Origin: Candidatus Krumholzibacteriota bacterium
Lineage (GTDB): Bacteria; Krumholzibacteriota; Krumholzibacteriia; JAJRXK01
Length of the DNA stretch: 58,584 bases
NCBI GenBank assembly: GCA_024276305.1
Contig: JAJRXK010000034.1
Coordinates: forward strand, 1 to 58,584
Reading direction: 5' to 3'
In this document: positions 1-58,584 of the stretch, piece after piece
How positions within the stretch are numbered: the stretch's first letter is position 1
Layout: every line of letters starts with the position of its first letter
The notes under the pieces: generated by a model
Told to the model about the DNA's origin: nothing
Databases searched by the model: none
What the model saw: only the letters and a program-made list of their open reading frames with translations
Made by a program: the position numbers and the translations under genes

Positions 1-2456
<2,456 letters not shown>

Positions 2457-2460
<4 letters not shown>

Positions 2461-3929
2461 GCTCCCCTGACCTACGACCTCCCATCGATCCTCTCGACAA
2501 CACTTCGGACGATCCGACCCAACCCACGACCTTGGTTCTCGGAGGCCACGACTTCACCTCGGTCACCGATACCGTGGCCTCGATCGCCGAGAATCCCAAT
2601 CCTCCGCGTGCCTGGTACATCGCCTTTGCGGTGACCGCGTCGATGACGGCCATGCTCTTCGCCATGATCGCCTACCTCATCGTGACCGGAGTCGGGGTCT
2701 GGGGACTGAACAATCCCGTGGGGTGGGGTTGGGCCATCGTCAACTTCGTCTTCTGGGTCGGCATCGGGCACGCCGGAACTCTGATCTCGGCGATTCTCTT
2801 CCTCCTGCGCCAGCGATGGCGCACGAGCATCAATCGCTTCGCCGAGGCAATGACCATCTTCGCCGTGATCTGCGCCGGAATCTTCCCGGCCATCCATGTC
2901 GGACGGATCTGGGTGGTGTGGTGGCTCTTCCCCATCCCCAACTACCAACTCGTCTGGCCCAACTTCCGCAGCCCGCTCCTCTGGGATGTCTTCGCGGTGG
3001 GGACCTACATGACGGTCTCGCTTCTGTTCTGGTACACCGGCATGGTGCCGGATCTGGCAACCCTGCGAGACCGGGCCCAGACCAAGACCCGAGCCATCAT
3101 CTTCGGAATCCTCGCTCTGGGCTGGAGAGGCAGCCACCGGCACTGGCACCGTTACGAAAAGGCCTATCTCATCCTGGCCGGCCTGGCCACTCCCCTCGTG
3201 CTCTCGGTCCACTCCGTGGTGAGCTTCGACTTCGCAGTCGCTCAACTCCCCGGATGGCACACCACGATCTTCCCTCCCTACTTCGTGGCGGGGGCCATTT
3301 TCTCGGGCTTCTCGATGGTGGGAACGCTCCTCGTCCCCGCCCGAAAGTGGTTCGGGTTGAAGGAGTTCATCACCCTCCATCACCTCGAGAACATGAACAA
3401 GATCATCCTGGCCACAGGTTCCATGGTGGGCTTCGCCTACGCCACGGAGTTCTTCATCGCCTGGTACGGAGGCAATCCCGCCGAGTCCTTCGCCTTCGTC
3501 AACCGGGCCTTCGGTCCCTACGCCTGGGCCTACTGGATCATGGTGTCGTGCAACGTGATCGCGCCGCAGTTCTTCTGGTCCAAGCGGGTGCGCACGAACA
3601 CCGTGGCGATGTGGATCCTCTACATTTTCGTGAACATCGGCATGTGGTTCGAACGATTCGTGATCACCGTGACCTCGCTCAGCCGCGATTTCCTTCCGTC
3701 GAGCTGGGGTTACTACTCCCCGACCATCGTGGACATCCTCACCTTCGTCGGCAGCTTCGGCCTCTTCTTCATGCTCGTTCTGCTCTTCATTCGCTTCCTG
3801 CCGATGCTGGCCATGGCCGAAGTCAAGACCGTCATGCCAGTGGCCCATGTGAGCGGGGAGTCCAAACCCATCGGAGACTACCACGGGGACATCCACATCC
3901 TTCCCAAAGCTCCCAAGGAGGCGACCTGA
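2457..3929 (+). CDS. actC: Alternative complex III membrane subunit ActC (NrfD/PsrC-like)
   Basis: A 490-residue polytopic membrane protein of the NrfD/PsrC family with about ten hydrophobic segments and a ~50-residue soluble N-terminus. In alternative complex III this subunit forms a quinol site and faces ActB. The conserved stretches [21 protein letters not shown] and [13 protein letters not shown] are typical of ActC. It starts inside the actB stop (ATGA) and its own stop overlaps the actD start (TGATG), so the three are translationally coupled. A long open frame on the opposite strand is a coding shadow. Confidence 0.94.
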
Positions 3930-4468
3930 TGAGTGAGGGGTCCAAGGTCTACGGCATCCTCCTCGAATTCGAGGACCCTCAGAACCTGGTGGTGGCCTGT
4001 CGCAAGGTGCGCGACGCCGGATACACGCGGTGGGATGCGCACACTCCCTTCCCCATCCACGGCATGGATGCGGCGATGGGAATCCGCGGTACTCGACTCC
4101 CGCTCCTCATTCTCGCGGGCGGCTTGACCGGTCTGGCTCTCGCTCTGCTGATGCAATGGTGGATGAATGCCGTGGACTATCCCTTCTTGATCAGTGGCAA
4201 GCCCCTCTTCGGATTGCCCGCCAACATTCCCGTGACCTTCGAACTCACGGTCCTCTTTGCCGCCTTGACCACCTTCTTCGGAATGTGGGGGCTCAACGGG
4301 ATGCCCCGCCTCTACCATCCCGTCTTCAAGAGCGCCCGTTTCCGGCGCGCGACGGCGGACCGCTTCTTCATCGTCATCGAGAGCGATGACCCCCTCTATC
4401 AGACCGAAGGCACTTCGGATTTCGCCGCTTCTCTCGGCGCGGTCGCGGTCGAGGAGTTGGAGGACTGA
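3929..4468 (+). CDS. actD: Alternative complex III subunit ActD
   Basis: A 179-residue protein with a soluble N-terminal part (KVYGILLEFEDPQNLVVACR), two membrane helices (around residues 57-76 and 98-122) and a soluble C-terminus ending FFIVIESDDPLY. This is the standard ActD layout (quinol:cytochrome c oxidoreductase membrane protein, DUF3341). The start ATG shares one base with the actC stop, and its stop likewise overlaps actE (TGATG). The order B-C-D-E-F matches known act operons. Confidence 0.92.
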   Translation: MSEGSKVYGILLEFEDPQNLVVACRKVRDAGYTRWDAHTPFPIHGMDAAMGIRGTRLPLLILAGGLTGLALALLMQWWMNAVDYPFLISGKPLFGLPANIPVTFELTVLFAALTTFFGMWGLNGMPRLYHPVFKSARFRRATADRFFIVIESDDPLYQTEGTSDFAASLGAVAVEELED

Positions 4469-5109
4469 TGCCCCGCTGGATCATCTTTCTGGGTCTCTTC
4501 CTGACCACCCTGGCCCTGCTCCCCTTGGCCTGGTTGGACCATGCCCGGTCGACGAATCACCGGTCGCGGCGCATCCAGGTGATCTACGACATGGACCAAC
4601 AGCCCTACCACCGGGCCCAAACCCCGGCGGACTTCTTCGCGGACGGTCGCGCGATGCGTCCGCCCGTAGCGGGAACCGTTTCCCGCGAGACCATCCTCGA
4701 TGACCCATCCTTAACCACTGGTCGCAAGGGTGGAGAGTGGGTCCGAGACTTCCCCCACGGGGTCGACTCGGCCATCCTCCGACGTGGTCGAGAGCGCTTC
4801 GACATCTACTGCGGACCCTGCCACGGGGAGAGCGGGCGGGGGGACGGGATGGTTGCCCGGCGGGCCGCATCCCTCGGCGAGGGAACGTGGACCCAACCCA
4901 GTGACCTCACCGCCGAGACCACCGTGGCGCGTCCGGTGGGAGAACTCTTCGACATCATCACCCGCGGAATTCGGAAGATGCCCCCCTACGCGGCCCAGAT
5001 TCCGACCGAGGATCGGTGGGCCATCGTCGCCTATCTCCGAGCTCTGCAGCGGAGTGCCCACGGTTCGCTCCGCGATGTTCCCGAGGACCAGCGCAGCGCG
5101 CTGCGATAG
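4468..5109 (+). CDS. actE: Alternative complex III monohaem cytochrome c subunit ActE
   Basis: A 213-residue cytochrome c with one N-terminal membrane anchor or signal (residues 3-22). A single CGPCH haem site lies at residues 115-119 and a likely methionine ligand sits in RKMPPY near residue 171. The family transfers electrons from the act iron-sulfur/haem chain to the terminal acceptor on the periplasmic side. The sequence before the haem site, with DMDQQPYHRAQ, is characteristic of ActE. It is coupled to actD and followed 8 bases later by actF. Confidence 0.92.
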   Translation: MPRWIIFLGLFLTTLALLPLAWLDHARSTNHRSRRIQVIYDMDQQPYHRAQTPADFFADGRAMRPPVAGTVSRETILDDPSLTTGRKGGEWVRDFPHGVDSAILRRGRERFDIYCGPCHGESGRGDGMVARRAASLGEGTWTQPSDLTAETTVARPVGELFDIITRGIRKMPPYAAQIPTEDRWAIVAYLRALQRSAHGSLRDVPEDQRSALR

Positions 5110-5117
5110 GAGCCAAC

Positions 5118-6335
5118 GTGTCGCAACCTCACGTCATGCCCTCGTTGGAGGGAGAGAAGCTCACTCTGGACGAAGTGGGCCCCCGGATTCTGATCGGTGG
5201 ATCCATCCTGGGCGTTGTCGGTTTCGCCGCCGCGATCGCGATCGGGGTGGGAAGGAATGACCACTTGGCCAGCCTGGGGTGGTCCTACCTCCTCAACTTC
5301 GCCTACTTCCTCAGCCTCTCGCTGGGAGCACTGTTCTTCGTCGCGGTCGGCCATCTCACCCGAGCCACCTGGAATGTGGTCTCGCGCCGGATCGGAGAGG
5401 TCGTCGCGGTGAACCTCGTGCTGATGGCAGTGATGGCCATTCCGCTGATGCTGATGGCCTCACGAGTCTTCCCTTGGGCCTCGGGCCTCACTCACGCTCC
5501 CGAAGAATTGCTCGAGCACAAGCGACCCTTCTTGAATCTCCCTTTCTTCTACCTGCGATGGGTGGTCTACTTCGCGATCTGGGCCGGATATGCCGTGTGG
5601 TTCTGGCGACAGAGCGTCGCGCAGGACCGCAGCGGCGATCCTCGGATCACCATGAGGATGGAAAGCCGCGCCGGCCTGTCTCTTCTACTCTTCGCCCTCT
5701 CCGTCAACTTCGCGTCTTTCGATCTCCTGATGTCCCTGGATCCCACGTGGTTCAGCACGATCTTCGGACCCTACTATTTTGCGGCCGGAGTCGTTGGCTT
5801 CTTCTCCTTGCTCACCCTGCTGACCTTCTTTCTCCAGAGCCAGGGGCGTCTGACCCGGGCCATCCATGTCGAGCACTATCACGACTACGGCAAGCTGATG
5901 TTCGCCTTCGTCTTCTTCTGGGCCTACCTCGCCTTCAGTCAGTACATGCTGATCTGGTACGCGAACATCCCCGAAGAAACCGCATGGCTGCTGCGACGTG
6001 AGGAGAACGGCTGGGGCTGGATCGGGTTGGTCCTGGTCTTCGGCCATTTCCTGGTGCCCTTCGCCGGACTGCTCTCCCGCTTCACCAAGCGTCTGCGAGC
6101 CACTCTCTTCCTCTGGGCCCTGTGGATCCTAGTCATGCACTGGATCGACCTCTACTGGGTCGTGATGCCGGAGATTCGGCCCCTCGATCCCGGACTCGAT
6201 TCCCTCGACCTGCTCTGCTTCCTCGGCTTCGCGGGCTTCTACGCGGCTGCGCTGAGCCGGTGGGCCGGAGCCCATTCCCTCCTTCCCGAGCGCGATCCTC
6301 GTCTGCAGGATGCCTTGGCCTTCGAGAATGCCTAG
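5118..6335 (+). CDS. actF: Alternative complex III membrane subunit ActF
   Basis: A 405-residue polytopic membrane protein, the smaller NrfD-like partner of ActC. I place the start at a GTG with AGGAG five bases upstream (5108-5112). The open frame extends 34 codons further into actE but lacks a ribosome binding site there. Ten hydrophobic segments are visible, with the conserved region SFDLLMSLDPTWFSTIFGPY typical of ActF. The next gene begins 9 bases after the stop. Confidence 0.92.
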   Translation: MSQPHVMPSLEGEKLTLDEVGPRILIGGSILGVVGFAAAIAIGVGRNDHLASLGWSYLLNFAYFLSLSLGALFFVAVGHLTRATWNVVSRRIGEVVAVNLVLMAVMAIPLMLMASRVFPWASGLTHAPEELLEHKRPFLNLPFFYLRWVVYFAIWAGYAVWFWRQSVAQDRSGDPRITMRMESRAGLSLLLFALSVNFASFDLLMSLDPTWFSTIFGPYYFAAGVVGFFSLLTLLTFFLQSQGRLTRAIHVEHYHDYGKLMFAFVFFWAYLAFSQYMLIWYANIPEETAWLLRREENGWGWIGLVLVFGHFLVPFAGLLSRFTKRLRATLFLWALWILVMHWIDLYWVVMPEIRPLDPGLDSLDLLCFLGFAGFYAAALSRWAGAHSLLPERDPRLQDALAFENA

Positions 6336-6344
6336 GAGCCCGTC

Positions 6345-6641
6345 GTGAATCCTTCTCGCAACGATCACCGCTATGGGGTGGCCTCACTGCTCTTCTCGGT
6401 GCTGTCGGTGGCACTCTTCTTGTGGGTCGTGTCCATCCTCCTCGATGGCTGGGCCCTGCGACTGATGGCCCGTGAGACCCATCTCAAACAGGTCGACGTC
6501 ATCGAGACGGAATTGGCCTCCTGCCGCGAGGAGCAGCAAGGTCGCCTGGTCGGATACGAGTGGATCGATCGGGAGCAGGCAAGGATCCGTCTTCCCATCG
6601 AACGAGCCATGGAGCTCGTGGCCGAAGGAGAGTCGCGATGA
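6345..6641 (+). CDS. Small membrane-anchored protein of the ACIII/oxidase junction
   Basis: 98 residues, GTG start behind AGGAG (6334-6338). One membrane helix (residues 12-34) is followed by a soluble tail ending EWIDREQARIRLPIERAMEL. A tail of this form (W-D-x-E-x-x-x-x-R-x-P-I-x-x-A-M-E-L) recurs in small proteins encoded between act genes and oxidase subunit II genes in other bacteria, so a role in supercomplex assembly is plausible. I cannot assign a named family. Its stop overlaps the next start (ATGA). Confidence 0.75.
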   Translation: MNPSRNDHRYGVASLLFSVLSVALFLWVVSILLDGWALRLMARETHLKQVDVIETELASCREEQQGRLVGYEWIDREQARIRLPIERAMELVAEGESR

Positions 6642-7543
6642 GCGCTGACCCTCACTTCTCCTGGCTGCTCGTCGCCACGGTGGCCGCCGCGGTGGGATTC
6701 GTGACCCTCGTGGATGTCCTCTTGGTCCTGAATCTCCGGCGCCATGCCGAGGATCGCGGAGAAGACTTCGAAGTCCCCCGCGGACTCCGCATCATGAGCC
6801 TGCTCCTTCCCCTCGGGGCCGCCGCAGCACTCGTCTTCACCGGGGCCCGCGACCTGGTCCAAGCCACGGTCCCCCCTCTCCACTCCCTCGAGGTCTCGGC
6901 CTCTCGCGGGGAAGAGGGTTGGGACTTTCGCTACTCCCCAGAAGTCGCCGCCGACAGCCTCCACCTTCCGGTGCATCGGCCGGTGCGTCTCACCCTCGAG
7001 TCCCCAGAAGGCCCGCTGACCCTGAAGATCCCCGCGCTGCGTCTGGAACGCACGGCCCGAGCCGGAGCAAAGGTGAGCGCCTGGTTCGAGGCCCAGGTTG
7101 CGGACACCTTTGCTCTGTGGGGCGAAGCCGGCCATCGTGCGCCGGAGGAGGGGCTGAGGAGCGCCATGGTCGTCCACTCCGGACCGAGCTTCGACCGCTG
7201 GTTCGCCTCGAAGTCCGATCTCCTCGAGATGTATCCACCGGTCGAGGCCGGCCGTCATCTGGTCGAACGCCACGGATGTCTCGTCTGCCACAGTCTCGAC
7301 GGCAGCCCCCGAACCGGACCGAGCTTCTGGGGAGTCCTCGGCCGTCACCGAGTCTTCAGCGACGGCACCACCGCGGTGGCTGACTCCAGCTATGTACGTC
7401 ACTCCGTGCTGCAGCCTCAATCCCAGATCGTTCAGGGATTCCCCGGAGTCATGCCCTCCTTCGAGGGGAAGCTTCGAGATGCCGACATCGCAGCGATCAT
7501 CGACTTCTTCGAGACTCTCCGTGAGAACGGCGAGGAGCAATGA
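6638..7543 (+). CDS. CuA-less cytochrome c oxidase subunit II-like protein with C-terminal haem c
   Basis: 301 residues. Two N-terminal membrane helices (about 8-30 and 48-70) are followed by a cupredoxin-like domain (about 80-195) and a cytochrome c domain with CLVCH at residues 214-218 and a candidate methionine ligand at 272 (GVMPSF). The layout is that of caa3-type CoxB. Where CoxB has the CuA motif (C-x-x-x-C-G-x-x-H), this protein reads TFALWGEAGH, so both cysteines are gone. The FDRWF helix that follows the motif is conserved. It overlaps its upstream neighbour by ATGA and is one base from the subunit I homologue. It could pass electrons through haem c only, or be structural. Confidence 0.8.
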   Translation: MSADPHFSWLLVATVAAAVGFVTLVDVLLVLNLRRHAEDRGEDFEVPRGLRIMSLLLPLGAAAALVFTGARDLVQATVPPLHSLEVSASRGEEGWDFRYSPEVAADSLHLPVHRPVRLTLESPEGPLTLKIPALRLERTARAGAKVSAWFEAQVADTFALWGEAGHRAPEEGLRSAMVVHSGPSFDRWFASKSDLLEMYPPVEAGRHLVERHGCLVCHSLDGSPRTGPSFWGVLGRHRVFSDGTTAVADSSYVRHSVLQPQSQIVQGFPGVMPSFEGKLRDADIAAIIDFFETLRENGEEQ

Positions 7544-7544
7544 C

Positions 7545-8999
7545 ATGAACCCTTCATCGGTCCGATCCTCATCGTGGTACTCCACCACCGACTCCGACCG
7601 CCTGGCTCGGATTCAATTGAGCCTGGCCGCGATCGCACTCTCGTTGGGCCTGGCCTATGCCCTCCTTCTTCGGCTGCACCTACTGGCCTCCCTTCACCCC
7701 ATTCTCGCTCCTTCGGTCTTCGGCCAGTCCCTTTCCGCCCACGCCCTCTTCTCGTTCTTCTTCTTCGCGCTGGTGGTCGTCCCCTGTGGGGTGGTCCCGC
7801 CGGTGCTTCCCCACCTCGTCCAACAGCCATCTCTGGCCTTCCCGCGGCTGCAGCAGTGGTCGATGCGCCTGCACTTCTTCGCCTTGGCCTCCATGACCCT
7901 TGCGGTCCTCAGCGGAAGCCTCTCCGCCTCGTGGCCCGAGCTCCTGCCGGAGGCAACGGCCCATCCGTGGACGGTCATCTGGGTCGCCATCGCTCTGCAC
8001 CTGCTGGGACTGTGCCTGGTCTGCACTGCCTTGCAGAGCCTGAGCACCATCTCGACTTCGGGCTTCCCATCTCCCACCGCGGCCGCGGTCTGGGGGATCC
8101 TCTGCGGCGCCGTTGCGCAACTCGTGGTCGGGGTCCTGCTGGCCGCACTGGCGATTCTGATCTTCTTCGAAGCCGCTCCTTCGGCCGCGGTCTTCGATGC
8201 CGCCGGAGCTCTGGTCTATTCTCGCTTCTTCCACTTCCTCGAACGCGCCGCCATCGTGGCCGTGCTTCTGCCTTCGGTGGGAATCGGCATGCAGATCGTG
8301 GCGCATCGCGGAGCCCGACGGGTGGCCGGAGGATGGTCCACTGCCCTGGCCATGGCCTCGATCACCGCACTGGGCTTGAGTGGCGGAGGTCTGGAATTGA
8401 TGAATGCCGGGCAATCGGTGGGATGGAGCGTGGTACAGAGCGCCCTCGGTCTCCTGATTCTCGTACCTGCCACCACTCTGGTGACGAATCTCCTCGCCAC
8501 CTTGCACCGGGGGGCCCTCCGGGTGGACGCGGCGCTGCTCTTTGCCCTGAGCCTGATCACCACCGCAGTAGTCGGAGGGTTGGCCGCGATCTTTCTCACC
8601 GACTTGAGCGTCGCCGGGCCCCTCCTCTCCACCGCATTCCGCAGCGCGGTACTCCATTACCTGCTGGGCGGAGTGTCGCTCTTCGCCGTCCTGGCAGTGG
8701 TGTCGGCCCATGCCGACGATCTCCTCGGTCGACCGCTCGAGGAGGGGCGGGCCCGAGTGGCCGCAGCCCTCTGCTTCGCCGGCCTACACCTCGCCTTCCT
8801 GCCCGGACTGTGGGTCGGAAACCGCGGCCTGTGGTTCGGAGAGGCCGAGCTGGCGCCCTCCACTCTGCGATGGGAGAATCTGGCCTCGGGGGGAGCGGCG
8901 GTTCTCTTGGTGGGGATCGCAGCCTTCGTCTTCCTCTCGCTGCGAGCCCGGTTGGACGCCCTCCGGAGCCCCGAGGGGGGTGACTCGCCCCCGCTGTGA
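7545..8999 (+). CDS. Active-site-less haem-copper oxidase subunit I homologue
   Basis: 484 residues, about twelve membrane helices. Homology to CoxA/CtaD is visible in SAHALFSFFFF (helix II), SLAFPRLQQWSMRL (compare DxAFPRLNxxSxWL), VPATTLVTNLLATL (compare VPTGIKxFxWxATL) and VLHYLLGG (helix X). His66 and His371 match the two low-spin haem ligands. The catalytic residues are missing: the HPEVY segment reads FLERAA (about 231-236), the HH pair of helix VII is absent, and the first His of the HFH motif is Val/Leu. CuB and high-spin haem should therefore not bind. It sits between the CuA-less subunit II and ccoI (the stop overlaps the ccoI start). Confidence 0.8.
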   Translation: MNPSSVRSSSWYSTTDSDRLARIQLSLAAIALSLGLAYALLLRLHLLASLHPILAPSVFGQSLSAHALFSFFFFALVVVPCGVVPPVLPHLVQQPSLAFPRLQQWSMRLHFFALASMTLAVLSGSLSASWPELLPEATAHPWTVIWVAIALHLLGLCLVCTALQSLSTISTSGFPSPTAAAVWGILCGAVAQLVVGVLLAALAILIFFEAAPSAAVFDAAGALVYSRFFHFLERAAIVAVLLPSVGIGMQIVAHRGARRVAGGWSTALAMASITALGLSGGGLELMNAGQSVGWSVVQSALGLLILVPATTLVTNLLATLHRGALRVDAALLFALSLITTAVVGGLAAIFLTDLSVAGPLLSTAFRSAVLHYLLGGVSLFAVLAVVSAHADDLLGRPLEEGRARVAAALCFAGLHLAFLPGLWVGNRGLWFGEAELAPSTLRWENLASGGAAVLLVGIAAFVFLSLRARLDALRSPEGGDSPPL

Positions 9000-11467
9000 A
9001 TCCTCTCGAAGCACTCTCCCCCGTCCTCCCTCCGGACCACGAGTCCCACCCGGACCCCACCGAGCGCTCCTCGAGAGAGCGGCCGGACCGTTGCGCCCAT
9101 TGCGGGCTGCCGCTGGGCCGGAGGTGGCGAGCGGATCTGGGACCATTCTGCTGCGAAGGCTGCCGCAGCGTCTACGCCCTCATCCACTCCGAAGGTCTCG
9201 AGCGCTTCTACGACCTCAAACGTTGCGCCACTGCCCCCCCGGGAGAACGACGGCACGAGAGTTTCGCCTGGCTCGAAGCGCTCCTCGCCGAAACCCCCGC
9301 CTGGCCGAACTCGACCACCAAGACCGTGCGTCTGGACCTGCAGGGCGTGCACTGCACCGCTTGCGTCTGGCTCATCGAACGTCTCTTCGAACGGCACCCC
9401 GCCGGAAGTGCACTGCGGATCAATCCCGCCCTGGGCACCGTGGAATTGCGGTGGGATCCGGAGGTGGGAGAGCTCCAGGACTTCCTGGCCGAGGTTGAAG
9501 ACTTCGGCTATCGCTTCGGCCCTCCCCACAAGAGATCCGCCCACCGTTCACAGAGCCTTCTCATTCGCCTGGGTATCTGCGCCGCGGTGGCGATGAATGT
9601 CATGATCTTCAGCCTGAGCTACTACGCGGGGCTCAATGTTCAGGACGACCCCCTCGTCTTCCGGCTCTTCGGAAGAATCAGTCTCCTTCTGGCCACGCTG
9701 GCCCTCGTCGTCGGGGGTGGGCCCTTCTTCGCTTCCGCATTCCGAGGACTCCGCTCCCGAGTCGCCCATGTGGACCTGCCCATCGCGCTGGGCATGGGGA
9801 TGACCTACGCGGGCTCGGTCTGGGCCTACATCACTCAGGGAGCGGACTCCGCCTACTTCGACACTCTGACCATCTTCATCACCCTGATGCTCCTCGGTCG
9901 GTGGCTGCAGGAGTCCGTGATCGAACGCAACCGCAACTTGCTCCTCTCCTCCGCCGGGATCGCCGACCTCTTCGCACGGCGGTTGACCGGCGGTCGAATC
10001 GAAACCGTCGCCGTCTCGGAGATCCGGGAGGGCGACGAGGTCTGGATCGCGCCCGGGGACTTGATCCCGACCCGAGGCATCCTCCTCCATCGGGGAGGCT
10101 CACTCTCCATGGACTGGATCACCGGCGAAGCCGCTCCAGTGGAGGTCGCCCCCGGAGCGACGGTGGTTGCCGGCGCCTTCAACACCAGCGATCACGGACT
10201 GCGCGTCCACGTCACCGAAGACTTCTCCGCCTCCCATTTGAACGATCTGATCCGAGAGGAGACCCCCTCCACCGAGGAGCTGGGGGAAGCCCGTCACTGG
10301 TGGCACCGAGTGGCCACCATCTACGTCGGGGCCGTGCTCCTGCTCGGCGGTGCGGCCCTCCTTCTATGGGCATCTGCGGGGTGGCATCGGGCCATCGAAG
10401 TCTGCGTCTCGGTCCTGGTGATCTCCTGTCCCTGTGCCATCGGGATCGGCCTGCCTCTGGCGCGGGAAATGGCCCATAGTCGGCTGCGACGCAGGGGAGT
10501 GCTCCTGCGCCGTGACTCCTTCCTCGATCGCGCCCTCCAAATCCGCCACATCGTCTTCGACAAGACGGGAACCCTCACCCGCAGCCAGCTGCGTCTGCGT
10601 GACGATTCTCGTCGCGCACTCCTCGATCTCGACGCCCCGACCCGCAAGATCCTGCTGTCGATGTGCAGCCGGTCCAAGCACCCGGTCTCGAAGTGCATCG
10701 CCGCCGCACTCTCCCTGGAAGTGCATCGTCCGCAGAATGTCGAACAGGACGTCGACGCGGAAGTCGCGGATGCCGTGCGAGAGCACCGGGGCCGGGGCCT
10801 GTCACTGAGCGTCGAAGGTCGAGAGTTCCGCATCGGCCGGCCCACCTGGGTGAGCCCGGCTGCGCCTTCCATCGATGGGGCCACGAGTGCGATCGGGATC
10901 GACGGAGAGCTCCTTCTGGTCGTCCATCTCGAGGAGGAGCTGCGCGGCGATGCGGTCGACGAGGTCCGGGCGCTGCGGGGCATGGGTCTGGGCATCCACC
11001 TCCTGAGCGGGGACCGGACGGACAAGGTGAAGCGCGTGGCCCGACAACTCGGTATCGAGCCCCAACATGCTCACGCCGAGCTCTCCCCCGAAGACAAGGC
11101 GGAGGCCCTGACCGACATCGACCAGGACGACACCTTGATGGTGGGCGACGGGCTCAACGACATCTTGGGATTCGAACACTCCTTTGCTGCGGCCACCCCG
11201 GCCGTCGATCGCACCTTCCTGGCCCAGAAGTCCGACTTCTACTTCCTCGGAGACGGCATTGCCGCGGTGCGACGCGCCCTGCTCATGTCTCACCGGCTCC
11301 GACGGGTACAGACCGAGATCCTGATCTTCGCTGCTCTCTACAACTTGACCGCCATCGCACTCTGTCTCGCGGGTCGAGTCAGCCCCGTGGTGGCAGCGAT
11401 CCTCATGCCGTTGAGCTCGGTGACCATCGTGCTCTGGACTCGACGGCGTCTCTCCGGAGATGGGTGA
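8996..11467 (+). CDS. ccoI: Copper-exporting P1B-type ATPase for cbb3 oxidase assembly
   Basis: 823 residues. An N-terminal zinc-finger-like metal-binding region (CAHCGLP...FCCEGC, about residues 33-54) is followed by an HMA domain with CTAC near 120, eight membrane helices with the CPC ion-translocation motif (SCPCAIGIG, about 477), the phosphorylation site DKTGTLT (about 522) and GDGLND (about 717). This architecture is that of CcoI/FixI, which exports copper needed for CuB of the cbb3 oxidase. The GTG start overlaps the upstream stop (GTGA), and ccoS follows after 2 bases. Confidence 0.93.
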   Translation: MNPLEALSPVLPPDHESHPDPTERSSRERPDRCAHCGLPLGRRWRADLGPFCCEGCRSVYALIHSEGLERFYDLKRCATAPPGERRHESFAWLEALLAETPAWPNSTTKTVRLDLQGVHCTACVWLIERLFERHPAGSALRINPALGTVELRWDPEVGELQDFLAEVEDFGYRFGPPHKRSAHRSQSLLIRLGICAAVAMNVMIFSLSYYAGLNVQDDPLVFRLFGRISLLLATLALVVGGGPFFASAFRGLRSRVAHVDLPIALGMGMTYAGSVWAYITQGADSAYFDTLTIFITLMLLGRWLQESVIERNRNLLLSSAGIADLFARRLTGGRIETVAVSEIREGDEVWIAPGDLIPTRGILLHRGGSLSMDWITGEAAPVEVAPGATVVAGAFNTSDHGLRVHVTEDFSASHLNDLIREETPSTEELGEARHWWHRVATIYVGAVLLLGGAALLLWASAGWHRAIEVCVSVLVISCPCAIGIGLPLAREMAHSRLRRRGVLLRRDSFLDRALQIRHIVFDKTGTLTRSQLRLRDDSRRALLDLDAPTRKILLSMCSRSKHPVSKCIAAALSLEVHRPQNVEQDVDAEVADAVREHRGRGLSLSVEGREFRIGRPTWVSPAAPSIDGATSAIGIDGELLLVVHLEEELRGDAVDEVRALRGMGLGIHLLSGDRTDKVKRVARQLGIEPQHAHAELSPEDKAEALTDIDQDDTLMVGDGLNDILGFEHSFAAATPAVDRTFLAQKSDFYFLGDGIAAVRRALLMSHRLRRVQTEILIFAALYNLTAIALCLAGRVSPVVAAILMPLSSVTIVLWTRRRLSGDG

Positions 11468-11469
11468 AC

Positions 11470-11643
11470 ATGAATGTCCTGATCATCACCGTCTTCGTGA
11501 GTCTGATCCTCGTGGCAGCGGGGCTCATCTTCTTCGTCTCGCGGCTGCGCGGCGGAGACTTCGAACATGGTGATCGCCTCTCCCTCTTACCCCTCGATGA
11601 AGACCATCCTCGAAACCAGCAGTCCCGGCACGAAAGGCTGTAG
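11470..11643 (+). CDS. ccoS: cbb3 oxidase maturation protein CcoS
   Basis: 57 residues with one membrane helix (residues 2-24) followed by RLRGGDFEHGDRLSLLPLDED, which matches the GGQFDDL...LxDD signature of CcoS. CcoS is required for insertion of haem and copper cofactors into CcoN. It lies directly between ccoI and the fused ccoNO (3-base gap), the usual ccoIS order. Confidence 0.88.
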   Translation: MNVLIITVFVSLILVAAGLIFFVSRLRGGDFEHGDRLSLLPLDEDHPRNQQSRHERL

Positions 11644-11646
11644 CTC

Positions 11647-13992
11647 ATGGAATCCGCGAACTCGATGACCCAGCGCGTCGAATACGACGACCATGTCGTC
11701 CGAGCATTCACCCTCGCCACGACCATCTGGGGAGCAGTCGGTCTGCTTCTGGGCGTGATCATCGCGACTCAGTTGTCCTTCTGGCAGGCGAACCTCGACA
11801 CCAGTTGGCTGCAGTTCGGACGCCTGCGTCCGCTGCACACCAATGGCGCGATCTTCGCGTGGGTCGGCAACATGATCTTCGCTGGAGTCTACTACTCCAC
11901 CCAACGCTTGCTGAAAGCGCGGATGGCTTCGGACCTGTTGAGTTGGATCCACTTCTGGGGTTGGCAGCTCATCATCGTGGCCGCTGCGATCACCCTCCCG
12001 ATGGGACTGACCCAAGGCAAGGAATACGCAGAGCTCATCTGGCCCATCGACATCGCGGTGGTCGTCGTGTGGGTGGTCTTCGCGATCAATTTCTTCTGGA
12101 CGCTGGCCAGAAGGAACGAGCGAAACCTCTATGTGGCCCTCTGGTTCTACATTGCCACGATCGTCACCGTGGCCGTGCTCTACATCGTGAACAATCTCCA
12201 ACTGCCCACGAGCTGGACCCATAGTTATTCGATCTTCATGGGGGTCCAAGATGCGCTGGTCCAGTGGTGGTACGGGCACAACGCGGTGGCCTTCTTCCTC
12301 ACCACCCCCGTACTCGGGATCATGTACTACTTCCTACCGAAGGCCGCAGAAAGGCCGGTCTATTCCTACCGTCTCTCCATCGTCCACTTCTGGACCCTCG
12401 TCTTCATCTACATCTGGGCCGGTCCCCATCACCTCCTGAACACCGCGCTCCCCGATTGGGCCCAGACCCTGGGCATGGTCTTCAGCGTGATGCTCTGGGC
12501 GCCCTCCTGGGGAGGAATGCTCAATGGTCTGCTCACTCTCCGCGGAGCATGGGACAAATTGCGCACGGATCCGGTGATCAAGTTCTTCGCGGTTGCCGTC
12601 ACCTTCTACGGAATGGCCACCTTCGAAGGCCCCCTGCTCGCCATCAAGAGCGTCAACGCCCTCGGGCACTACACCGATTGGATCATCGGGCATGTGCACG
12701 CCGGAACACTGGGCTGGAATGGCTTCATGACCGCCGGCCTTCTCTACTGGCTGGTGCCGCGCTTGTGGGGAACCAAGCTCCATTCGAAGCGTCTGGCCGA
12801 CGCTCATTTCTGGATCGGCACCTTCGGAATCCTTCTCTACGTCTCTTCCATGTGGATCAGCGGAGTGAGCCAAGGCCTCTTCTGGCAGGCTCTGGACGCC
12901 GAAGGCTTCCTCAAGTTTCCCGACTTCATCGAAGGTCTCACCGCCTCGCACTTCATGTACCAGATGCGCCTGGTGGGCGGCATCGCCTATCTCTCGGGCT
13001 ACCTGATGCTGATGTTCAACGTCTTCGCCACCATCCGGGCCGGATCTCCTCAGAAGGTCACTATCGAAGTCGCGGCTCTGCCGCCGACCGGGTTGAGCTT
13101 CTGGCGTCTGATCTTCTCGGGTCCGGTTCTGGTTTCGGCCCTGGTGATCGGCGCTCCGATCCTCCTGGGCATCTCCGGCGTGATCACGGGCATCGTGGCC
13201 TTGGTCCTCTTGGAGGTTCTGGTCATCGGACTGGTCCTGCACTACGGATCGCGGCGCGAGGAGCGAAGCTGGCACGACATGATCGAGGCCCATCCTCTGG
13301 CATTCACGGTTCTGGTGCTGGTGGCCATTCTCATTGGCGGAATGGTCGAGATCATCCCCACCGTGGTCGCCACCAAGGATGCTCCCGTCCAGGCCATGGC
13401 CGACACCGGGAACTATGACTTCGTACAGCGACCCTACAGCCCTCTCGAACTCGAGGGCCGGGACATCTACGTCAGCGAGGGTTGTTATGTGTGTCACAGC
13501 CAGATGATCCGCCCCTTCCGGCACGAGACTCTGCGCTACGGCGAATACTCGCGTCTGGCCGAGTTCATCTATGACACACCATTCCAGTGGGGAAGCAAAC
13601 GCACCGGTCCGGATCTGCACCGCGTGGGCGGCAAGTACGCCAATGTGTGGCACTATCTCCATCTCAATGACGCCCGGTCCACATCCCCCGGATCGAATAT
13701 GCCGCGCTACAACCATCTCAGTCGCGAGCATGTGGATTTCTCGCACACGCGAACCAAGATGCAAGCGCTCCGGAAACTCGGAGTTCCCTATACCAACGAC
13801 GATTGCGAAGCCGCCGAAACGACGGCGTTGAGCCAAGCCCAGCTCGTGATCGACGATCTCTCCACTCAGGATGTCGTCCTCGATCCCAATTCCAAGATGA
13901 CTGCCCTCATCGCCTATCTGCAGCGACTCGGTCGTGGTCCCCAACCGATCGCTCCAAGCCTCGAAGAACTCAGCCAAGCGGGAGGTCATTGA
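11647..13992 (+). CDS. ccoNO: cbb3-type cytochrome c oxidase, fused subunits I and II (CcoN-CcoO)
   Basis: 781 residues. Residues 1 to about 475 are the catalytic CcoN subunit with the haem/copper histidines in LRPLHTNGA, WWYGHNAVAF, AGPHHLL and GHVHAGTLGWNGF. A linker with one or two helices leads into a CcoO domain with CYVCHSQMIRP (haem c at Cys613, Cys616, His617) and the NMPRY methionine region. Fused CcoNO is common in Bacteroidetes and other FCB-type bacteria. This is the only subunit I in the window with an intact oxygen-reducing site. ccoQ starts one base after the stop. Confidence 0.95.
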   Translation: MESANSMTQRVEYDDHVVRAFTLATTIWGAVGLLLGVIIATQLSFWQANLDTSWLQFGRLRPLHTNGAIFAWVGNMIFAGVYYSTQRLLKARMASDLLSWIHFWGWQLIIVAAAITLPMGLTQGKEYAELIWPIDIAVVVVWVVFAINFFWTLARRNERNLYVALWFYIATIVTVAVLYIVNNLQLPTSWTHSYSIFMGVQDALVQWWYGHNAVAFFLTTPVLGIMYYFLPKAAERPVYSYRLSIVHFWTLVFIYIWAGPHHLLNTALPDWAQTLGMVFSVMLWAPSWGGMLNGLLTLRGAWDKLRTDPVIKFFAVAVTFYGMATFEGPLLAIKSVNALGHYTDWIIGHVHAGTLGWNGFMTAGLLYWLVPRLWGTKLHSKRLADAHFWIGTFGILLYVSSMWISGVSQGLFWQALDAEGFLKFPDFIEGLTASHFMYQMRLVGGIAYLSGYLMLMFNVFATIRAGSPQKVTIEVAALPPTGLSFWRLIFSGPVLVSALVIGAPILLGISGVITGIVALVLLEVLVIGLVLHYGSRREERSWHDMIEAHPLAFTVLVLVAILIGGMVEIIPTVVATKDAPVQAMADTGNYDFVQRPYSPLELEGRDIYVSEGCYVCHSQMIRPFRHETLRYGEYSRLAEFIYDTPFQWGSKRTGPDLHRVGGKYANVWHYLHLNDARSTSPGSNMPRYNHLSREHVDFSHTRTKMQALRKLGVPYTNDDCEAAETTALSQAQLVIDDLSTQDVVLDPNSKMTALIAYLQRLGRGPQPIAPSLEELSQAGGH

Positions 13993-13993
13993 C

Positions 13994-14194
13994 GTGTACC
14001 AGGAGTTCTACGCAAACCATCACCTGATGATCTATCCCATGATCGGGCTCTGTATTTTCTTCATCTCATTCCTGTTGGTTCTGGCCTGGGTCTTCTTCGG
14101 ACTCCGCGGGAATCCAACCGTCGAAGAAATGGCCGCCCTACTCCTCGTGGACGACTGCGGAACGACCGCCTCAGTGGAGGAGAGTCATGAGTGA
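13994..14194 (+). CDS. ccoQ: CcoQ-like small subunit of cbb3 oxidase
   Basis: 66 residues, GTG start with GGAGG nine bases upstream. There is one membrane helix (about residues 12-37) and a short hydrophilic C-terminus. Position between ccoNO and ccoP and size match CcoQ, a non-catalytic subunit that stabilises CcoP association. The stop overlaps the ccoP start by 8 bases. Confidence 0.78.
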   Translation: MYQEFYANHHLMIYPMIGLCIFFISFLLVLAWVFFGLRGNPTVEEMAALLLVDDCGTTASVEESHE

Positions 14195-14816
14195 GTACAA
14201 GCAGGACCAGGTACGTGAACATTCCTTCGACGGAATCCAGGAATTCGACAACCGCCTGCCGAATTGGTGGCTCTGGATCCTCTACGGTTCCATCGTCTTC
14301 GCCGTCGGCTACTGGGTGGTCTTCGAGACCCTGGGAGCGGTTCCCGGACCGAATGGGCGCTATGCCCTGGAGATGGAGGCGGCAATGGAGGCCCAGCTGG
14401 CCCGGATGGCCGGAGGCGGACCTCGCAACGAGAGCCTGAACCTGATGGCCTCCATGCCCGAAAAGGTGGCCGAGGGACGGGCGCTCTTCGAGACCTATTG
14501 CGTAGTCTGCCATGCGGACCAGGCCCAGGGGAATGTGGGTCCCAATCTCACCGACTCCTACTGGATCCATGGCGGACAACCCATCGAGATCTACCATACT
14601 GTCACCGAAGGCGTCCCCGAGAAGGGAATGGCCGCGTGGGGACGCCAGCTCGGGCCCACCCGGGTGCAGAAGGTCGTGTCCTATGTGATCTCGTTGCGCA
14701 ACACCAATGTGGCGGGCAAGGATCCTCAGGGAGAGCTCTACCAGATGACCGTCGACGAGGAGAATGCCGCTGATGAGCTCAATTCCGAAGACGCAGGCGA
14801 AAGCGCCACGAAGTAG
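14187..14816 (+). CDS. ccoP: Single-haem CcoP subunit of cbb3 oxidase
   Basis: 209 residues. The N-terminal part (HSFDGIQEFDNRLPNWW) is the conserved CcoP entry sequence, followed by a membrane helix (about 27-48) and one cytochrome c domain with CVVCH at residues 105-109. The classical proteobacterial CcoP has two haem c domains, and here the second is absent. The C-terminal tail is acidic. The ccoG start lies inside its 3' end. Confidence 0.92.
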   Translation: MSEYKQDQVREHSFDGIQEFDNRLPNWWLWILYGSIVFAVGYWVVFETLGAVPGPNGRYALEMEAAMEAQLARMAGGGPRNESLNLMASMPEKVAEGRALFETYCVVCHADQAQGNVGPNLTDSYWIHGGQPIEIYHTVTEGVPEKGMAAWGRQLGPTRVQKVVSYVISLRNTNVAGKDPQGELYQMTVDEENAADELNSEDAGESATK

Positions 14817-16188
14817 AAAACGCCGTCCCGACCTGGATTCCGTCTATTCGATCAACGAGGACGGGTCGCGCAACTTCCTCCACCCCGCCGATGTGCGGGG
14901 CCGGTGGCAGAGAAGGGTCCAGGTCTTCTGGACCCTTCTGATCCTGGTCTACGTGGGACTGCCTTGGATCGAAGTCGCCGGACAACCCGCAGTCCGCTTC
15001 GACCTTCCCGGGCGCGCCGCCTATCTATTCGGCCTCAGCTTCACCAACCAAGACTTCTATCTCTCCTTCTTCGCGCTCTCCGGGTTGGGTTTCGCCCTCT
15101 TTGTCCTCACTGCCCTCTACGGAAGAGTCTGGTGCGGCTTTGCCTGCCCCCAAACCGTGTTCATGGAGGGCATCTACCGACGCATCGAGCGATGGATCGA
15201 GGGACCGCGCAACACTCGCATCCGGCGCAACATGGGGCCCAACGACTTCGACAAGGTCTGGCGCAAGATCCTCAAACACACCCTGTTTCTGGGTCTCTCC
15301 TACGGAATCGCTCACGTCTTTCTCTCCTACTTCATTCCCGTACACGAGCTCCTGCAGGTGATCCGCTCGAACCCCGCCGAGCACAAGACGGCCTTCGGCT
15401 GGTCGATGTTCTTCACCGGTCTCATGTACTTCGACTACGCCTGGTTCCGCGAGCAGACCTGCTTGATCATCTGCCCCTACGGACGAATCCAATCCGCTTT
15501 GATCGACCCCGATACGATCATCATCGGCTACGACGAGAAGAGAGGAGAGCCAAGATCCCACGGTGTCGACGAAGGGGGAGACTGTATCGACTGCTACCGC
15601 TGCGTCGAAGTCTGTCCCACCGGGATCGACATCCGCAACGGCCTGCAGATGGAGTGCATCGGATGCACTCGGTGCATCGATGCCTGTGACGACATCATGG
15701 ATCGCATCGCCAAGCCCCGAGGGCTCGTCCGATACGACTCCGAACGTTCCTTCGAGGGAGGGGAGAAACGCTCGATCCTGCGTCCGCGGGTCTTCCTCTA
15801 CCTCTGCCTCGGCCTCATCGGAATAGCGGTGGCGACCCTCTCCGTGCACCAGCGCGAACCCTTCGGGGCCCGCGCCCTCCGCGCCCGAGGAATGCCCTAC
15901 ACACTCGAAGAGCACCGAATCCGCAATCTCGTGAACGTGCACCTGCAGAACAAACGCACCGAGGAGGCGACTCTATTCGTACGTCCGGGGGAATCCCAGG
16001 GGCTACCGATCGAGTATCTCGTTCCCCAACCGAGAGTTCACCTCGCAGCGATGGAGGACCAGCAGGTGCCGGTCTTCGTCTTCGCCGACCGCAAGGCCTT
16101 CGATCAGAACTTCGGGTTCACGCTCCTGATCGAGGACTCCCTCTCTGGCCGGGTGGAGGAACTCCACCTCACCTTCCGAGGTCCCTGA
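14773..16188 (+). CDS. ccoG: CcoG, ferredoxin-like cbb3 oxidase assembly protein
   Basis: 471 residues from the ATG at 14773, which has GAGGAG 10 bases upstream; an ATG three codons earlier is possible. Membrane helices flank WCGFACPQTVFMEGIYRRIE, a hallmark of CcoG/RdxA/FixG. Two [4Fe-4S] motifs follow (CIDCYRCVEVCP and CIGCTRCIDAC). A C-terminal Ig-like domain occupies the last ~120 residues. CcoG is reported to act in Cu(II) reduction during cbb3 biogenesis. It overlaps ccoP by 44 bases. Confidence 0.93.
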   Translation: MSSIPKTQAKAPRSRKRRPDLDSVYSINEDGSRNFLHPADVRGRWQRRVQVFWTLLILVYVGLPWIEVAGQPAVRFDLPGRAAYLFGLSFTNQDFYLSFFALSGLGFALFVLTALYGRVWCGFACPQTVFMEGIYRRIERWIEGPRNTRIRRNMGPNDFDKVWRKILKHTLFLGLSYGIAHVFLSYFIPVHELLQVIRSNPAEHKTAFGWSMFFTGLMYFDYAWFREQTCLIICPYGRIQSALIDPDTIIIGYDEKRGEPRSHGVDEGGDCIDCYRCVEVCPTGIDIRNGLQMECIGCTRCIDACDDIMDRIAKPRGLVRYDSERSFEGGEKRSILRPRVFLYLCLGLIGIAVATLSVHQREPFGARALRARGMPYTLEEHRIRNLVNVHLQNKRTEEATLFVRPGESQGLPIEYLVPQPRVHLAAMEDQQVPVFVFADRKAFDQNFGFTLLIEDSLSGRVEELHLTFRGP

Positions 16189-16190
16189 TC

Positions 16191-16358
16191 GTGCGAAGCT
16201 GGTTTGGAAAACGGCCCTGGATCTGGATCCTGCTCCTCATCGGCTTTCTCTTGTCCCTGAGTGCAGCCTTCGTCTCGATCGCACTCCGGCAGGCACCGAT
16301 CCTGGCGGACGAGCCCCTACCAGAACATCAGCTCGCCGATCCGAAAGTGCCCCACTAG
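16191..16358 (+). CDS. Very short CcoH/FixH-like membrane protein
   Basis: A 55-residue frame starting at GTG two bases after the ccoG stop. Its start RPWIWILLLIGFLLSL and a helix ending near residue 32 resemble the N-terminal anchor of CcoH/FixH, which normally follows CcoG and is about 150 residues long. The periplasmic domain is nearly absent here (ADEPLPEHQLADPKVPH to the stop). Its last 42 bases overlap the 3' end of the convergent SafE-like gene. It could be a minimal CcoH or the remnant of one. Confidence 0.55.
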   Translation: MRSWFGKRPWIWILLLIGFLLSLSAAFVSIALRQAPILADEPLPEHQLADPKVPH

Positions 16359-17063
16359 ACCCAGAACCGCCAGGCCCCGCAGTCCGAGCTGCGCCGCCAC
16401 CAAGAGCAGGATACCGCCCGAAGCCCGCCGCAGGACGAGCCGAAGGTTGGCCCCCCAACGATGCGCGCTCAGACCGAAGATCAGCAGCACCGGCAGGGTC
16501 CCCACGCCGAAGAGCGCCATGGCCACCGCACCCTTCACCACACTGGCCGTCGCCGCCGCCGCAACCGCGGCTGCATAGACCGGTCCACAGGGAAGGCATC
16601 CATTGGCCATGCCCAACCCCGCACAGCGGCGCAACCCGCGAACTTCGAAGAGCCGTTGCATGGTGCGACTCACCTGCTGCCCCCAGGCTCGGGTCCAGGC
16701 ATGGGTCGACCACGGCAGCAGACCCCACTGGGCCGCGGCCAAGGCGACGAGGCTCGCAGACACCGCCAGGGCGAAGATCCCCTGAATGCGAGTTCCCCCC
16801 GCCATCACTTCCACCGTCGATCCCAGGAAACCGACTACCGCTCCCAGGATCGAATAGCTGCCGATTCGTCCGAAGTGATAGACCAACGAAGGTACCAGAA
16901 TCGAGGACCGTCCCCGACCGGAGTCCTGTCGCAAGGAGAAGGCAGTGACGAGTGGACCACACATTCCCAGACAGTGGCCCAGACTCATGGTCAGACCCAG
17001 CAGGAGCATGGCTCCCAAGTCCACCGCATGGGCGGTGGGATCGAGGGGAAGGCAGCAATTCAT
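16317..17063 (-). CDS. SafE/TauE-like (DsbD_2) membrane protein, probable cbb3/copper assembly factor
   Basis: 248 residues with six or seven helices. GHCLGMCGPLV near the N-terminus and GMANGCLPCGPVY in the middle are the paired cysteine motifs of the CcoH2/UreH/DsbD_2 family commonly annotated as sulfite exporter TauE/SafE. Members next to cco genes are implicated in copper supply for cbb3 oxidase. It is transcribed towards the cco operon and overlaps the ccoH-like frame by 42 bases. A TAGACT hexamer lies close to the ATG. Confidence 0.85.
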   Translation of the reverse strand: MNCCLPLDPTAHAVDLGAMLLLGLTMSLGHCLGMCGPLVTAFSLRQDSGRGRSSILVPSLVYHFGRIGSYSILGAVVGFLGSTVEVMAGGTRIQGIFALAVSASLVALAAAQWGLLPWSTHAWTRAWGQQVSRTMQRLFEVRGLRRCAGLGMANGCLPCGPVYAAAVAAAATASVVKGAVAMALFGVGTLPVLLIFGLSAHRWGANLRLVLRRASGGILLLVAAQLGLRGLAVLGLVGHFRIGELMFW

Positions 17064-17217
17064 GCGACTAGTCTAGATCACGCCGGCCCGATTGGCACCC
17101 GCGCGAATTGGCCAGCCCCATTGCGAATCGCCACCCAGCCGGGATCGTGGGAGTTCCTCGGAGGACCTCCATCGATCGTATGGCGTCGATCGCTTCCCCA
17201 TCGGAGGCGACGCCCCT

Positions 17218-17235
17218 CGGCACGCGAAGTGCTTT
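17218..17235 (+). promoter_or_regulatory. Sigma-54 (RpoN) type -24/-12 promoter for the pilin-like gene
   Basis: The sequence CGGCACGCGAAGTGCTTT carries the invariant GG (17219-17220) and GC (17231-17232) with exactly ten bases between them. It matches CGGCACG at -24 and GTGCTTT at -12 against the consensus TGGCACG-N4-TTGCW. Transcription would start near 17244, about 30 bases before the pilin ATG. RpoN control through PilR is common for major pilins. The call rests on sequence match only. Confidence 0.55.
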
Positions 17236-17274
17236 CTTTGAAACGATCTTGAGGAACAACGGGAGAAAGGTTCC

Positions 17275-17709
17275 ATGCGACGCTTCCACCATTGCGAGGG
17301 TTTCACCCTCGTCGAGTTGATGATCGTAGTGGTGATCATCGGGATCCTGGCCGCCATCGCGACGCCCAACCTACGACGCTTCGAAGACCGGGCCCTGGAC
17401 GCCAACGTCAAGGGCAACTGCCACACCGTGCAATTGGCGGCCGAGGATTTCGCGATCCAGAATCGAGGGGTCTACCCCGGCAGCACTGCCGATGTGGGCA
17501 GCGTCGGCTTCTCGATCATCGACCTCCTTCCCGGCGGCCAGCCCCTCGCCAATCCGTGGACCATGGCCAATACCGAACCTGTCAATGGGGTTCCCGCGGC
17601 CCTCGGCCAAACCGGATATCGCCCGGTGCAGTTCAATGGGGTCAATGTGGGATATGTCATCGAGGGCCACGGCCAGAATCAAATAGTACTATCTCTGACC
17701 AACGGCTGA
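17275..17709 (+). CDS. Type IV pilin/pseudopilin-like protein
   Basis: 144 residues. A short positively charged leader ends in the prepilin peptidase site G/FTLVELMIVVVIIGIL (cleavage after Gly9), with Glu5 of the mature protein present, followed by the hydrophobic N-terminal helix. The C-terminal part (VKGNCHTVQLAAEDFAIQNR, YPGSTADVG, a short beta region) resembles major pilins or type II secretion pseudopilins of delta-type bacteria. GGGAGAAAGG precedes the ATG. No other pilus gene is nearby, so major pilin versus minor pseudopilin cannot be decided. Confidence 0.85.
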   Translation: MRRFHHCEGFTLVELMIVVVIIGILAAIATPNLRRFEDRALDANVKGNCHTVQLAAEDFAIQNRGVYPGSTADVGSVGFSIIDLLPGGQPLANPWTMANTEPVNGVPAALGQTGYRPVQFNGVNVGYVIEGHGQNQIVLSLTNG

Positions 17710-17778
17710 GAACCAACGTCGCCCGACGGACGAATTCGCTCTATACTCCCGCCGATGCACACGGTACGAGGAGGTACT

Positions 17779-20700
17779 ATGTCTGGGAATCGGTCCCTCG
17801 GGAGCTGGGCGCTCTCCACCCTACTCACCCTCGCCGCAATTCTGACCGCGGTCGGGGCAGGCGCGGCGGATCTGCAACTCTTGCCACCCCAACTCTCCGA
17901 CAATCTCCCCGGCGGCACCGTGGCGGTGGTCATGACGCCGTCGGTGGATCAGTTCTTCGAGGACGTCCATTCCGTCCTGGCCGACTTCGACGAGGACACC
18001 GCTCAGAACCTGGATCTCCGCGGTGAGATCGAGAAGAAGGCGCCGGGATTCTGGTCCGTGATCGATGGGCAAGGGCCCTTGGTCGTCGCGATCGCCCTTC
18101 CGGCCGGTGGTCCCGGTGCCCCGACCTTCACCGTCCTCGGACGACTGGCCGATCCCGCCCTCAGTGAAGAGGAGATCCTCGAGCAGATGGACCTCGCTGC
18201 AGCCCGGATCGACCGGGGCTTCGTCGCTCTGAGTACCGACCCGGAGTATGCGCCGAGCTCCGAAAGGATCACCCTCCTCGATTCCATCCCTCCGGGGGAT
18301 GTGGTGGCCCGAGTGGATCTCGAAGGGCTGGTCCAGCGCTTCGGGCCCATGCTCCAGGCCTTCGCCGGGATGGGCCTGGCCGCGGCGGCCGCGGACACGA
18401 CCAACGATTTCCAGATCGATCCCGAAGGACAGGCCGAGGTGATCGGCCTCGTCGCCAAGATCCTCGCCTCGGCCAAGACCTACGACCTGGCGGTCAGTTA
18501 CAATGGGGAGGAATTCGAAATCCTCAGCCGATTCGATACCCTTCGCGGAAGTGCGATGGCTCCCGGCCCTCAACCCGACTTGGCGCAGGCCATGGAGCTG
18601 ACGCGGCTCCTGCCCACCAACCACTCGCTCTACCAGGCCTCGGCCATCGATCTCCATGCGATGGTCGATGCCTACCACGACGTGACCGACGCGTTCACCC
18701 AATTGGCCACCGCTGATCTCCCCGAAGAACTGGGTCAGGACTATGAAGAGATCCTGTCCGCCTTCTACGACCATATCGAGCTCTTCTACGCCCCCACTGC
18801 AACCAGCATGGGATTCATCGACGGCACTCCCGAACTGGCCTACCTCAGTCGCAAAGAAGGGGTAGGCGCTGAACTCCGGGAGGTCCTCGATACGATCCAA
18901 GGGATCGGTGAGCGCAGCGAAGAGGTCTTCGAGCTGTCCCGGTCTCCGATCGATGTCCCCGGCGGATGGAATGCGGAACAGGTGACGATCGATCTGGATT
19001 TCAGTGATTTCATGACGGACACCGACCCCGATGAGGCCATTGCCCTGGCGGTCATGCAGGCGCTGGTTCCTTCGATCTACATCGCAGATCGCGACGACCT
19101 GGGCCTGGTCATGGCAACTTCGAAGCGCCAGCACTTCTTGGACTTCGTCGCGGGCATCGATGCGAAGCCCGGATCCATCCCCAAACCGTTGATGGCCGCT
19201 CGAGAGTGGTCCGGAGAAGGTACTCAGGCGCTATCGACACTGGAGCTTCGCTCCTTCCTCGATTCGGCCTTCGACCTCGCGCGGAGTTTCCTGGAGATTC
19301 CCTTCCAGAAAGCTCCCCCGGTCCAAATCGACATCGCCGGTCTGATCCAGGACACCGCATATGTGGGGCGGGTGAGAGTCAATCTCGAAGACATGGCAGC
19401 TCTGGTGAGGGAATTGATGCAGGTGTTCCAGAACTTCGACGCCAGTGGCGACGCCGAAACCGATGAAGATGTCGAGGAGGCGAGCCTGGTGCCAGCACCG
19501 GGCTCGCGACCATCGCCTTACCTGAGTGCCGACGAGGCGAGTCGACTCGCCGCAGAATTGCAGCCCGCCATCGAAGAGATGCGCGGGCATTCTTTCGCAA
19601 CCGCAGTGCCGGTGGAAGTCGTCGACGACGAAGCAGCGCGCGCCTACTTCGAGGATCGCCTCCGTCAAGAGCTTCCCCCCGGAGTCCTGGATCACCTCGC
19701 GACCGTCTACCGCGACCTGGGAATGCTCGACGACGATCGCCCTCTTCTTCAGCAGATTCTCCTCCTCCTCGAGGAACAGGCGGGAGGGTACTACGCTCCC
19801 GAACGCGGGACCTTCTACATGCTCGATGACATGCCCCGCAGCTCCGCTCCCATCATCATGGTCCACGAGCTGACCCATGCCCTCGATGACCAGATCTTCG
19901 ACCTCGAGGCCCGTTTCGACGCCGCCGGCGACAACTACGACCGCCTCAATGCCTATGGCTGCGTGATCGAGGGCTCGGGAATGATGACCATGACCCACTG
20001 GATCACCCGCTCCCTGATGGACGGGTCCCTCGATGTGGCCGCGATGCAGGAGTTGCAGGAATCCCAGGCGGGACAGGCCGAGCGATTCGGGGCGGCCGCG
20101 CCGGTCCTGGCCAACGCCCTCATCGCTCCCTACGTTCTGGGCCAACATTTCCTCGGACGTGGGGACATGATGGCTTCGGTCTCCGGAGTTCCCTCAGCCG
20201 ACATCGACACCGCCTTCGAACACATGCCCCAGAGCATGGAGCAGGTGATGCACCCCGAGAAGTACTGGGATCCAGAAGAAATCGATCTTCCTCGGGAGGT
20301 CATGATTCCTGCACTCGAGGTCTTGACCTCCGACCGATGGCGAGTCCGTTTCGAAGGCGTGCTCGGAGAACTCGATCTGGCCACTCTCACTGGACTACGC
20401 CTCGGCCTCGATGGAGGAGAGAATCTCCTGCGAGAGACCGCCTCCACTCCGGCCGCCAGCGGCTGGGACGGAGACCACTTCACTCTCTATCGCCGGGGCG
20501 ACGAGAGTCTCACTGCCGTAGGCGTGGTCTTCGATTCCGAGACCGATGCAGAGGAATTCGCGGAGAAGCTACGGGACTCGGTTTCGATCGCCGTCGCCCT
20601 CGACGGCGATCGAGTCGGTTTCGCGGCGGGATCCTCCGAAGTCACCAATGACTCCGCCGCACGCGCGGTCCTCGAGTCGATGCGCGTGGGCCAGCCCTGA
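17779..20700 (+). CDS. Large secreted zincin-type metallopeptidase-like protein
   Basis: 973 residues from ATG 17779, chosen because GAGGAGG lies four bases upstream; an in-frame ATG at 17755 has none. A signal peptide ends near residue 33 (AVGAGAA-D). The N-terminal half is a long alpha/beta region of DUF3352-like flavour. The C-terminal third holds HELTHALDDQ (His696, Glu697, His700) with a likely third ligand Glu731 (VIEGSG), as in bacterial proteins with HELTHALQDQHF motifs. An acidic spacer (about 555-580) joins the parts. A TATACT hexamer at 17742-17747 may be its -10. The substrate is unknown. Confidence 0.75.
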   Translation: MSGNRSLGSWALSTLLTLAAILTAVGAGAADLQLLPPQLSDNLPGGTVAVVMTPSVDQFFEDVHSVLADFDEDTAQNLDLRGEIEKKAPGFWSVIDGQGPLVVAIALPAGGPGAPTFTVLGRLADPALSEEEILEQMDLAAARIDRGFVALSTDPEYAPSSERITLLDSIPPGDVVARVDLEGLVQRFGPMLQAFAGMGLAAAAADTTNDFQIDPEGQAEVIGLVAKILASAKTYDLAVSYNGEEFEILSRFDTLRGSAMAPGPQPDLAQAMELTRLLPTNHSLYQASAIDLHAMVDAYHDVTDAFTQLATADLPEELGQDYEEILSAFYDHIELFYAPTATSMGFIDGTPELAYLSRKEGVGAELREVLDTIQGIGERSEEVFELSRSPIDVPGGWNAEQVTIDLDFSDFMTDTDPDEAIALAVMQALVPSIYIADRDDLGLVMATSKRQHFLDFVAGIDAKPGSIPKPLMAAREWSGEGTQALSTLELRSFLDSAFDLARSFLEIPFQKAPPVQIDIAGLIQDTAYVGRVRVNLEDMAALVRELMQVFQNFDASGDAETDEDVEEASLVPAPGSRPSPYLSADEASRLAAELQPAIEEMRGHSFATAVPVEVVDDEAARAYFEDRLRQELPPGVLDHLATVYRDLGMLDDDRPLLQQILLLLEEQAGGYYAPERGTFYMLDDMPRSSAPIIMVHELTHALDDQIFDLEARFDAAGDNYDRLNAYGCVIEGSGMMTMTHWITRSLMDGSLDVAAMQELQESQAGQAERFGAAAPVLANALIAPYVLGQHFLGRGDMMASVSGVPSADIDTAFEHMPQSMEQVMHPEKYWDPEEIDLPREVMIPALEVLTSDRWRVRFEGVLGELDLATLTGLRLGLDGGENLLRETASTPAASGWDGDHFTLYRRGDESLTAVGVVFDSETDAEEFAEKLRDSVSIAVALDGDRVGFAAGSSEVTNDSAARAVLESMRVGQP

Positions 20701-20710
20701 TCCGCGCGCC

Positions 20711-20731
20711 ACCGGAGTTTCTCGCTCCGGT
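20711..20731. terminator. Hairpin between convergent genes, possible terminator
   Basis: Perfect 7-bp stem ACCGGAG/CTCCGGT with a 7-base loop, 10 bases after the stop of the zincin gene and 18 bases from the fumC stop. It has no clear T-tract on either strand, so it could act weakly in both directions or only mark the transcript ends. Confidence 0.4.
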
Positions 20732-20749
20732 TCAGACCTCGACGAGGGT

Positions 20750-22231
20750 TCAGGCTCTCGATGGCCGAGTCATGGCCTTCGGGTCGAGAAGTCGGTCGAG
20801 CTGACGCTCTTCGACCAAGCCCTCCGCGAGGATGACCTCACGAATGGTCCGATCCTCCTTCAGAGCTTTCTTTGCCACCCTCGAAGCGGTGTCGTAACCG
20901 ATGATCGGAGCCAAGCTGGTCACGATCATCAGGGATCGCTCGATGAGCCCTTCCACCTGCTCCCGATTCACCTCGAGCCCAACGAGAAGCTTCTCCACGA
21001 AGACCTTCGAAACATTGGTGAGCAGACGGATGCTCTCCATGAGAGCATCGGACATCATCGGCATCGCCACGTTGAGCTCGAGAATCGATCCCACACCTCC
21101 GAAGCCCCCCAAGCTGATCGCCGTATCATTGCCCACCACTCGAGCCGCGACCTGAACCACCGACTCGCACATCACCGGATTGACTTTGCCCGGCATGATC
21201 GAGGACCCCGGTTGAGTGGCGGGAAGCGAAAGCTCCGCCAATCCGCACCGCGGTCCACTGCCGAGCCAGCGAATGTCATTGGCGATCTTGCTCAGACTGA
21301 TGGCAATTGTCTTGAGCTCTCCCGAGGCCTCCACGAATCCATCCTTCGCCGCCTGAGCTTCGGGATGATTCGCGGCCTCTCGAAAGCGGAGGCCGGTGGC
21401 TCGACTCAATTCTGCAGCCACCATTCGGCCGAATCGAGGATGGGTATTGATTCCGGTACCCACCGCCGTACCGCCGATGGCGAGTTCCTCCAGCGCTTTC
21501 AGGGCCACTGCGCAACGTCCGCGCGCCTTCTTGATCTGGGCGGCATAGCCGCCGAAGACCTGCCCCACGCGGATCGGCGTGGCGTCCATCAGGTGAGTGC
21601 GTCCGATCTTGGTCACTCCATCCCACTCCTTGGCCTTCTTCCGCAGAACTTCCTCCATCGCTCCCAGAGCGGGCTCGAGCTGCTTGGCGATCGCAACCGC
21701 CGCGGCCACGTGCATCGCGGTCGGAAAGGTGTCGTTGGAACTCTGTCCCATGTTCACGTGATCATTGGGATGTACCGGGAGCTTCGAGCCGATGGGCTTC
21801 CCCGCGAGCTGCGAGCAACGATTCGCGATGACCTCGTTGGCATTCATGTTGGTGGAGGTTCCCGATCCGGTCTGAAAGACATCCACCACGAAATGTCCGT
21901 CGAGCTCTCCCGCCGCCATCTCCTTCGCCGCCCGGATGATCGCCGAAGCGCGGCGTGCCGACAGCTTTCCCAAGTCCCGATTCACCCGTGCGGTGGCCTC
22001 CTTGAGCAGGCCGAAGGCCCGCACGACCTCGACCGGAACTCCACGGCCCGAGACCGGAAAATTCTCTCGAGCCCGCTGCGTGGACGCTCCCCACAGCGCG
22101 TGATCGGGTACGAGCATCTCCCCCATCGAATCGCGCTCCACCCGCATCTTGGCCTCGATCCGCCCCGAAGCCTTGACGCTGGTCTTTCGCTTTCTCTTTC
22201 CAGATGCCTTCTTGGCCGTCCGTTTTGCCAT
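20750..22231 (-). CDS. fumC: Fumarate hydratase class II
   Basis: 493 residues, cytosolic TCA-cycle enzyme converting fumarate and malate. The lyase-superfamily signature GSSIMPGKVNP is at 342-352, the substrate-site TGSGTSTNMN at 121-130 and catalytic RTHLMDATP (His213) is present. The protein starts with about 28 extra residues, very rich in Lys/Arg (KRTAKKASGKRKRKTSVK), before the normal N-terminus. The ATG shares one base with the thyX stop (TGATG), so the two are coupled. Confidence 0.95.
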   Translation of the reverse strand: MAKRTAKKASGKRKRKTSVKASGRIEAKMRVERDSMGEMLVPDHALWGASTQRARENFPVSGRGVPVEVVRAFGLLKEATARVNRDLGKLSARRASAIIRAAKEMAAGELDGHFVVDVFQTGSGTSTNMNANEVIANRCSQLAGKPIGSKLPVHPNDHVNMGQSSNDTFPTAMHVAAAVAIAKQLEPALGAMEEVLRKKAKEWDGVTKIGRTHLMDATPIRVGQVFGGYAAQIKKARGRCAVALKALEELAIGGTAVGTGINTHPRFGRMVAAELSRATGLRFREAANHPEAQAAKDGFVEASGELKTIAISLSKIANDIRWLGSGPRCGLAELSLPATQPGSSIMPGKVNPVMCESVVQVAARVVGNDTAISLGGFGGVGSILELNVAMPMMSDALMESIRLLTNVSKVFVEKLLVGLEVNREQVEGLIERSLMIVTSLAPIIGYDTASRVAKKALKEDRTIREVILAEGLVEERQLDRLLDPKAMTRPSRA

Positions 22232-23175
22232 CACCCATTCCCCTTTGATTCGGCCGTCCAGGGCACGGCCAGACCCAACTCATCGAGCTTGGCCTCGAAT
22301 TCCGCGCGTTCGCGGTTCGCTTTGAGACCCTTCTCCCCCTGGGAGAGCCACCCGAATTCCTCTGCTTTGGCGACGGCTGCTGCCGCATCACCCCGCCCGA
22401 TACAGGAGAGAATCTCGCGGTCGAGCCGCGAGAGAAAACGTCCCCCGAGCCGGTAGTCCTCGAAGGCCTCCCAGGCCAGAGGCACCCAGCGGGCCACGAT
22501 CTTCCGTCCGATGACCTCCGCGTAGCGGCGGATCTCTTCCTGTGCGTGTACGTCCATGCGGAGCGAGAGGAAATGGAAGAGATTGTGAAGATCGATCTTC
22601 CAATAGGCTTCGGTATAGGTCGAAAGGGGCAGATCCTTGCGGGCCTGCTCCCGCGCCACGCCTGCCGCAAGTCTTTGGTCATAAGTCCGTCGCGCCAACT
22701 CGTGCAGCGCACGCTCACTCTCGGTCAACGCGCGACCCTGCTCCGAGGGGAGAGTGCCCTCGCTGCCTTGTTTGTTGTTCGCAGCCTGGGCCCGCCACTG
22801 CTCGGGTGCAGTGGTTTGTGCGGCATCGATCGCGACCGAGTAGCGTGTGCTGTACTCGTTGACGTTCGCGGTACGATGTCGTATCCACTGTCGCCAGCAG
22901 TCCATCGGGACTCTCAGATGCAACTTGATCTCGCACATCTCCAGCGGCGTCGTATGACGATGCCGCATGAGATAGCGGATCAGACCTCGATCCTGGGAGA
23001 CGGTCTTGGTTCCAGCTCCGTAGGACACTCGAGCCGCCTGAACGATCGAAGCGTCGCTCCCCATGTAGTCCACCACGCGAACGAAGCCGTCGTCGAGAAG
23101 GTCGAACCGTTCGCCCAGAATCTGATCGAGGGCCGGCGACTGCGGCCTCTCCACACGCGTGCTTTCGTTGGTCAT
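22231..23175 (-). CDS. thyX: Flavin-dependent thymidylate synthase ThyX
   Basis: 314 residues from the ATG with AGGAG five bases upstream. ThyX makes dTMP from dUMP with methylene-THF and FAD. The signature RHRTANVNEYSTRYS (residues 99-113) fits RHRxxSxNxxSxRYS with Ala for the first Ser. At 314 residues it is longer than the ~220-250 typical of the family, with insertion around 120-150 (AQAANNKQGSEGTLPSEQGR) and a C-terminal extension. No thyA is visible in the window. The unusual coupling to fumC is noted separately. Confidence 0.93.
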   Translation of the reverse strand: MTNESTRVERPQSPALDQILGERFDLLDDGFVRVVDYMGSDASIVQAARVSYGAGTKTVSQDRGLIRYLMRHRHTTPLEMCEIKLHLRVPMDCWRQWIRHRTANVNEYSTRYSVAIDAAQTTAPEQWRAQAANNKQGSEGTLPSEQGRALTESERALHELARRTYDQRLAAGVAREQARKDLPLSTYTEAYWKIDLHNLFHFLSLRMDVHAQEEIRRYAEVIGRKIVARWVPLAWEAFEDYRLGGRFLSRLDREILSCIGRGDAAAAVAKAEEFGWLSQGEKGLKANRERAEFEAKLDELGLAVPWTAESKGNG

Positions 23176-23300
23176 GGATCTCCTGCAGTGGACGTGAGGC
23201 CGACGGTCGAAGGGTTCGGACCCCGCGAGGGTACCCACAGCTCGGCGGGGTCGCAACCACCGGAACGATGGGCGCCATTGCGGCGGAGCATCTCACGACA

Positions 23301-23320
23301 AAGCCGGGCTCTGAGGAGCC
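23301..23320 (-). terminator. Hairpin terminator candidate downstream of doxX-like gene
   Basis: Eight-bp GC-rich stem CCGGGCTC/GAGCCCGG with a 4-base loop, 40 bases beyond the doxX-like stop on the minus strand, followed by GCTTTGTCGT. The T-run is short but the position and stem strength fit an intrinsic terminator separating doxX from thyX. Confidence 0.5.
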
Positions 23321-23359
23321 CGGCCCGTCTCTTCGACTCCGAAGCCAATCCCACGGCCT

Positions 23360-23782
23360 CTACCCCGCCGAGCGTGTCGGAACCACCGTCGACAGGCCAG
23401 GAATGGAGGCGCGTCGGGTCCAGACCACGGTCAGCGAGGCCACCAATGCGACCGAGGCCATCATGAACATCGATGGATCTCCGTCGATCGAGATTCCGAG
23501 CACCGTCACGTGGGAGAAGATCGCCCCCGCCATCAGCGCCGCTCCCAGAATGCCCCCGAAACGTGCGGTGGCGGGGATCAAGAGAAGAATGATGGCCAAG
23601 ACCTCGAAACTTCCGGTGGCCAGCCGACCCATGGGTTCCGCGCCGAGTCGCTCGAAGATGGCCACGGCCGAGGGGTCGGCCATGAATTTCGCGGGGGCGG
23701 CCATTCCAAAGATCGCCGCGGCGACCAACTGTGCAGACCAGGTCGTGATCTTGGCTCTCCGGTCGAGTGGGACATTCGTCAT
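23360..23782 (-). CDS. DoxX-like membrane protein
   Basis: 140 residues with four hydrophobic helices (about 13-32, 56-76, 80-98, 105-122). The start KITTWSAQLVAAAIFGMAAPAKF, with a charged residue after the first helix, is typical of DoxX/DoxX-like proteins. The family role is poorly defined (quinone- or thiosulfate-linked in some archaea, redox stress in others). It is monocistronic, with a terminator-like hairpin downstream. Confidence 0.7.
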   Translation of the reverse strand: MTNVPLDRRAKITTWSAQLVAAAIFGMAAPAKFMADPSAVAIFERLGAEPMGRLATGSFEVLAIILLLIPATARFGGILGAALMAGAIFSHVTVLGISIDGDPSMFMMASVALVASLTVVWTRRASIPGLSTVVPTRSAG

Positions 23783-23869
23783 GGAACTTCACTCCTGAAC
23801 AAAGGGGGCTATCACCTTCACAACCCCAAGTACGAGCCTCGCTCCGAAGTGAGACCCACGCTTCTCGAC

Positions 23870-25948
23870 TCAGCGCAGCAAAGTGACACTACGACGCTCT
23901 TCGGTCCCGTCTCCGGCCAGGAACCGGAGATGGTAGACTCCGCTCACCACTGGCCGTCCTCCGGAATCCGAGCCGTCCCAGACCAGGGTCCCGATTCCCG
24001 GATCGACGGTGGCCAGACGGAGAGTGCGCACTCTCCGTCCCCGAGCATCGTAGACCTCGACCGCCAACGTCGTCGGCTGGCCGGCAAAGTAGGACAGCGT
24101 CAACTGGGGATTGAAGGGATTGGGATAGGCAGCGATGAGCTCGACCCGCGGTGTCAGGTAGGAAGCTGCGACTTCGACATCGAGGAGCCAGTCCCGTTCG
24201 GGGTCGATCGCCACTGCCGTGACCGGCTGGTCGGTGAGCAGATCGAAAGCCGAGACCGCGCCACTCTCGCCGATCCATTCCAATCGATCTTCGAAACTCC
24301 CGTCCTCATAGACCAGACGAAGAGGGAGTGGGAGACGATAGATGCGGTCCGTCGGTTGTTCGATCTCCAGGTGCACCCCACCGGCGATCCGGTACTGGGT
24401 GAGCGTCAGTGACGGGCGTCCGGGCCAGTTCAACCACGGATCGAAGTACCAATCGAGGCTCTGACCGTAGGTCGCCTCGAAGTGGGCCTGAAAGTCCCCG
24501 CTGTTCACCGCCCCGAAGCGAATTGCTGGATCGGTCATGTATTGGCGCAGGGCCTCGAAGAAGGCCACATCTCCCACCACCTGTCGCAACTGGTGAACGA
24601 CGCGCGCGCCCTTGTTGTAGACGGTCGTTCCGAACAGCGCTCCCGGATCGACGATCGAACCCGGATAGGAATCCCGGTAGATCCTGTCGAGCCACACCCG
24701 TCCGGCCTCGGGCCCGTACTCCAATTCGAACCAGAGTGCCTCCGACCACCTCGCCAACCCTTCATTGAGCCAGATCTCTCCCCAACGCTCGACCCGCACC
24801 GCATCTCCGAACCACTGATGACAGAGCTCGTGAGCCGCGATCCATTCTCCACCGGGGGATCCGGGAACATCGGGATTCTCCTTCTGAGACACCGTGAACT
24901 GCCCCATGCTCGACATGGTGGGATGCTCCATGGCTCCTCCGAATTGGAAGAGGGACATCCCATACTTGATGTCTGCATAGGGATAGGGTCCGAACTTCTC
25001 CGCAAAAACCTGAACCATCCTTCCGACTTTGGACCAGGTATAGCGCGCCGCTGCCTCCTCGAAGGAGGGCACGAAATACTGCAAGGGCATGGTGCGAGTC
25101 TCGGTCTGACCGGTGACCGGATCCACGAGATGATCCACGACCACCGAATCCGTCCAGCTCACGTAGTCCGCCACGTTGAGAGAGACCAGATAGGAGGGGA
25201 TCGGACGACTCATGCTCCAAGACTGCCTCCGCAACCCTCCTCCGAGGTCGGTGTCCTCGGTCATCACCCCTGGCGCCGCCAACTCGAATCGAGTCGGAGC
25301 GGTGACATGAAGATCCACGGTGGCCGCATCGAAGGGGTGGTCGTGACAAGGCCACCAACTCCGAGCAGCATCGGGCTCACTCAACGATTGGAGAATTGGC
25401 TCATCCGGCAACACCGGCAATTGTGGGTCGGTGCGATCAAAGAAGTTGCGCAAACCGTAGCCAAGGATCCAATCCCGCAAGGGACGGCCGGAGAAAGCCA
25501 CCTCGATCGTGAGCGTGTCGGCGGGCAGAGCAGTGATGCTCAGGGGGATGCGGAGCTCGTCGTCGACATGGGTGGCCAGGACTGGGTTGCCATCGACGGT
25601 GACGGAATCGACAACCATTCCCGAACTTCCCGAGATCTCACTGCGAAAATCAAAGGTCACCGTATCCAGCGGAGCGAGGGGCATGAGCGTGGCCACCACC
25701 ACACCGCTGAGGTCGACGGTCTCGAGAGACACCTGCAGATCGAGGTCGTAGTGCAGAACGTCGATGGGGCGATCCGCCCGCTGATAAGGCGTCGGAGCCT
25801 TGGAAAGGCGATCGAAACCCAATCGTCCGAACTTCGCTTCGAGGAGATCATCGGGATGCTGCACTTGCAGCCCGCAGAGCGCAAGAACTCGGGGAGTAGA
25901 GCCGAAGAAGGCCAAGACGGTACACGCGACCAGAATACTCTTGCGCAA
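23870..25948 (-). CDS. Secreted M1-family aminopeptidase with FlgD-like C-terminal sorting domain
   Basis: 692 residues, TTG start with GGGAGG five bases upstream. A signal peptide ends near residue 24. The M1 fold follows: N-terminal beta domain (60-270), exopeptidase-site motif GGAMEH (337-342, a known variant of GAMEN) and zinc site HELCH (373-377) with Glu396 18 residues on. The last ~85 residues (from PNPFNPQLT) are the FlgD-like Ig fold with GRRVRTL and SGVYHLRF, used for cell-surface sorting in related phyla. It probably trims N-terminal residues from peptides outside the cell. Divergent from the next gene. Confidence 0.9.
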   Translation of the reverse strand: MRKSILVACTVLAFFGSTPRVLALCGLQVQHPDDLLEAKFGRLGFDRLSKAPTPYQRADRPIDVLHYDLDLQVSLETVDLSGVVVATLMPLAPLDTVTFDFRSEISGSSGMVVDSVTVDGNPVLATHVDDELRIPLSITALPADTLTIEVAFSGRPLRDWILGYGLRNFFDRTDPQLPVLPDEPILQSLSEPDAARSWWPCHDHPFDAATVDLHVTAPTRFELAAPGVMTEDTDLGGGLRRQSWSMSRPIPSYLVSLNVADYVSWTDSVVVDHLVDPVTGQTETRTMPLQYFVPSFEEAAARYTWSKVGRMVQVFAEKFGPYPYADIKYGMSLFQFGGAMEHPTMSSMGQFTVSQKENPDVPGSPGGEWIAAHELCHQWFGDAVRVERWGEIWLNEGLARWSEALWFELEYGPEAGRVWLDRIYRDSYPGSIVDPGALFGTTVYNKGARVVHQLRQVVGDVAFFEALRQYMTDPAIRFGAVNSGDFQAHFEATYGQSLDWYFDPWLNWPGRPSLTLTQYRIAGGVHLEIEQPTDRIYRLPLPLRLVYEDGSFEDRLEWIGESGAVSAFDLLTDQPVTAVAIDPERDWLLDVEVAASYLTPRVELIAAYPNPFNPQLTLSYFAGQPTTLAVEVYDARGRRVRTLRLATVDPGIGTLVWDGSDSGGRPVVSGVYHLRFLAGDGTEERRSVTLLR

Positions 25949-26138
25949 GAAACCCTCCCGTTCTCGGAGATGATGATCTCGAGGCCCTCGCCCTCCGTGG
26001 AGAGCGCAGACCGCACAGACCTCACTATAGCAAGGTCATGGCCATCCGCACAGGGTGGAGCGTTGGGCCGAAAGGTGTCTCTACGCTTCCGAGGAGTGCG
26101 GGTCGGTACTCCAGATCACAGGGCTCTGAACTCGAGAC

Positions 26139-26167
26139 TGAACGAGCCCGGAGGGATCTGCTAGAAT
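26139..26167 (+). promoter_or_regulatory. Candidate promoter of the MXAN_6640-type protease gene
   Basis: Extended -10 TGCTAGAAT (hexamer TAGAAT at 26162-26167) with a weak -35 TGAACG at 26139-26144, spacing 17. It would give a leader of roughly 50 bases before the ATG at 26226. The 277-base divergent region also has to serve the M1 peptidase gene on the other strand, for which I see no clear -10/-35 pair. Confidence 0.4.
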
Positions 26168-26225
26168 CGAGTCCACGGAGAGTTCGATCTCCGCGACGCG
26201 ATTCTCACCGGAGGCTCCCAGACTC

Positions 26226-29054
26226 ATGCCGCGTTGGCCTTGGATCCGAATTCTAATTCTGTTGCCCTTGGTTGGATCCCTGATGGCCGTCCGAGCGGCT
26301 GCCGCTCCGTCTCATGGCGATCCGGTCCTTCGCCTCATCGAAGAACGAGTGAGTGCCGGTGACATCGACGCCGAAGAGGGGCTGTTGTTGTCCTTGCGTC
26401 GAGCCCTCGACCCTCAAGACCTTCCCGCAGACCTCCGTAGCCTCGCCGAACGTCCTCTGCGTTGTGCCACGCCGGTGATCAAAGAAGTCCAACGCGCGTT
26501 ACCGCATCTGACTCCGGCGAGTCGGCGCGAAGTCGCCGCGCTGATGACTCCGCACACTCTACAGAAGGCGGCGGGCTACATCAGCGCTGGAGGTCACTTC
26601 GTCTTGACCTACGACACCATCGGCACGAATGCCGTTCCCGCGGAGGACATTGCACCGGCCAACGGCGTTCCTGACTACGTGGAGCGCGTGGCCTCCTATT
26701 TCGAAGAGAGCTGGACTCGCCAAATCACCGAACTCGGCTTCGTCGCCCCCGATCTCCAGGGCCAGCCCTATGAAGTGAGTTTCGAGGCGATGGGCAACTA
26801 CGGATACACGACGCTCTCGACCACCAGCCCCGGCGGCACCCGCATCGTCATGCACAACAACTATGTCGGCTTTCCGCCCAACACCGATCCCGAGGGAAAT
26901 GTCTGGGGAGCGGCGAAGGTCACTGCCGCCCACGAGTTCAAGCATGCCAGCCAGTACGCCACCACCCAGTGGCAGGAGAATGGATTCTGGCCCGAGCTCG
27001 ATGCGACGTGGATCGAAGACATCGTCTATGACCAGGTCAACGACTACTACAACTATCTGGGCACCGGCAGCCCCATCTCAGCTCCCGCCACCAGTCTCGA
27101 TGCCAGCGGCGGCGGATCCTACGAGGACTGCGTCTTCCAACACTGGATCTCTCAGACTTGGGGTGATTCCACCCTGGTCGGCTTCTGGGACCACCGCGCG
27201 TTGTTCCCCACCGAGCCGGTTCTCGACAGCTACCAGTGGATGTTTCAGCAATTGGGGACGACTCTGGAGGCCGCGTGGTTGGACTTCGCCACGTGGAATT
27301 ACGCCACCGGCAGCCGGGCCATCAATGGTCTGGGATACCAGGAGGCGCCGTTCTACGTGGACTCGACCGTGGACCAATCCTACTCCGGTCCGAGCTCCAC
27401 TCATGCGGCAGTGGTGAGTCACCTCGCCGCAAATTTCTCCGAGTACACCGGTTTCAGCCTCGAGCCCGGATTTCTGAGCGTGAGGGTTCAGCGCCAGATC
27501 CCCTCTACTCTCCAAGCCACCGCCCTCGTCATTCAACCCACGGGAAGCTGGGCTCTGCATCCGCTGCCACTAGTAGGTGCGGACGACACCATCAATCTCC
27601 CCGAATCCCTGTCGTCCATCGCAAAACTCGTCCTCATCGTCGCCAACGGCAACCCCAGCGGAGGAGCGGAGAGCTTCAACCTCCAGGTTCAGGAGACCAT
27701 CGTTCCGCCGACTCCCGCGATGACTGTCGATACCTCCGGACTCAGATTCACGGTCGCCACCGGGGATTCAGCGGGCCGGATTCTCACTCTGCGGAACAGT
27801 GGCCCCACCACTTCCACTCTTCACTACAAAGCGCTCGCCATGCAGAGCATTCCGCCGTCCCTGGAAATCGCCAAGGATGTCACCGGATCCACGGTCGGAG
27901 TCGCGGCATCGGTGTTCACACCGGGAAGCAGCGCGGACCTCTTCTTCAGCGTCACCAACAACACCCCCGATCTCGAGTGGATCTCCGGCGTCGACTTGAC
28001 CTTCCCTCCCGGAGTCCGCGTGGACTCCACCACCGCCTTCGTGGGAGGGGGAGCCGGCGATCTCATCAGCACCGGAGCGGTGGGCGACAGTGTCACCGTT
28101 CAGTGGATCGATGCCAACGGGAGCTGGGGGAATGTGAAAAACGGCGAGACCGCCACCGCTCATGTCTACGTCACATTCGGCCCCGATACCTACGGTGATC
28201 TCGATATCGGATGGACCATCCGAGGCGACGGCTACGGAGGTGGCAATCACACCATCTCCAGTTCCTTGACCCTCACCGGCCCTGCGAGTCCTGCCTTCCA
28301 GCTCCTGAATCCCAGCGGAGCGAGTCGAGTCGCCCTCGGATCTCCCTTCACCATTCAGTGGTTCGCGGCTGGGGAATCTCAAGTCCGCCTCGAACTCAGC
28401 CGCGACGGTGGCACGAGCTGGGAGATTCTCGCCGATTCTACCGCCAACGACGGAGCATGGACCTGGACGGCTACCGGTCCTCCCACCGCCTCAGCCCAGC
28501 TTCGCCTCAGCAGTCTCGACGGCAGCCGGACCGACATCAATGCCCAGAACTTCTGGATCTACCAACCCCTTCCCTGGCTGGTCGTCGCACCTGCGAACGG
28601 GGCCCTTCAGGGCAACGCCGAAATCTCCCTCCAGCTCGGATTCGATGCTCGGCTGCTGGCCTCCGGAGACTATACCGGAGTGATCTACTTCGAACACGAT
28701 GGGGTCTCGGGCTCGGCCACCGTCCCCGTATCGATGGCCGTGCAGAGTACCGCGACTCCCGCGACCCCCAACGCCCGATCCCTCGTCCTCCTGGGCAACC
28801 AACCCAATCCCTTCAATCCCGCCACCAAGATCCACTTCGAGCTCGGAGAATCTCAGCGAGTGGTGGTGGATGTCTACAATGGCGCAGGGCGCCATATCGA
28901 CCGACTGATCAATGCCGAATTGGACGCCGGTGAGCACTTCATCGACTGGCAGAGCGAGGACTCCCGAGGACGAAGAGTGAGTTCGGGAGTCTACTACTAC
29001 ACCATCGCGGCCGGTGGTAACGTTCAGCGGGGCAAGATGACCCTGGTCAAGTAG
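26226..29054 (+). CDS. Secreted putative metalloprotease, MXAN_6640 type, with FlgD-like sorting domain
   Basis: 942 residues. Signal peptide to about residue 26. The MXAN_6640-like region (about 95-400) contains GGHFVLTYDT, NGVPDYVERVASYFEESW and a zinc-site HEFKH at 236-240 with downstream WPELDATWIED that may supply the third ligand. Next come beta-sandwich domains (Ig/CARDB-like, about 500-830) and a C-terminal FlgD-like domain from PNPFNPATKI ending GKMTLVK. It is exported and presumably surface-anchored or released; the substrate is unknown. The 3' end overlaps the convergent YkgJ-type gene by 8 bases. Confidence 0.85.
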   Translation: MPRWPWIRILILLPLVGSLMAVRAAAAPSHGDPVLRLIEERVSAGDIDAEEGLLLSLRRALDPQDLPADLRSLAERPLRCATPVIKEVQRALPHLTPASRREVAALMTPHTLQKAAGYISAGGHFVLTYDTIGTNAVPAEDIAPANGVPDYVERVASYFEESWTRQITELGFVAPDLQGQPYEVSFEAMGNYGYTTLSTTSPGGTRIVMHNNYVGFPPNTDPEGNVWGAAKVTAAHEFKHASQYATTQWQENGFWPELDATWIEDIVYDQVNDYYNYLGTGSPISAPATSLDASGGGSYEDCVFQHWISQTWGDSTLVGFWDHRALFPTEPVLDSYQWMFQQLGTTLEAAWLDFATWNYATGSRAINGLGYQEAPFYVDSTVDQSYSGPSSTHAAVVSHLAANFSEYTGFSLEPGFLSVRVQRQIPSTLQATALVIQPTGSWALHPLPLVGADDTINLPESLSSIAKLVLIVANGNPSGGAESFNLQVQETIVPPTPAMTVDTSGLRFTVATGDSAGRILTLRNSGPTTSTLHYKALAMQSIPPSLEIAKDVTGSTVGVAASVFTPGSSADLFFSVTNNTPDLEWISGVDLTFPPGVRVDSTTAFVGGGAGDLISTGAVGDSVTVQWIDANGSWGNVKNGETATAHVYVTFGPDTYGDLDIGWTIRGDGYGGGNHTISSSLTLTGPASPAFQLLNPSGASRVALGSPFTIQWFAAGESQVRLELSRDGGTSWEILADSTANDGAWTWTATGPPTASAQLRLSSLDGSRTDINAQNFWIYQPLPWLVVAPANGALQGNAEISLQLGFDARLLASGDYTGVIYFEHDGVSGSATVPVSMAVQSTATPATPNARSLVLLGNQPNPFNPATKIHFELGESQRVVVDVYNGAGRHIDRLINAELDAGEHFIDWQSEDSRGRRVSSGVYYYTIAAGGNVQRGKMTLVK

Positions 29055-29796
29055 TCCGCGGCGATGGCCTCGTCTGACGAGAATTCCCACTCTCCAGGCG
29101 CGCGGTCCGGCTCTCGAACCAACGCAACAACCCGAGGTCGAGGCGATCCGTCTCCGCCGCGAATCCGAAGGCCGAGTCACAGTCTCCGAGTAGACGATCG
29201 CTCCGCTCGCTCGCTTCGATCACCAGGCCTCGGTAGGCGTCATCCTCGATTCCAGTCGCGGTGCACAGTCCTGGGTCCGAGAGGCTGAAGAAACGTCGGC
29301 ATGCGTAGGGACGGAGAGCATGGATCGCGCAACTCCCGTCTTGCAATACGAACACGCAGGGATGATCCTGCGCGAAGAAGGCAATCGCCACCCGATGCTC
29401 CCAGTCGTCGGCGCTCTCCTGCGAATCCCGGGTGATCTCCCGGCGCAGACTACGAAAGACTTCCTCCCGATCTCGTAGCTTCTCCAACCATCGAAGGGAA
29501 TTCCCCTGGCGGACCAAGAATTCCCCGATCGCCGCGACTTCGAAGGAGTGGACTCCGTAGACCATCTGAGAACAGCAATTCGAGCATCCTCGATGGCAGG
29601 CGATGGCCGAGTTGGAGGGATCGGACCAAAGACTCCGGTAGAATTGGTCACTGTGCTCACAGAGGGGAAGGAAGTCATCGCTTCGCAGAGACTCTCCTCG
29701 ACGCGCCCGACGACGGAGTGCCCGGAGTGTCCACAACAGTCGAGCCGCCGCCCGTCGAGTCGAGATTGCCCACCTCAGTGGCGGATCAGTAATCAC
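29047..29796 (-). CDS. YkgJ-type cysteine-cluster protein
   Basis: 249 residues from the GTG at 29796, which overlaps the rhodanese stop (GTGA) and has GGAAGG seven bases upstream; a GTG at 29832 is an alternative. The metal-binding cysteine cluster is CHRGCSNCC (Cys67, 71, 74, 75), followed by further Cys (SCAIHALRPYACR) as in the YkgJ/UPF0153 family, thought to bind zinc or an Fe-S cluster. Function is not established. It is the last gene of a CBS-rhodanese-YkgJ operon, which hints at sulfur or metal handling. Confidence 0.75.
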   Translation of the reverse strand: MITDPPLRWAISTRRAAARLLWTLRALRRRARRGESLRSDDFLPLCEHSDQFYRSLWSDPSNSAIACHRGCSNCCSQMVYGVHSFEVAAIGEFLVRQGNSLRWLEKLRDREEVFRSLRREITRDSQESADDWEHRVAIAFFAQDHPCVFVLQDGSCAIHALRPYACRRFFSLSDPGLCTATGIEDDAYRGLVIEASERSDRLLGDCDSAFGFAAETDRLDLGLLRWFESRTARLESGNSRQTRPSPRTT

Positions 29797-30319
29797 CAAA
29801 CGCCCTTCCAACCAGCCGGAAGCAAATTCCACTGCCGTCCGTAGACGTGAATCCGGTGCGTCTCCTCACCCGTCTGTCCGTCGACGACCGGCCCTCCGGA
29901 ATTGACCCAACCCAGGATGCCTCCCACCAAATTGTAGGCCTCCACGCCATCCTCCCGGAGTTTCTTGGTGGTGAGGCCGCTCCGATAACCAATGGTGCAA
30001 TAGACGAGAACCGGACGATCTTTCCAATCCTCGCGATGAGACTCGAAACTGCGACGATCCACCGATCCCGGCAGGATCGACACCTTTCGCTCCTTGGGAG
30101 CGCGTACGTCGAGGATGACGAAGTCGAGAGAGTCCGCCAGGCTCATCGCCTGGCGGGCCGTGAAATCGGGAATCCCCGGGAAATCCTTCTGCTTGTACTT
30201 CTCGTAGAGCTGGACCACTCGCGCTGCCGGAGAGCTGTCCTCCCCCTGACTCGGCGCGACATGAGCCCCGATCACGAGGACGGTCAGCGCGCAGATCCAT
30301 CCGAATCTCAGACGGGACA

Positions 30320-30320
<1 letters not shown>
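29793..30320 (-). CDS. Exported rhodanese-like protein
   Basis: 175 residues. A signal peptide (residues 1-26, CALTVLVIGAHVAPSQG) precedes one rhodanese domain with DVRAPKERKV and the active-site loop YCTIGYRSG (Cys108). A short C-terminal tail contains HVYGRQWNLLPAGW. The ATG shares a base with the CBS-gene stop (TGATG). Rhodanese domains transfer sulfane sulfur; an exported single-domain form suggests a periplasmic role. It overlaps the YkgJ-type gene by 4 bases. Confidence 0.85.
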
Positions 30321-31666
<1,346 letters not shown>

Positions 31667-31781
31667 GGTCTACCTTACCGAGTTGGGGCAAAACGATGTA
31701 AAGCGACTCCAGTCTAAGGGCGGAGCGCCGAATCGTCACGCCCCACCCCGATTCCACTCGAGAGCTCCTGAGGAGAGGGCC

Positions 31782-32573
31782 CTATTGGAAGAGACTCTTC
31801 ACCTCTCCCCAGCTTCGGACCTCGGTCCGCACTACTCCCGGGGGATTCATGACCGCGACTCCGGTCAGATCGAATCCGCCGCTGGCGAAGGCCGTGGGAT
31901 AGGGATCCGCGACCGCATTGCCCAACGCATCGAAAGTGGCTCCATTCGCGCGATCGCCAATCACATCCACGACCCGGACGTAGCGAATGTCGAAGAGATT
32001 CACCATTCCGGAGGTGACCAGGGGATCATCGGCCAAATCGGCCAGGTCGAAGCCGGTGCCGCCTTCGAAATTCCCCGCCAGGTTGTAGGTCTCACTCGAG
32101 GCAATGCCGTCCCAAGCTCCCAGATTCCGGGCGATGCGGCTGATGGCCGGCATCCTCGCGAAGTCCACACCGTTGGAGCTCACTTCCACGAATGCCAGCT
32201 CGGCGAAGACCTGGCCCCCAAAACTGAAGGCGTTCTCGAAGACCACGAAATCCACACTGGGACCGTCTTCGATGGGCAGAGGAAAGGAGAGAGTGATCCA
32301 CCCCCCATCCCCCAAGCTCACCGGAGAACCATTGCTCCCGAGTGCATCGGTCGCCACCCCGAAACTCGCCAAACCCAAGCTGGGATTCGCGTAGTCCAGA
32401 GGGCCCCGCTGGAAATCGACCACCGCATTGGCCCAGGCTGAGATTTGAGGGTTGGACCGCAGAACTTCGGCGTTCTGTTGACCACTATCGGTGATGGCCG
32501 AAGCCACCGAGGAGACCAAGACCAGCGCAGCGGCGATGCCGATGCCACCCGCGAGCATTCTGCATTTCAACAT
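31782..32573 (-). CDS. Secreted surface protein under cobalamin-riboswitch control
   Basis: 263 residues from the ATG with GGAGG five bases upstream. A signal peptide ends near residue 26 (SVASA-I). The mature part is all-beta (FVVFENAF, AELAFVEVSSNGVDF, GTGFDLADL, IRYVRVVDVIGD, ASGGFDLTGVAV). Sequences of this type recur as 'cell surface protein' next to B12-regulated genes in Bacteroidetes and deltaproteobacteria; the association is recalled knowledge and not tested here. No transporter gene follows. The likely role is corrinoid capture or another B12-linked surface function. Confidence 0.75.
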   Translation of the reverse strand: MLKCRMLAGGIGIAAALVLVSSVASAITDSGQQNAEVLRSNPQISAWANAVVDFQRGPLDYANPSLGLASFGVATDALGSNGSPVSLGDGGWITLSFPLPIEDGPSVDFVVFENAFSFGGQVFAELAFVEVSSNGVDFARMPAISRIARNLGAWDGIASSETYNLAGNFEGGTGFDLADLADDPLVTSGMVNLFDIRYVRVVDVIGDRANGATFDALGNAVADPYPTAFASGGFDLTGVAVMNPPGVVRTEVRSWGEVKSLFQ

Positions 32574-32720
32574 GGTGCCTCCAAAGGCAGAACCTTCGGA
32601 GTCGGTGACCAACGCTCGGAGGTGCACGGCATGGCACACGCTGCGAGGCGGATGGGAGGCGGCGAAACGCCGAACCCAGGTCCCCAACCCACGAAGGACC
32701 AAGAGCAATCACCCCGGGGT

Positions 32721-32890
32721 CGGTCTCCTGGCTCGCGGGTCGTCCTACTCCCTGGGCCTTCCCGGTCCGAAGACCAGTGGCTTTGTCCAGCTTTCGTCGC
32801 CGCTCACAGTGGCGGGGCCGCGCCGGAATTGCACCGGCTTCCGGTAGACCACGGGGTGCGTGGTTTGAACCCCATGGGCCGCGCGTGCGC
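32721..32890 (-). promoter_or_regulatory. Cobalamin riboswitch
   Basis: Read on the minus strand, the conserved elements occur in order: GGAAGCCGGTGCAATTCCGG, then CGCGGCCCCGCCACTGTGA, then CGACGAAAGC, AAGCCACTGG, CCGGGAAGGC and the 3' GAGCCAGGAGACC. These are the hallmark core (B12 box) segments of the class. It lies about 150 bases upstream of the surface-protein start, behind a matching promoter. A palindrome ACCCCGGGGT (32711-32720) just 3' of the aptamer could be part of the expression platform. It occupies most of the 414-base gap without genes. Confidence 0.93.
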
Positions 32891-32907
32891 CGCCATGAAG
32901 TGACAGA

Positions 32908-32936
32908 ATACTAGCCAAGTCTCTCGGCTTCGTCAA
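32908..32936 (-). promoter_or_regulatory. Promoter of the riboswitch transcript
   Basis: On the minus strand, TTGACG (-35, 32931-32936) and TAGTAT (-10, 32908-32913) are separated by exactly 17 bases and the -10 is preceded by GGC. Transcription would start near 32901, a few bases before the aptamer. This is the best sigma-70-type match seen in the window. Confidence 0.7.
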
Positions 32937-32987
32937 TCGGCCCGAGGCCGCGAGCTTCGGGGCGACGACCCACCGCCAGGGGGACCA

Positions 32988-35627
32988 CTAGCGAACCAAA
33001 CTCACCCGGCGGTGGACCACCTTCCCGCCGAAGGCGAGACGAAACACGTACGTCCCCGCCGAGGCCTTCTCGCCCCGGCCATCACGGCCGTCCCAGAGAA
33101 CCTGGTGGAGCCCCGCGGTGGCCGATTCGGATCGAAGGGTCCGAACCCGCCTCCCTCGGAGATCGAAGACCTCGAGGATCACCGGCCCGGATGCGGGAAG
33201 CGCGTAGGAAAGCTGCACCGAGCCGCGGGCGGGATTGGGCCACAGCTCGAAGCTCGAGCCGGACCTCGTCCAGGCGGCGACGGTCTGCTCGTCGAGTACC
33301 ATCGGCTCTTGGCCAGCACGGTCCTGCCACAAGGTGTAGCGAACGTCCTCCTGGCGATCCCGATCGATGGCCACGACTTCGGTGGAGGAGCTCTGTTGCA
33401 GACGCAGAATCCAGCTCCGCCCGCCAGCCTCTCCGCTGACTCGGAAGACCTTGGGAACATCGCTCTGGATCTGCCACCGCAAGGTCCATCGCTGTCCGAC
33501 GTGGCGAGCCTCGAATCCCTGGACCAACACCGGAACTGCATCCGTGAACGCCGACTTGTCGGTCCACAGGGCCAAGCGAACCGAACTGGTGGATCCCGCA
33601 CGAGCGAATTCTCCGGTGAAGTAGACGCCATCCGTCGCCTCGATCACCCGGCGGACTGGTCCATCGAAGCCTCCACCGCTGAACGGTGCCCACTTCGTTC
33701 CATCGAAGAGCACCATCCGATTCGCCGCCACACCGTTGACCTCGGTGAACCGGCCTGTGACCACGAGACGGTCCCCGATCACCTGGAGATCCTCGACCCG
33801 ATCGTCGAAGTCACCCACCAATGTCCAACTCGTCCCGTCCCAGGACATGACGAAATTCTGATGACTCGAGGGTAGGTAGGCAGCACCCATGGCGTAGAGA
33901 GAACCCCGGTACGATGCCAGCTTCCGCACCCCACCATCGACGCCGCTCCCCAAGGGCGACCACTGAGTTCCGTCCCAGGCAGCAACGTTGAGGGCCTGCA
34001 CGGCGCCGGCCCGGACGAAGCTGCCGCCCACGACGAGCGTGCCGTTGTGAGTCTCGATCGCGTTCACTACCGGCATGATGACAGCGCTTCCGAACAACCC
34101 CGAGCCCATCGCCTCCCACTGGCTGCCAACGAGGTGTGCAACGTTGTTCAATGAAGTCGCCCCGCTCGAGCTGAACGATCCTCCTACGTAGAGATCCCCT
34201 TCGTGCTGGTGCATGGCAATGATCGTAGGCGGGTAGAGAGGATCCGCATTCTCGATCGGATCGGAGTCCGAGACCTGCGTCCAATCCGCAGGAAGCCCGG
34301 TGAAACTCCGGATTCGATTCACGAGCTGTGATCCGGAGGGCGACGCGGGAACCAAATGAACGGCGTGGAGGACATTCCCGTCGGTGTAGAGGCGGCCAAA
34401 CGATCCGGGAGCCGCCGTCGACCATCCGGAGGGTCCCAATAGTTGTAGGCCTCCCTGTCGACTGACCACCAATCCCGATCCCAAAGCTGCGGCGTTGTAG
34501 ATGCTGGCCACCGGAGCCTGAGACGAAGACCCGCCACCCAGTGGGGTCCATTCCCCGGTTGCCGATCGTTGGACGATATTCCCCACGTAGTCTCCACCGA
34601 TCTGATCGAAACTGCCCGCAACCACCAGCTGGCCGTTCCATTCGATCACTGCCAATGGCGAGCCCGGCGCGAAGCGTGAGTCGACATTCAACAGGGATCC
34701 GCCGGAGTCCACTTCATGGAGATTCTTGTCGATAACCACGAAGAGATGGCCCAAGGCCTGACCCACCAATCGCGCCGACTTCTGTTGGATCGCGTACCCG
34801 TTGCAGGTGTAGCCCACCGGCAACGGAACCTGTGCCCACGTGCTGCCGTCCCAGGTCGCCAGATCCTGAATCCCCTCGGCGTGAAAGAAATCGTGGAGGC
34901 TGTCGAAATCCCCTCCCACATAGAGTCTTCCCGCGAAGTAGTCCAAGCTCGAGATCGAAGCCGGGATGTAGTCGTAGACGTTGCAGTCAGTGTAGACCCA
35001 GGGATCCAGGGTGGGATCGAGGGGCTGCCAAGTGGTGCCATCAAAGGTCGACAGAGCTTCCGAAGGTACCGCGGTGACGCGACGCGCGTAGAGTGTGCCA
35101 CCATCGACAACGAAGCGCCCGCCGGACGCACCGTCCAGGGTCTCCTACCCCGTGCCCTGCTCCCGCAACAGAGATCCGTGGATCCCACTCACCACACCGA
35201 CCAACAGTGAGCCTGCGTAGCTCCCGATTTGGACCACCGCCCCGAGAACCACCGTCTCGTCCGCAATCTGCGACCAGACCGTGCCATCCCAACTCCACAC
35301 CCCACCCGTCATGCCCGCGTAGAGTCGGACTCCATCACTGAACAGCGCGGTCACCATGGAGGGGAGTCCACTTCCCAAAGCGGTCCAGTGCGAGCCATCC
35401 CAGGCCGCGATGTGATGTGCCGGCACCCCGCCCACATCGACGAAGCTGCCGCCCGCGATCAACAAGCCCTCGTGTACGGCCAGGACCAGGATGTCGTCGT
35501 TGGCCCCCACGGCGCCGAAGCGCGTCGACCAGGCATCGGCGGTCTGCGCCACGACCTCCGTCGGAGAAGCACTGGGTTGAAGAACGAAAATCACGAAGAA
35601 CAGGGCGAAGAAACGACGAGCGAACAT
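32988..35627 (-). pseudogene. Beta-propeller surface protein with FlgD-like domain, interrupted by one in-frame TAG
   Basis: One continuous frame of 880 codons broken only by TAG at 35145-35147 (codon 161). Upstream: signal peptide (residues 1-28) and propeller repeats. Downstream: more repeats of the type VGGSFxxxG...NxAxWDGxxWxxLGxG and a C-terminal FlgD-like domain (PNPARGSVQLSY ... RRVSLVR). The frame and repeat homology continue on both sides, so this is a single gene with a nonsense codon: point mutation, assembly error or read-through. A good ribosome binding site (GAGGTGAT) precedes the ATG. The natural stop is also TAG. Confidence 0.8.
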
Positions 35628-35713
35628 TGGATCACCTCAACAGTCTGCACAGAACAATTCCGATCAATCGACGCCGACAGTCTCCCACCACCGCAAGGCG
35701 CGAGTCAAGACGC

Positions 35714-36847
35714 CTATTCCCTCGACCCTCGCAAGTCCATCAAACGCACCAACACCTTGCGGCGCTTTCCGTTGCGCTCGACGGTGACCTCCACCCGATC
35801 TCCGGGCTCGTGGTCATCGAGGGCGAGGTAGAGCTCGTCGTAGGTGCGCACCGTCTGCCCCTCGATGCCCACGATCACGTCGTGGACTCGCACCCGACCG
35901 TAGCGGTCCATCTCGAAACCCTCGATCCCGGCTTTCTCGGCGGGACCGCCCTCCACAGTTCGCCCCACGATCACTCCCTCGATCCCCCAGCGCTTGGCCA
36001 GGTCGTCGCCCACCAATTGCACTCCCAGCCCCGGCTTGCGCACATAGCCGTAGTCGATGATCTGGGGCACCACGCGTTTGACCGTGTTCACGGGCACCGC
36101 GAAGCCGATCCCCGCACTCTGCCCGCTGCGGGAGTAGATCATCGTGTTCACGCCGATGAGCCGACCGCGACTGTCGAGAAGAGGCCCCCCGGAATTGCCG
36201 GGATTGATCGAAGCGTCGGTCTGAACCATGTCCCGAATCAGAGTGCCCCCCACGCTGCGGATCTCCCGACCCAATGCGCTGATGACCCCCGTGGTCAAAG
36301 TCTGATCGAGACCAAAGGGATTGCCGATGGCGATGACCTTTTGCCCCACCAACAGATTGTCGGAATCCCCACGGTCGATGGGGGTCAATGCCTCTCCAGA
36401 GACGTCGATTTTCAACACTGCGAGGTCCTTCTCGGGATCCTCGCCCACTTTCTCCGCATCGAAGCTGCGTCCATCCGCCAAGGTCACCGCGAAGCTATTC
36501 CCGTTCTCGATGACATGAAAGTTGGTCACGACATGCCCCTGATCGTCCCAGACGAATCCGGATCCGGTTCCCAGGGGCTGCTCCATCACATTGCGTCGCC
36601 AGGGGTCCCACCGAAGCTGCGAATTGCGAATGAACACCACACTGGCGGCCTCGCGCTGAAAGACTTCGATGGTATTGCGCTCGCTGGGCAGCAGATCCTG
36701 CCTGGACTCGAGCACCGCGGCATCGGCGGCGGATGTGGTCCTCGTCTCCGTGGTGTCGGACGATTCGACGGCCTTCGCGCATCCCACCGACATCAGAAGC
36801 CCCAGACCCAACGAGAGGATCAACACTCGGGTGCACCTTGGGATCAT
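35714..36847 (-). CDS. HtrA/DegP-type serine protease, probable lipoprotein
   Basis: 377 residues. The lipobox LMSVGC places the lipidated Cys at 23, so it is likely anchored in the periplasm-facing membrane. The trypsin-like triad is complete: His111 (TNFHVI), Asp141 (KDLAVLKI), Ser219 (GNSGGPLL). One PDZ domain follows (about 265-370: GVQLVGDDLAKRWGIEG, VHDVIVGIEGQTV). The family degrades or refolds envelope proteins. Start chosen with AGGAG eight bases upstream. Confidence 0.92.
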   Translation of the reverse strand: MIPRCTRVLILSLGLGLLMSVGCAKAVESSDTTETRTTSAADAAVLESRQDLLPSERNTIEVFQREAASVVFIRNSQLRWDPWRRNVMEQPLGTGSGFVWDDQGHVVTNFHVIENGNSFAVTLADGRSFDAEKVGEDPEKDLAVLKIDVSGEALTPIDRGDSDNLLVGQKVIAIGNPFGLDQTLTTGVISALGREIRSVGGTLIRDMVQTDASINPGNSGGPLLDSRGRLIGVNTMIYSRSGQSAGIGFAVPVNTVKRVVPQIIDYGYVRKPGLGVQLVGDDLAKRWGIEGVIVGRTVEGGPAEKAGIEGFEMDRYGRVRVHDVIVGIEGQTVRTYDELYLALDDHEPGDRVEVTVERNGKRRKVLVRLMDLRGSRE

Positions 36848-36882
36848 GGTCGGACTCCTCGTAGAATGACGGCAGGACTCAA

Positions 36883-37392
36883 CTAACTTCTTCTCCCCAG
36901 AGAGTGGTGGAGTTCCCGCATGTACCAGCGATCACAGCCAAAGTGCCCAGTGGCGCCCTCAGGCGCGGGTAGGGATCGGAATCCGAAACGAGAATAGAGC
37001 TGCTGAGCCTCGTGCATCGAAGCGCAGGTCTCGAGGTAGCAACGACGAAATCCCATCTCGGCAGCGACTCCCAGGCACAGTTCCATCATTCGTCGGCCCT
37101 GTCCACTTCCTCTTGCGGAGGGCAAGAAGTACATCTTGCGCAGCTCGCAGATCTCCTCTGCGGCCCCGACCAGGGGCGCGATTCCGCTTCCACCCACGAC
37201 CTTTCCCTCGTCGAGGAGTACGAAGTAGGCCCGGCGCTCCGAGCGGTAGGCTTCGTACATGTCCGCGACTTCGGGGTCCTCGATGGAGAAGCCCTCTCCG
37301 ACAGCACCGTATTCGGTCATCACTTCCCGGATGACCTCCGCCATTGCCGGAGCATCGCCGGCTTCGATCGGGCGAATGGAGTATCTCGGCAC
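36883..37392 (-). CDS. GNAT-family N-acetyltransferase
   Basis: 169 residues, GTG start. GNAT fold with the acetyl-CoA loop RGSGQGRRMMELCLGVA (about 94-110) and the preceding strand LRKMYFLPSARG; ends with YSRFGFRSLP. The substrate cannot be predicted. Divergent from the nitroreductase gene across 82 bases. Confidence 0.85.
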   Translation of the reverse strand: MPRYSIRPIEAGDAPAMAEVIREVMTEYGAVGEGFSIEDPEVADMYEAYRSERRAYFVLLDEGKVVGGSGIAPLVGAAEEICELRKMYFLPSARGSGQGRRMMELCLGVAAEMGFRRCYLETCASMHEAQQLYSRFGFRSLPAPEGATGHFGCDRWYMRELHHSLGRRS

Positions 37393-37474
37393 AGCGACCC
37401 TCTGGAGGAGAGTGAGACTTGACGCGCGGCCCGTGATGGTTTGAGCTAGTCGGGTCCCTTTCCCAGGAGCAAGG

Positions 37475-38107
37475 ATGAGCGATCCTCACGCCACTGACAA
37501 CCCCGCGGATCCGGCGATTCTCGATTGCATCCGCAAGCGCTGGAGCCCGGTCTGCTTCGACGGAGTTCCCGTCGATCCGGCCACGACCCGCTCGCTGCTG
37601 GAAGCCGCGCGGTGGGCTGCGTCCTGCTACAACGACCAACCCTGGAATTTCCTCGTGGCACCACGCGAAGATCGGGAGGCCTTCGACAAGATGCTCGCGT
37701 GTCTCGTGGAGGCGAACCGCCAGTGGGCCCAGCACGCTGGTCTGCTTCTGATGATCGTGGCACGCGTGGGATTCCGCCACAATGGCAAGACCAACGCCTG
37801 GGCGAGCTTCGATTGCGGTCAGGCGACGGCCCAACTCATGCTTCAGGCCGTCCCCTGTGGGCTGCACGCGCATGCCATGGCTGGCTTCGACACCGATCGA
37901 GCCCGTCGCGACTATTCGCTCGGGAAGCTGCACTCGCCCATCTGCATCGTTGCCGTCGGTCGGATCGGACAGCGGGAAGAGCACACCGAAGAGATGCGAG
38001 AACGAGATGCGGCCCCGAACGAACGCCTGGATCTCGCGGACATCGCGGGGAGAACCGCCATTGGCGACATCAGTCCGGTCGTCGCCGCCCCATCAGTCGC
38101 CAGGTGA
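37475..38107 (+). CDS. Nitroreductase-family flavoprotein
   Basis: 210 residues. N-terminal RKRWSPVCFDGVPVDP and RWAASCYNDQPWNFLVA are the FMN-binding signature of the nitroreductase superfamily. The later DCGQATAQLMLQAVPCGLHAHAM is the conserved helix region. NAD(P)H-dependent reduction of an unknown quinone or nitro substrate is expected. AGGAG precedes the ATG by five bases; TAGTCG at 37447-37452 may be a -10. The last 38 bases overlap the convergent SDR gene. Confidence 0.88.
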   Translation: MSDPHATDNPADPAILDCIRKRWSPVCFDGVPVDPATTRSLLEAARWAASCYNDQPWNFLVAPREDREAFDKMLACLVEANRQWAQHAGLLLMIVARVGFRHNGKTNAWASFDCGQATAQLMLQAVPCGLHAHAMAGFDTDRARRDYSLGKLHSPICIVAVGRIGQREEHTEEMRERDAAPNERLDLADIAGRTAIGDISPVVAAPSVAR

Positions 38108-38870
38108 CCCAACCCACGATGCGGTGGGGAATGAGCTTCACCGCATAGATGGTCAGCCAGTTCCTCCAACCCGCGATGACCCGGGTCCGTCGAGCGAAGA
38201 GGGCCCGCACACCGATCCTCGCCACGTCGGCGCTCCGCATTCCGAACACCCGGGTGTAGAGGGTCGGCGCCTGTCCCGCGACGTCGAAGAATTCGGTGTG
38301 GGTCACGCCCGGGCAGAGAGCGCAGACCCGCACTCCTCGCTCCTGCAACTCCCACGAGACACTGCTGGTGAAATGGACGACGAAGGACTTCGTTCCCGAG
38401 TAGACTGCGTGGCTCGGGGTAGGCACCAGCCCCACCATCGACGCCACCTGCAGAATCCATCCGCCCCTCCGGTCAGCCATGTCTGCTCCGAAGAGCCGCG
38501 TCAGTTCGAGGAGAGAACGAAGGTTCACCTGCAGCATGTCGTCCAGACGTTCCAAGGGTTGGTCCAGGAAATGTCCGTGGAGCGCAAAGCCCGCGTTGTT
38601 CACCAACACTTCGACCTCGACTCCTCGGTCGCACAGCGTTGCGTGGAGCGCTCGGGCCGCGTCGGCTCGAGAGAGATCACACCCTTCGACCAGGCAATCG
38701 ATCGGATGACGCTCCTGCAATTCTGCGGCGACCTCCTCCAGCCGGTCCCGTCGTCGTGCGACCAGAACCAGGGAATAGCCCTTCGCGGCCAACTCTCGGG
38801 CGATGTCCACTCCCAGTCCACTCGAAGCCCCGGTGACCAGAGCCCACTTCTCACTCCGTCCATCGCTCAT
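38070..38870 (-). CDS. Short-chain dehydrogenase/reductase
   Basis: 266 residues from the ATG overlapping the upstream stop (ATGA). Classical SDR: TGASSGLG (13-20), NNAG (91-94), Ser144, Tyr157 and Lys161 (YSGTK). The C-terminal helix with RRTRVIAGWRNWL and a hydrophobic NWLTIYAVKLIPH stretch resembles membrane-associated SDRs of the DltE/YqjQ group. It is coupled to the MDR gene; both may act on lipophilic substrates. The substrate is unknown. Confidence 0.87.
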   Translation of the reverse strand: MSDGRSEKWALVTGASSGLGVDIARELAAKGYSLVLVARRRDRLEEVAAELQERHPIDCLVEGCDLSRADAARALHATLCDRGVEVEVLVNNAGFALHGHFLDQPLERLDDMLQVNLRSLLELTRLFGADMADRRGGWILQVASMVGLVPTPSHAVYSGTKSFVVHFTSSVSWELQERGVRVCALCPGVTHTEFFDVAGQAPTLYTRVFGMRSADVARIGVRALFARRTRVIAGWRNWLTIYAVKLIPHRIVGWVTWRLMGRRRPD

Positions 38871-39931
38871 CTTCGCTCTCCCGCCGGCCATTGCAGCACC
38901 AGCTTCCCCATCTGCTCTCCCGCCTCGAGCCGCTCCCAGGCCGCCCGGGCGTCGTCGCAGGAGACGATCCGATCCACCACCGGTTGGAGCCGACCCGCTC
39001 GAAAGAGAGCAATCACTTCCCGGAATTCGTCATTCGAGCCCATGGTCGAACCCAGCAGCCGAAGCTGATTCCAGAACAAACGTGCGAGATCGGCGACCGG
39101 CTGGGCTCCACTGGTCGAACCCGCGCAGACAAAGGCCCCCCCGCGGGCGAGGCTCCGAATGCAATTCGAGTAGACCGTTGCTCCCGTGGTGTCGACTGCC
39201 ATGTCGACCCCGCGCTTGTCGGTGGCCGCACGCACTTCCTTCCACCACGACTGCCCCTCGTCGAGCAGAGTGTGATGGGCTCCGAGCTCGAGAGCGCGAT
39301 CGAGCTTCCAACGGTGCCGGCTGCTCACCCAGATCTCGCAGCCCAACCACTTGGCAATCGACAGGGCCGCGGTGGCCACCCCTCCACCGATGCCGGTGAT
39401 GAGGACCCGCTGCCCCGGCCGCAGCTCTCCCTTGGTGCACATCATCGAATAAGCAGTCAGAGTCGCCAGACCGAAAGCCGCCGCCGCCGCCCCATCTTCG
39501 TCTCCGATCGCGACCGCATTGGACACCGGCACCACATAGCGCTCGCGATGAGTACCGTGAGAGTGCTCGCCAATGAGGTGGTAATCCGCAGCCAGGTGCG
39601 CATTGCTCCCATCACCGGGACGCGGAGGCGAAGTCTGTGCGACAGCGGCGTTGTGGACCACTCGCCGCTCGATCCAGGCAGTGTCCACCCCCTCACCGAC
39701 GGCCAGGACCCGACCGCAGGCTTCGACCCCACCCACATGGGGATATTCGATCCCGACGCCGGGAATTCCTTTCCCCACCCAGAGATCCATGTGGTTCAGT
39801 GCGCTGAACTCGCACTCGACCAGGAGCTCCCCCGGACCCGGATCCGGGGGTTCTGGCCAGTCCTCGATCACTTCGATCTGAGGGGCTACCGGACCGTTGG
39901 GCACCTGTTCTCGTATGATGACTGCTTTCAT
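38867..39931 (-). CDS. Quinone-oxidoreductase-like MDR dehydrogenase
   Basis: 354 residues from the ATG of MKAVIIREQV. The medium-chain dehydrogenase fold has SALNHMDLWVGKGIPG at 43-58, where zinc ADHs have Cys-His, and the Rossmann motif ITGIGGGVATAAL (about 185). The cysteines of the structural zinc loop are missing, so it is probably a zinc-independent QOR-type enzyme. NAD(P)H-dependent; substrate unknown. The upstream 171 bases separate it from the divergent CopD-like gene. Confidence 0.85.
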   Translation of the reverse strand: MKAVIIREQVPNGPVAPQIEVIEDWPEPPDPGPGELLVECEFSALNHMDLWVGKGIPGVGIEYPHVGGVEACGRVLAVGEGVDTAWIERRVVHNAAVAQTSPPRPGDGSNAHLAADYHLIGEHSHGTHRERYVVPVSNAVAIGDEDGAAAAAFGLATLTAYSMMCTKGELRPGQRVLITGIGGGVATAALSIAKWLGCEIWVSSRHRWKLDRALELGAHHTLLDEGQSWWKEVRAATDKRGVDMAVDTTGATVYSNCIRSLARGGAFVCAGSTSGAQPVADLARLFWNQLRLLGSTMGSNDEFREVIALFRAGRLQPVVDRIVSCDDARAAWERLEAGEQMGKLVLQWPAGERR

Positions 39932-40102
39932 GAGCTCGAGAGTAGCCCCAGCTCCGGACTCCGTCACCCTCGGGATGGTGCCCACCGCCACTCCTATCCT
40001 CCACCGCCCCAAAGCCCAGATCGGTGGCGGCTAGCCAAGGGGACCCGCCCGACTATCTTGGGAGGGCTCTTCTCGGATGACTCTCGCCGGAGGCCCAGAT
40101 TC

Positions 40103-40546
40103 ATGTGGATTGTCGACGCCGTCGTGCAGTGGCTGCACATCAGCTCCGCCGTTCTGATCATTGGCGGTCTCTTTTTCGCGGTTTACGTGATGACCCCCGC
40201 GCTGCGAGAAGCGAAGGGCGAGGGGAGCGCGGAACTGTCCACCGCAGCCCTGAAGCGCTTTCGCGGCGTGATCTGGTTGGGGATCGGAACTCTGCTGCTG
40301 ACGGGGATCTACAATCTGATGCGCGCGCTGGCCGCCGGTCGTTTCGATTCGCCCGTCTACCAACACACCCTCGAGACCAAGATCCTCCTAGCGCTGGTCC
40401 TCTTCTCGGTGGGGATCGGGCTCACCGTGCCACTACCCGCCTTCAATTTCTTCAGCTCACGGCGCCGCTTCTTCGTGACCCTGAACATCCATCTGGGATT
40501 GTTGATCGTGTTGCTCAGCGCGGTGCTCCGTCGCAGCGTAGGTTGA
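40103..40546 (+). CDS. CopD/HemJ-like four-helix membrane protein
   Basis: 147 residues, ATG with GGAGG eight bases upstream. Four helices (about 5-28, 53-72, 90-112, 122-142). His12 in VQWLHISSAVLIIGG and His130 in NIHLGLL sit inside helices, as in CopD/HemJ-type proteins that bind haem or copper. Length and topology fit uncharacterised members of this superfamily; the specific role is open. Its last 90 bases overlap the convergent ATP-grasp gene. Confidence 0.65.
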   Translation: MWIVDAVVQWLHISSAVLIIGGLFFAVYVMTPALREAKGEGSAELSTAALKRFRGVIWLGIGTLLLTGIYNLMRALAAGRFDSPVYQHTLETKILLALVLFSVGIGLTVPLPAFNFFSSRRRFFVTLNIHLGLLIVLLSAVLRRSVG

Positions 40547-41539
40547 TGGAGTGATCTCGGCGGCACGCAGGGCGCGAGCATGCCGCGCCAGGGCCGCTTC
40601 GATCAGAAGCTCCGTAAATCCAGCGTGACCCGCCGGGTCGTGCGACAGGCAGAGATCGGCGCTCCCCGCATCGGAAGGCGGATAGTACACCCCGCAATTG
40701 GCGTTCACTTCGAGCATGAACGGAATTCCCTCCTCGTTCACTCGGATGTCGCAGCGACCGAAACTGGCTCCGCGCAGCTCCACGAAGAATCGAGCCGAGA
40801 TGTCCTGGAGTTCCTTGGCAAGGTCCGCATCCTCGACCGGATGAGCTTCGAGCTTCTCGTACTCCACCCACTTCATCTTGGAATGCTTGAAGCTCTCACC
40901 CTCCGGAAACCGGTATTGGATCGGGGTGTAGGTGACCGGATTCAGGGGATCGCAGGGATTCTCCGCGACCAGGACCGTACACTCGGTCCCCGCGATGTAT
41001 TCCTCGATGAGTGCTTCCCCGTGCCGGGACATGATCTTCCGGGCTTGGCGGCGCAAGCCTGCCGGGGTCTGAACTCTTGAATTGCGACTGAGATCCACGC
41101 TGGCATAACTGCTGTGGTGCTTCACGAACAAGGGAAAGCGCAGACACTCCGCCGCGCGCTCGACGTCCTCGGAACTTCGGGCGAATACATAGTCCGGAGT
41201 CGCAATCCCCTGGGCCCGACATGCTTGCTTCATTTGCTCGCGGGTAGGCTCGTAGAACTCCGAAGTCGCCCCGGTGAACGCCACCCCGTGCCGTTCGAGA
41301 GTCCGCACGACCTCGATCCCGGGCACATCTTGGTCCGCAGCTCCATCGCAGAGATTGAAGTACAAGTCGAAACCCTGACCAATGAGCGCCTCGACCGTCT
41401 GAACCGAGTTCTTCTTCTCGGCCAGGGTAGCCACATGCCACTCCGCCTGGGGGTAGAAAGGCCGGGGGTCGCAGGGCCAGTCATCGGAGGGAAAGGGATC
41501 CGCATCGAGATCCTGAGTCGTGAGCAAGCAGATGCGCAT
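40457..41539 (-). CDS. D-alanine-D-alanine ligase-like ATP-grasp protein
   Basis: 360 residues from MRICLLTTQD. The ATP-grasp fold is visible: PLFVKHHSSYASVDLSR (nucleotide lysine), EALIEEYIAGTECTVLV, and the metal site RCDIRVNEEGIPFMLEVNAN. It belongs with the Ddl-like ligases that join amino acids or peptides; the acceptor is unknown. The hydrophilic C-terminus (EHRAEQHDQQSQMD) lies within the overlap with the CopD-like gene. Confidence 0.82.
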   Translation of the reverse strand: MRICLLTTQDLDADPFPSDDWPCDPRPFYPQAEWHVATLAEKKNSVQTVEALIGQGFDLYFNLCDGAADQDVPGIEVVRTLERHGVAFTGATSEFYEPTREQMKQACRAQGIATPDYVFARSSEDVERAAECLRFPLFVKHHSSYASVDLSRNSRVQTPAGLRRQARKIMSRHGEALIEEYIAGTECTVLVAENPCDPLNPVTYTPIQYRFPEGESFKHSKMKWVEYEKLEAHPVEDADLAKELQDISARFFVELRGASFGRCDIRVNEEGIPFMLEVNANCGVYYPPSDAGSADLCLSHDPAGHAGFTELLIEAALARHARALRAAEITPSTYAATEHRAEQHDQQSQMDVQGHEEAAP

Positions 41540-41750
41540 GGAGGCGAGTCCTTCGACGAAGATCACGAATTCGCGCAGATCGAATCGGGAGGATCATAGA
41601 GGGAGCCGGACCTCGTGTCACGCCAGAGCCCCATGCAATGCTCTCGAAGAATCGCCGCACGGAATGAGTGGTAACATTTTTGGTCGCAGATTCGTCCCAG
41701 GTACGACCCTACAGAACCCGCCGGCACCCTTATTCGTGACGGATCCACCG

Positions 41751-44054
41751 ATGACGGAACTCTCCTCGAAACGAAGCTCTCGACGGCGATCGAGGGCTTG
41801 GCGCTCACTCAGACACCTGATTCTGTTGGCGCCTATCCTAGTGGTGCCCTTCAGCGCCCATGCGGCTTTCGTACCGAACGATCACCCCACCCTCGACGTC
41901 CGTCCGGCACCGGGGCGCATCGACATCGATGGCGCTCTGAACGACCCGGGTTGGGCCGGCGCCGCCAAGGCAACGAACTTCTCTCAGACCTGGCCCGGTG
42001 ACAACGAAGAACCCTCGATCGGACACGAAGCCTGGATGACCTACGACTCGGAGAATCTCTATTTTGCGATCTTGGTCCGTGATGACCCGAACGAACTCCG
42101 AGCCTCCCTCCGTGACCGCGACGAAGTATGGAGAGACGACTACGTCGGGCTCATCTTCGACACCTACGGAACCGGAGCGTGGGCGTATGAACTCTTCGTG
42201 AATCCCCTGGGAGTGCAGATGGACCTTCGCTGGACTCCCAATGGCGAAGACATGGGCTTCGACGTGGTCTTCGACTCTCGAAGCAAGATCACCGAGGACG
42301 GCTGGCAGGTCGAAGTCGCCGTTCCCTTCAAGAGTCTGCGTTTTCCTGACACTGCAGTTCAGCAGTGGCGAGGAACCTTTTGGCACAACCAGCCGCGAGA
42401 GAGTCGCAATCGCTACAGTTGGTCCAAGTCTGACCGGGACAATCCATGTTGGTCCTGCGCTTGGGGTACCATTCGCGGCATCGAAGGCGTGAATGGCAGC
42501 AACGCCGTGGAACTCCTCCCTTCGGTCACCGCTTTCGACGTCAACGCCCTGGAAGATCAGACGGATCCCAACTCACGATTCCGGAACGTGGACTCCCAGG
42601 CCCAAGCCAGCCTGGGACTGCGCTACGCGATCAACAGCAGCTATGCCGCTGAGGCGACGATCAATCCGGACTTCAGTCAGGTCGAGAGCGATGCCGCGCA
42701 AATCGATGCGAATACGACCTTCACTCTCTTCTTTCCCGAGCGTCGTCCCTTCTTTCAGGAAGGCAGCGACCTCTTTTCGACCTACGTCAACGCGATCTAC
42801 ACCCGATCCGTGAACGATCCCACCTGGGCCAACAAGCTCACTGGAAGAACCGCGCGGAGCAGCATGGCGTTCTTGAGTGCTCAGGACGAACACAGCCCCC
42901 TGATCCTTCCCTTCGAGGAACAGAGTCGCATTCTCGAAGTAGGACGAAGTTGGTCCAACATCTTCCGGGCGAAGCGCAGCCTGATGGAAGATTCCTTCGT
43001 GGGCGTTCTCGGCACCGATCGTCGCTTGGCGGGAGGCGGATCCGGCAGCACGCTGGGAATGGACACCCAGCTGCGATTCCTGGGAAACTACCAGGTCGAA
43101 GGGCAATTCCTGTTCAGTCATACCGAAGAACCCCGCGATCCGGCACTCTCGCAGGGGCTCGAAGGCATCACCTTCGGAGACCAGCAGTATACGGCCGCTC
43201 TCGACGGAGAGAGTTTCTGGGGACATGCAGCTTACGCCAGCGTGGAACGCCACGCCCGGCATTGGAGCTGGGACTTCGACTACTGGCGCACGACCAAGAC
43301 CTTCCGTGCGGACAATGGCTTCGTCACCCAGAACAATCTTCAGAGAACCTCGCTGTGGTCGAACTACGCCTGGCAGCCCAACAATCGAGTCTTTGACGCG
43401 ATCTCGACCGTCTGGATGGTCGGCCGAGTTTGGAACATCGATGGCATTCGCAAGGACGAATGGTTCCGCCCGGAGCTGAGGCTCGACTTCAAGGGACAGA
43501 CCAGCCTGAAGTGGGGATGGCTCACGAGCAACGAGCGATTCGGAGGTGTCGACCTGGACGGTATCCAGCGATGGTCGTTGAGTCTTCGGTCGAGCTTCAG
43601 CGAGTGGATCGACGGGGGGTTCTTCTACGAAGACGGAGACTTCGTGTCTCGAAGGAGTGATCCCGTTCTCCTCGGCAATGGGACCACGCTCTCTTTCTGG
43701 GGCAATATCAAACCTGTCTCCCGACTGGCCATCTCTCCGAACGTGGATTTCGCCCGCCTCGAGGATCCGTCTACCGGTCGAGAACTCTTCGATGGTTATG
43801 TGGCCCGTACTCGAATCTCACTGCAGTTCACTCGCGAGCTCTTCTTCCGACTGGTCCTCCAATACGACGAGTTCAGCGGAACACGCGACATCGAGCCCCT
43901 GATCAGTTACAAGGTCAATCCGTTCACGGTGTTCTTCGCAGGCTCGACCCATCGCCTCCAGAATTTCGGCCACGATCGCGGAATCCTGGAAACCGATCTG
44001 GACGAGTCGCGTCGTCAGTTCTTCGTGAAGTTCCAGTATCTCTTCCGCAGCTAG
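41751..44054 (+). CDS. DUF5916 outer-membrane barrel protein with CBM9-like domain
   Basis: 767 residues. N-terminal signal region (about 20-40, HLILLAPILVVPFSAHA) is followed by a CBM9-like beta-sandwich (45-235: IDIDGALNDPGWAGA, WMTYDSENLYFAILV, DDYVGLIFDT). The DUF5916 barrel runs from about 270 to the C-terminus, with FFPERRPFFQEGSDLF near 328 and a terminal aromatic strand (FVKFQYLFRS). The family is an outer-membrane protein of unknown function in many Gram-negative phyla. TAACAT at 41672-41677 (TGGTAACAT) could be an extended -10. Confidence 0.85.
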   Translation: MTELSSKRSSRRRSRAWRSLRHLILLAPILVVPFSAHAAFVPNDHPTLDVRPAPGRIDIDGALNDPGWAGAAKATNFSQTWPGDNEEPSIGHEAWMTYDSENLYFAILVRDDPNELRASLRDRDEVWRDDYVGLIFDTYGTGAWAYELFVNPLGVQMDLRWTPNGEDMGFDVVFDSRSKITEDGWQVEVAVPFKSLRFPDTAVQQWRGTFWHNQPRESRNRYSWSKSDRDNPCWSCAWGTIRGIEGVNGSNAVELLPSVTAFDVNALEDQTDPNSRFRNVDSQAQASLGLRYAINSSYAAEATINPDFSQVESDAAQIDANTTFTLFFPERRPFFQEGSDLFSTYVNAIYTRSVNDPTWANKLTGRTARSSMAFLSAQDEHSPLILPFEEQSRILEVGRSWSNIFRAKRSLMEDSFVGVLGTDRRLAGGGSGSTLGMDTQLRFLGNYQVEGQFLFSHTEEPRDPALSQGLEGITFGDQQYTAALDGESFWGHAAYASVERHARHWSWDFDYWRTTKTFRADNGFVTQNNLQRTSLWSNYAWQPNNRVFDAISTVWMVGRVWNIDGIRKDEWFRPELRLDFKGQTSLKWGWLTSNERFGGVDLDGIQRWSLSLRSSFSEWIDGGFFYEDGDFVSRRSDPVLLGNGTTLSFWGNIKPVSRLAISPNVDFARLEDPSTGRELFDGYVARTRISLQFTRELFFRLVLQYDEFSGTRDIEPLISYKVNPFTVFFAGSTHRLQNFGHDRGILETDLDESRRQFFVKFQYLFRS

Positions 44055-44095
44055 GGGAAGGCCCGGGTTCTCCGAGATCTTGGCCAGCCTTTTCG

Positions 44096-44124
44096 TGGAT
44101 AATCTCCCAGCCTGGGTCTATACT
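44096..44124 (+). promoter_or_regulatory. Candidate promoter of the antiporter gene
   Basis: TGGATA (44096-44101) and TATACT (44119-44124) are separated by 17 bases. The 12-mer TCTATACTCCCG around the -10 also occurs upstream of the large zincin gene at 17740-17751, which supports it as a real promoter element. Confidence 0.45.
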
Positions 44125-44189
44125 CCCGCGCTGAGTTCCACCGCGACCCGATCGCCGGCTCGCATCGCCCCTGACCAGGCAGATGTCGC

Positions 44190-45899
44190 TTGCTCGCGCT
44201 TCCTTTCGATCCGAGCCCGATTCTCGTATTGGCCCTCATTCTGGTGGCGGGCCTGTTCTTTGGCGCGCTCTCGAAGATGGCCCACCTCCCCTCGGTCACC
44301 GGACAGATCCTCGCCGGAGTGCTCCTCGGGCCATCGGTGTTGAAGCTCTTCACGCCAGAGCAGACCAATGGGCTCGTATCCATCACTCACTTCGCGCTGA
44401 GCCTCATCGCGGTCGCAGTGGGCAGCCACCTCCACGTGCGACGCCTCCGCAACGCCAGATTGCGCCTGTTCTCGATGCTCCTGGCCGAATCCACGATTCT
44501 ACCCCTCATCGTCTTCACCTCGGTCTACTTCATCACCGGAGTGCACTGGTCCTTCGCTCTGCTCATCGCCGCTCTCGCGATTTCCACCGCTCCCGCGACG
44601 GTCATGGCCCTCGTCAAGGAGACCCGAGCGAGAGGTGTCTTCGTCAAGACCCTGGTCGCTGCGGTCGCCCTCAACAACATCGCATGCATCAGCGCATTCG
44701 AAATGGCCCACTTGGCCGCTCGGGTGAGCCTGGATCCCACTGCCCAGGCCACGGTGATCGAGGTGCTCCTGGCGCCATTGCGCCAACTCGGCATGGCCAC
44801 GCTCCTCGGGGGAGGAGCCGGCCTCCTGCTCATTCTGATGACGCGCAAAGTCGTTCGATCGGACCTTCTCGCCACCTACAGCCTCGTCGCCATTCTCCTG
44901 ACCACCGGCCTGGCCCAGGCGCTGGGAATCTCTTCGCTTCTGTCCTGCCTCGTTCTGGGAGTCACGCTGGCCAACGTGACTCCGGACAAGGAGGAAATCG
45001 GACATGCCGTCTTCGACAACTTCGAACGAGTGATCTACGCATCCTTCTTCACCCTCGCCGGAACCGAATTGCACCTCGATGCAGCCGTGGCCGGCGGAGC
45101 CATTGCTCTCGTGGCCATTTCGTCTCGCATCGTGGGCAAGATCACCGCTGGTTGGGTCGCGATGAGGCTGGGACGGGCGCCGGTGGCCATCCGCAACTAC
45201 CTGGGAGTAGCCCTCCTCCCTCAGGCCGGGGTCGCGGTGGGCCTGGTCCTCGTCGCCCAGGAGGATCCTGCACTGGCTTCGATTCGCACCTTGCTTCTGG
45301 CCGTGGGACTGAGCGTCGTCGCTGCCAACGAGATCATCGGTCCGCTCATGACCCGGATTGCGTTGGAGCGTTCCGGGGATGCCGGCCGGGATCAACCGCG
45401 TCTCATCGACTTCATCCACGAAGAACACATCACCACTGATCTACGGGGTCCATCGAAGGAAGAGGCCATCCGGCAGCTCGCGGAATTGCTCGTCAGCACC
45501 CACCCCGGCAACCTCGACCTCGACGCGCTGATCGAGAGCACCGTGGAGCGCGAGAGCGATGTCTCGACCTGCGTCGGCGCGGGATTGGCGATTCCCCACG
45601 GCGAGATTCCTCCGGGAAATCCCATCATGGGAGTCATCGGGATCAGCCACGAGGGCTTGCACATCGACACTCCCGACCATCACCCGGTGCACTGCATGGT
45701 CCTGCTCGCCACTCCCAGCGACCAGCGGGACCGCCACCTGGAAGTCCTGGCCACCCTGGCCAAGACCATTGGAACCGACGCGGCCATGCGCTCCCAGCTT
45801 TTTGCGGCGAAGAGCCCGGCTCACGTCTGCGAGATCTTCCGGCAGCAGACTTTCGAGGATCTGAACTACATCCTCGAAGAGGAAGCACTGCCGGTCTGA
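44190..45899 (+). CDS. Cation:proton antiporter fused to a PTS EIIA(Fru/Ntr)-like domain
   Basis: 569 residues. The only possible starts follow the in-frame stop at 44172; the first is TTG 44190. Residues 1-395 form a CPA2/KefB-like transporter with about twelve helices (LPSVTGQILAGVLLGPSVL, ALAISTAPATVMA, NYLGVALLPQAGVAVG). Residues ~400-569 are a PTS EIIA type-2 domain with the phospho-acceptor histidine at 470 (GLAIPHGEI). The fusion suggests that ion transport is tuned by phosphorelay or metabolite state. The ion is unknown. Confidence 0.85.
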   Translation: MLALPFDPSPILVLALILVAGLFFGALSKMAHLPSVTGQILAGVLLGPSVLKLFTPEQTNGLVSITHFALSLIAVAVGSHLHVRRLRNARLRLFSMLLAESTILPLIVFTSVYFITGVHWSFALLIAALAISTAPATVMALVKETRARGVFVKTLVAAVALNNIACISAFEMAHLAARVSLDPTAQATVIEVLLAPLRQLGMATLLGGGAGLLLILMTRKVVRSDLLATYSLVAILLTTGLAQALGISSLLSCLVLGVTLANVTPDKEEIGHAVFDNFERVIYASFFTLAGTELHLDAAVAGGAIALVAISSRIVGKITAGWVAMRLGRAPVAIRNYLGVALLPQAGVAVGLVLVAQEDPALASIRTLLLAVGLSVVAANEIIGPLMTRIALERSGDAGRDQPRLIDFIHEEHITTDLRGPSKEEAIRQLAELLVSTHPGNLDLDALIESTVERESDVSTCVGAGLAIPHGEIPPGNPIMGVIGISHEGLHIDTPDHHPVHCMVLLATPSDQRDRHLEVLATLAKTIGTDAAMRSQLFAAKSPAHVCEIFRQQTFEDLNYILEEEALPV

Positions 45900-46087
45900 C
45901 CATTCCATCGGGCCTTTCCGACGGGCAGGATCGACATCCACCGCATTGGATTCCACACCCCGCGGAGCTGTGCTAGTCTCAGGGAAACCAGATCGACCTG
46001 CCGGGCTTCTCACCCCGAAATCGGCCAACTGCGGAAGTTGCCCCGGATCCTCGTCCCGCACCTTTCGGGCATGACCGAAGGCGATTC

Positions 46088-47236
46088 ATGAGGAACAACC
46101 CTGCGATCACCGCGGCTCGATCCTATCTCAAACAACTTTCGGCGTGGGTCGGCAGGCCCTCCCTTCCGCTTCCGAATCCCCCGGCGGAACTCGGCGAGGG
46201 CCATCTGGTCGAACTGAGTTCGTCCCACCAGATCGCGCCCCTCCTCGATTGGCATCTCGGACCGAGCGAAGAGAGAGCGGACTTGGAGACGAGACTCCCG
46301 CAGTGGACCGAATCCGCTCACCTCGAACGCAAGCACCATGGGGTGGCCAACCTCGTGCTCTTGGAGGCGGTCGAGGACATCGCCTCCCGTTTCGCCTTGC
46401 GCGGAATCGAGTGGCTGGTCTTCAAGGGGCCCTGGCTCGCATGGCGCGCCTACCCGGATCCCTCGACCCGACCCATGGGGGACATCGATCTGTGCATCCA
46501 CGAACACGATTACCCATCCGTCATGGAGATCCTCGCCGAAGTCGGGTATCAGCCGATCGGTCCGATGCCGAGGGATGGAGCCCAAGCCTTGAGCTCAACC
46601 TACTATCGGGAGCAGCTCCGCTTCGTGGCCCCTGGACGACCACCCGTCGAATTGCACTTTCGCATGGTGAACTTCGGACGTCTGCGACCGACCGAGGAAT
46701 GGCTCTGGAATGGCGCCGCGGAGTCGACCTTCGAAGGAGTTCGAGTTCGACATCCGTCGGACGAGGCCATGTTCTTTCACGTGTGTCTGCACACGAATCA
46801 GCACGCCCACCGTACTCTGCGTCTCTTGCACGATGTGCGTTGCACCCGACAGGCGATCGGCCCCGGATTCGACTCGGATGCATTCCTGGAACTCGTCGAT
46901 CACTACCGCTGCCGTTGCGCCGTCTATCACTCCCTCTTACTGGCCACCGAACTCGCGGGAATGGATCCAGAACAACCCCTCATGGACCGGCTGCGCCCTC
47001 ATCAACTGAGATCGCGCATCTATGCCTGCGCATGGGACATCGACCGCATCCGTTCACTGGAAGCGCCTCGTCAGCCCTCTCACCTCGAAGCTCCGCTGTT
47101 CTATTTTCTGGAGGTCGACAGGCCCCTGGACAAGCTGGTCTATGCTATCGCGGTCACCTCCATGCGCGCGAGGCAAGTCCTGCGCGACTCGCGTCATCGA
47201 GTTCTCCGCCGACAACTTCCCGTCGATGCGCGCTGA
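46088..47236 (+). CDS. PF14907-type nucleotidyltransferase family protein
   Basis: 382 residues. The polymerase-beta-like core has FKGPWLAWRAYPDP (KG at 113-114) and RPMGDIDLCIHEHDYP (metal-binding Asp pair at 132 and 134), followed by PPVELHFRM with a further acidic residue. This is the signature of uncharacterised nucleotidyltransferases (NTP_transf_5) that recur in clusters with PqqD and HPr-kinase-like genes. A -10-like TAGTCT lies at 45974-45979. The next gene starts inside its 3' end (11-base overlap). It probably belongs functionally to the convergent operon; the acceptor is unknown. Confidence 0.85.
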   Translation: MRNNPAITAARSYLKQLSAWVGRPSLPLPNPPAELGEGHLVELSSSHQIAPLLDWHLGPSEERADLETRLPQWTESAHLERKHHGVANLVLLEAVEDIASRFALRGIEWLVFKGPWLAWRAYPDPSTRPMGDIDLCIHEHDYPSVMEILAEVGYQPIGPMPRDGAQALSSTYYREQLRFVAPGRPPVELHFRMVNFGRLRPTEEWLWNGAAESTFEGVRVRHPSDEAMFFHVCLHTNQHAHRTLRLLHDVRCTRQAIGPGFDSDAFLELVDHYRCRCAVYHSLLLATELAGMDPEQPLMDRLRPHQLRSRIYACAWDIDRIRSLEAPRQPSHLEAPLFYFLEVDRPLDKLVYAIAVTSMRARQVLRDSRHRVLRRQLPVDAR

Positions 47237-48845
47237 AATCCGCAGGGCTCTGTCTCCGATGGGGATTGCCTGCCTCGCCCTGGCCGGCTTCGCCACCACC
47301 TTCTCCAACGACTTCGTGTACGACGACCTCAACCGAATCGTCCACAATCCCAGGATCAAGAGCTTGGACGGCATTCCCGGGCTGATCCTGACCTCGCACC
47401 GCCCTTTGCGCGACTTCACCTTCAGCTTGGACTATGCGATCTGGGGTCTGCATCCGGCGGGCTGGCACTTGACCAACTCGCTGCTCCATGCCTGCACAGC
47501 GCTGCTTCTCTTCTGCTTTCTCCGCCGAGTTCTGGACCAACCGTTCCTGCCCTTCATGGGAGCCGCCCTGTTTGCAGTTCACCCGGCCGGCGTCGAAGCA
47601 GTGGCCGGGATTTCGAATCGCCAAGAGTCCCTCATGACGATCTGGATTCTGATCGCACTGCTCTTGGTCCGTCGGAAGAGCCGCTGGGCACTGGCCGGAG
47701 CCGTGGCAGCGCTCGCGATGGCCCTCGCGGCAAAGCCCCTGGCCCTGACTGGCCTGCTCATCGTCCCCCTCTACGCCTGGTGGTCCGACGGTCGCTCGCG
47801 GCGCTGGATGGCCCTGGCTGGACTTTCGGCTTCCATCGCCCTCCTAGTGGCCATCTCCACCCTGAAAGCCCTCGGTACCCATTCCTATCTCGCCGCATTG
47901 GATTCCTGGCAGCGAATGGCCCTGAGTTTCTGGTCTCTCACCGAGTACGCGCGGCTCCTGATCTGGCCGGGGCCAGTGGCCGCAGACATCCCGATTCCCG
48001 TGGCGGATTCCGGCTTCGTCCTGCGCGCGACGGTTGGAGTCGCGATTCTTTTCCTCATGGTGTCCAGCCTGCGTCCTTATCTGAGGCACCGGCCCCATGG
48101 GCTTCTGGCCCTCCTCGGTACCGTAACCATGCTTCCGCTGATGAATATCGTCCCCGTGCTCTTTCCCGTCGCGGAACGCTATTTCTACCTGCCGTCGGTC
48201 TTCTTCCTTCCGCTTTCGATTCTGGGAGCTCAGGCATTGGCCCGACGCTTCTGGCCCAACTCATTGCGGGGGCGTACCCCAGCCGTGGCCTTCACTCTCA
48301 TCGCACTCCTCTTTCTCGGCCGAAGCTCGGTGAGAAACCGCGCCTGGAGCACTCCAGAGTCCCTCTGGACTTCAACTCTGTCTTCCCATCCGCGCTCTGC
48401 TGTCGCGCACTACAATCTTGGCACCATCCTCCTCGATGCAGACCGCAAGGATGAGTCCATTGAGCACCTTCTCCATGCCACCTCGTTGCGTCCCGGGCAC
48501 GCTTCGGCCTGGAACAACCTCGGACTGGCGTACTTGGGTATCGATGACGTGGACCGGGCCCGGCGTTCCTTCTCCCGGGCTCTCGACATTCCGAACCGGC
48601 CTCCATCGGTCCTCTTCAATCTCGCGTGTCTCGAGTCCCGCAACGGTCAGCCCGAAGCCGCACTGCAATGGCTTCTGCTTCTCGCGGAAGAACAACCCCT
48701 GGTGCGCTTCCCCCTGCTCACCGATCCAGATCTCGAGGCCTTCCGCAAGTCGGACGCATTCGATCGGCTCCGCCGAGCGCTCTCACCTGGAGACAATCCC
48801 AGAGCTCTCGACGACAATGCTGCAATTCGTTCCTCCGAACCCTAG
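47226..48845 (+). CDS. TMTC-like membrane glycosyltransferase with C-terminal TPR repeats
   Basis: 539 residues from the ATG overlapping the upstream stop. GT-C-type membrane protein: FVYDDLNRIVHNP (acidic pair at about 32-33) in the first loop, HPAGWHLTNSLLHA, LFAVHPAGVEAVAGISNRQ, and about ten helices to residue ~360. The C-terminal ~150 residues hold TPR units (AHYNLGTILLDADRKDESIE, AWNNLGLAYLGIDDVDRARR). It resembles protein O-mannosyltransferase TMTC homologues. It would transfer a lipid-linked sugar to an exported protein. Its 3' end overlaps the convergent ketosynthase gene by 63 bases. Confidence 0.8.
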   Translation: MRAEIRRALSPMGIACLALAGFATTFSNDFVYDDLNRIVHNPRIKSLDGIPGLILTSHRPLRDFTFSLDYAIWGLHPAGWHLTNSLLHACTALLLFCFLRRVLDQPFLPFMGAALFAVHPAGVEAVAGISNRQESLMTIWILIALLLVRRKSRWALAGAVAALAMALAAKPLALTGLLIVPLYAWWSDGRSRRWMALAGLSASIALLVAISTLKALGTHSYLAALDSWQRMALSFWSLTEYARLLIWPGPVAADIPIPVADSGFVLRATVGVAILFLMVSSLRPYLRHRPHGLLALLGTVTMLPLMNIVPVLFPVAERYFYLPSVFFLPLSILGAQALARRFWPNSLRGRTPAVAFTLIALLFLGRSSVRNRAWSTPESLWTSTLSSHPRSAVAHYNLGTILLDADRKDESIEHLLHATSLRPGHASAWNNLGLAYLGIDDVDRARRSFSRALDIPNRPPSVLFNLACLESRNGQPEAALQWLLLLAEEQPLVRFPLLTDPDLEAFRKSDAFDRLRRALSPGDNPRALDDNAAIRSSEP

Positions 48846-50027
48846 GCTGTTGCTCACAAAGCGACGGATGGTCGCATCTCTGGCGAGGTTCGGAACGCAA
48901 TCCAAATCGCATTTTGGATCGGGAACCTCGTAGTTGATGGTCGGAGGCAGAAATCCTGCGCGCATGGCCAGAATCGAAGCGACGACTTCGATTGCACCCG
49001 CCGCCCCCAAGGTATGGCCAATCTGCGATTTGGTGGAACTCACCGGAAGAGTTCGGGCATGATCTCCGAAGACTCGCTTGATCGCATTGGTCTCCGTGCG
49101 ATCGTTGTGACGTGTCCCCGTCCCGTGGGCGTTGAAATAGTCGATCTCCTCCGGACTCACTCCCGCATCCTCGAGTGCCAGCTCGATGGCGCGGGCGGCT
49201 CCGGATCCGGTCGGGTCCGGGGCCGTGATGTGATAGGTGTCGGAACTGATCCCCGTTCCCACAACCGAGGCCAAATGCGGCGACGCATCGACTTCGTCCT
49301 CTCGATCCAGAATCAAGACCGCCGCCGCTTCCCCCAGTAGAAGTCCGTCGCGACGAAGGTCGAAGGGACGAATGCGATTGAGTTTCGAGGAATTCCTCAT
49401 GGCCCCGAACCCACCCGCGTTCAGGGGAGTCAAGGCGTCGAAACCCCCAGCGATCACTCGATCCACGCGGCCGCTGAGCAGCAACTCGCGCGCACGCGCG
49501 ATGGCGATCGCACCCGATGCGCACGCGTTCGAAACGACGTGAATCCCCCCCCTTGACCCAATCGCGTGAGCGAGTGCGGCAGCCGACGCTTGCATCGGAA
49601 GTTCGAGGAGAAGGCTCGCTCGTCCACGGCGGCGCCGACTCCGTTCGCGATAGTAGCGGTATCCGCTCAAGAATCCGCCGGAGCAAGTACCCAGTACGAT
49701 GGCCGTTCGATCGAAGGATGTCGTCCCCTCGGAGAGGCCCGCCATCTCCAGAGCTTCTTCCGCCGCACACAACACCATTCGGGTTGCGCGGTCCAACGGA
49801 CGACGGAACCCGGCCGCGAGCGCAGGGGCTGGGATCTCGTCCCGAATCTGACCTCCGTATTGGCTTCGGAATTCGCGACAATCGAAGGCATCGATGGGGC
49901 CGACCCCATTGAGCCCATGGCGCAAGCCCTGGCACATCGACTGCGAATCCATTCCGAGGGCGCTCACTACCCCCACTCCTCGGACCGCCACTGACCGACG
50001 GCGGCCCGGCAATTCAGTGCGACTCAT
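48783..50027 (-). CDS. Beta-ketoacyl synthase (FabF/KSalpha-like) with intact active site
   Basis: 414 residues from the ATG overlapping the transacylase stop (ATGA). Thiolase-fold ketosynthase with the full Cys-His-His triad: Cys169 (SNACASGA), His301 (NAHGTGT) and His338 (SQIGHTLGAAG), plus the C-terminal SLGFGGTNCSI loop. It catalyses decarboxylative condensation on ACP. Last gene of the operon; pairs naturally with the inactive ketosynthase two genes upstream. It differs from housekeeping FabF in context. Confidence 0.9.
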   Translation of the reverse strand: MSRTELPGRRRSVAVRGVGVVSALGMDSQSMCQGLRHGLNGVGPIDAFDCREFRSQYGGQIRDEIPAPALAAGFRRPLDRATRMVLCAAEEALEMAGLSEGTTSFDRTAIVLGTCSGGFLSGYRYYRERSRRRRGRASLLLELPMQASAAALAHAIGSRGGIHVVSNACASGAIAIARARELLLSGRVDRVIAGGFDALTPLNAGGFGAMRNSSKLNRIRPFDLRRDGLLLGEAAAVLILDREDEVDASPHLASVVGTGISSDTYHITAPDPTGSGAARAIELALEDAGVSPEEIDYFNAHGTGTRHNDRTETNAIKRVFGDHARTLPVSSTKSQIGHTLGAAGAIEVVASILAMRAGFLPPTINYEVPDPKCDLDCVPNLARDATIRRFVSNSLGFGGTNCSIVVESSGIVSR

Positions 50028-51007
50028 GGATGGCGCCTTTCTTCCGCAAGCTGAGAGGACTCGCCGCCGGAGGCTCCTTCCACCCGCAGAAGCTTTTCGA
50101 CTGCCGCAGGCCGATCGGTCCAATGAACCTTCCAACGCCGATGCCATCGCAGCGAGAGTCCCGACAGAACCCTACCGGGCCCAACCTCCGCCAACACCCC
50201 GCAACCACGTCGATCCAGCTCCTTCAGAACCAGATCCCAGCGAACGGGATGAAGGATCTGATCCTTCATCCTTCGATGGATTCGCGAGGGTTCGGACATC
50301 AGTTCACCGGTCATGGACGACACCCAGGGAATTCGGGGGATCCGGAATTCGATGCCCGCCAGGCGCGCGGTGAACTTCTCCGCAGCGACTCTCATCAACG
50401 GGGAATGAAATGCGCCGTGAACGTCGAGGGGTCGAAACGCTGCGCCACTTCCCTTGAGCTTCTGACGAAGAGTGGCAAGTTCCGAGATTCCCCCGGACAA
50501 GACCACCGAACAACGGCCATTGACATTCGCCACCAGACTCGAGGACCCGCTCTCGTGAAGGCCAGTCTCTTGCAACTCGTCCAGGGAGAGCCCACTCACC
50601 GCCACCATTCCTCCCGCTTCGCGTTCGCAGTCCTCGCGCAACCAACGACCGCGATCCCGCACCAACGTCAGACCCTCAGCAAACCCCAGAGATCCCGACA
50701 CGACTGCCGCCGTCCACTCTCCTAGGCTGTGTCCGCTCACCACCGAAGGGACCATGCCGTGTTCCTCCAGGACCTTCGCGGTCGCGATGCTCTGAGTGAA
50801 GATCACCAAGTGAGCGACGTCGGTCTGGACCAGTCGATCGAGAGTTCCGGATCCGACGAGATCGATGAGATCCACTCCGGCCAGATCACTGGCCTCTTGG
50901 TAGACCTGCTTCACGCTGGGCCAACGCTTCAGCAATGCGGTCCCCATTCCTACTTCGATCGATCCCTGGCCGGGGAAGCAGAATGCGATTCCCATGGGAG
51001 CCCTCAC
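50024..51007 (-). CDS. Malonyl-CoA:ACP transacylase-like protein
   Basis: 327 residues from a GTG overlapping the upstream stop (GTGA); an ATG at 50995 (MGIAFCFPGQGS) is also plausible. Acyltransferase fold with FCFPGQGS, catalytic Ser94 in SGHSLGEW, the substrate Arg in VRDRGRW and His201 in GAFHSPLM. It loads an extender (malonyl) on the carrier domain. Coupling on both sides and the absence of a separate fabD/acpP set indicate a dedicated, cluster-specific enzyme. Confidence 0.9.
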   Translation of the reverse strand: MRAPMGIAFCFPGQGSIEVGMGTALLKRWPSVKQVYQEASDLAGVDLIDLVGSGTLDRLVQTDVAHLVIFTQSIATAKVLEEHGMVPSVVSGHSLGEWTAAVVSGSLGFAEGLTLVRDRGRWLREDCEREAGGMVAVSGLSLDELQETGLHESGSSSLVANVNGRCSVVLSGGISELATLRQKLKGSGAAFRPLDVHGAFHSPLMRVAAEKFTARLAGIEFRIPRIPWVSSMTGELMSEPSRIHRRMKDQILHPVRWDLVLKELDRRGCGVLAEVGPGRVLSGLSLRWHRRWKVHWTDRPAAVEKLLRVEGASGGESSQLAEERRHP

Positions 51008-52266
51008 TCCCCCCCCTCCCCCGAGGATCCAAGGTTCAACACCACCGCGGCATTCAGTCCTCCTCTCGAGGACTCATTCAGAATCACCAGACTCCCATCG
51101 CAGACCCCAGCCCCGGTCGATCGCCCGCTTTCGAAGATCGGATCGACCGGACTCCATCCCGGCGGAGTGAGTTCGTCCCCCCTGCGATGACCCTCGAGAA
51201 CCAATCCAAGGGACGCGATCACGCTCGCAGATCCCATCTCTCCCCAGGAAGCCTTCGGACACCACACCGCCACCGATGAGAGCCGGTCTCCGAAGCAGAT
51301 CTCCAGACCCTTGGCCTCCGCAGCATCTGCTTCCATGTTTCCAGCCGCACTCGCCCACACCGTCGCCACCCCCATGCCGTCGGCCGCCGCCTCTCGCAGC
51401 GCTTCTCGGATCGCCAGAGCGAAGCCCTGCCCGTCGGGCGCATTCCCCCAGTAGCTTCCTCCGTCATTGGCGAATCCCACGCCTGTCACTCGGAGCACTT
51501 CATTCTCCATCGATGCCGGCAGGTCTTCGCTCCGCCTCAGTAGAACACACGCCGCCCCCTCGGATACGACGGCCCCGTTGCGATCCACCGCGAACGGTCT
51601 CGATCCTTCTGGAGAATCGTCTTGCGGAGAAAGGACACGAAGGTCGGACATGGCTCGATAGTAGCCGGGTGACAGAGTATCGACGCCTGCGACCAGGGCG
51701 AAGTCGATCTCACCCAAGCCGAGGGACGCGATGGCCGCATCGAGTGCCCCAACTGCCGAGACATTTCCGTTGCTGAAGGTGACGCAAGGCCCGGAGATCT
51801 TGTGTTGGATGGAAAAATGTCCCAGCGGGGCGTTGAGAACAGTTTGCTGAAACTTCAAGGGGTCGACTTCGCGAGGACGTCCCTCCGAGATCGCGGTCGA
51901 GATGGCTTCGACACAGTCCAACGGACCGCGCGACGTGCCCAGAAAAAGCCCCAGCCGATCGGGATCGACCTCGAGTCGACGGCCCATCAACCCCGCATCG
52001 GTCAAACAGCGCTGGGCAACCGCCGCGAAGATCTGATCGTGCGGAGGCAGACGCAGGAAACGCCGTGAGGGCAGCCATGGCCGAATTCCGTCCAGATCCA
52101 CTCGACCCGCAAGGGATGATCGGCATCCCTCTGACGACAGCCCCGGAACCTCTTCGAATGCATTGTCCCCTCGCCGAACCTTTTCGAGCACCGCAGCCAC
52201 GTCGTGACCAAGAGGAGTGACCATCGCCGCACAGCAAATCGCCACTCGTTGCATTCGCATGACCAT
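51004..52266 (-). CDS. Ketosynthase homologue without catalytic residues (chain-length-factor-like)
   Basis: 420 residues, ATG with AGGAG five bases upstream. Ketosynthase fold (VTPLGHDV, DRLGLFLGTSRGP, FALVAGVDTLSPGYY) but the nucleophile position reads SNGNVSA (Asn168 for Cys), the AHGTGT segment reads ASAAGNM and the GH of KxxxGH is GE (Glu343). All three catalytic residues are gone. KSbeta/CLF partners in type II polyketide and aryl polyene systems are similarly inactive and pair with an active KS, which here is the gene at 48783-50027. Confidence 0.85.
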   Translation of the reverse strand: MVMRMQRVAICCAAMVTPLGHDVAAVLEKVRRGDNAFEEVPGLSSEGCRSSLAGRVDLDGIRPWLPSRRFLRLPPHDQIFAAVAQRCLTDAGLMGRRLEVDPDRLGLFLGTSRGPLDCVEAISTAISEGRPREVDPLKFQQTVLNAPLGHFSIQHKISGPCVTFSNGNVSAVGALDAAIASLGLGEIDFALVAGVDTLSPGYYRAMSDLRVLSPQDDSPEGSRPFAVDRNGAVVSEGAACVLLRRSEDLPASMENEVLRVTGVGFANDGGSYWGNAPDGQGFALAIREALREAAADGMGVATVWASAAGNMEADAAEAKGLEICFGDRLSSVAVWCPKASWGEMGSASVIASLGLVLEGHRRGDELTPPGWSPVDPIFESGRSTGAGVCDGSLVILNESSRGGLNAAVVLNLGSSGEGGE

Positions 52267-52289
52267 CGATCTCCTATCGGAATCCCGGA

Positions 52290-53672
52290 TCAGAGATTGA
52301 GGTTGTCGGTGACCGTGCGCGTGACGAACAGAGGCGCGGACCGTGACCACGCCTCCACCACCTGCCCCTCGGTCTCGACCGAGAATGGAACCAGGGGCCA
52401 TGCGTATTCCTGATCGACATAGGCCCAGGAAACGGTGAGCCCCAACGTCGGTGAGTAGGCTGAAGACTTCACCTTCCCGACCGTTCGGTCTCCAATCCCG
52501 ATGCTCGCACCTTGTTGGAGTACCGAGCCATCGGAGTACGTCAGAAGAATCGCTCGCCGGCCGCTGCCTCGCCTCTCGGCCTCGAGCGCGTCGCGCCCTC
52601 GGAAATCCTCACGCGAGAATTGCACCGCCCACTCCACTCCAATCGAGAAGGGGCTGGATCCTTCGTCCAGAAAGGCCCGTCGCGGTGACTTCATTTCCAT
52701 CGCGAGAACTCGGCGCAGCTCCTTCTCGGAAGGAGGAATCGTTCGAGCCATACTGCTCTTCGCAATCTCCTCCTCCAGCGCGCCGATGGCATTCCGTGGC
52801 CCCAGAACTCGGAAGTCGAACTCGCCACTGTCCCCATAACGGCAGATGCTCACTTGCACACCCGCATGGTCGAGCTCCATTCCCTGACAGTAGGCAAGTC
52901 GCAAGAGATCCGAGCTGAAGTAGTCGGTGACGAAGTCCTGAGCCTCAGGACCCGATACCGAGAGCAGGTCATGGGTCTCGGTCTCGGACCGCAATTCGAC
53001 CTCCTGCCCGTCCTGCCTCCCACACTCCAGCAGATCGCCAATCCCCTGATCGACGTCGCCATCCCCCAATACCAAGTAGTCCGAGGACCGCGCGTAGATC
53101 CACACGATCGCAGCAATCTTGCCCGCATCGTCCAACATGAGGGACTGCAGAAGATCGCCCACCGCCAGCTCACTGACATTCCCGGTCACCGATCGCGCCA
53201 GACAATCCAGGGCATCTCGACCCGACACGCTCACTCTCTCGGTGGGCGACATCCGACCGACCAGCAATCCATGACGGGCCGAACGATAGGCATTCGGCTC
53301 GCGTTCGCCGCTCTCCGGAGCCTCGTCCACGCCAATGGCTTCGCGAAGGCGGCCTGCCGTTTCGCGAATCGCAGGCCATGCCTCGGTCTTTTCCAGAATG
53401 TAGTCCACGATCGCATTCACCGAACGGAACAGGCTGATTTCGGTATCTGCGACTTCCACTCCGAATCGTTGCTCGATGCCCGCCGCAAGCCCCAGAGCAT
53501 CCACCGAGTCCAGACCCAGCCCGGATCCGAAGAGCGGCGCGTCATTGCCGATGAGCTCAGGCGCTTCTTCCAGCAACAACGCATCGATGATGCACTCCTT
53601 CACCTCGTTCGTGAGCGATCGTCTCGCCTCCACGTAGGAGTTGATCTCCTCGATTCGAATCACCATGTCCAT
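52290..53672 (-). CDS. Acyl carrier protein domain fused to a GcvT/YgfZ-like domain
   Basis: 460 residues. Residues ~15-95 are an ACP: LFGSGLGLDSVDAL with the phosphopantetheine serine at 56. After a linker (about 96-128) comes a GcvT/YgfZ-superfamily region: VSGRDALDCLARSVTGNVSEL, a barrel segment with FSREDFRGRDALEAERRGSG, and the C-terminal KVKSSAYSPTLGLTVSWAYV. The catalytic Asp pair of aminomethyltransferases (GGxxDD) reads GKIAAI, and the YgfZ KGCYxGQE motif is absent, so the chemistry is uncertain. It is the only ACP in the operon. AGGAGA precedes the ATG. Confidence 0.85.
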   Translation of the reverse strand: MDMVIRIEEINSYVEARRSLTNEVKECIIDALLLEEAPELIGNDAPLFGSGLGLDSVDALGLAAGIEQRFGVEVADTEISLFRSVNAIVDYILEKTEAWPAIRETAGRLREAIGVDEAPESGEREPNAYRSARHGLLVGRMSPTERVSVSGRDALDCLARSVTGNVSELAVGDLLQSLMLDDAGKIAAIVWIYARSSDYLVLGDGDVDQGIGDLLECGRQDGQEVELRSETETHDLLSVSGPEAQDFVTDYFSSDLLRLAYCQGMELDHAGVQVSICRYGDSGEFDFRVLGPRNAIGALEEEIAKSSMARTIPPSEKELRRVLAMEMKSPRRAFLDEGSSPFSIGVEWAVQFSREDFRGRDALEAERRGSGRRAILLTYSDGSVLQQGASIGIGDRTVGKVKSSAYSPTLGLTVSWAYVDQEYAWPLVPFSVETEGQVVEAWSRSAPLFVTRTVTDNLNL

Positions 53673-53715
53673 GATCTCTCCTGAGTAGCCCTCACCTGCA
53701 CCGTCGATGATCGCA

Positions 53716-54486
53716 CTACAGACCGCCGGTGATGTCCACGCAACTCCCCGTCATGAACGACGAACGATCAGACAGAAGAAAGCAAATGAGGTTCGCCACT
53801 TCCTCTGCCCGTCCGAGACGTCCCAGAGCAGTGTGAGCAACCACATCGTCGAGAATCCTGCGCGGAATCTGCTTCGTCATGTCGGTCTCGATAAGACCCA
53901 CAACCAGAGCGTTGACGCGAATGTCATAGCGTCCGACCTCGTGCGCCAATGACTTCGTGAGGGCCAACACCGCACCCTTGGATGCGGCGTAGTTCACCTG
54001 ACCGGCGCGTCCTCGCGTCGCCGAGGTCGACGACAGGTTTACGATCGAGCCTCGTCGCTTGGCAGCCATGGGTTTGAGGACTCGACGACAGAGTCGAAAG
54101 GTGGCCCTGGCGTTCACATCCATGACTTCATCCCATTGCTCATCTCGCATCATGGAGAGGTAGATGTCGCTCGTGACTCCAGCGTTGTTGACCAAACCAT
54201 CGATCTGGCCAAACTTCTCTCGCGCCTGATTCACCAGTGCGATGATCACGTCGTGATCGGTCACGCTCCCGCGCAGAAGCACCAAGTGATCCGCACGATC
54301 GCCCACCGAACGCGCAAGCGATTCGGCTGATTCGTCGTCACTCCTGTAGTTCCCCACGACATTGGCCCCGCTGGCGATACACATCTGAGCCGTCGCCCGA
54401 CCGATACCTCGACTCGCTCCCGTGATGATGATCGTCTTCCCTTCGAGATCATTCGAAGGTGCATTCGCGAAGGAGGGTTCATTCAT
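53716..54486 (-). CDS. FabG-like 3-oxoacyl-ACP reductase
   Basis: 256 residues from the ATG that overlaps the dehydratase stop by 8 bases. SDR with TGASRGIG (23-30), NNAG (100-103), Ser152/153, Tyr166 and Lys170 (NYAASKGAV) and the FabG-type C-terminus FMTGSCVDITGGL. It reduces the beta-keto group formed by the ketosynthase using NADPH. A 43-base gap follows before the ACP-GcvT gene. Confidence 0.9.
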   Translation of the reverse strand: MNEPSFANAPSNDLEGKTIIITGASRGIGRATAQMCIASGANVVGNYRSDDESAESLARSVGDRADHLVLLRGSVTDHDVIIALVNQAREKFGQIDGLVNNAGVTSDIYLSMMRDEQWDEVMDVNARATFRLCRRVLKPMAAKRRGSIVNLSSTSATRGRAGQVNYAASKGAVLALTKSLAHEVGRYDIRVNALVVGLIETDMTKQIPRRILDDVVAHTALGRLGRAEEVANLICFLLSDRSSFMTGSCVDITGGL

Positions 54487-54979
54487 GCGATTCGGCCTCC
54501 GCGACCGGAGAATCATCGCTGCTTCGCAGTAGTGCTCGGAATGAAACCGTCGCGATTCGGTGGTCGTCGACGAAAGCGTCCACCTTGTAACGCACCAGGT
54601 CTCCATCTCTTCGCACCAGTCGAGCCTCCATCAGGATCGTGTCGCCCGGAGTCGCCGGTTGAACGAAAGTGCATTCGGCCGAAAGCAGGTAGCTCTCGTC
54701 GTAGTTCTGATCGAGAGGATCGGGCTCACCTTCAGCGGGTCCCATGAAGTACCCGCACTGGGCCATCGCCTCCATCAGGAGCGATCCCGGATAGATGGCC
54801 CGGGCGGGGTAGTGCCCCAGAAACACGGGGTCGCTCTGGGTGAGATTCTTCAGCGCCGAACAGCGCCCCGGACCACGGGACAGCACTCGATCAATCAGCA
54901 AGAGGGGATAACGCAGAGGGATTCTCTGGCGAATCCCGTCCGCATCCATCACTGGGTTCGAGCGCAGGTCGTCGCTCAC
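54479..54979 (-). CDS. FabZ/FabA-like 3-hydroxyacyl-ACP dehydratase
   Basis: 166 residues from a GTG overlapping the upstream stop (GTGA). Hot-dog fold with RYPLLLIDRVL, catalytic His56 in GHYPARAIYPG and Glu70 in LLMEAMAQCG, as in FabZ. It removes water from 3-hydroxyacyl-ACP. With KS, KR and DH but no enoyl reductase in the operon, the expected chain would keep double bonds unless an ER acts in trans. Confidence 0.9.
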   Translation of the reverse strand: MSDDLRSNPVMDADGIRQRIPLRYPLLLIDRVLSRGPGRCSALKNLTQSDPVFLGHYPARAIYPGSLLMEAMAQCGYFMGPAEGEPDPLDQNYDESYLLSAECTFVQPATPGDTILMEARLVRRDGDLVRYKVDAFVDDHRIATVSFRALLRSSDDSPVAEAESHE

Positions 54980-55857
54980 GCTGAACTCTCGGCGGTCCGG
55001 GGTTGGCCAAGTTCGGTCAGAAGCAGTGCAGCCGTGCGGCCTCGATCCGACGGGCACAAACACACCACGCGAACATGGCGAGCAAGCTCCTCGCAGCGCG
55101 ACAGAAAGTCGACATCCGGCAGGTCTTCCGAGGGTCGCGCCTCTGCCAGGATCATGGCACAGGCCTGAGCCACACTCCGAACCGGCGAAACGCTGGGAGT
55201 CGCAGCTCTCTCTCCCACCATCACGATCGTGTCGATCGAGCATCCCTGACCACCACGATCCCGGTGGACGAGCGCGGGACGACGGAATCGAACGGTTTTC
55301 CGGTCAGGTTCTCGATGGGGTTGGCCAATGCTCGACGGCTGCAAGAGCGGGTGCTTGCTGCTTTCGACTCCTACCGCCTTGGCCATCATGGCAAGCCGCA
55401 GGGAAGGGCCCTCGATCCAGGCGTAGCGATCACTCGCATACTCTGCACCTCGGCGACAGAGCTCCAACAGCAGCTGAGACCTACGATCGTAGTCTCCACC
55501 GATCAGAAGAGTGGCACGATTCTCGACAACCACCGACGATGCGTTGAGCCACAAGCCATCGGACAAGCAGCGGAGAGACCGGCTCAGAATGTCCTGTTCC
55601 AATCCCTCCAGAATCGACGGCAAGAAGGCCGTCACTCGGACCAGGCGCTCTCCAAGGCACAAGACATGTCGTCGTCCGTCATGCATGCGCCGATCGACGG
55701 AAGCTTCATAGACGTGGTCCCCTGTCGCGTCGACATCGTCGCTCTCGTCCCAGAACAGTTCGCGCACGCGATCGAGCAGACTCGTGTCGTCGCAAACGAC
55801 CTCGAAGCTCTGGTGCAGGAAGCGGAATCCGTAACGTCCCTCGATACCCTGGCTCAC
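54976..55857 (-). CDS. Degenerate HPr-kinase-like protein
   Basis: 293 residues from a GTG overlapping the pqqD-like stop (GTGA). The central region ENRATLLIGGDYDRRSQLLLE followed by CRRGAEYASDRYAWIEGPSL aligns with the HprK C-terminal P-loop (G-x-x-x-x-G-K-S/T) and the RGAxYxSDD segment, but GKS is RRS and the conserved histidine before the P-loop (LHxxxV) is Asn105. ATP binding by the usual route is therefore doubtful. Such paired HprK-like proteins next to PqqD are known from peptide-maturation clusters. Function here unknown. Confidence 0.65.
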   Translation of the reverse strand: MSQGIEGRYGFRFLHQSFEVVCDDTSLLDRVRELFWDESDDVDATGDHVYEASVDRRMHDGRRHVLCLGERLVRVTAFLPSILEGLEQDILSRSLRCLSDGLWLNASSVVVENRATLLIGGDYDRRSQLLLELCRRGAEYASDRYAWIEGPSLRLAMMAKAVGVESSKHPLLQPSSIGQPHREPDRKTVRFRRPALVHRDRGGQGCSIDTIVMVGERAATPSVSPVRSVAQACAMILAEARPSEDLPDVDFLSRCEELARHVRVVCLCPSDRGRTAALLLTELGQPRTAESSA

Positions 55858-56129
55858 GGCAGCACCTCGATCACTCCGGCACTCTGAAGCTGCTCGAGAG
55901 TCGCATCGAGTTCCCTGTTCAGGCGATCCGCTTGGACCGAAGGATAGGTCTCGACGAGCGCCTCCAAGATCTTGTCGCGCGTCTGGCCTCCCTCGCACGA
56001 GTACCAGATCACGGCCGCGGAAGTGTTGAGGTGAACGCTCGCGCCGGAACTGCGGAGATAGATCACCAATTCGTCCCCGAGTTCACGGGCGAGTACGTTC
56101 TCGGTCGTCTTGTACTGAGGATTGGGCAT
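55854..56129 (-). CDS. PqqD-like peptide chaperone
   Basis: 91 residues: NVLARELGDELVIYL, the central helix HLNTSAAVIWYSCEGGQT and a C-terminal helix with LEQLQSAGVIEV are the PqqD fold. PqqD-like proteins bind precursor peptides and present them to maturation enzymes (RiPP recognition element). The start ATG has no visible Shine-Dalgarno sequence and sits 17 bases after a strong hairpin, suggesting low translation relative to the Tat-protein gene. The stop overlaps the following kinase-like gene. Confidence 0.87.
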   Translation of the reverse strand: MPNPQYKTTENVLARELGDELVIYLRSSGASVHLNTSAAVIWYSCEGGQTRDKILEALVETYPSVQADRLNRELDATLEQLQSAGVIEVLP

Positions 56130-56146
56130 GGAACAGGATGTGGTTG

Positions 56147-56172
56147 GCCAACGCCCCCGTAGGGGCGTTGGC
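56147..56172 (-). terminator. Perfect 11-bp hairpin between the Tat-protein gene and pqqD
   Basis: GCCAACGCCCC and GGGGCGTTGGC form an uninterrupted 11-bp stem with a 4-base loop, 24 bases after the stop of the Tat-signal gene and 17 bases before the PqqD start. No T-tract follows, so it is better read as a partial terminator, processing site or 3' stabiliser than as a full terminator. It would give more transcript of the Tat gene than of the biosynthetic genes. Confidence 0.6.
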
Positions 56173-56195
56173 TCATGGGCTCTTGAAATGAGGGC

Positions 56196-56888
56196 CTAGC
56201 GCCGCGCCAGAGCGGGGCGAAGATCAGAGATGAACAGCCCGCTGATGTCGATGGGATTCCCTTGGGGCATCACGGAAAGCGCGATGTCGACATCTCGGAT
56301 CACACATTTGTCTCCCGTGGTCTGCTCGGCAGCCCTTCCTCCTGACAGCCCAGCGCTCCCAGTGCTCGTCGCGCAAGCAGTCGAACGGAGTTCCATGGGA
56401 ACCTGAGCTGCAGCGGTGTACACACCCGTATGAAGATCCAAGGTGCCAACAGTGGTACCAGTGAAGATCTCCGCCGTGAGTTGACCACAGGAGATCCCCG
56501 CCGGACCGAGAGGATCCGAGCTGAGTGACTGCATCACGCCCGCCATCTGGACGGTGGCCACATTCGCAGTAGCCGTGGGCAGAAGATCGATCACGCCGGA
56601 CACGCCGAACTCGACCGGAATCGTCGGGCCACCCGACACTGCGAAGTTCAAGACGAACGGCGTTCCGCCCGACATCTGATAACTCGCGGGCAGAGAGATG
56701 TTGAAGACCGATCCGCCCGGCGACAACTTGGACTGTCCGGCGTATACCTTCACCGAAGGTGTGAGATAGAGCAGCGCCGCGCCGCTGATGGCAACTGTCT
56801 TCTTGATGAACGAGCGTCGGGAGTCTCCGGTCGGAGCACCTTGACGTGGCTCTTCGGGCGTCTCGGGAGAGCGAGGTTCCTTGCTCAT
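56196..56888 (-). CDS. Tat-exported protein of unknown function, probable substrate of the cluster
   Basis: 230 residues. A hydrophilic N-terminus leads into a twin-arginine signal, SRRSFIKK (Arg24-Arg25) and hydrophobic VAISGAALLYL, followed by TPSVKVYAG where processing would occur. The mature ~180 residues are Ser/Thr/Gly/Ala-rich and beta-predicted, with three cysteines (SCGQ, ACAT, KCVI) and a basic end (ALARR). No family recognised. The gene has its own promoter, a ~138-base leader and an exceptional ribosome binding site. This pattern fits the abundant product that the other genes modify. Confidence 0.75.
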   Translation of the reverse strand: MSKEPRSPETPEEPRQGAPTGDSRRSFIKKTVAISGAALLYLTPSVKVYAGQSKLSPGGSVFNISLPASYQMSGGTPFVLNFAVSGGPTIPVEFGVSGVIDLLPTATANVATVQMAGVMQSLSSDPLGPAGISCGQLTAEIFTGTTVGTLDLHTGVYTAAAQVPMELRSTACATSTGSAGLSGGRAAEQTTGDKCVIRDVDIALSVMPQGNPIDISGLFISDLRPALARR

Positions 56889-56896
56889 CGTGTACT

Positions 56897-56905
56897 ACCT
56901 CCTTT
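56897..56905 (-). promoter_or_regulatory. Near-perfect Shine-Dalgarno of the Tat-protein gene
   Basis: AAAGGAGGT on the minus strand, eight bases before the ATG at 56888, fully complementary to the core of the 16S anti-SD. It is the strongest site seen in the window, in contrast to the downstream pqqD gene, which has none. Confidence 0.7.
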
Positions 56906-57033
56906 GAGTCATCGCAGGTTGCGTTGACCATTGCATTGCGGAGTGGGAAAACCAGCTCTCCGAAAGCGCGAAGGAGTGGGCGGGCAGGAGTTGCGTTCAA
57001 GGCCGCAGAGAGCACTGTCTTGTCAGCCGAAGA

Positions 57034-57062
57034 ACTGTAGCAGAACATCGTGTCGGGATCAA
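57034..57062 (-). promoter_or_regulatory. Promoter upstream of the Tat-protein gene
   Basis: On the minus strand TTGATC (57057-57062) and TACAGT (57034-57039) are 17 bases apart and the -10 is extended (TGCTACAGT). Start would be near 57027, giving a leader of about 138 bases. It lies inside the 209-base gap after the HprK-like gene and could drive the Tat-pqqD-fab genes independently. Confidence 0.55.
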
Positions 57063-57097
57063 GCTCGGAGCCTGTTCGCCCAACCTTCGCCCGGAGT

Positions 57098-57952
57098 TCA
57101 CCCCACGACTTCGTCCACCGCTCGCAGGAATCCGGTGCTATTGGCATAGCGCAGCCAATAGGATCGCACCGATTCGGCCACGTTACAGCCCAGCTCGAAG
57201 GCCAATTGCGAGTCGATCGCACTTCGGGCACTCCCCGAAACGATCGCCCGGTGGGCATCCCCAACACTCGCATTCTTCAAGCGGGTCGGCGCAGCGGGAT
57301 CGAAGCTCAATTCGATCAGCGTTGTCGGCGTGGTCGCGACTTCCGTCCATTTCGACCTCAGGCTTGGCGGCAAAAGCGCCCACGACCGTCGCCCGATCCT
57401 CAGAGCCGATGAAGTGTCGATTCTCAGCGCGGATACCGAACCATCCCGGAGAAAGAGGCGGCGCGGATATGGGTGAATCTGGCCTGTCTCGACCTGAATC
57501 GCGATGACTTCGTCGGAGTAGAGCTCCCAGCCATGCTGAAGCAAGAGCGCAGAACTGGTACTCTTGCCCGCATGCGTATCGCCCAGGAGCATGAGCGTCG
57601 TCGATCCCTTTCGGACACAAGCTCCATGCAGGACGAGGAATCTCTCCGAGACACTCACCGCCCAGTTGGTCAGACATCCCGCAATCCGCGCCAGGTCGGC
57701 CTCGTCCACGACTTCGCCGATGCGCTCATCGTCGCAAACCACGCGCCAACCATCCCATGACGCCGCAGTGGGGGTGGGCCGAGCGATCTCCAGAGCGATC
57801 CGCGGGGAGCGAAAGGAGGTCATCTGGGAATCCGGACGTGGCCCCGAGAACATCTGCCGCAGCTTCTCGGAGATCCATGGTCCCGGACCGTCGATCTCGA
57901 ATCGACAATCGAGAAGGTCGATCTCGGTCACGTGGCCATCCACGTCAATCAT
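57098..57952 (-). CDS. HPr-kinase-like protein with intact P-loop
   Basis: 284 residues from the ATG that overlaps the upstream stop by 8 bases. The HprK C-terminal-like kinase core has LHGACVRKG (His109), the P-loop LLGDTHAGKSTS (Lys130, Ser131) and GWELYSDEVIAI (Asp147). In PqqD-containing peptide clusters such kinases accompany PF14907 nucleotidyltransferases; no HPr or other PTS gene is adjacent. Phosphorylation of the Tat protein, a peptide or a small molecule is possible. Confidence 0.82.
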   Translation of the reverse strand: MIDVDGHVTEIDLLDCRFEIDGPGPWISEKLRQMFSGPRPDSQMTSFRSPRIALEIARPTPTAASWDGWRVVCDDERIGEVVDEADLARIAGCLTNWAVSVSERFLVLHGACVRKGSTTLMLLGDTHAGKSTSSALLLQHGWELYSDEVIAIQVETGQIHPYPRRLFLRDGSVSALRIDTSSALRIGRRSWALLPPSLRSKWTEVATTPTTLIELSFDPAAPTRLKNASVGDAHRAIVSGSARSAIDSQLAFELGCNVAESVRSYWLRYANSTGFLRAVDEVVG

Positions 57953-58322
57953 TCCGGAATCGCTCAGGCGGCGAATCGTCCTCGGAGCCGGAACTCTTGC
58001 GCCGGGACGCGCTGAGTCCCCACAAGATCCATCCGGCGGGGAAAAGTCCCACGGGGAACAGGCCCAGAGAGAAAATACCGGCGCTGAAGACCCCGATCGA
58101 GAACACTCCGGACGACACGATCCCGCAGGAAAAGATCCCACTGCTGTAGATTCCCAGAGAGAATTCACCCGCCGCGATGACTCCCATCACGAACTCACCC
58201 GCCGCGAAGTATCCGCGGGCGAGGTCTCCGTGGTGGAAGGGGTCATCGACGAACAGCACGCCGCCGAGAACGAGCAGGGATGCCACCACGAGTATCGCCA
58301 ATGCCCATCTGTGCGTCACCAT
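57945..58322 (-). CDS. Membrane-anchored pentapeptide-like repeat protein
   Basis: 125 residues from MVTHRWALAI (GGAGG just upstream; GTG one codon later is possible). One membrane helix (about 6-24) precedes about twelve tandem five-residue units of the form G-x-F/I-x-x (GEFSL GIYSS GIFSC GIVSS GVFSI), then GWILWGLSASRRK and an acidic end. The repeat period suggests a right-handed beta-helix or a glycine-zipper membrane segment. Head of the operon; its function is not recognised. Confidence 0.7.
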   Translation of the reverse strand: MVTHRWALAILVVASLLVLGGVLFVDDPFHHGDLARGYFAAGEFVMGVIAAGEFSLGIYSSGIFSCGIVSSGVFSIGVFSAGIFSLGLFPVGLFPAGWILWGLSASRRKSSGSEDDSPPERFRND

Positions 58323-58506
58323 GACCTCCGCAGGGGCTGCAACCCAATCACCCTCGCCTTCGCACACCCTCTGGGCCGACGAGTGGAGAGCTCATCCTAG
58401 CACAGCCCACAGCCCCGGGGGATCTCATTGAGGACCGCCCGTCTTAGGATCTCATCGCGCGAGGAAAGATTCCTTCCTGCCGCGCAGCAGAGCGCTCCGG
58501 ACCGCC

Positions 58507-58584
58507 ATGGCTCCCAACGGCGATCCGGAGCTGAACGAAGGTTCCCCGGGGGTCACCTCCGTCGTTGGGGATCGGTCCGACCGA
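58507..58584 (+). CDS. Possible 5' end of a divergent gene
   Basis: An ATG opens a frame of 26 codons to the window edge (MAPNGDPELNEGSPGVTSVV). No ribosome binding site is obvious. It could be the start of a divergent gene, but coding cannot be shown from this fragment. The remainder of 58323-58506 shows no recognisable element. Confidence 0.2.
   Translation, partial: MAPNGDPELNEGSPGVTSVVGDRSDR

Follow-up and report, generated by a model that had tools for sequence, protein, structure and literature searches.

What can a terminal oxidase still contribute to respiration once the sites of its chemistry are gone? The question is raised by a pair of genes that stands between an alternative complex III (ACIII, act) operon and the genes of a cbb3 oxidase in a Candidatus Krumholzibacteriota genome (3.55 Mb; completeness, 97.87%; contamination, 0.35%). 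The window, that is, the whole 58,584-nucleotide stretch analyzed here (contig C17), reads actB-C-D-E-F, a small open reading frame (ORF), subunit II, subunit I, ccoI, a ccoNO fusion, ccoP, and ccoG (Table 1); its first base lies inside actB, and actA is absent from the contig. The start of subunit II overlaps the stop of the small ORF, a single base separates the two subunits, and the stop of subunit I overlaps the GTG of ccoI. An initial annotation had called both frames intact and coupled, and the full-length ORFs with their overlapping or one-base junctions bear this out.

Table 1. Features of the act-oxidase-cco block (positions in the window)
Feature	Position	Strand	Remarks
ActB	22..2460	+	Fer4 and molybdopterin domains; homologues of ~1000 aa; 5' part missing at contig edge
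ActC, NrfD-like membrane subunit	2457..3929	+	PF03916, 5.7e-24
ActD	3932..4468	+	PF11821, 1.1e-65
ActE, cytochrome c subunit	4468..5109	+	PF13442, 1.5e-13
ActF	5112..6335	+	Start approximate, longest frame 5016-6335; resembles ActC and what other act loci have at the ActF position
Small ORF past actF	6345..6641	+	One apparent membrane helix; same-place homologues in most act loci
Pseudo-CoxB (P0001), subunit II	6638..7543	+	301 aa; membrane part (N-terminal), cupredoxin domain without copper, cytochrome c (C-terminal)
TFALWGEAGH, former CuA loop	7106..7135	+	Motif position; ligand columns of alignment
CLVCH haem c attachment site	7277..7291	+	Residue 214; axial Met in GVMPSF, from 7445
Pseudo-CoxA (P0002), subunit I	7545..8999	+	ATG start, 484 aa; predicted CoxA fold
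His66 codon, low-spin haem ligand position 1	7740..7742	+	Alignment
LERAAI replacing YSHPxV	8238..8255	+	Arg at CuB ligand 1 position; alignment with catalytic act-linked relatives
GLELM replacing GHHM, CuB ligands 2 and 3	8388..8402	+	HH to LE
His371 codon, low-spin haem ligand position 2	8655..8657	+	Alignment
CcoI-like copper P-type ATPase	8996..11467	+	PF00122, PF00702, PF12156
CcoN-CcoO fusion, cbb3 core	11647..13992	+	NF011053, 1168.7 bits; ccoN, 664.9 bits; both above cut-off
CcoP-like cytochrome c	14187..14816	+	TIGR00782, 4.5e-33, below cut-off
CcoG	14764..16188	+	TIGR02745, 411.8 bits, above cut-off

Ligand sites of the window pair

Subunit II matches CoxB weakly (8.6e-07) over its first half and a cytochrome c domain over its last 95 residues (PF00034, above cut-off). 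The CuA ligand columns read G A H E L L, so that all six checked positions, both Cys included, are changed, yet the C-terminal haem c site is complete with its axial Met, as the initial annotation had described. This cytochrome c domain also matches 1w2l (6.1e-26, 93 residues), which we take to be the cytochrome c domain of the Rhodothermus marinus caa3 oxidase. Genes for CoxC and CoxD (subunits III and IV) gave no match in positions 1 to 17000 of the window, and a Pfam search with ActF likewise found no match; the small ORF that follows actF may be ActG-like, judging from its position and one apparent helix.

Subunit I matches Pfam COX1 (5e-39) and CtaD/CoxA (2.6e-47), the latter with 161.6 bits, far below the cut-off of 670.75; the profile search matched CoxA-type models, and ccoN was not among the matches. 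The structural model (pLDDT 83.2, pTM 0.85) has COX1 chains as its top Foldseek matches (TM ~0.87), and the fold is predicted to be that of CoxA. In the alignment with catalytic act-linked relatives, the CuB His of YSHPxVY is replaced by Arg, the HH pair by LE, and the high-spin His of AHFHY, two residues ahead of His371, by Val; FG stands where MPRR has its arginines. His66 and His371 fall in the low-spin haem columns, and a phmmer alignment to human COX1 gives the same ligand assignment, so the initial reading of which sites were lost and which were kept holds for this subunit as well. If two of the six ligand His residues persisted at random, exactly the low-spin pair would survive once in 15 cases; its retention in one protein thus says little by itself.

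The metal ligands might in principle have moved, leaving an active O2 or NO reductase. The predicted CoxA fold would be compatible with such an enzyme, and His230, the sole His close to the CuB ligand 1 position, lies about one helical turn from it. Ligands at shifted positions were looked for, but neither HH nor HPxVY occurs anywhere in subunit I; the protein has no high-spin axial His and no second candidate ligand set, and six relatives lack every one of the six checked His residues. We regard a relocated active site as highly improbable.

A family of disabled pairs beside act operons

Relatives of P0002 within the phylum are all distant (at most 29% identity), and several are without the HH motif. 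A search of relatives' act operons, proposed in the initial annotation as a check, yielded the same kind of loss at 27 further Krumholzibacteriota-type loci, in CoxA and, where present, CoxB; with 14 duplicate loci removed and the window included, 28 distinct pseudo-CoxA were counted. We report as a new result a family of such disabled pairs in related bacteria. CuB ligand 1 and the first His of HH are retained in 0 of 28 pseudo-CoxA, and the high-spin His in 11. Both low-spin His residues are present in 15, the second is gone in 12, and in 1 the first is uncovered because the sequence is cut; none of the 12 without the second low-spin His has the high-spin His. These columns read as a series of losses in which CuB went first, the high-spin haem second, and the low-spin haem last. 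The combination found in the window, with the low-spin pair present and the high-spin His gone, recurs in 4 of the 27 relatives. In pseudo-CoxB, the CuA Cys are retained in 0 of 27, CxxCH is present in all 25 covered sequences, and the axial Met is present in all 24 covered, the L100 sequence stopping ahead of that position. The window pair has the features that define the family: CuA and CuB gone, haem c present, a place beside act, and no SCO gene between.

A search by peptide pattern, one that would itself miss the window protein, returned 23 loci, 15 of which were treated as copies of known loci or, at L117, as a missing half; an earlier scan of genome contigs with P0002 as the query gave 0 confirmed loci. 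The named loci among the 23 all belong to Krumholzibacteriota except L107, which carries a Verrucomicrobia label, and the others are named "bacterium." L107 is 96% identical to L106. Among 57 genomes searched around it, the best other match, L140, is a catalytic caa3 (ligands were read in L140 alone; 38 other genomes had matches). Given this identity and the catalytic nature of L140, L107 is likely to be a contamination or a recent transfer.

The dead pairs mostly sit at the end of act operons; those at L118, L123, and L124 do not adjoin act genes. Catalytic act-linked caa3 loci of Krumholzibacteriota, one of which lies in the window's own genome (contig C1), have the same arrangement of actF, small ORF, coxB, and coxA from the same families. 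Unlike the window, they show no loss among the checked ligands, as read in 12 CoxB and in the 10 CoxA that are readable in full. SCO is a CuA chaperone. Its gene lies between actF and coxB at 12 of 12 catalytic act-linked loci (identified as SCO1/SenC by Pfam at L091) but at none of the 24 dead loci that have act genes. CoxC/CoxD genes follow at 9 of the 12 catalytic loci, the other 3 being cut or gapped, and at none of the dead loci. Fisher values calculated in the analysis take no account of common ancestry.

What lies downstream of the 28 dead pairs is nosZ (10), a seven-haem NapC/NrfH-like cytochrome (9), cbb3 (1, the window), or nothing recognized (8); several of these contigs stop early, and the nosZ count includes L123, a 201-base piece at a contig end. 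Neither nosZ nor the seven-haem cytochrome occurs beside any of the 12 catalytic loci. At L069, NosZ is of the Sec-dependent type (854.7 bits; cut-off, 625), which is clade II in the literature; next come two proteins that carry cytochrome c domains, then NosD. At L124, complex I genes, a sulfatase, and a TPR-thioredoxin protein lie upstream of the pair, and nosZ lies downstream; this contig is without act, ActC being present elsewhere in the genome. Among the dead loci, no clean link was found between haem class and downstream neighbor. Of the 19 genomes in the analyzed act set that carry a dead CoxA, 18 have ccoN above its cut-off and one has two pieces below it, so an alternative electron sink exists.

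Apparent maintenance of the pair and its proposed role

Plain decay would make the window pair a dispensable copy of caa3 in a genome that has a second, catalytic caa3 (contig C1) and cbb3; an act locus elsewhere in that genome (L062) has all ligands intact. The branches leading to the window are very long (4.79 to 6.56 for subunit I and 3 for subunit II versus 0.49 to 0.61 for ActCDEF), and relaxed constraint would equally yield a long subunit I branch. The frames are nevertheless open at full length with tight junctions, and GC3 of the pair (0.77 and 0.80) lies within that of the flanking genes (0.74 to 0.85). The haem c site is intact, and the cytochrome c domain is far better conserved than the remainder: against seven catalytic act-linked CoxB, the window protein averages 46% identity in the cytochrome c domain, 27% in the cupredoxin domain, and 18% in the membrane part, while the seven average 58%, 68%, and 56% among themselves.

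Equivalents in relatives also speak against decay. The dN/dS comparison suggested in the initial annotation was made in relatives only, since the window pair has no close relative, and on CoxA alone, since frames ran from stop to stop, which leaves spurious leader sequence in the CoxB and ActF values of some pairs, L084/L090 most of all. Pseudo-CoxA gave 0.07 to 0.32 in nine pairs, a set that omits the catalytic pair L084/L090 (0.243); dS exceeds 1 for L069/L089 and L068/L104. Two pairs without low-spin ligands gave 0.21 and 0.27. The dead family in these relatives is under purifying selection. The window pair, too, is apparently maintained despite its catalytic loss, in line with the initial view that it was dead but not simply decaying, and we consider decay unlikely.

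We favor, with a probability of about 0.6, a reading in which the pair is a noncatalytic electron outlet of ACIII, the haem c of subunit II serving as carrier and subunit I as membrane dock. An outlet is what remains once the oxidase chemistry is removed and the haem c and CoxA-fold anchor are kept: a caa3 oxygen reductase would have lost its catalytic metal sites and been retained for this role. In the manner of the ACIII-caa3 supercomplex of R. marinus, subunit I would dock in the membrane beside ActC and ActA, and it would keep the haem c of subunit II next to ActE, from where electrons of ACIII would pass to the next redox enzyme. In the window this would be the cbb3 oxidase, whose genes come directly after the pair; the electrons of relatives probably go to N2O reductase or the seven-haem cytochrome. 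The neighboring reductases suggest these partners, and membership of the pair in a supercomplex with ACIII is putative, from gene order. Any low-spin haem bound by subunit I in the window species would be structural or vestigial. The link from ACIII to another enzyme that the initial annotation proposed is plausible, but its cbb3 partner is specific to the window. Counted against an outlet are the 8 of 28 dead pairs without a recognized redox neighbor and the three that stand away from act.

The initial annotation had instead made retention of the low-spin site the point of the pair, with the subunit I haem as a working conduit from complex III to cbb3. The window and 14 of the 27 relatives do retain both low-spin His residues; the two are lost jointly in 9, the second alone in 2, and the first alone in 0, a pattern from which many members probably bind low-spin haem. 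The second ligand is gone, however, in 12 of 28, and pair, haem c, and purifying selection persist; a conduit through subunit I is therefore not the shared function, and it is haem c that is universal where covered. We also know of no route in A-type oxidases that would, without CuA, carry electrons from haem c to the low-spin haem or onward to a partner. The conduit is accordingly a doubtful reading. We give similarly little credence to the pair being an assembly or sensing factor for cbb3 or a copper enzyme rather than an electron carrier: it overlaps ccoI and precedes the cco genes in the window, and nosZ and the NosD maturation gene lie downstream in some relatives, but in most relatives it trails act genes whatever comes next, and haem c is retained throughout the family.

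Known systems offer partial parallels to the proposed outlet. In R. marinus, the act operon is followed by oxygen reductase genes; subunit I/III is placed beside ActC and below ActA, the subunit IIc cytochrome c is placed beside ActE, and ActE of ACIII donates electrons directly to this domain of caa3 (PMC5928083). The window resembles this system in having an act operon with oxidase-type genes and a cytochrome c domain that matches 1w2l, but the window pair is without CuA, CuB, the high-spin site, SCO, and subunit III/IV genes. In Flavobacterium johnsoniae, subunit III carries the contact in the supercomplex (PMC8361435), and electrons reach aa3 even without ActE (PMC8552683), which also counts against the outlet. 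With subunit III absent here, docking to ACIII may differ from that in F. johnsoniae. Cytochrome cy is a membrane-tethered carrier between bc1 and cbb3. It is included in the R. capsulatus bc1-cbb3 supercomplex (PMC8361435). The likeness to the window is limited to the proposed principle, in which a tethered haem c links a quinol-oxidizing complex to cbb3; here an entire pseudo-oxidase would form the anchor, and ACIII takes the place of bc1. The cc(o/b)o3 oxidases of Desulfovibrio and Melioribacter have lost CuA in subunit II. Unlike the window pair, they are described as oxygen reducing, and in Melioribacter the A-type oxidase is encoded with ACIII (PMC5492636).

In the open-licence literature searched, we found no description of a dead CoxA/CoxB pair in an act operon, in agreement with the initial annotation, which knew of none; nor did open-licence papers yield anything joining Krumholzibacteriota with ACIII. 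If the outlet reading is true, a terminal oxidase can shed its enzyme activity and persist as a docking and wiring part, and the ACIII-oxidase supercomplex is modular and can be redirected to other acceptors, including N2O. Whether a partner in a supercomplex can have a purely structural role could then be tested directly on the pair. The reading would also be a warning that annotation of coxA or coxB in uncultured bacteria need not imply oxygen reduction, since the dead genes match oxidase families and the ligands alone discriminate.

Ancestry of the dead state

In CoxA trees computed without L085 (N run) and L093 (truncated), all 26 rows of dead relatives group in a single clade (100/98.7), which the window, on its long branch, adjoins at only 86/87. 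In the ActCDEF tree, the window lies outside a group (99/98) that consists of catalytic L091 to L093 and all dead rows, and a single clade of window and dead rows is rejected (p-AU 0.006); a second Act tree was computed without L063, L077, L085, L096, L099, and L101. Both two separate losses and one loss followed by a regained oxidase are possible from these topologies; regain of a catalytic caa3 by genus g36 is a possible alternative to an independent loss in the window lineage. Genome G061, a metagenome-assembled genome of ~950 contigs with 5% contamination, apparently carries both the catalytic act locus L093 and the dead pair L118.

The window ActCDEF group with family f5 and not with the second act copy of the same genome, and the act-pair-cco block may be an old transfer. 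Assignment of the contig to the wrong bin was considered and rejected: a PLP enzyme on it is 76% identical to that of a same-genus genome and 72% to that of a same-family genome, versus at most 53% elsewhere, so the contig belongs to its genome.

A broader version of the outlet reading, which we offer tentatively and with less than even confidence, is that ACIII is a plug-in quinol:cytochrome c hub, in which a caa3 scaffold, itself dead but with its haem c still live, is joined to NosZ, the seven-haem cytochrome, or cbb3, the dead state having at least two origins and subunit I having progressively lost its haems. One origin would lie in the window lineage and the other in the large clade of Krumholzibacteriota, haem being lost as the scaffold role took over.

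Dead pairs and their neighbours

NapC/NrfH-like cytochromes lie downstream of the dead pair (pseudo-CoxB and pseudo-CoxA, caa3-type subunits II and I without CuA and CuB) at L066, L067, L072 and L075, among other loci. Each is about 510-530 aa long and carries seven haem motifs, 6 CxxCH and 1 CxxxCH; for those of L067, L072 and L075, NCBIfam matches were below cut-offs only. At a further dead-pair locus, L124, complex I antiporter genes, a sulfatase, a TPR-thioredoxin protein, the dead pair and nosZ stand in one row, and this row is without act genes.

act genes in and beyond the host genome

The start of the contig falls within actB, and actA and the beginning of actB are missing from the window because the contig ends there. 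A third act gene cluster of the same genome, L063, is highly divergent on the ActCDEF tree, and no coxA or coxB match was found in the 20 kb fetched around it. At the catalytic act locus L093, about 6 kb separates the SCO chaperone gene from coxB.

The pseudo-CoxA of L107, on a contig labelled Verrucomicrobia, is 96% identical to one from Krumholzibacteriia, and its presence under that label likely reflects bin contamination or recent transfer. In another genome labelled Verrucomicrobia (L137, G083:C9), an act operon is followed by a CcoN-like frame (3e-32).

A carrier-GcvT fusion protein

Elsewhere in the window, a carrier-GcvT-like protein lies beside a ketoacyl synthase; best matches among 58 related genomes reached at most 28% identity.

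Coordinates of the features discussed
Feature	Sequence	Position
Contig start within actB	window	1-22
Phosphopantetheine carrier and GcvT-like folate domains in one protein, ketoacyl synthase adjoining	window	52290-53672 and 51004-52401
Third act gene cluster (L063)	G000:C116	7735-14394
Dead-pair row without act genes	L124	91-9750
SCO gene	L093 (G061:C813)	8626
coxB	L093 (G061:C813)	14929

What the first reader, a model, noticed from the sequence alone, without database searches (positions are those of the whole stretch)
52290..53672. ACP fused to a GcvT/YgfZ-like domain
A carrier domain with a clear phosphopantetheine serine (LGLDSVDAL) is followed by a folate-binding-type barrel lacking both the GcvT catalytic Asp pair and the YgfZ motif. 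Tethering the acyl chain to such a domain suggests either folate-dependent one-carbon chemistry on an ACP-bound substrate or a novel acyl-binding use of the fold. I know of no characterised example.
Basis: partly seen in the sequence, partly recalled or inferred. Interest (0 to 1): 0.82.

Follow-up and report, generated by a model that had tools for sequence, protein, structure and literature searches.

The report
Carrier protein fused to CylF-like domain
In one bacterium, two neighbouring genes of a polyene-lipid-making operon (an acyl carrier protein and a GcvT-shaped partner resembling the poorly understood CylF of group B Streptococcus pigment operons) are joined into one protein, which suggests that the partner works on chains held by the carrier protein rather than on folate.

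Summary
On the minus strand at 53672-52290 there is one 460-aa ORF: an acyl carrier protein (Ser56 in GLDSVDAL), a ~30-residue linker, and a complete GcvT fold that lacks the catalytic Asp pair and the YgfZ motif. It sits in a six-gene operon FabZ-FabG-[ACP::GcvT]-CLF-AT-KS, a type II polyene FAS/PKS. The same core, with ACP and GcvT-like protein as separate genes, recurs in Enterobacterales (375 of 5,426 E. coli genomes), Paraburkholderia, Desulfobacterota and Priestia; ACP lies directly before the GcvT-like gene in 22 of 23 loci. These proteins form a clade apart from GcvT/DMGDH. They match in kind the CylF of group B Streptococcus granadaene operons, whose role is unresolved. I found no second fusion in about 1,200 genomes and the other collections searched. 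Pterin-site residues are lost across nearly the whole family; the fusion and its closest relative have also lost the catalytic Asp. I favour a GcvT-fold accessory domain that docks the ACP arm and acts on or holds the ACP-bound polyene chain without folate. The fusion is Rosetta-stone evidence against the published ammonia-supply idea for CylF. The family and operon assignment is strong; the mechanism is inferred.

The parts
52290..53672 (-). ACP::CylF-like (GcvT-fold) fusion protein, 460 aa
   Evidence: start ATG at 53672 with AGGAGAG just upstream
53388..53672 (-). Acyl carrier protein domain, residues 1-95; phosphopantetheine Ser56 at 53505-53507
   Evidence: PP-binding E 7.4e-10; 43% identity to the ACP of G440
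53295..53387 (-). Linker, residues about 96-126; no stop in any of the three frames
   Evidence: pLDDT under 50 for residues 106-125
52317..53294 (-). GcvT-fold (CylF-like) domain, residues about 127-452; catalytic Asp position = Ile189 (53106-53108)
   Evidence: GCV_T and GCV_T_C; AF2 model and Foldseek; site table
54479..54949 (-). FabZ-like 3-hydroxyacyl-ACP dehydratase (start estimated)
   Evidence: FabA-like E 4.8e-15, FabZ E 1e-26; start
53716..54486 (-). FabG-like 3-oxoacyl-ACP reductase (start estimated)
   Evidence: adh_short_C2 E 7.7e-64, TIGR01830 E 1.8e-74; start
51004..52266 (-). KS-like chain-length-factor homologue; active-site Cys replaced by Asn (FSNGNVS), both His lost
   Evidence: ketoacyl-synt E 9e-26; site alignment; start
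50024..51007 (-). FabD-like ACP S-malonyltransferase
   Evidence: Acyl_transf_1 E 1.2e-30, fabD E 4.6e-62
48783..50027 (-). Ketosynthase with Cys-His-His intact (NACASG, AHGTGT, IGHTLG); start estimated
   Evidence: fabF E 8.1e-107; site alignment; start

Best explanation
This is a gene fusion of two operon partners, an ACP and a CylF-like protein, in a cyl-like type II FAS/PKS operon that (KS-CLF, AT, KR, DH, no ER) should build an ACP-bound polyene. The GcvT fold evolved to accept a thiol-bearing swinging arm (dihydrolipoyl-lysine) from a small carrier, the H-protein. In this clade the carrier is an ACP with a phosphopantetheine arm, and the old folate/catalytic pocket has been remodelled. 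The domain most likely docks the ACP and takes the arm and its growing or finished polyene chain into that cavity, either to shield and present it to the KS-CLF or release enzyme, or (in lineages that keep the Asp) to catalyse a folate-independent step on it. In the fused protein this works in cis. Shown: the domains, fold, operon, conserved neighbourhood, separate clade and residue losses. Inferred: polyene product, ACP docking, chain binding, no folate.
For: Domain and fold. Operon FabZ-FabG-ACP::CylF-CLF-AT-KS with a KS-CLF pair and no enoyl reductase seen. The same core in relatives, ACP from 4 bp overlapping to 60 bp upstream of the CylF-like gene in 22 of 23 loci (Priestia has FabZ between). 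Closest relative G440 (L047) has FabG-ACP-CylF-[FeeM-type N-acyltransferase]-CLF-AT-KS. The CylF-like clade is separate from GcvT/DMGDH-type proteins (100/99), with the fusion next to G440 (99/96). Pterin-site positions lost: T. maritima E195 is not Glu in 23 of 24 relatives and Arg in the fusion; N112 is Glu in 23 of 24; Y188 is Lys in 21 of 24; the catalytic D96 is kept in 22 of 24 but Ile in the fusion and G440. The genome has its own canonical GcvT elsewhere, so glycine cleavage is covered.
Against: No bound structure or assay. Residue roles come from general knowledge of T-proteins; no open paper was found. Most relatives keep Tyr83 and Asp96, which looks like retained catalysis, so 'holding only' may be wrong for them. 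L048 keeps both the Asp and the pterin Glu. The model has no confident ACP placement (no ACP rows in the alignment), so docking is untested. The Streptococcus CylF sequence itself was not compared.
Confidence: 0.5

Rival explanations
1. Folate-dependent one-carbon transfer (or removal) on an ACP-bound substrate.
For: The fold is that of THF enzymes; Arg278, Gly280, Glu284 and Arg320 match conserved GcvT positions; most CylF-like relatives keep the Tyr and Asp.
Against: The fusion has lost the positions of the catalytic Asp, Tyr83, Tyr188 and the pterin Glu; the pterin Glu is lost in 23 of 24 relatives. No folate-linked gene was seen next to it in the operon.
Confidence: 0.1
2. [quoted passage not shown]
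Against: GcvT releases ammonia only together with P- and H-proteins (general knowledge). Conserved adjacency to ACP, the ACP fusion, and loss of the catalytic Asp in the fusion do not fit. No gcvP or gcvH was seen in the operon here.
Confidence: 0.05
3. Decayed, non-functional pseudoenzyme tail: the fusion is a lineage-specific accident and the GcvT half does nothing beyond stability.
For: Only one fusion found; long branch; catalytic and pterin positions lost.
Against: Full-length open frame, well-predicted complete fold, structural motif RxGxxGE kept, and the separate G440 protein shares the Asp-to-Ile change while keeping the gene.
Confidence: 0.15
4. Sequencing or assembly error joined two genes.
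For: Single draft assembly of 119 contigs, and no second example.
Against: No stop in any frame of the linker, so an indel cannot explain it; a ~30-residue coding-like linker and no clear internal start for the second half.
Confidence: 0.05

Closest known systems
CylF with AcpC of group B Streptococcus granadaene (cyl) operons and Gram-positive homologues (PMC6985545)
   Same: GcvT-like aminomethyltransferase-family protein in an operon with ACP, FabG, FabZ, malonyltransferase and KS; role there also unresolved
   Different: Here fused to the ACP; catalytic Asp lost; no CylE or ABC transporter seen beside it; the paper lists Gram-positives and a chloroflexus, not this phylum. CylF itself was not sequence-compared here
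FabG-FabZ-ACP-aminomethyltransferase-KS/CLF operons of Enterobacterales, Paraburkholderia and Desulfatitalea (e.g. E. coli NZ_CP027437.1)
   Same: Same gene core and order; members of the same clade
   Different: ACP and GcvT-like protein are separate; KS and CLF fused; Asp96 and Tyr83 kept; often linked to a Lol-type ABC transporter/LolA and a two-partner secretion pair
Glycine-cleavage T-protein (GcvT), e.g. 1woo
   Same: Whole fold (TMt 0.82); partner protein carries a swinging arm
   Different: Catalytic Asp and pterin Glu absent; carrier is ACP, not H-protein; canonical GcvT is elsewhere in the genome
YgfZ / IBA57
   Same: Same fold superfamily (1nrk TMt 0.70)
   Different: YgfZ motif absent; operon context unrelated to Fe-S assembly
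Aryl polyene / type II PKS KS-CLF systems
   Same: KS plus Cys-less CLF, KR, DH, ACP
   Different: Adds the GcvT-fold domain fused to the ACP

Membership tests
CylF-like clade of FAS/PKS operons | GCV_T fold grouping with the operon-borne proteins rather than with GcvT/DMGDH-type proteins | tested here: met
   Tree: all CylF-like rows plus the fusion on one side at 100/99, long branches noted; the A4 profile gives the fusion 345 bits against 177 for the genome's GcvT (the fusion is itself a row of A4)
CylF-like clade of FAS/PKS operons | Operon with ACP, FabG, FabZ, malonyltransferase and KS | tested here: met
Granadaene (cyl) operon proper | CylE acyltransferase and CylA/B ABC transporter in the operon | tested here: not met
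   Neither seen beside the operon within 48.7-58.6 kb; no FeeM-type match over cut-off in the genome. CylE itself was not searched for with a model, and the contig ends at 58584
Granadaene (cyl) operon proper | Ornithine-rhamno-polyene product | not testable with these tools
   Needs chemistry
GcvT aminomethyltransferase | Catalytic Asp (T. maritima D96; the equivalent was mutated in 3a8k D97N and 3gsi D552A by their PDB titles) | tested here: not met
   Ile189
GcvT aminomethyltransferase | Pterin-binding Glu (T. maritima E195) | tested here: not met
   Arg288
GcvT aminomethyltransferase | Overall T-protein fold | tested here: met
YgfZ/IBA57 | KGC(Y/F)xGQE motif | tested here: not met
   RYGDSGEFDFR at the equivalent stretch
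Acyl carrier protein | PP-binding domain with the phosphopantetheine Ser in a D-S motif | tested here: met
   PF00550 E 7.4e-10; GLDSVDAL, Ser56
Type II KS-CLF | Active KS (Cys-His-His) next to a Cys-less partner | tested here: met

The most novel reading that the evidence does not exclude
The CylF-like clade is a branch of the GcvT superfamily that switched carrier, from lipoyl H-protein to phosphopantetheinyl ACP, and now does folate-free chemistry or chain handling on polyene-ACP; the fusion is covalent evidence of that partnership and would explain the long-unresolved role of CylF.
Probability: 0.35. Interest if true: 0.72.

Novelty: new variant of a known kind. Interest (0 to 1): 0.5.

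Why it matters
CylF is described as universally conserved in granadaene operons, yet its role was called unresolved and then guessed to be ammonia supply (PMC6985545). A natural ACP::CylF-like fusion, plus ACP-CylF adjacency across phyla, points to action on the ACP-bound chain, and gives a single-polypeptide construct for testing it. It also indicates that such operons are widespread in Gram-negatives, including about 7% of the complete E. coli genomes held. If confirmed, it would be a GcvT-fold protein using ACP as its carrier.

Tried and rejected
Plus-strand reading: stops throughout. Other fusions: none in 80 own-phylum genomes, 395 + 258 + 17 genomes of the Desulfatitalea phylum and of two classes in it (partly overlapping), 398 of the Paraburkholderia phylum sample, plasmids, or 24 other loci with a CylF-like gene; viral contigs gave nothing. 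The Pseudomonadota search rang in no genome at the strict cut-off, so it only bears on close fusions. The 529-aa 'open frame' in Paraburkholderia contains stop codons between ACP and CylF and is not a fusion. FeeM-type acyltransferase in the own genome: only sub-threshold matches. Literature searches for an ACP-GcvT fusion, or for GcvT in type II PKS clusters, found none; the flavoaffinin and cispentacin papers were checked and their main texts do not mention GcvT.

Full report
What is there. The finding lies on the minus strand. The ORF 53672..52290 encodes 460 aa with a good ribosome-binding site. Pfam finds PP-binding (residues 24-92), GCV_T (141-349) and GCV_T_C (372-446), all above cut-off. 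The phosphopantetheine serine is Ser56 in GLDSVDAL. An AlphaFold2 model built from relatives has high confidence over the GcvT half (blocks mostly 85-97), and Foldseek ranks T-proteins first (1woo TMt 0.82). The ACP half is poorly modelled because no ACP rows were in the alignment, so the relative placement of the domains is not known.

Is the fusion real? The linker (about residues 96-126) has no stop in any frame, so a single indel cannot have merged two genes; its codon-position composition is coding-like. A wrongly read stop codon remains possible. The assembly has 119 contigs, and the window is a whole contig of 58,584 bases.

The operon. All on the minus strand: FabZ, FabG, ACP::GcvT, a KS-like protein without the active-site Cys (Asn) or the two His, FabD-type acyltransferase, and an intact KS. 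This is a KS-CLF type II system with reductase and dehydratase and no enoyl reductase seen, the set expected for a polyene chain. The product is inferred, not shown.

Relatives. tblastn on plasmids, one scan of GTDB genomes and genome searches found the same core in Enterobacterales, Paraburkholderia, Desulfatitalea, Priestia, and two more genomes of the Desulfatitalea phylum, G440 and G292. In E. coli it is present in 375 of 5,426 complete genomes; in the example read it lies by a tRNA-Ser gene and ycdU, next to a two-partner secretion pair, a Lol-like ABC transporter and a LolA-like protein. ACP and the GcvT-like protein are separate everywhere else, with ACP directly upstream in 22 of 23 loci, at -4 to 60 bp; in Priestia FabZ sits between. 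The closest relative, G440, has FabG-ACP-CylF-like-FeeM-type N-acyltransferase-CLF-AT-KS. In the own phylum (80 genomes) only this genome has the gene; the other profile matches score like GcvT.

Family placement. A maximum-likelihood tree puts the fusion and all operon-borne proteins on one side of a 100/99 branch, apart from ten GcvT/DMGDH-type proteins; the fusion pairs with G440 (99/96), though both are long branches and the tool warns that such joins may be false. The best-documented protein of this kind is CylF of group B Streptococcus granadaene operons. It is universally conserved there; its role is called previously unresolved and is proposed to be ammonia supply for ornithine (PMC6985545). 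cylF mutants are reported to have milder effects than acpC, cylZ or cylE mutants (PMC6920887). I could not compare the streptococcal sequence, so the CylF link rests on family annotation and operon content.

Active site. In T. maritima numbering: the catalytic D96 is Asp in 22 of 24 relatives, Glu in Priestia, Ile in G440 and Ile in the fusion. Y83 is Tyr in 21 of 24 and Gln in the fusion. N112 is Glu in 23 of 24 and Asp in the fusion. Y188 is Lys in 21 of 24 and Asp in the fusion. E195 is Glu in only 1 of 24 and Arg in the fusion. R185, G187 and E191 are kept in all. Roles of these residues are from general knowledge; PDB titles (3a8k D97N, 3gsi D552A) support the Asp. So the pterin site is eroded in nearly the whole clade, while most members keep Asp and Tyr with a new Glu and Lys: a remodelled pocket, and in the fusion lineage a further loss.

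Mechanism. GcvT accepts a thiol-bearing arm from H-protein (general knowledge). ACP also presents a thiol-bearing arm. I infer that the clade swapped carrier, and that the domain docks ACP and takes the arm and chain into the old cavity, for holding or presenting it or for a folate-free reaction. The fusion places this in cis. The ammonia proposal fits poorly with an ACP fusion and with loss of the Asp. The folate option is unlikely for this protein, less certainly so for Asp-keeping relatives.

Limits. Actinomycetota, Bacillota chromosomes, Acidobacteriota and others were not sampled by whole-genome search for fusions. The genome scan missed G440 and G292, so its recall is limited. No statement here about function is experimental.

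Noticed in passing
window 46088-47236 (+), 54976-58168 (-): The polyene operon is flanked by parts resembling the HPr-rel-A set: NTP_transf_5 nucleotidyltransferase (46088-47236), a PqqD-family protein (55854-56129), an HprK-related kinase (57098-58168), a further protein that looks HprK-like (54976-55998, no significant Pfam match), and a possible Tat-signal protein (56196-56888).
   Followed up: no
L010:12376-26185 (E. coli NZ_CP027437.1) and 374 other E. coli chromosomes: A FabG-FabZ-ACP-aminomethyltransferase-KS operon with two-partner secretion genes and a Lol-like transporter sits by a tRNA-Ser gene and ycdU; its ACP-aminomethyltransferase part is in about 7% of complete E. coli genomes. 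No paper describing it was found in the searches run.
   Followed up: partly
L047 (G440) 7683-9149: A FeeM-type N-acyl amino acid synthase domain lies inside the closest relative's operon, suggesting an N-acyl amino acid product there.
   Followed up: partly
window 51004-52266: CLF partner has Asn at the active-site Cys; homologous partners in relatives have Asn, Glu, Asp or Trp there.
   Followed up: yes
window 44190-45899 (+): Na/H exchanger fused to a PTS EIIA type-2 domain.
   Followed up: no
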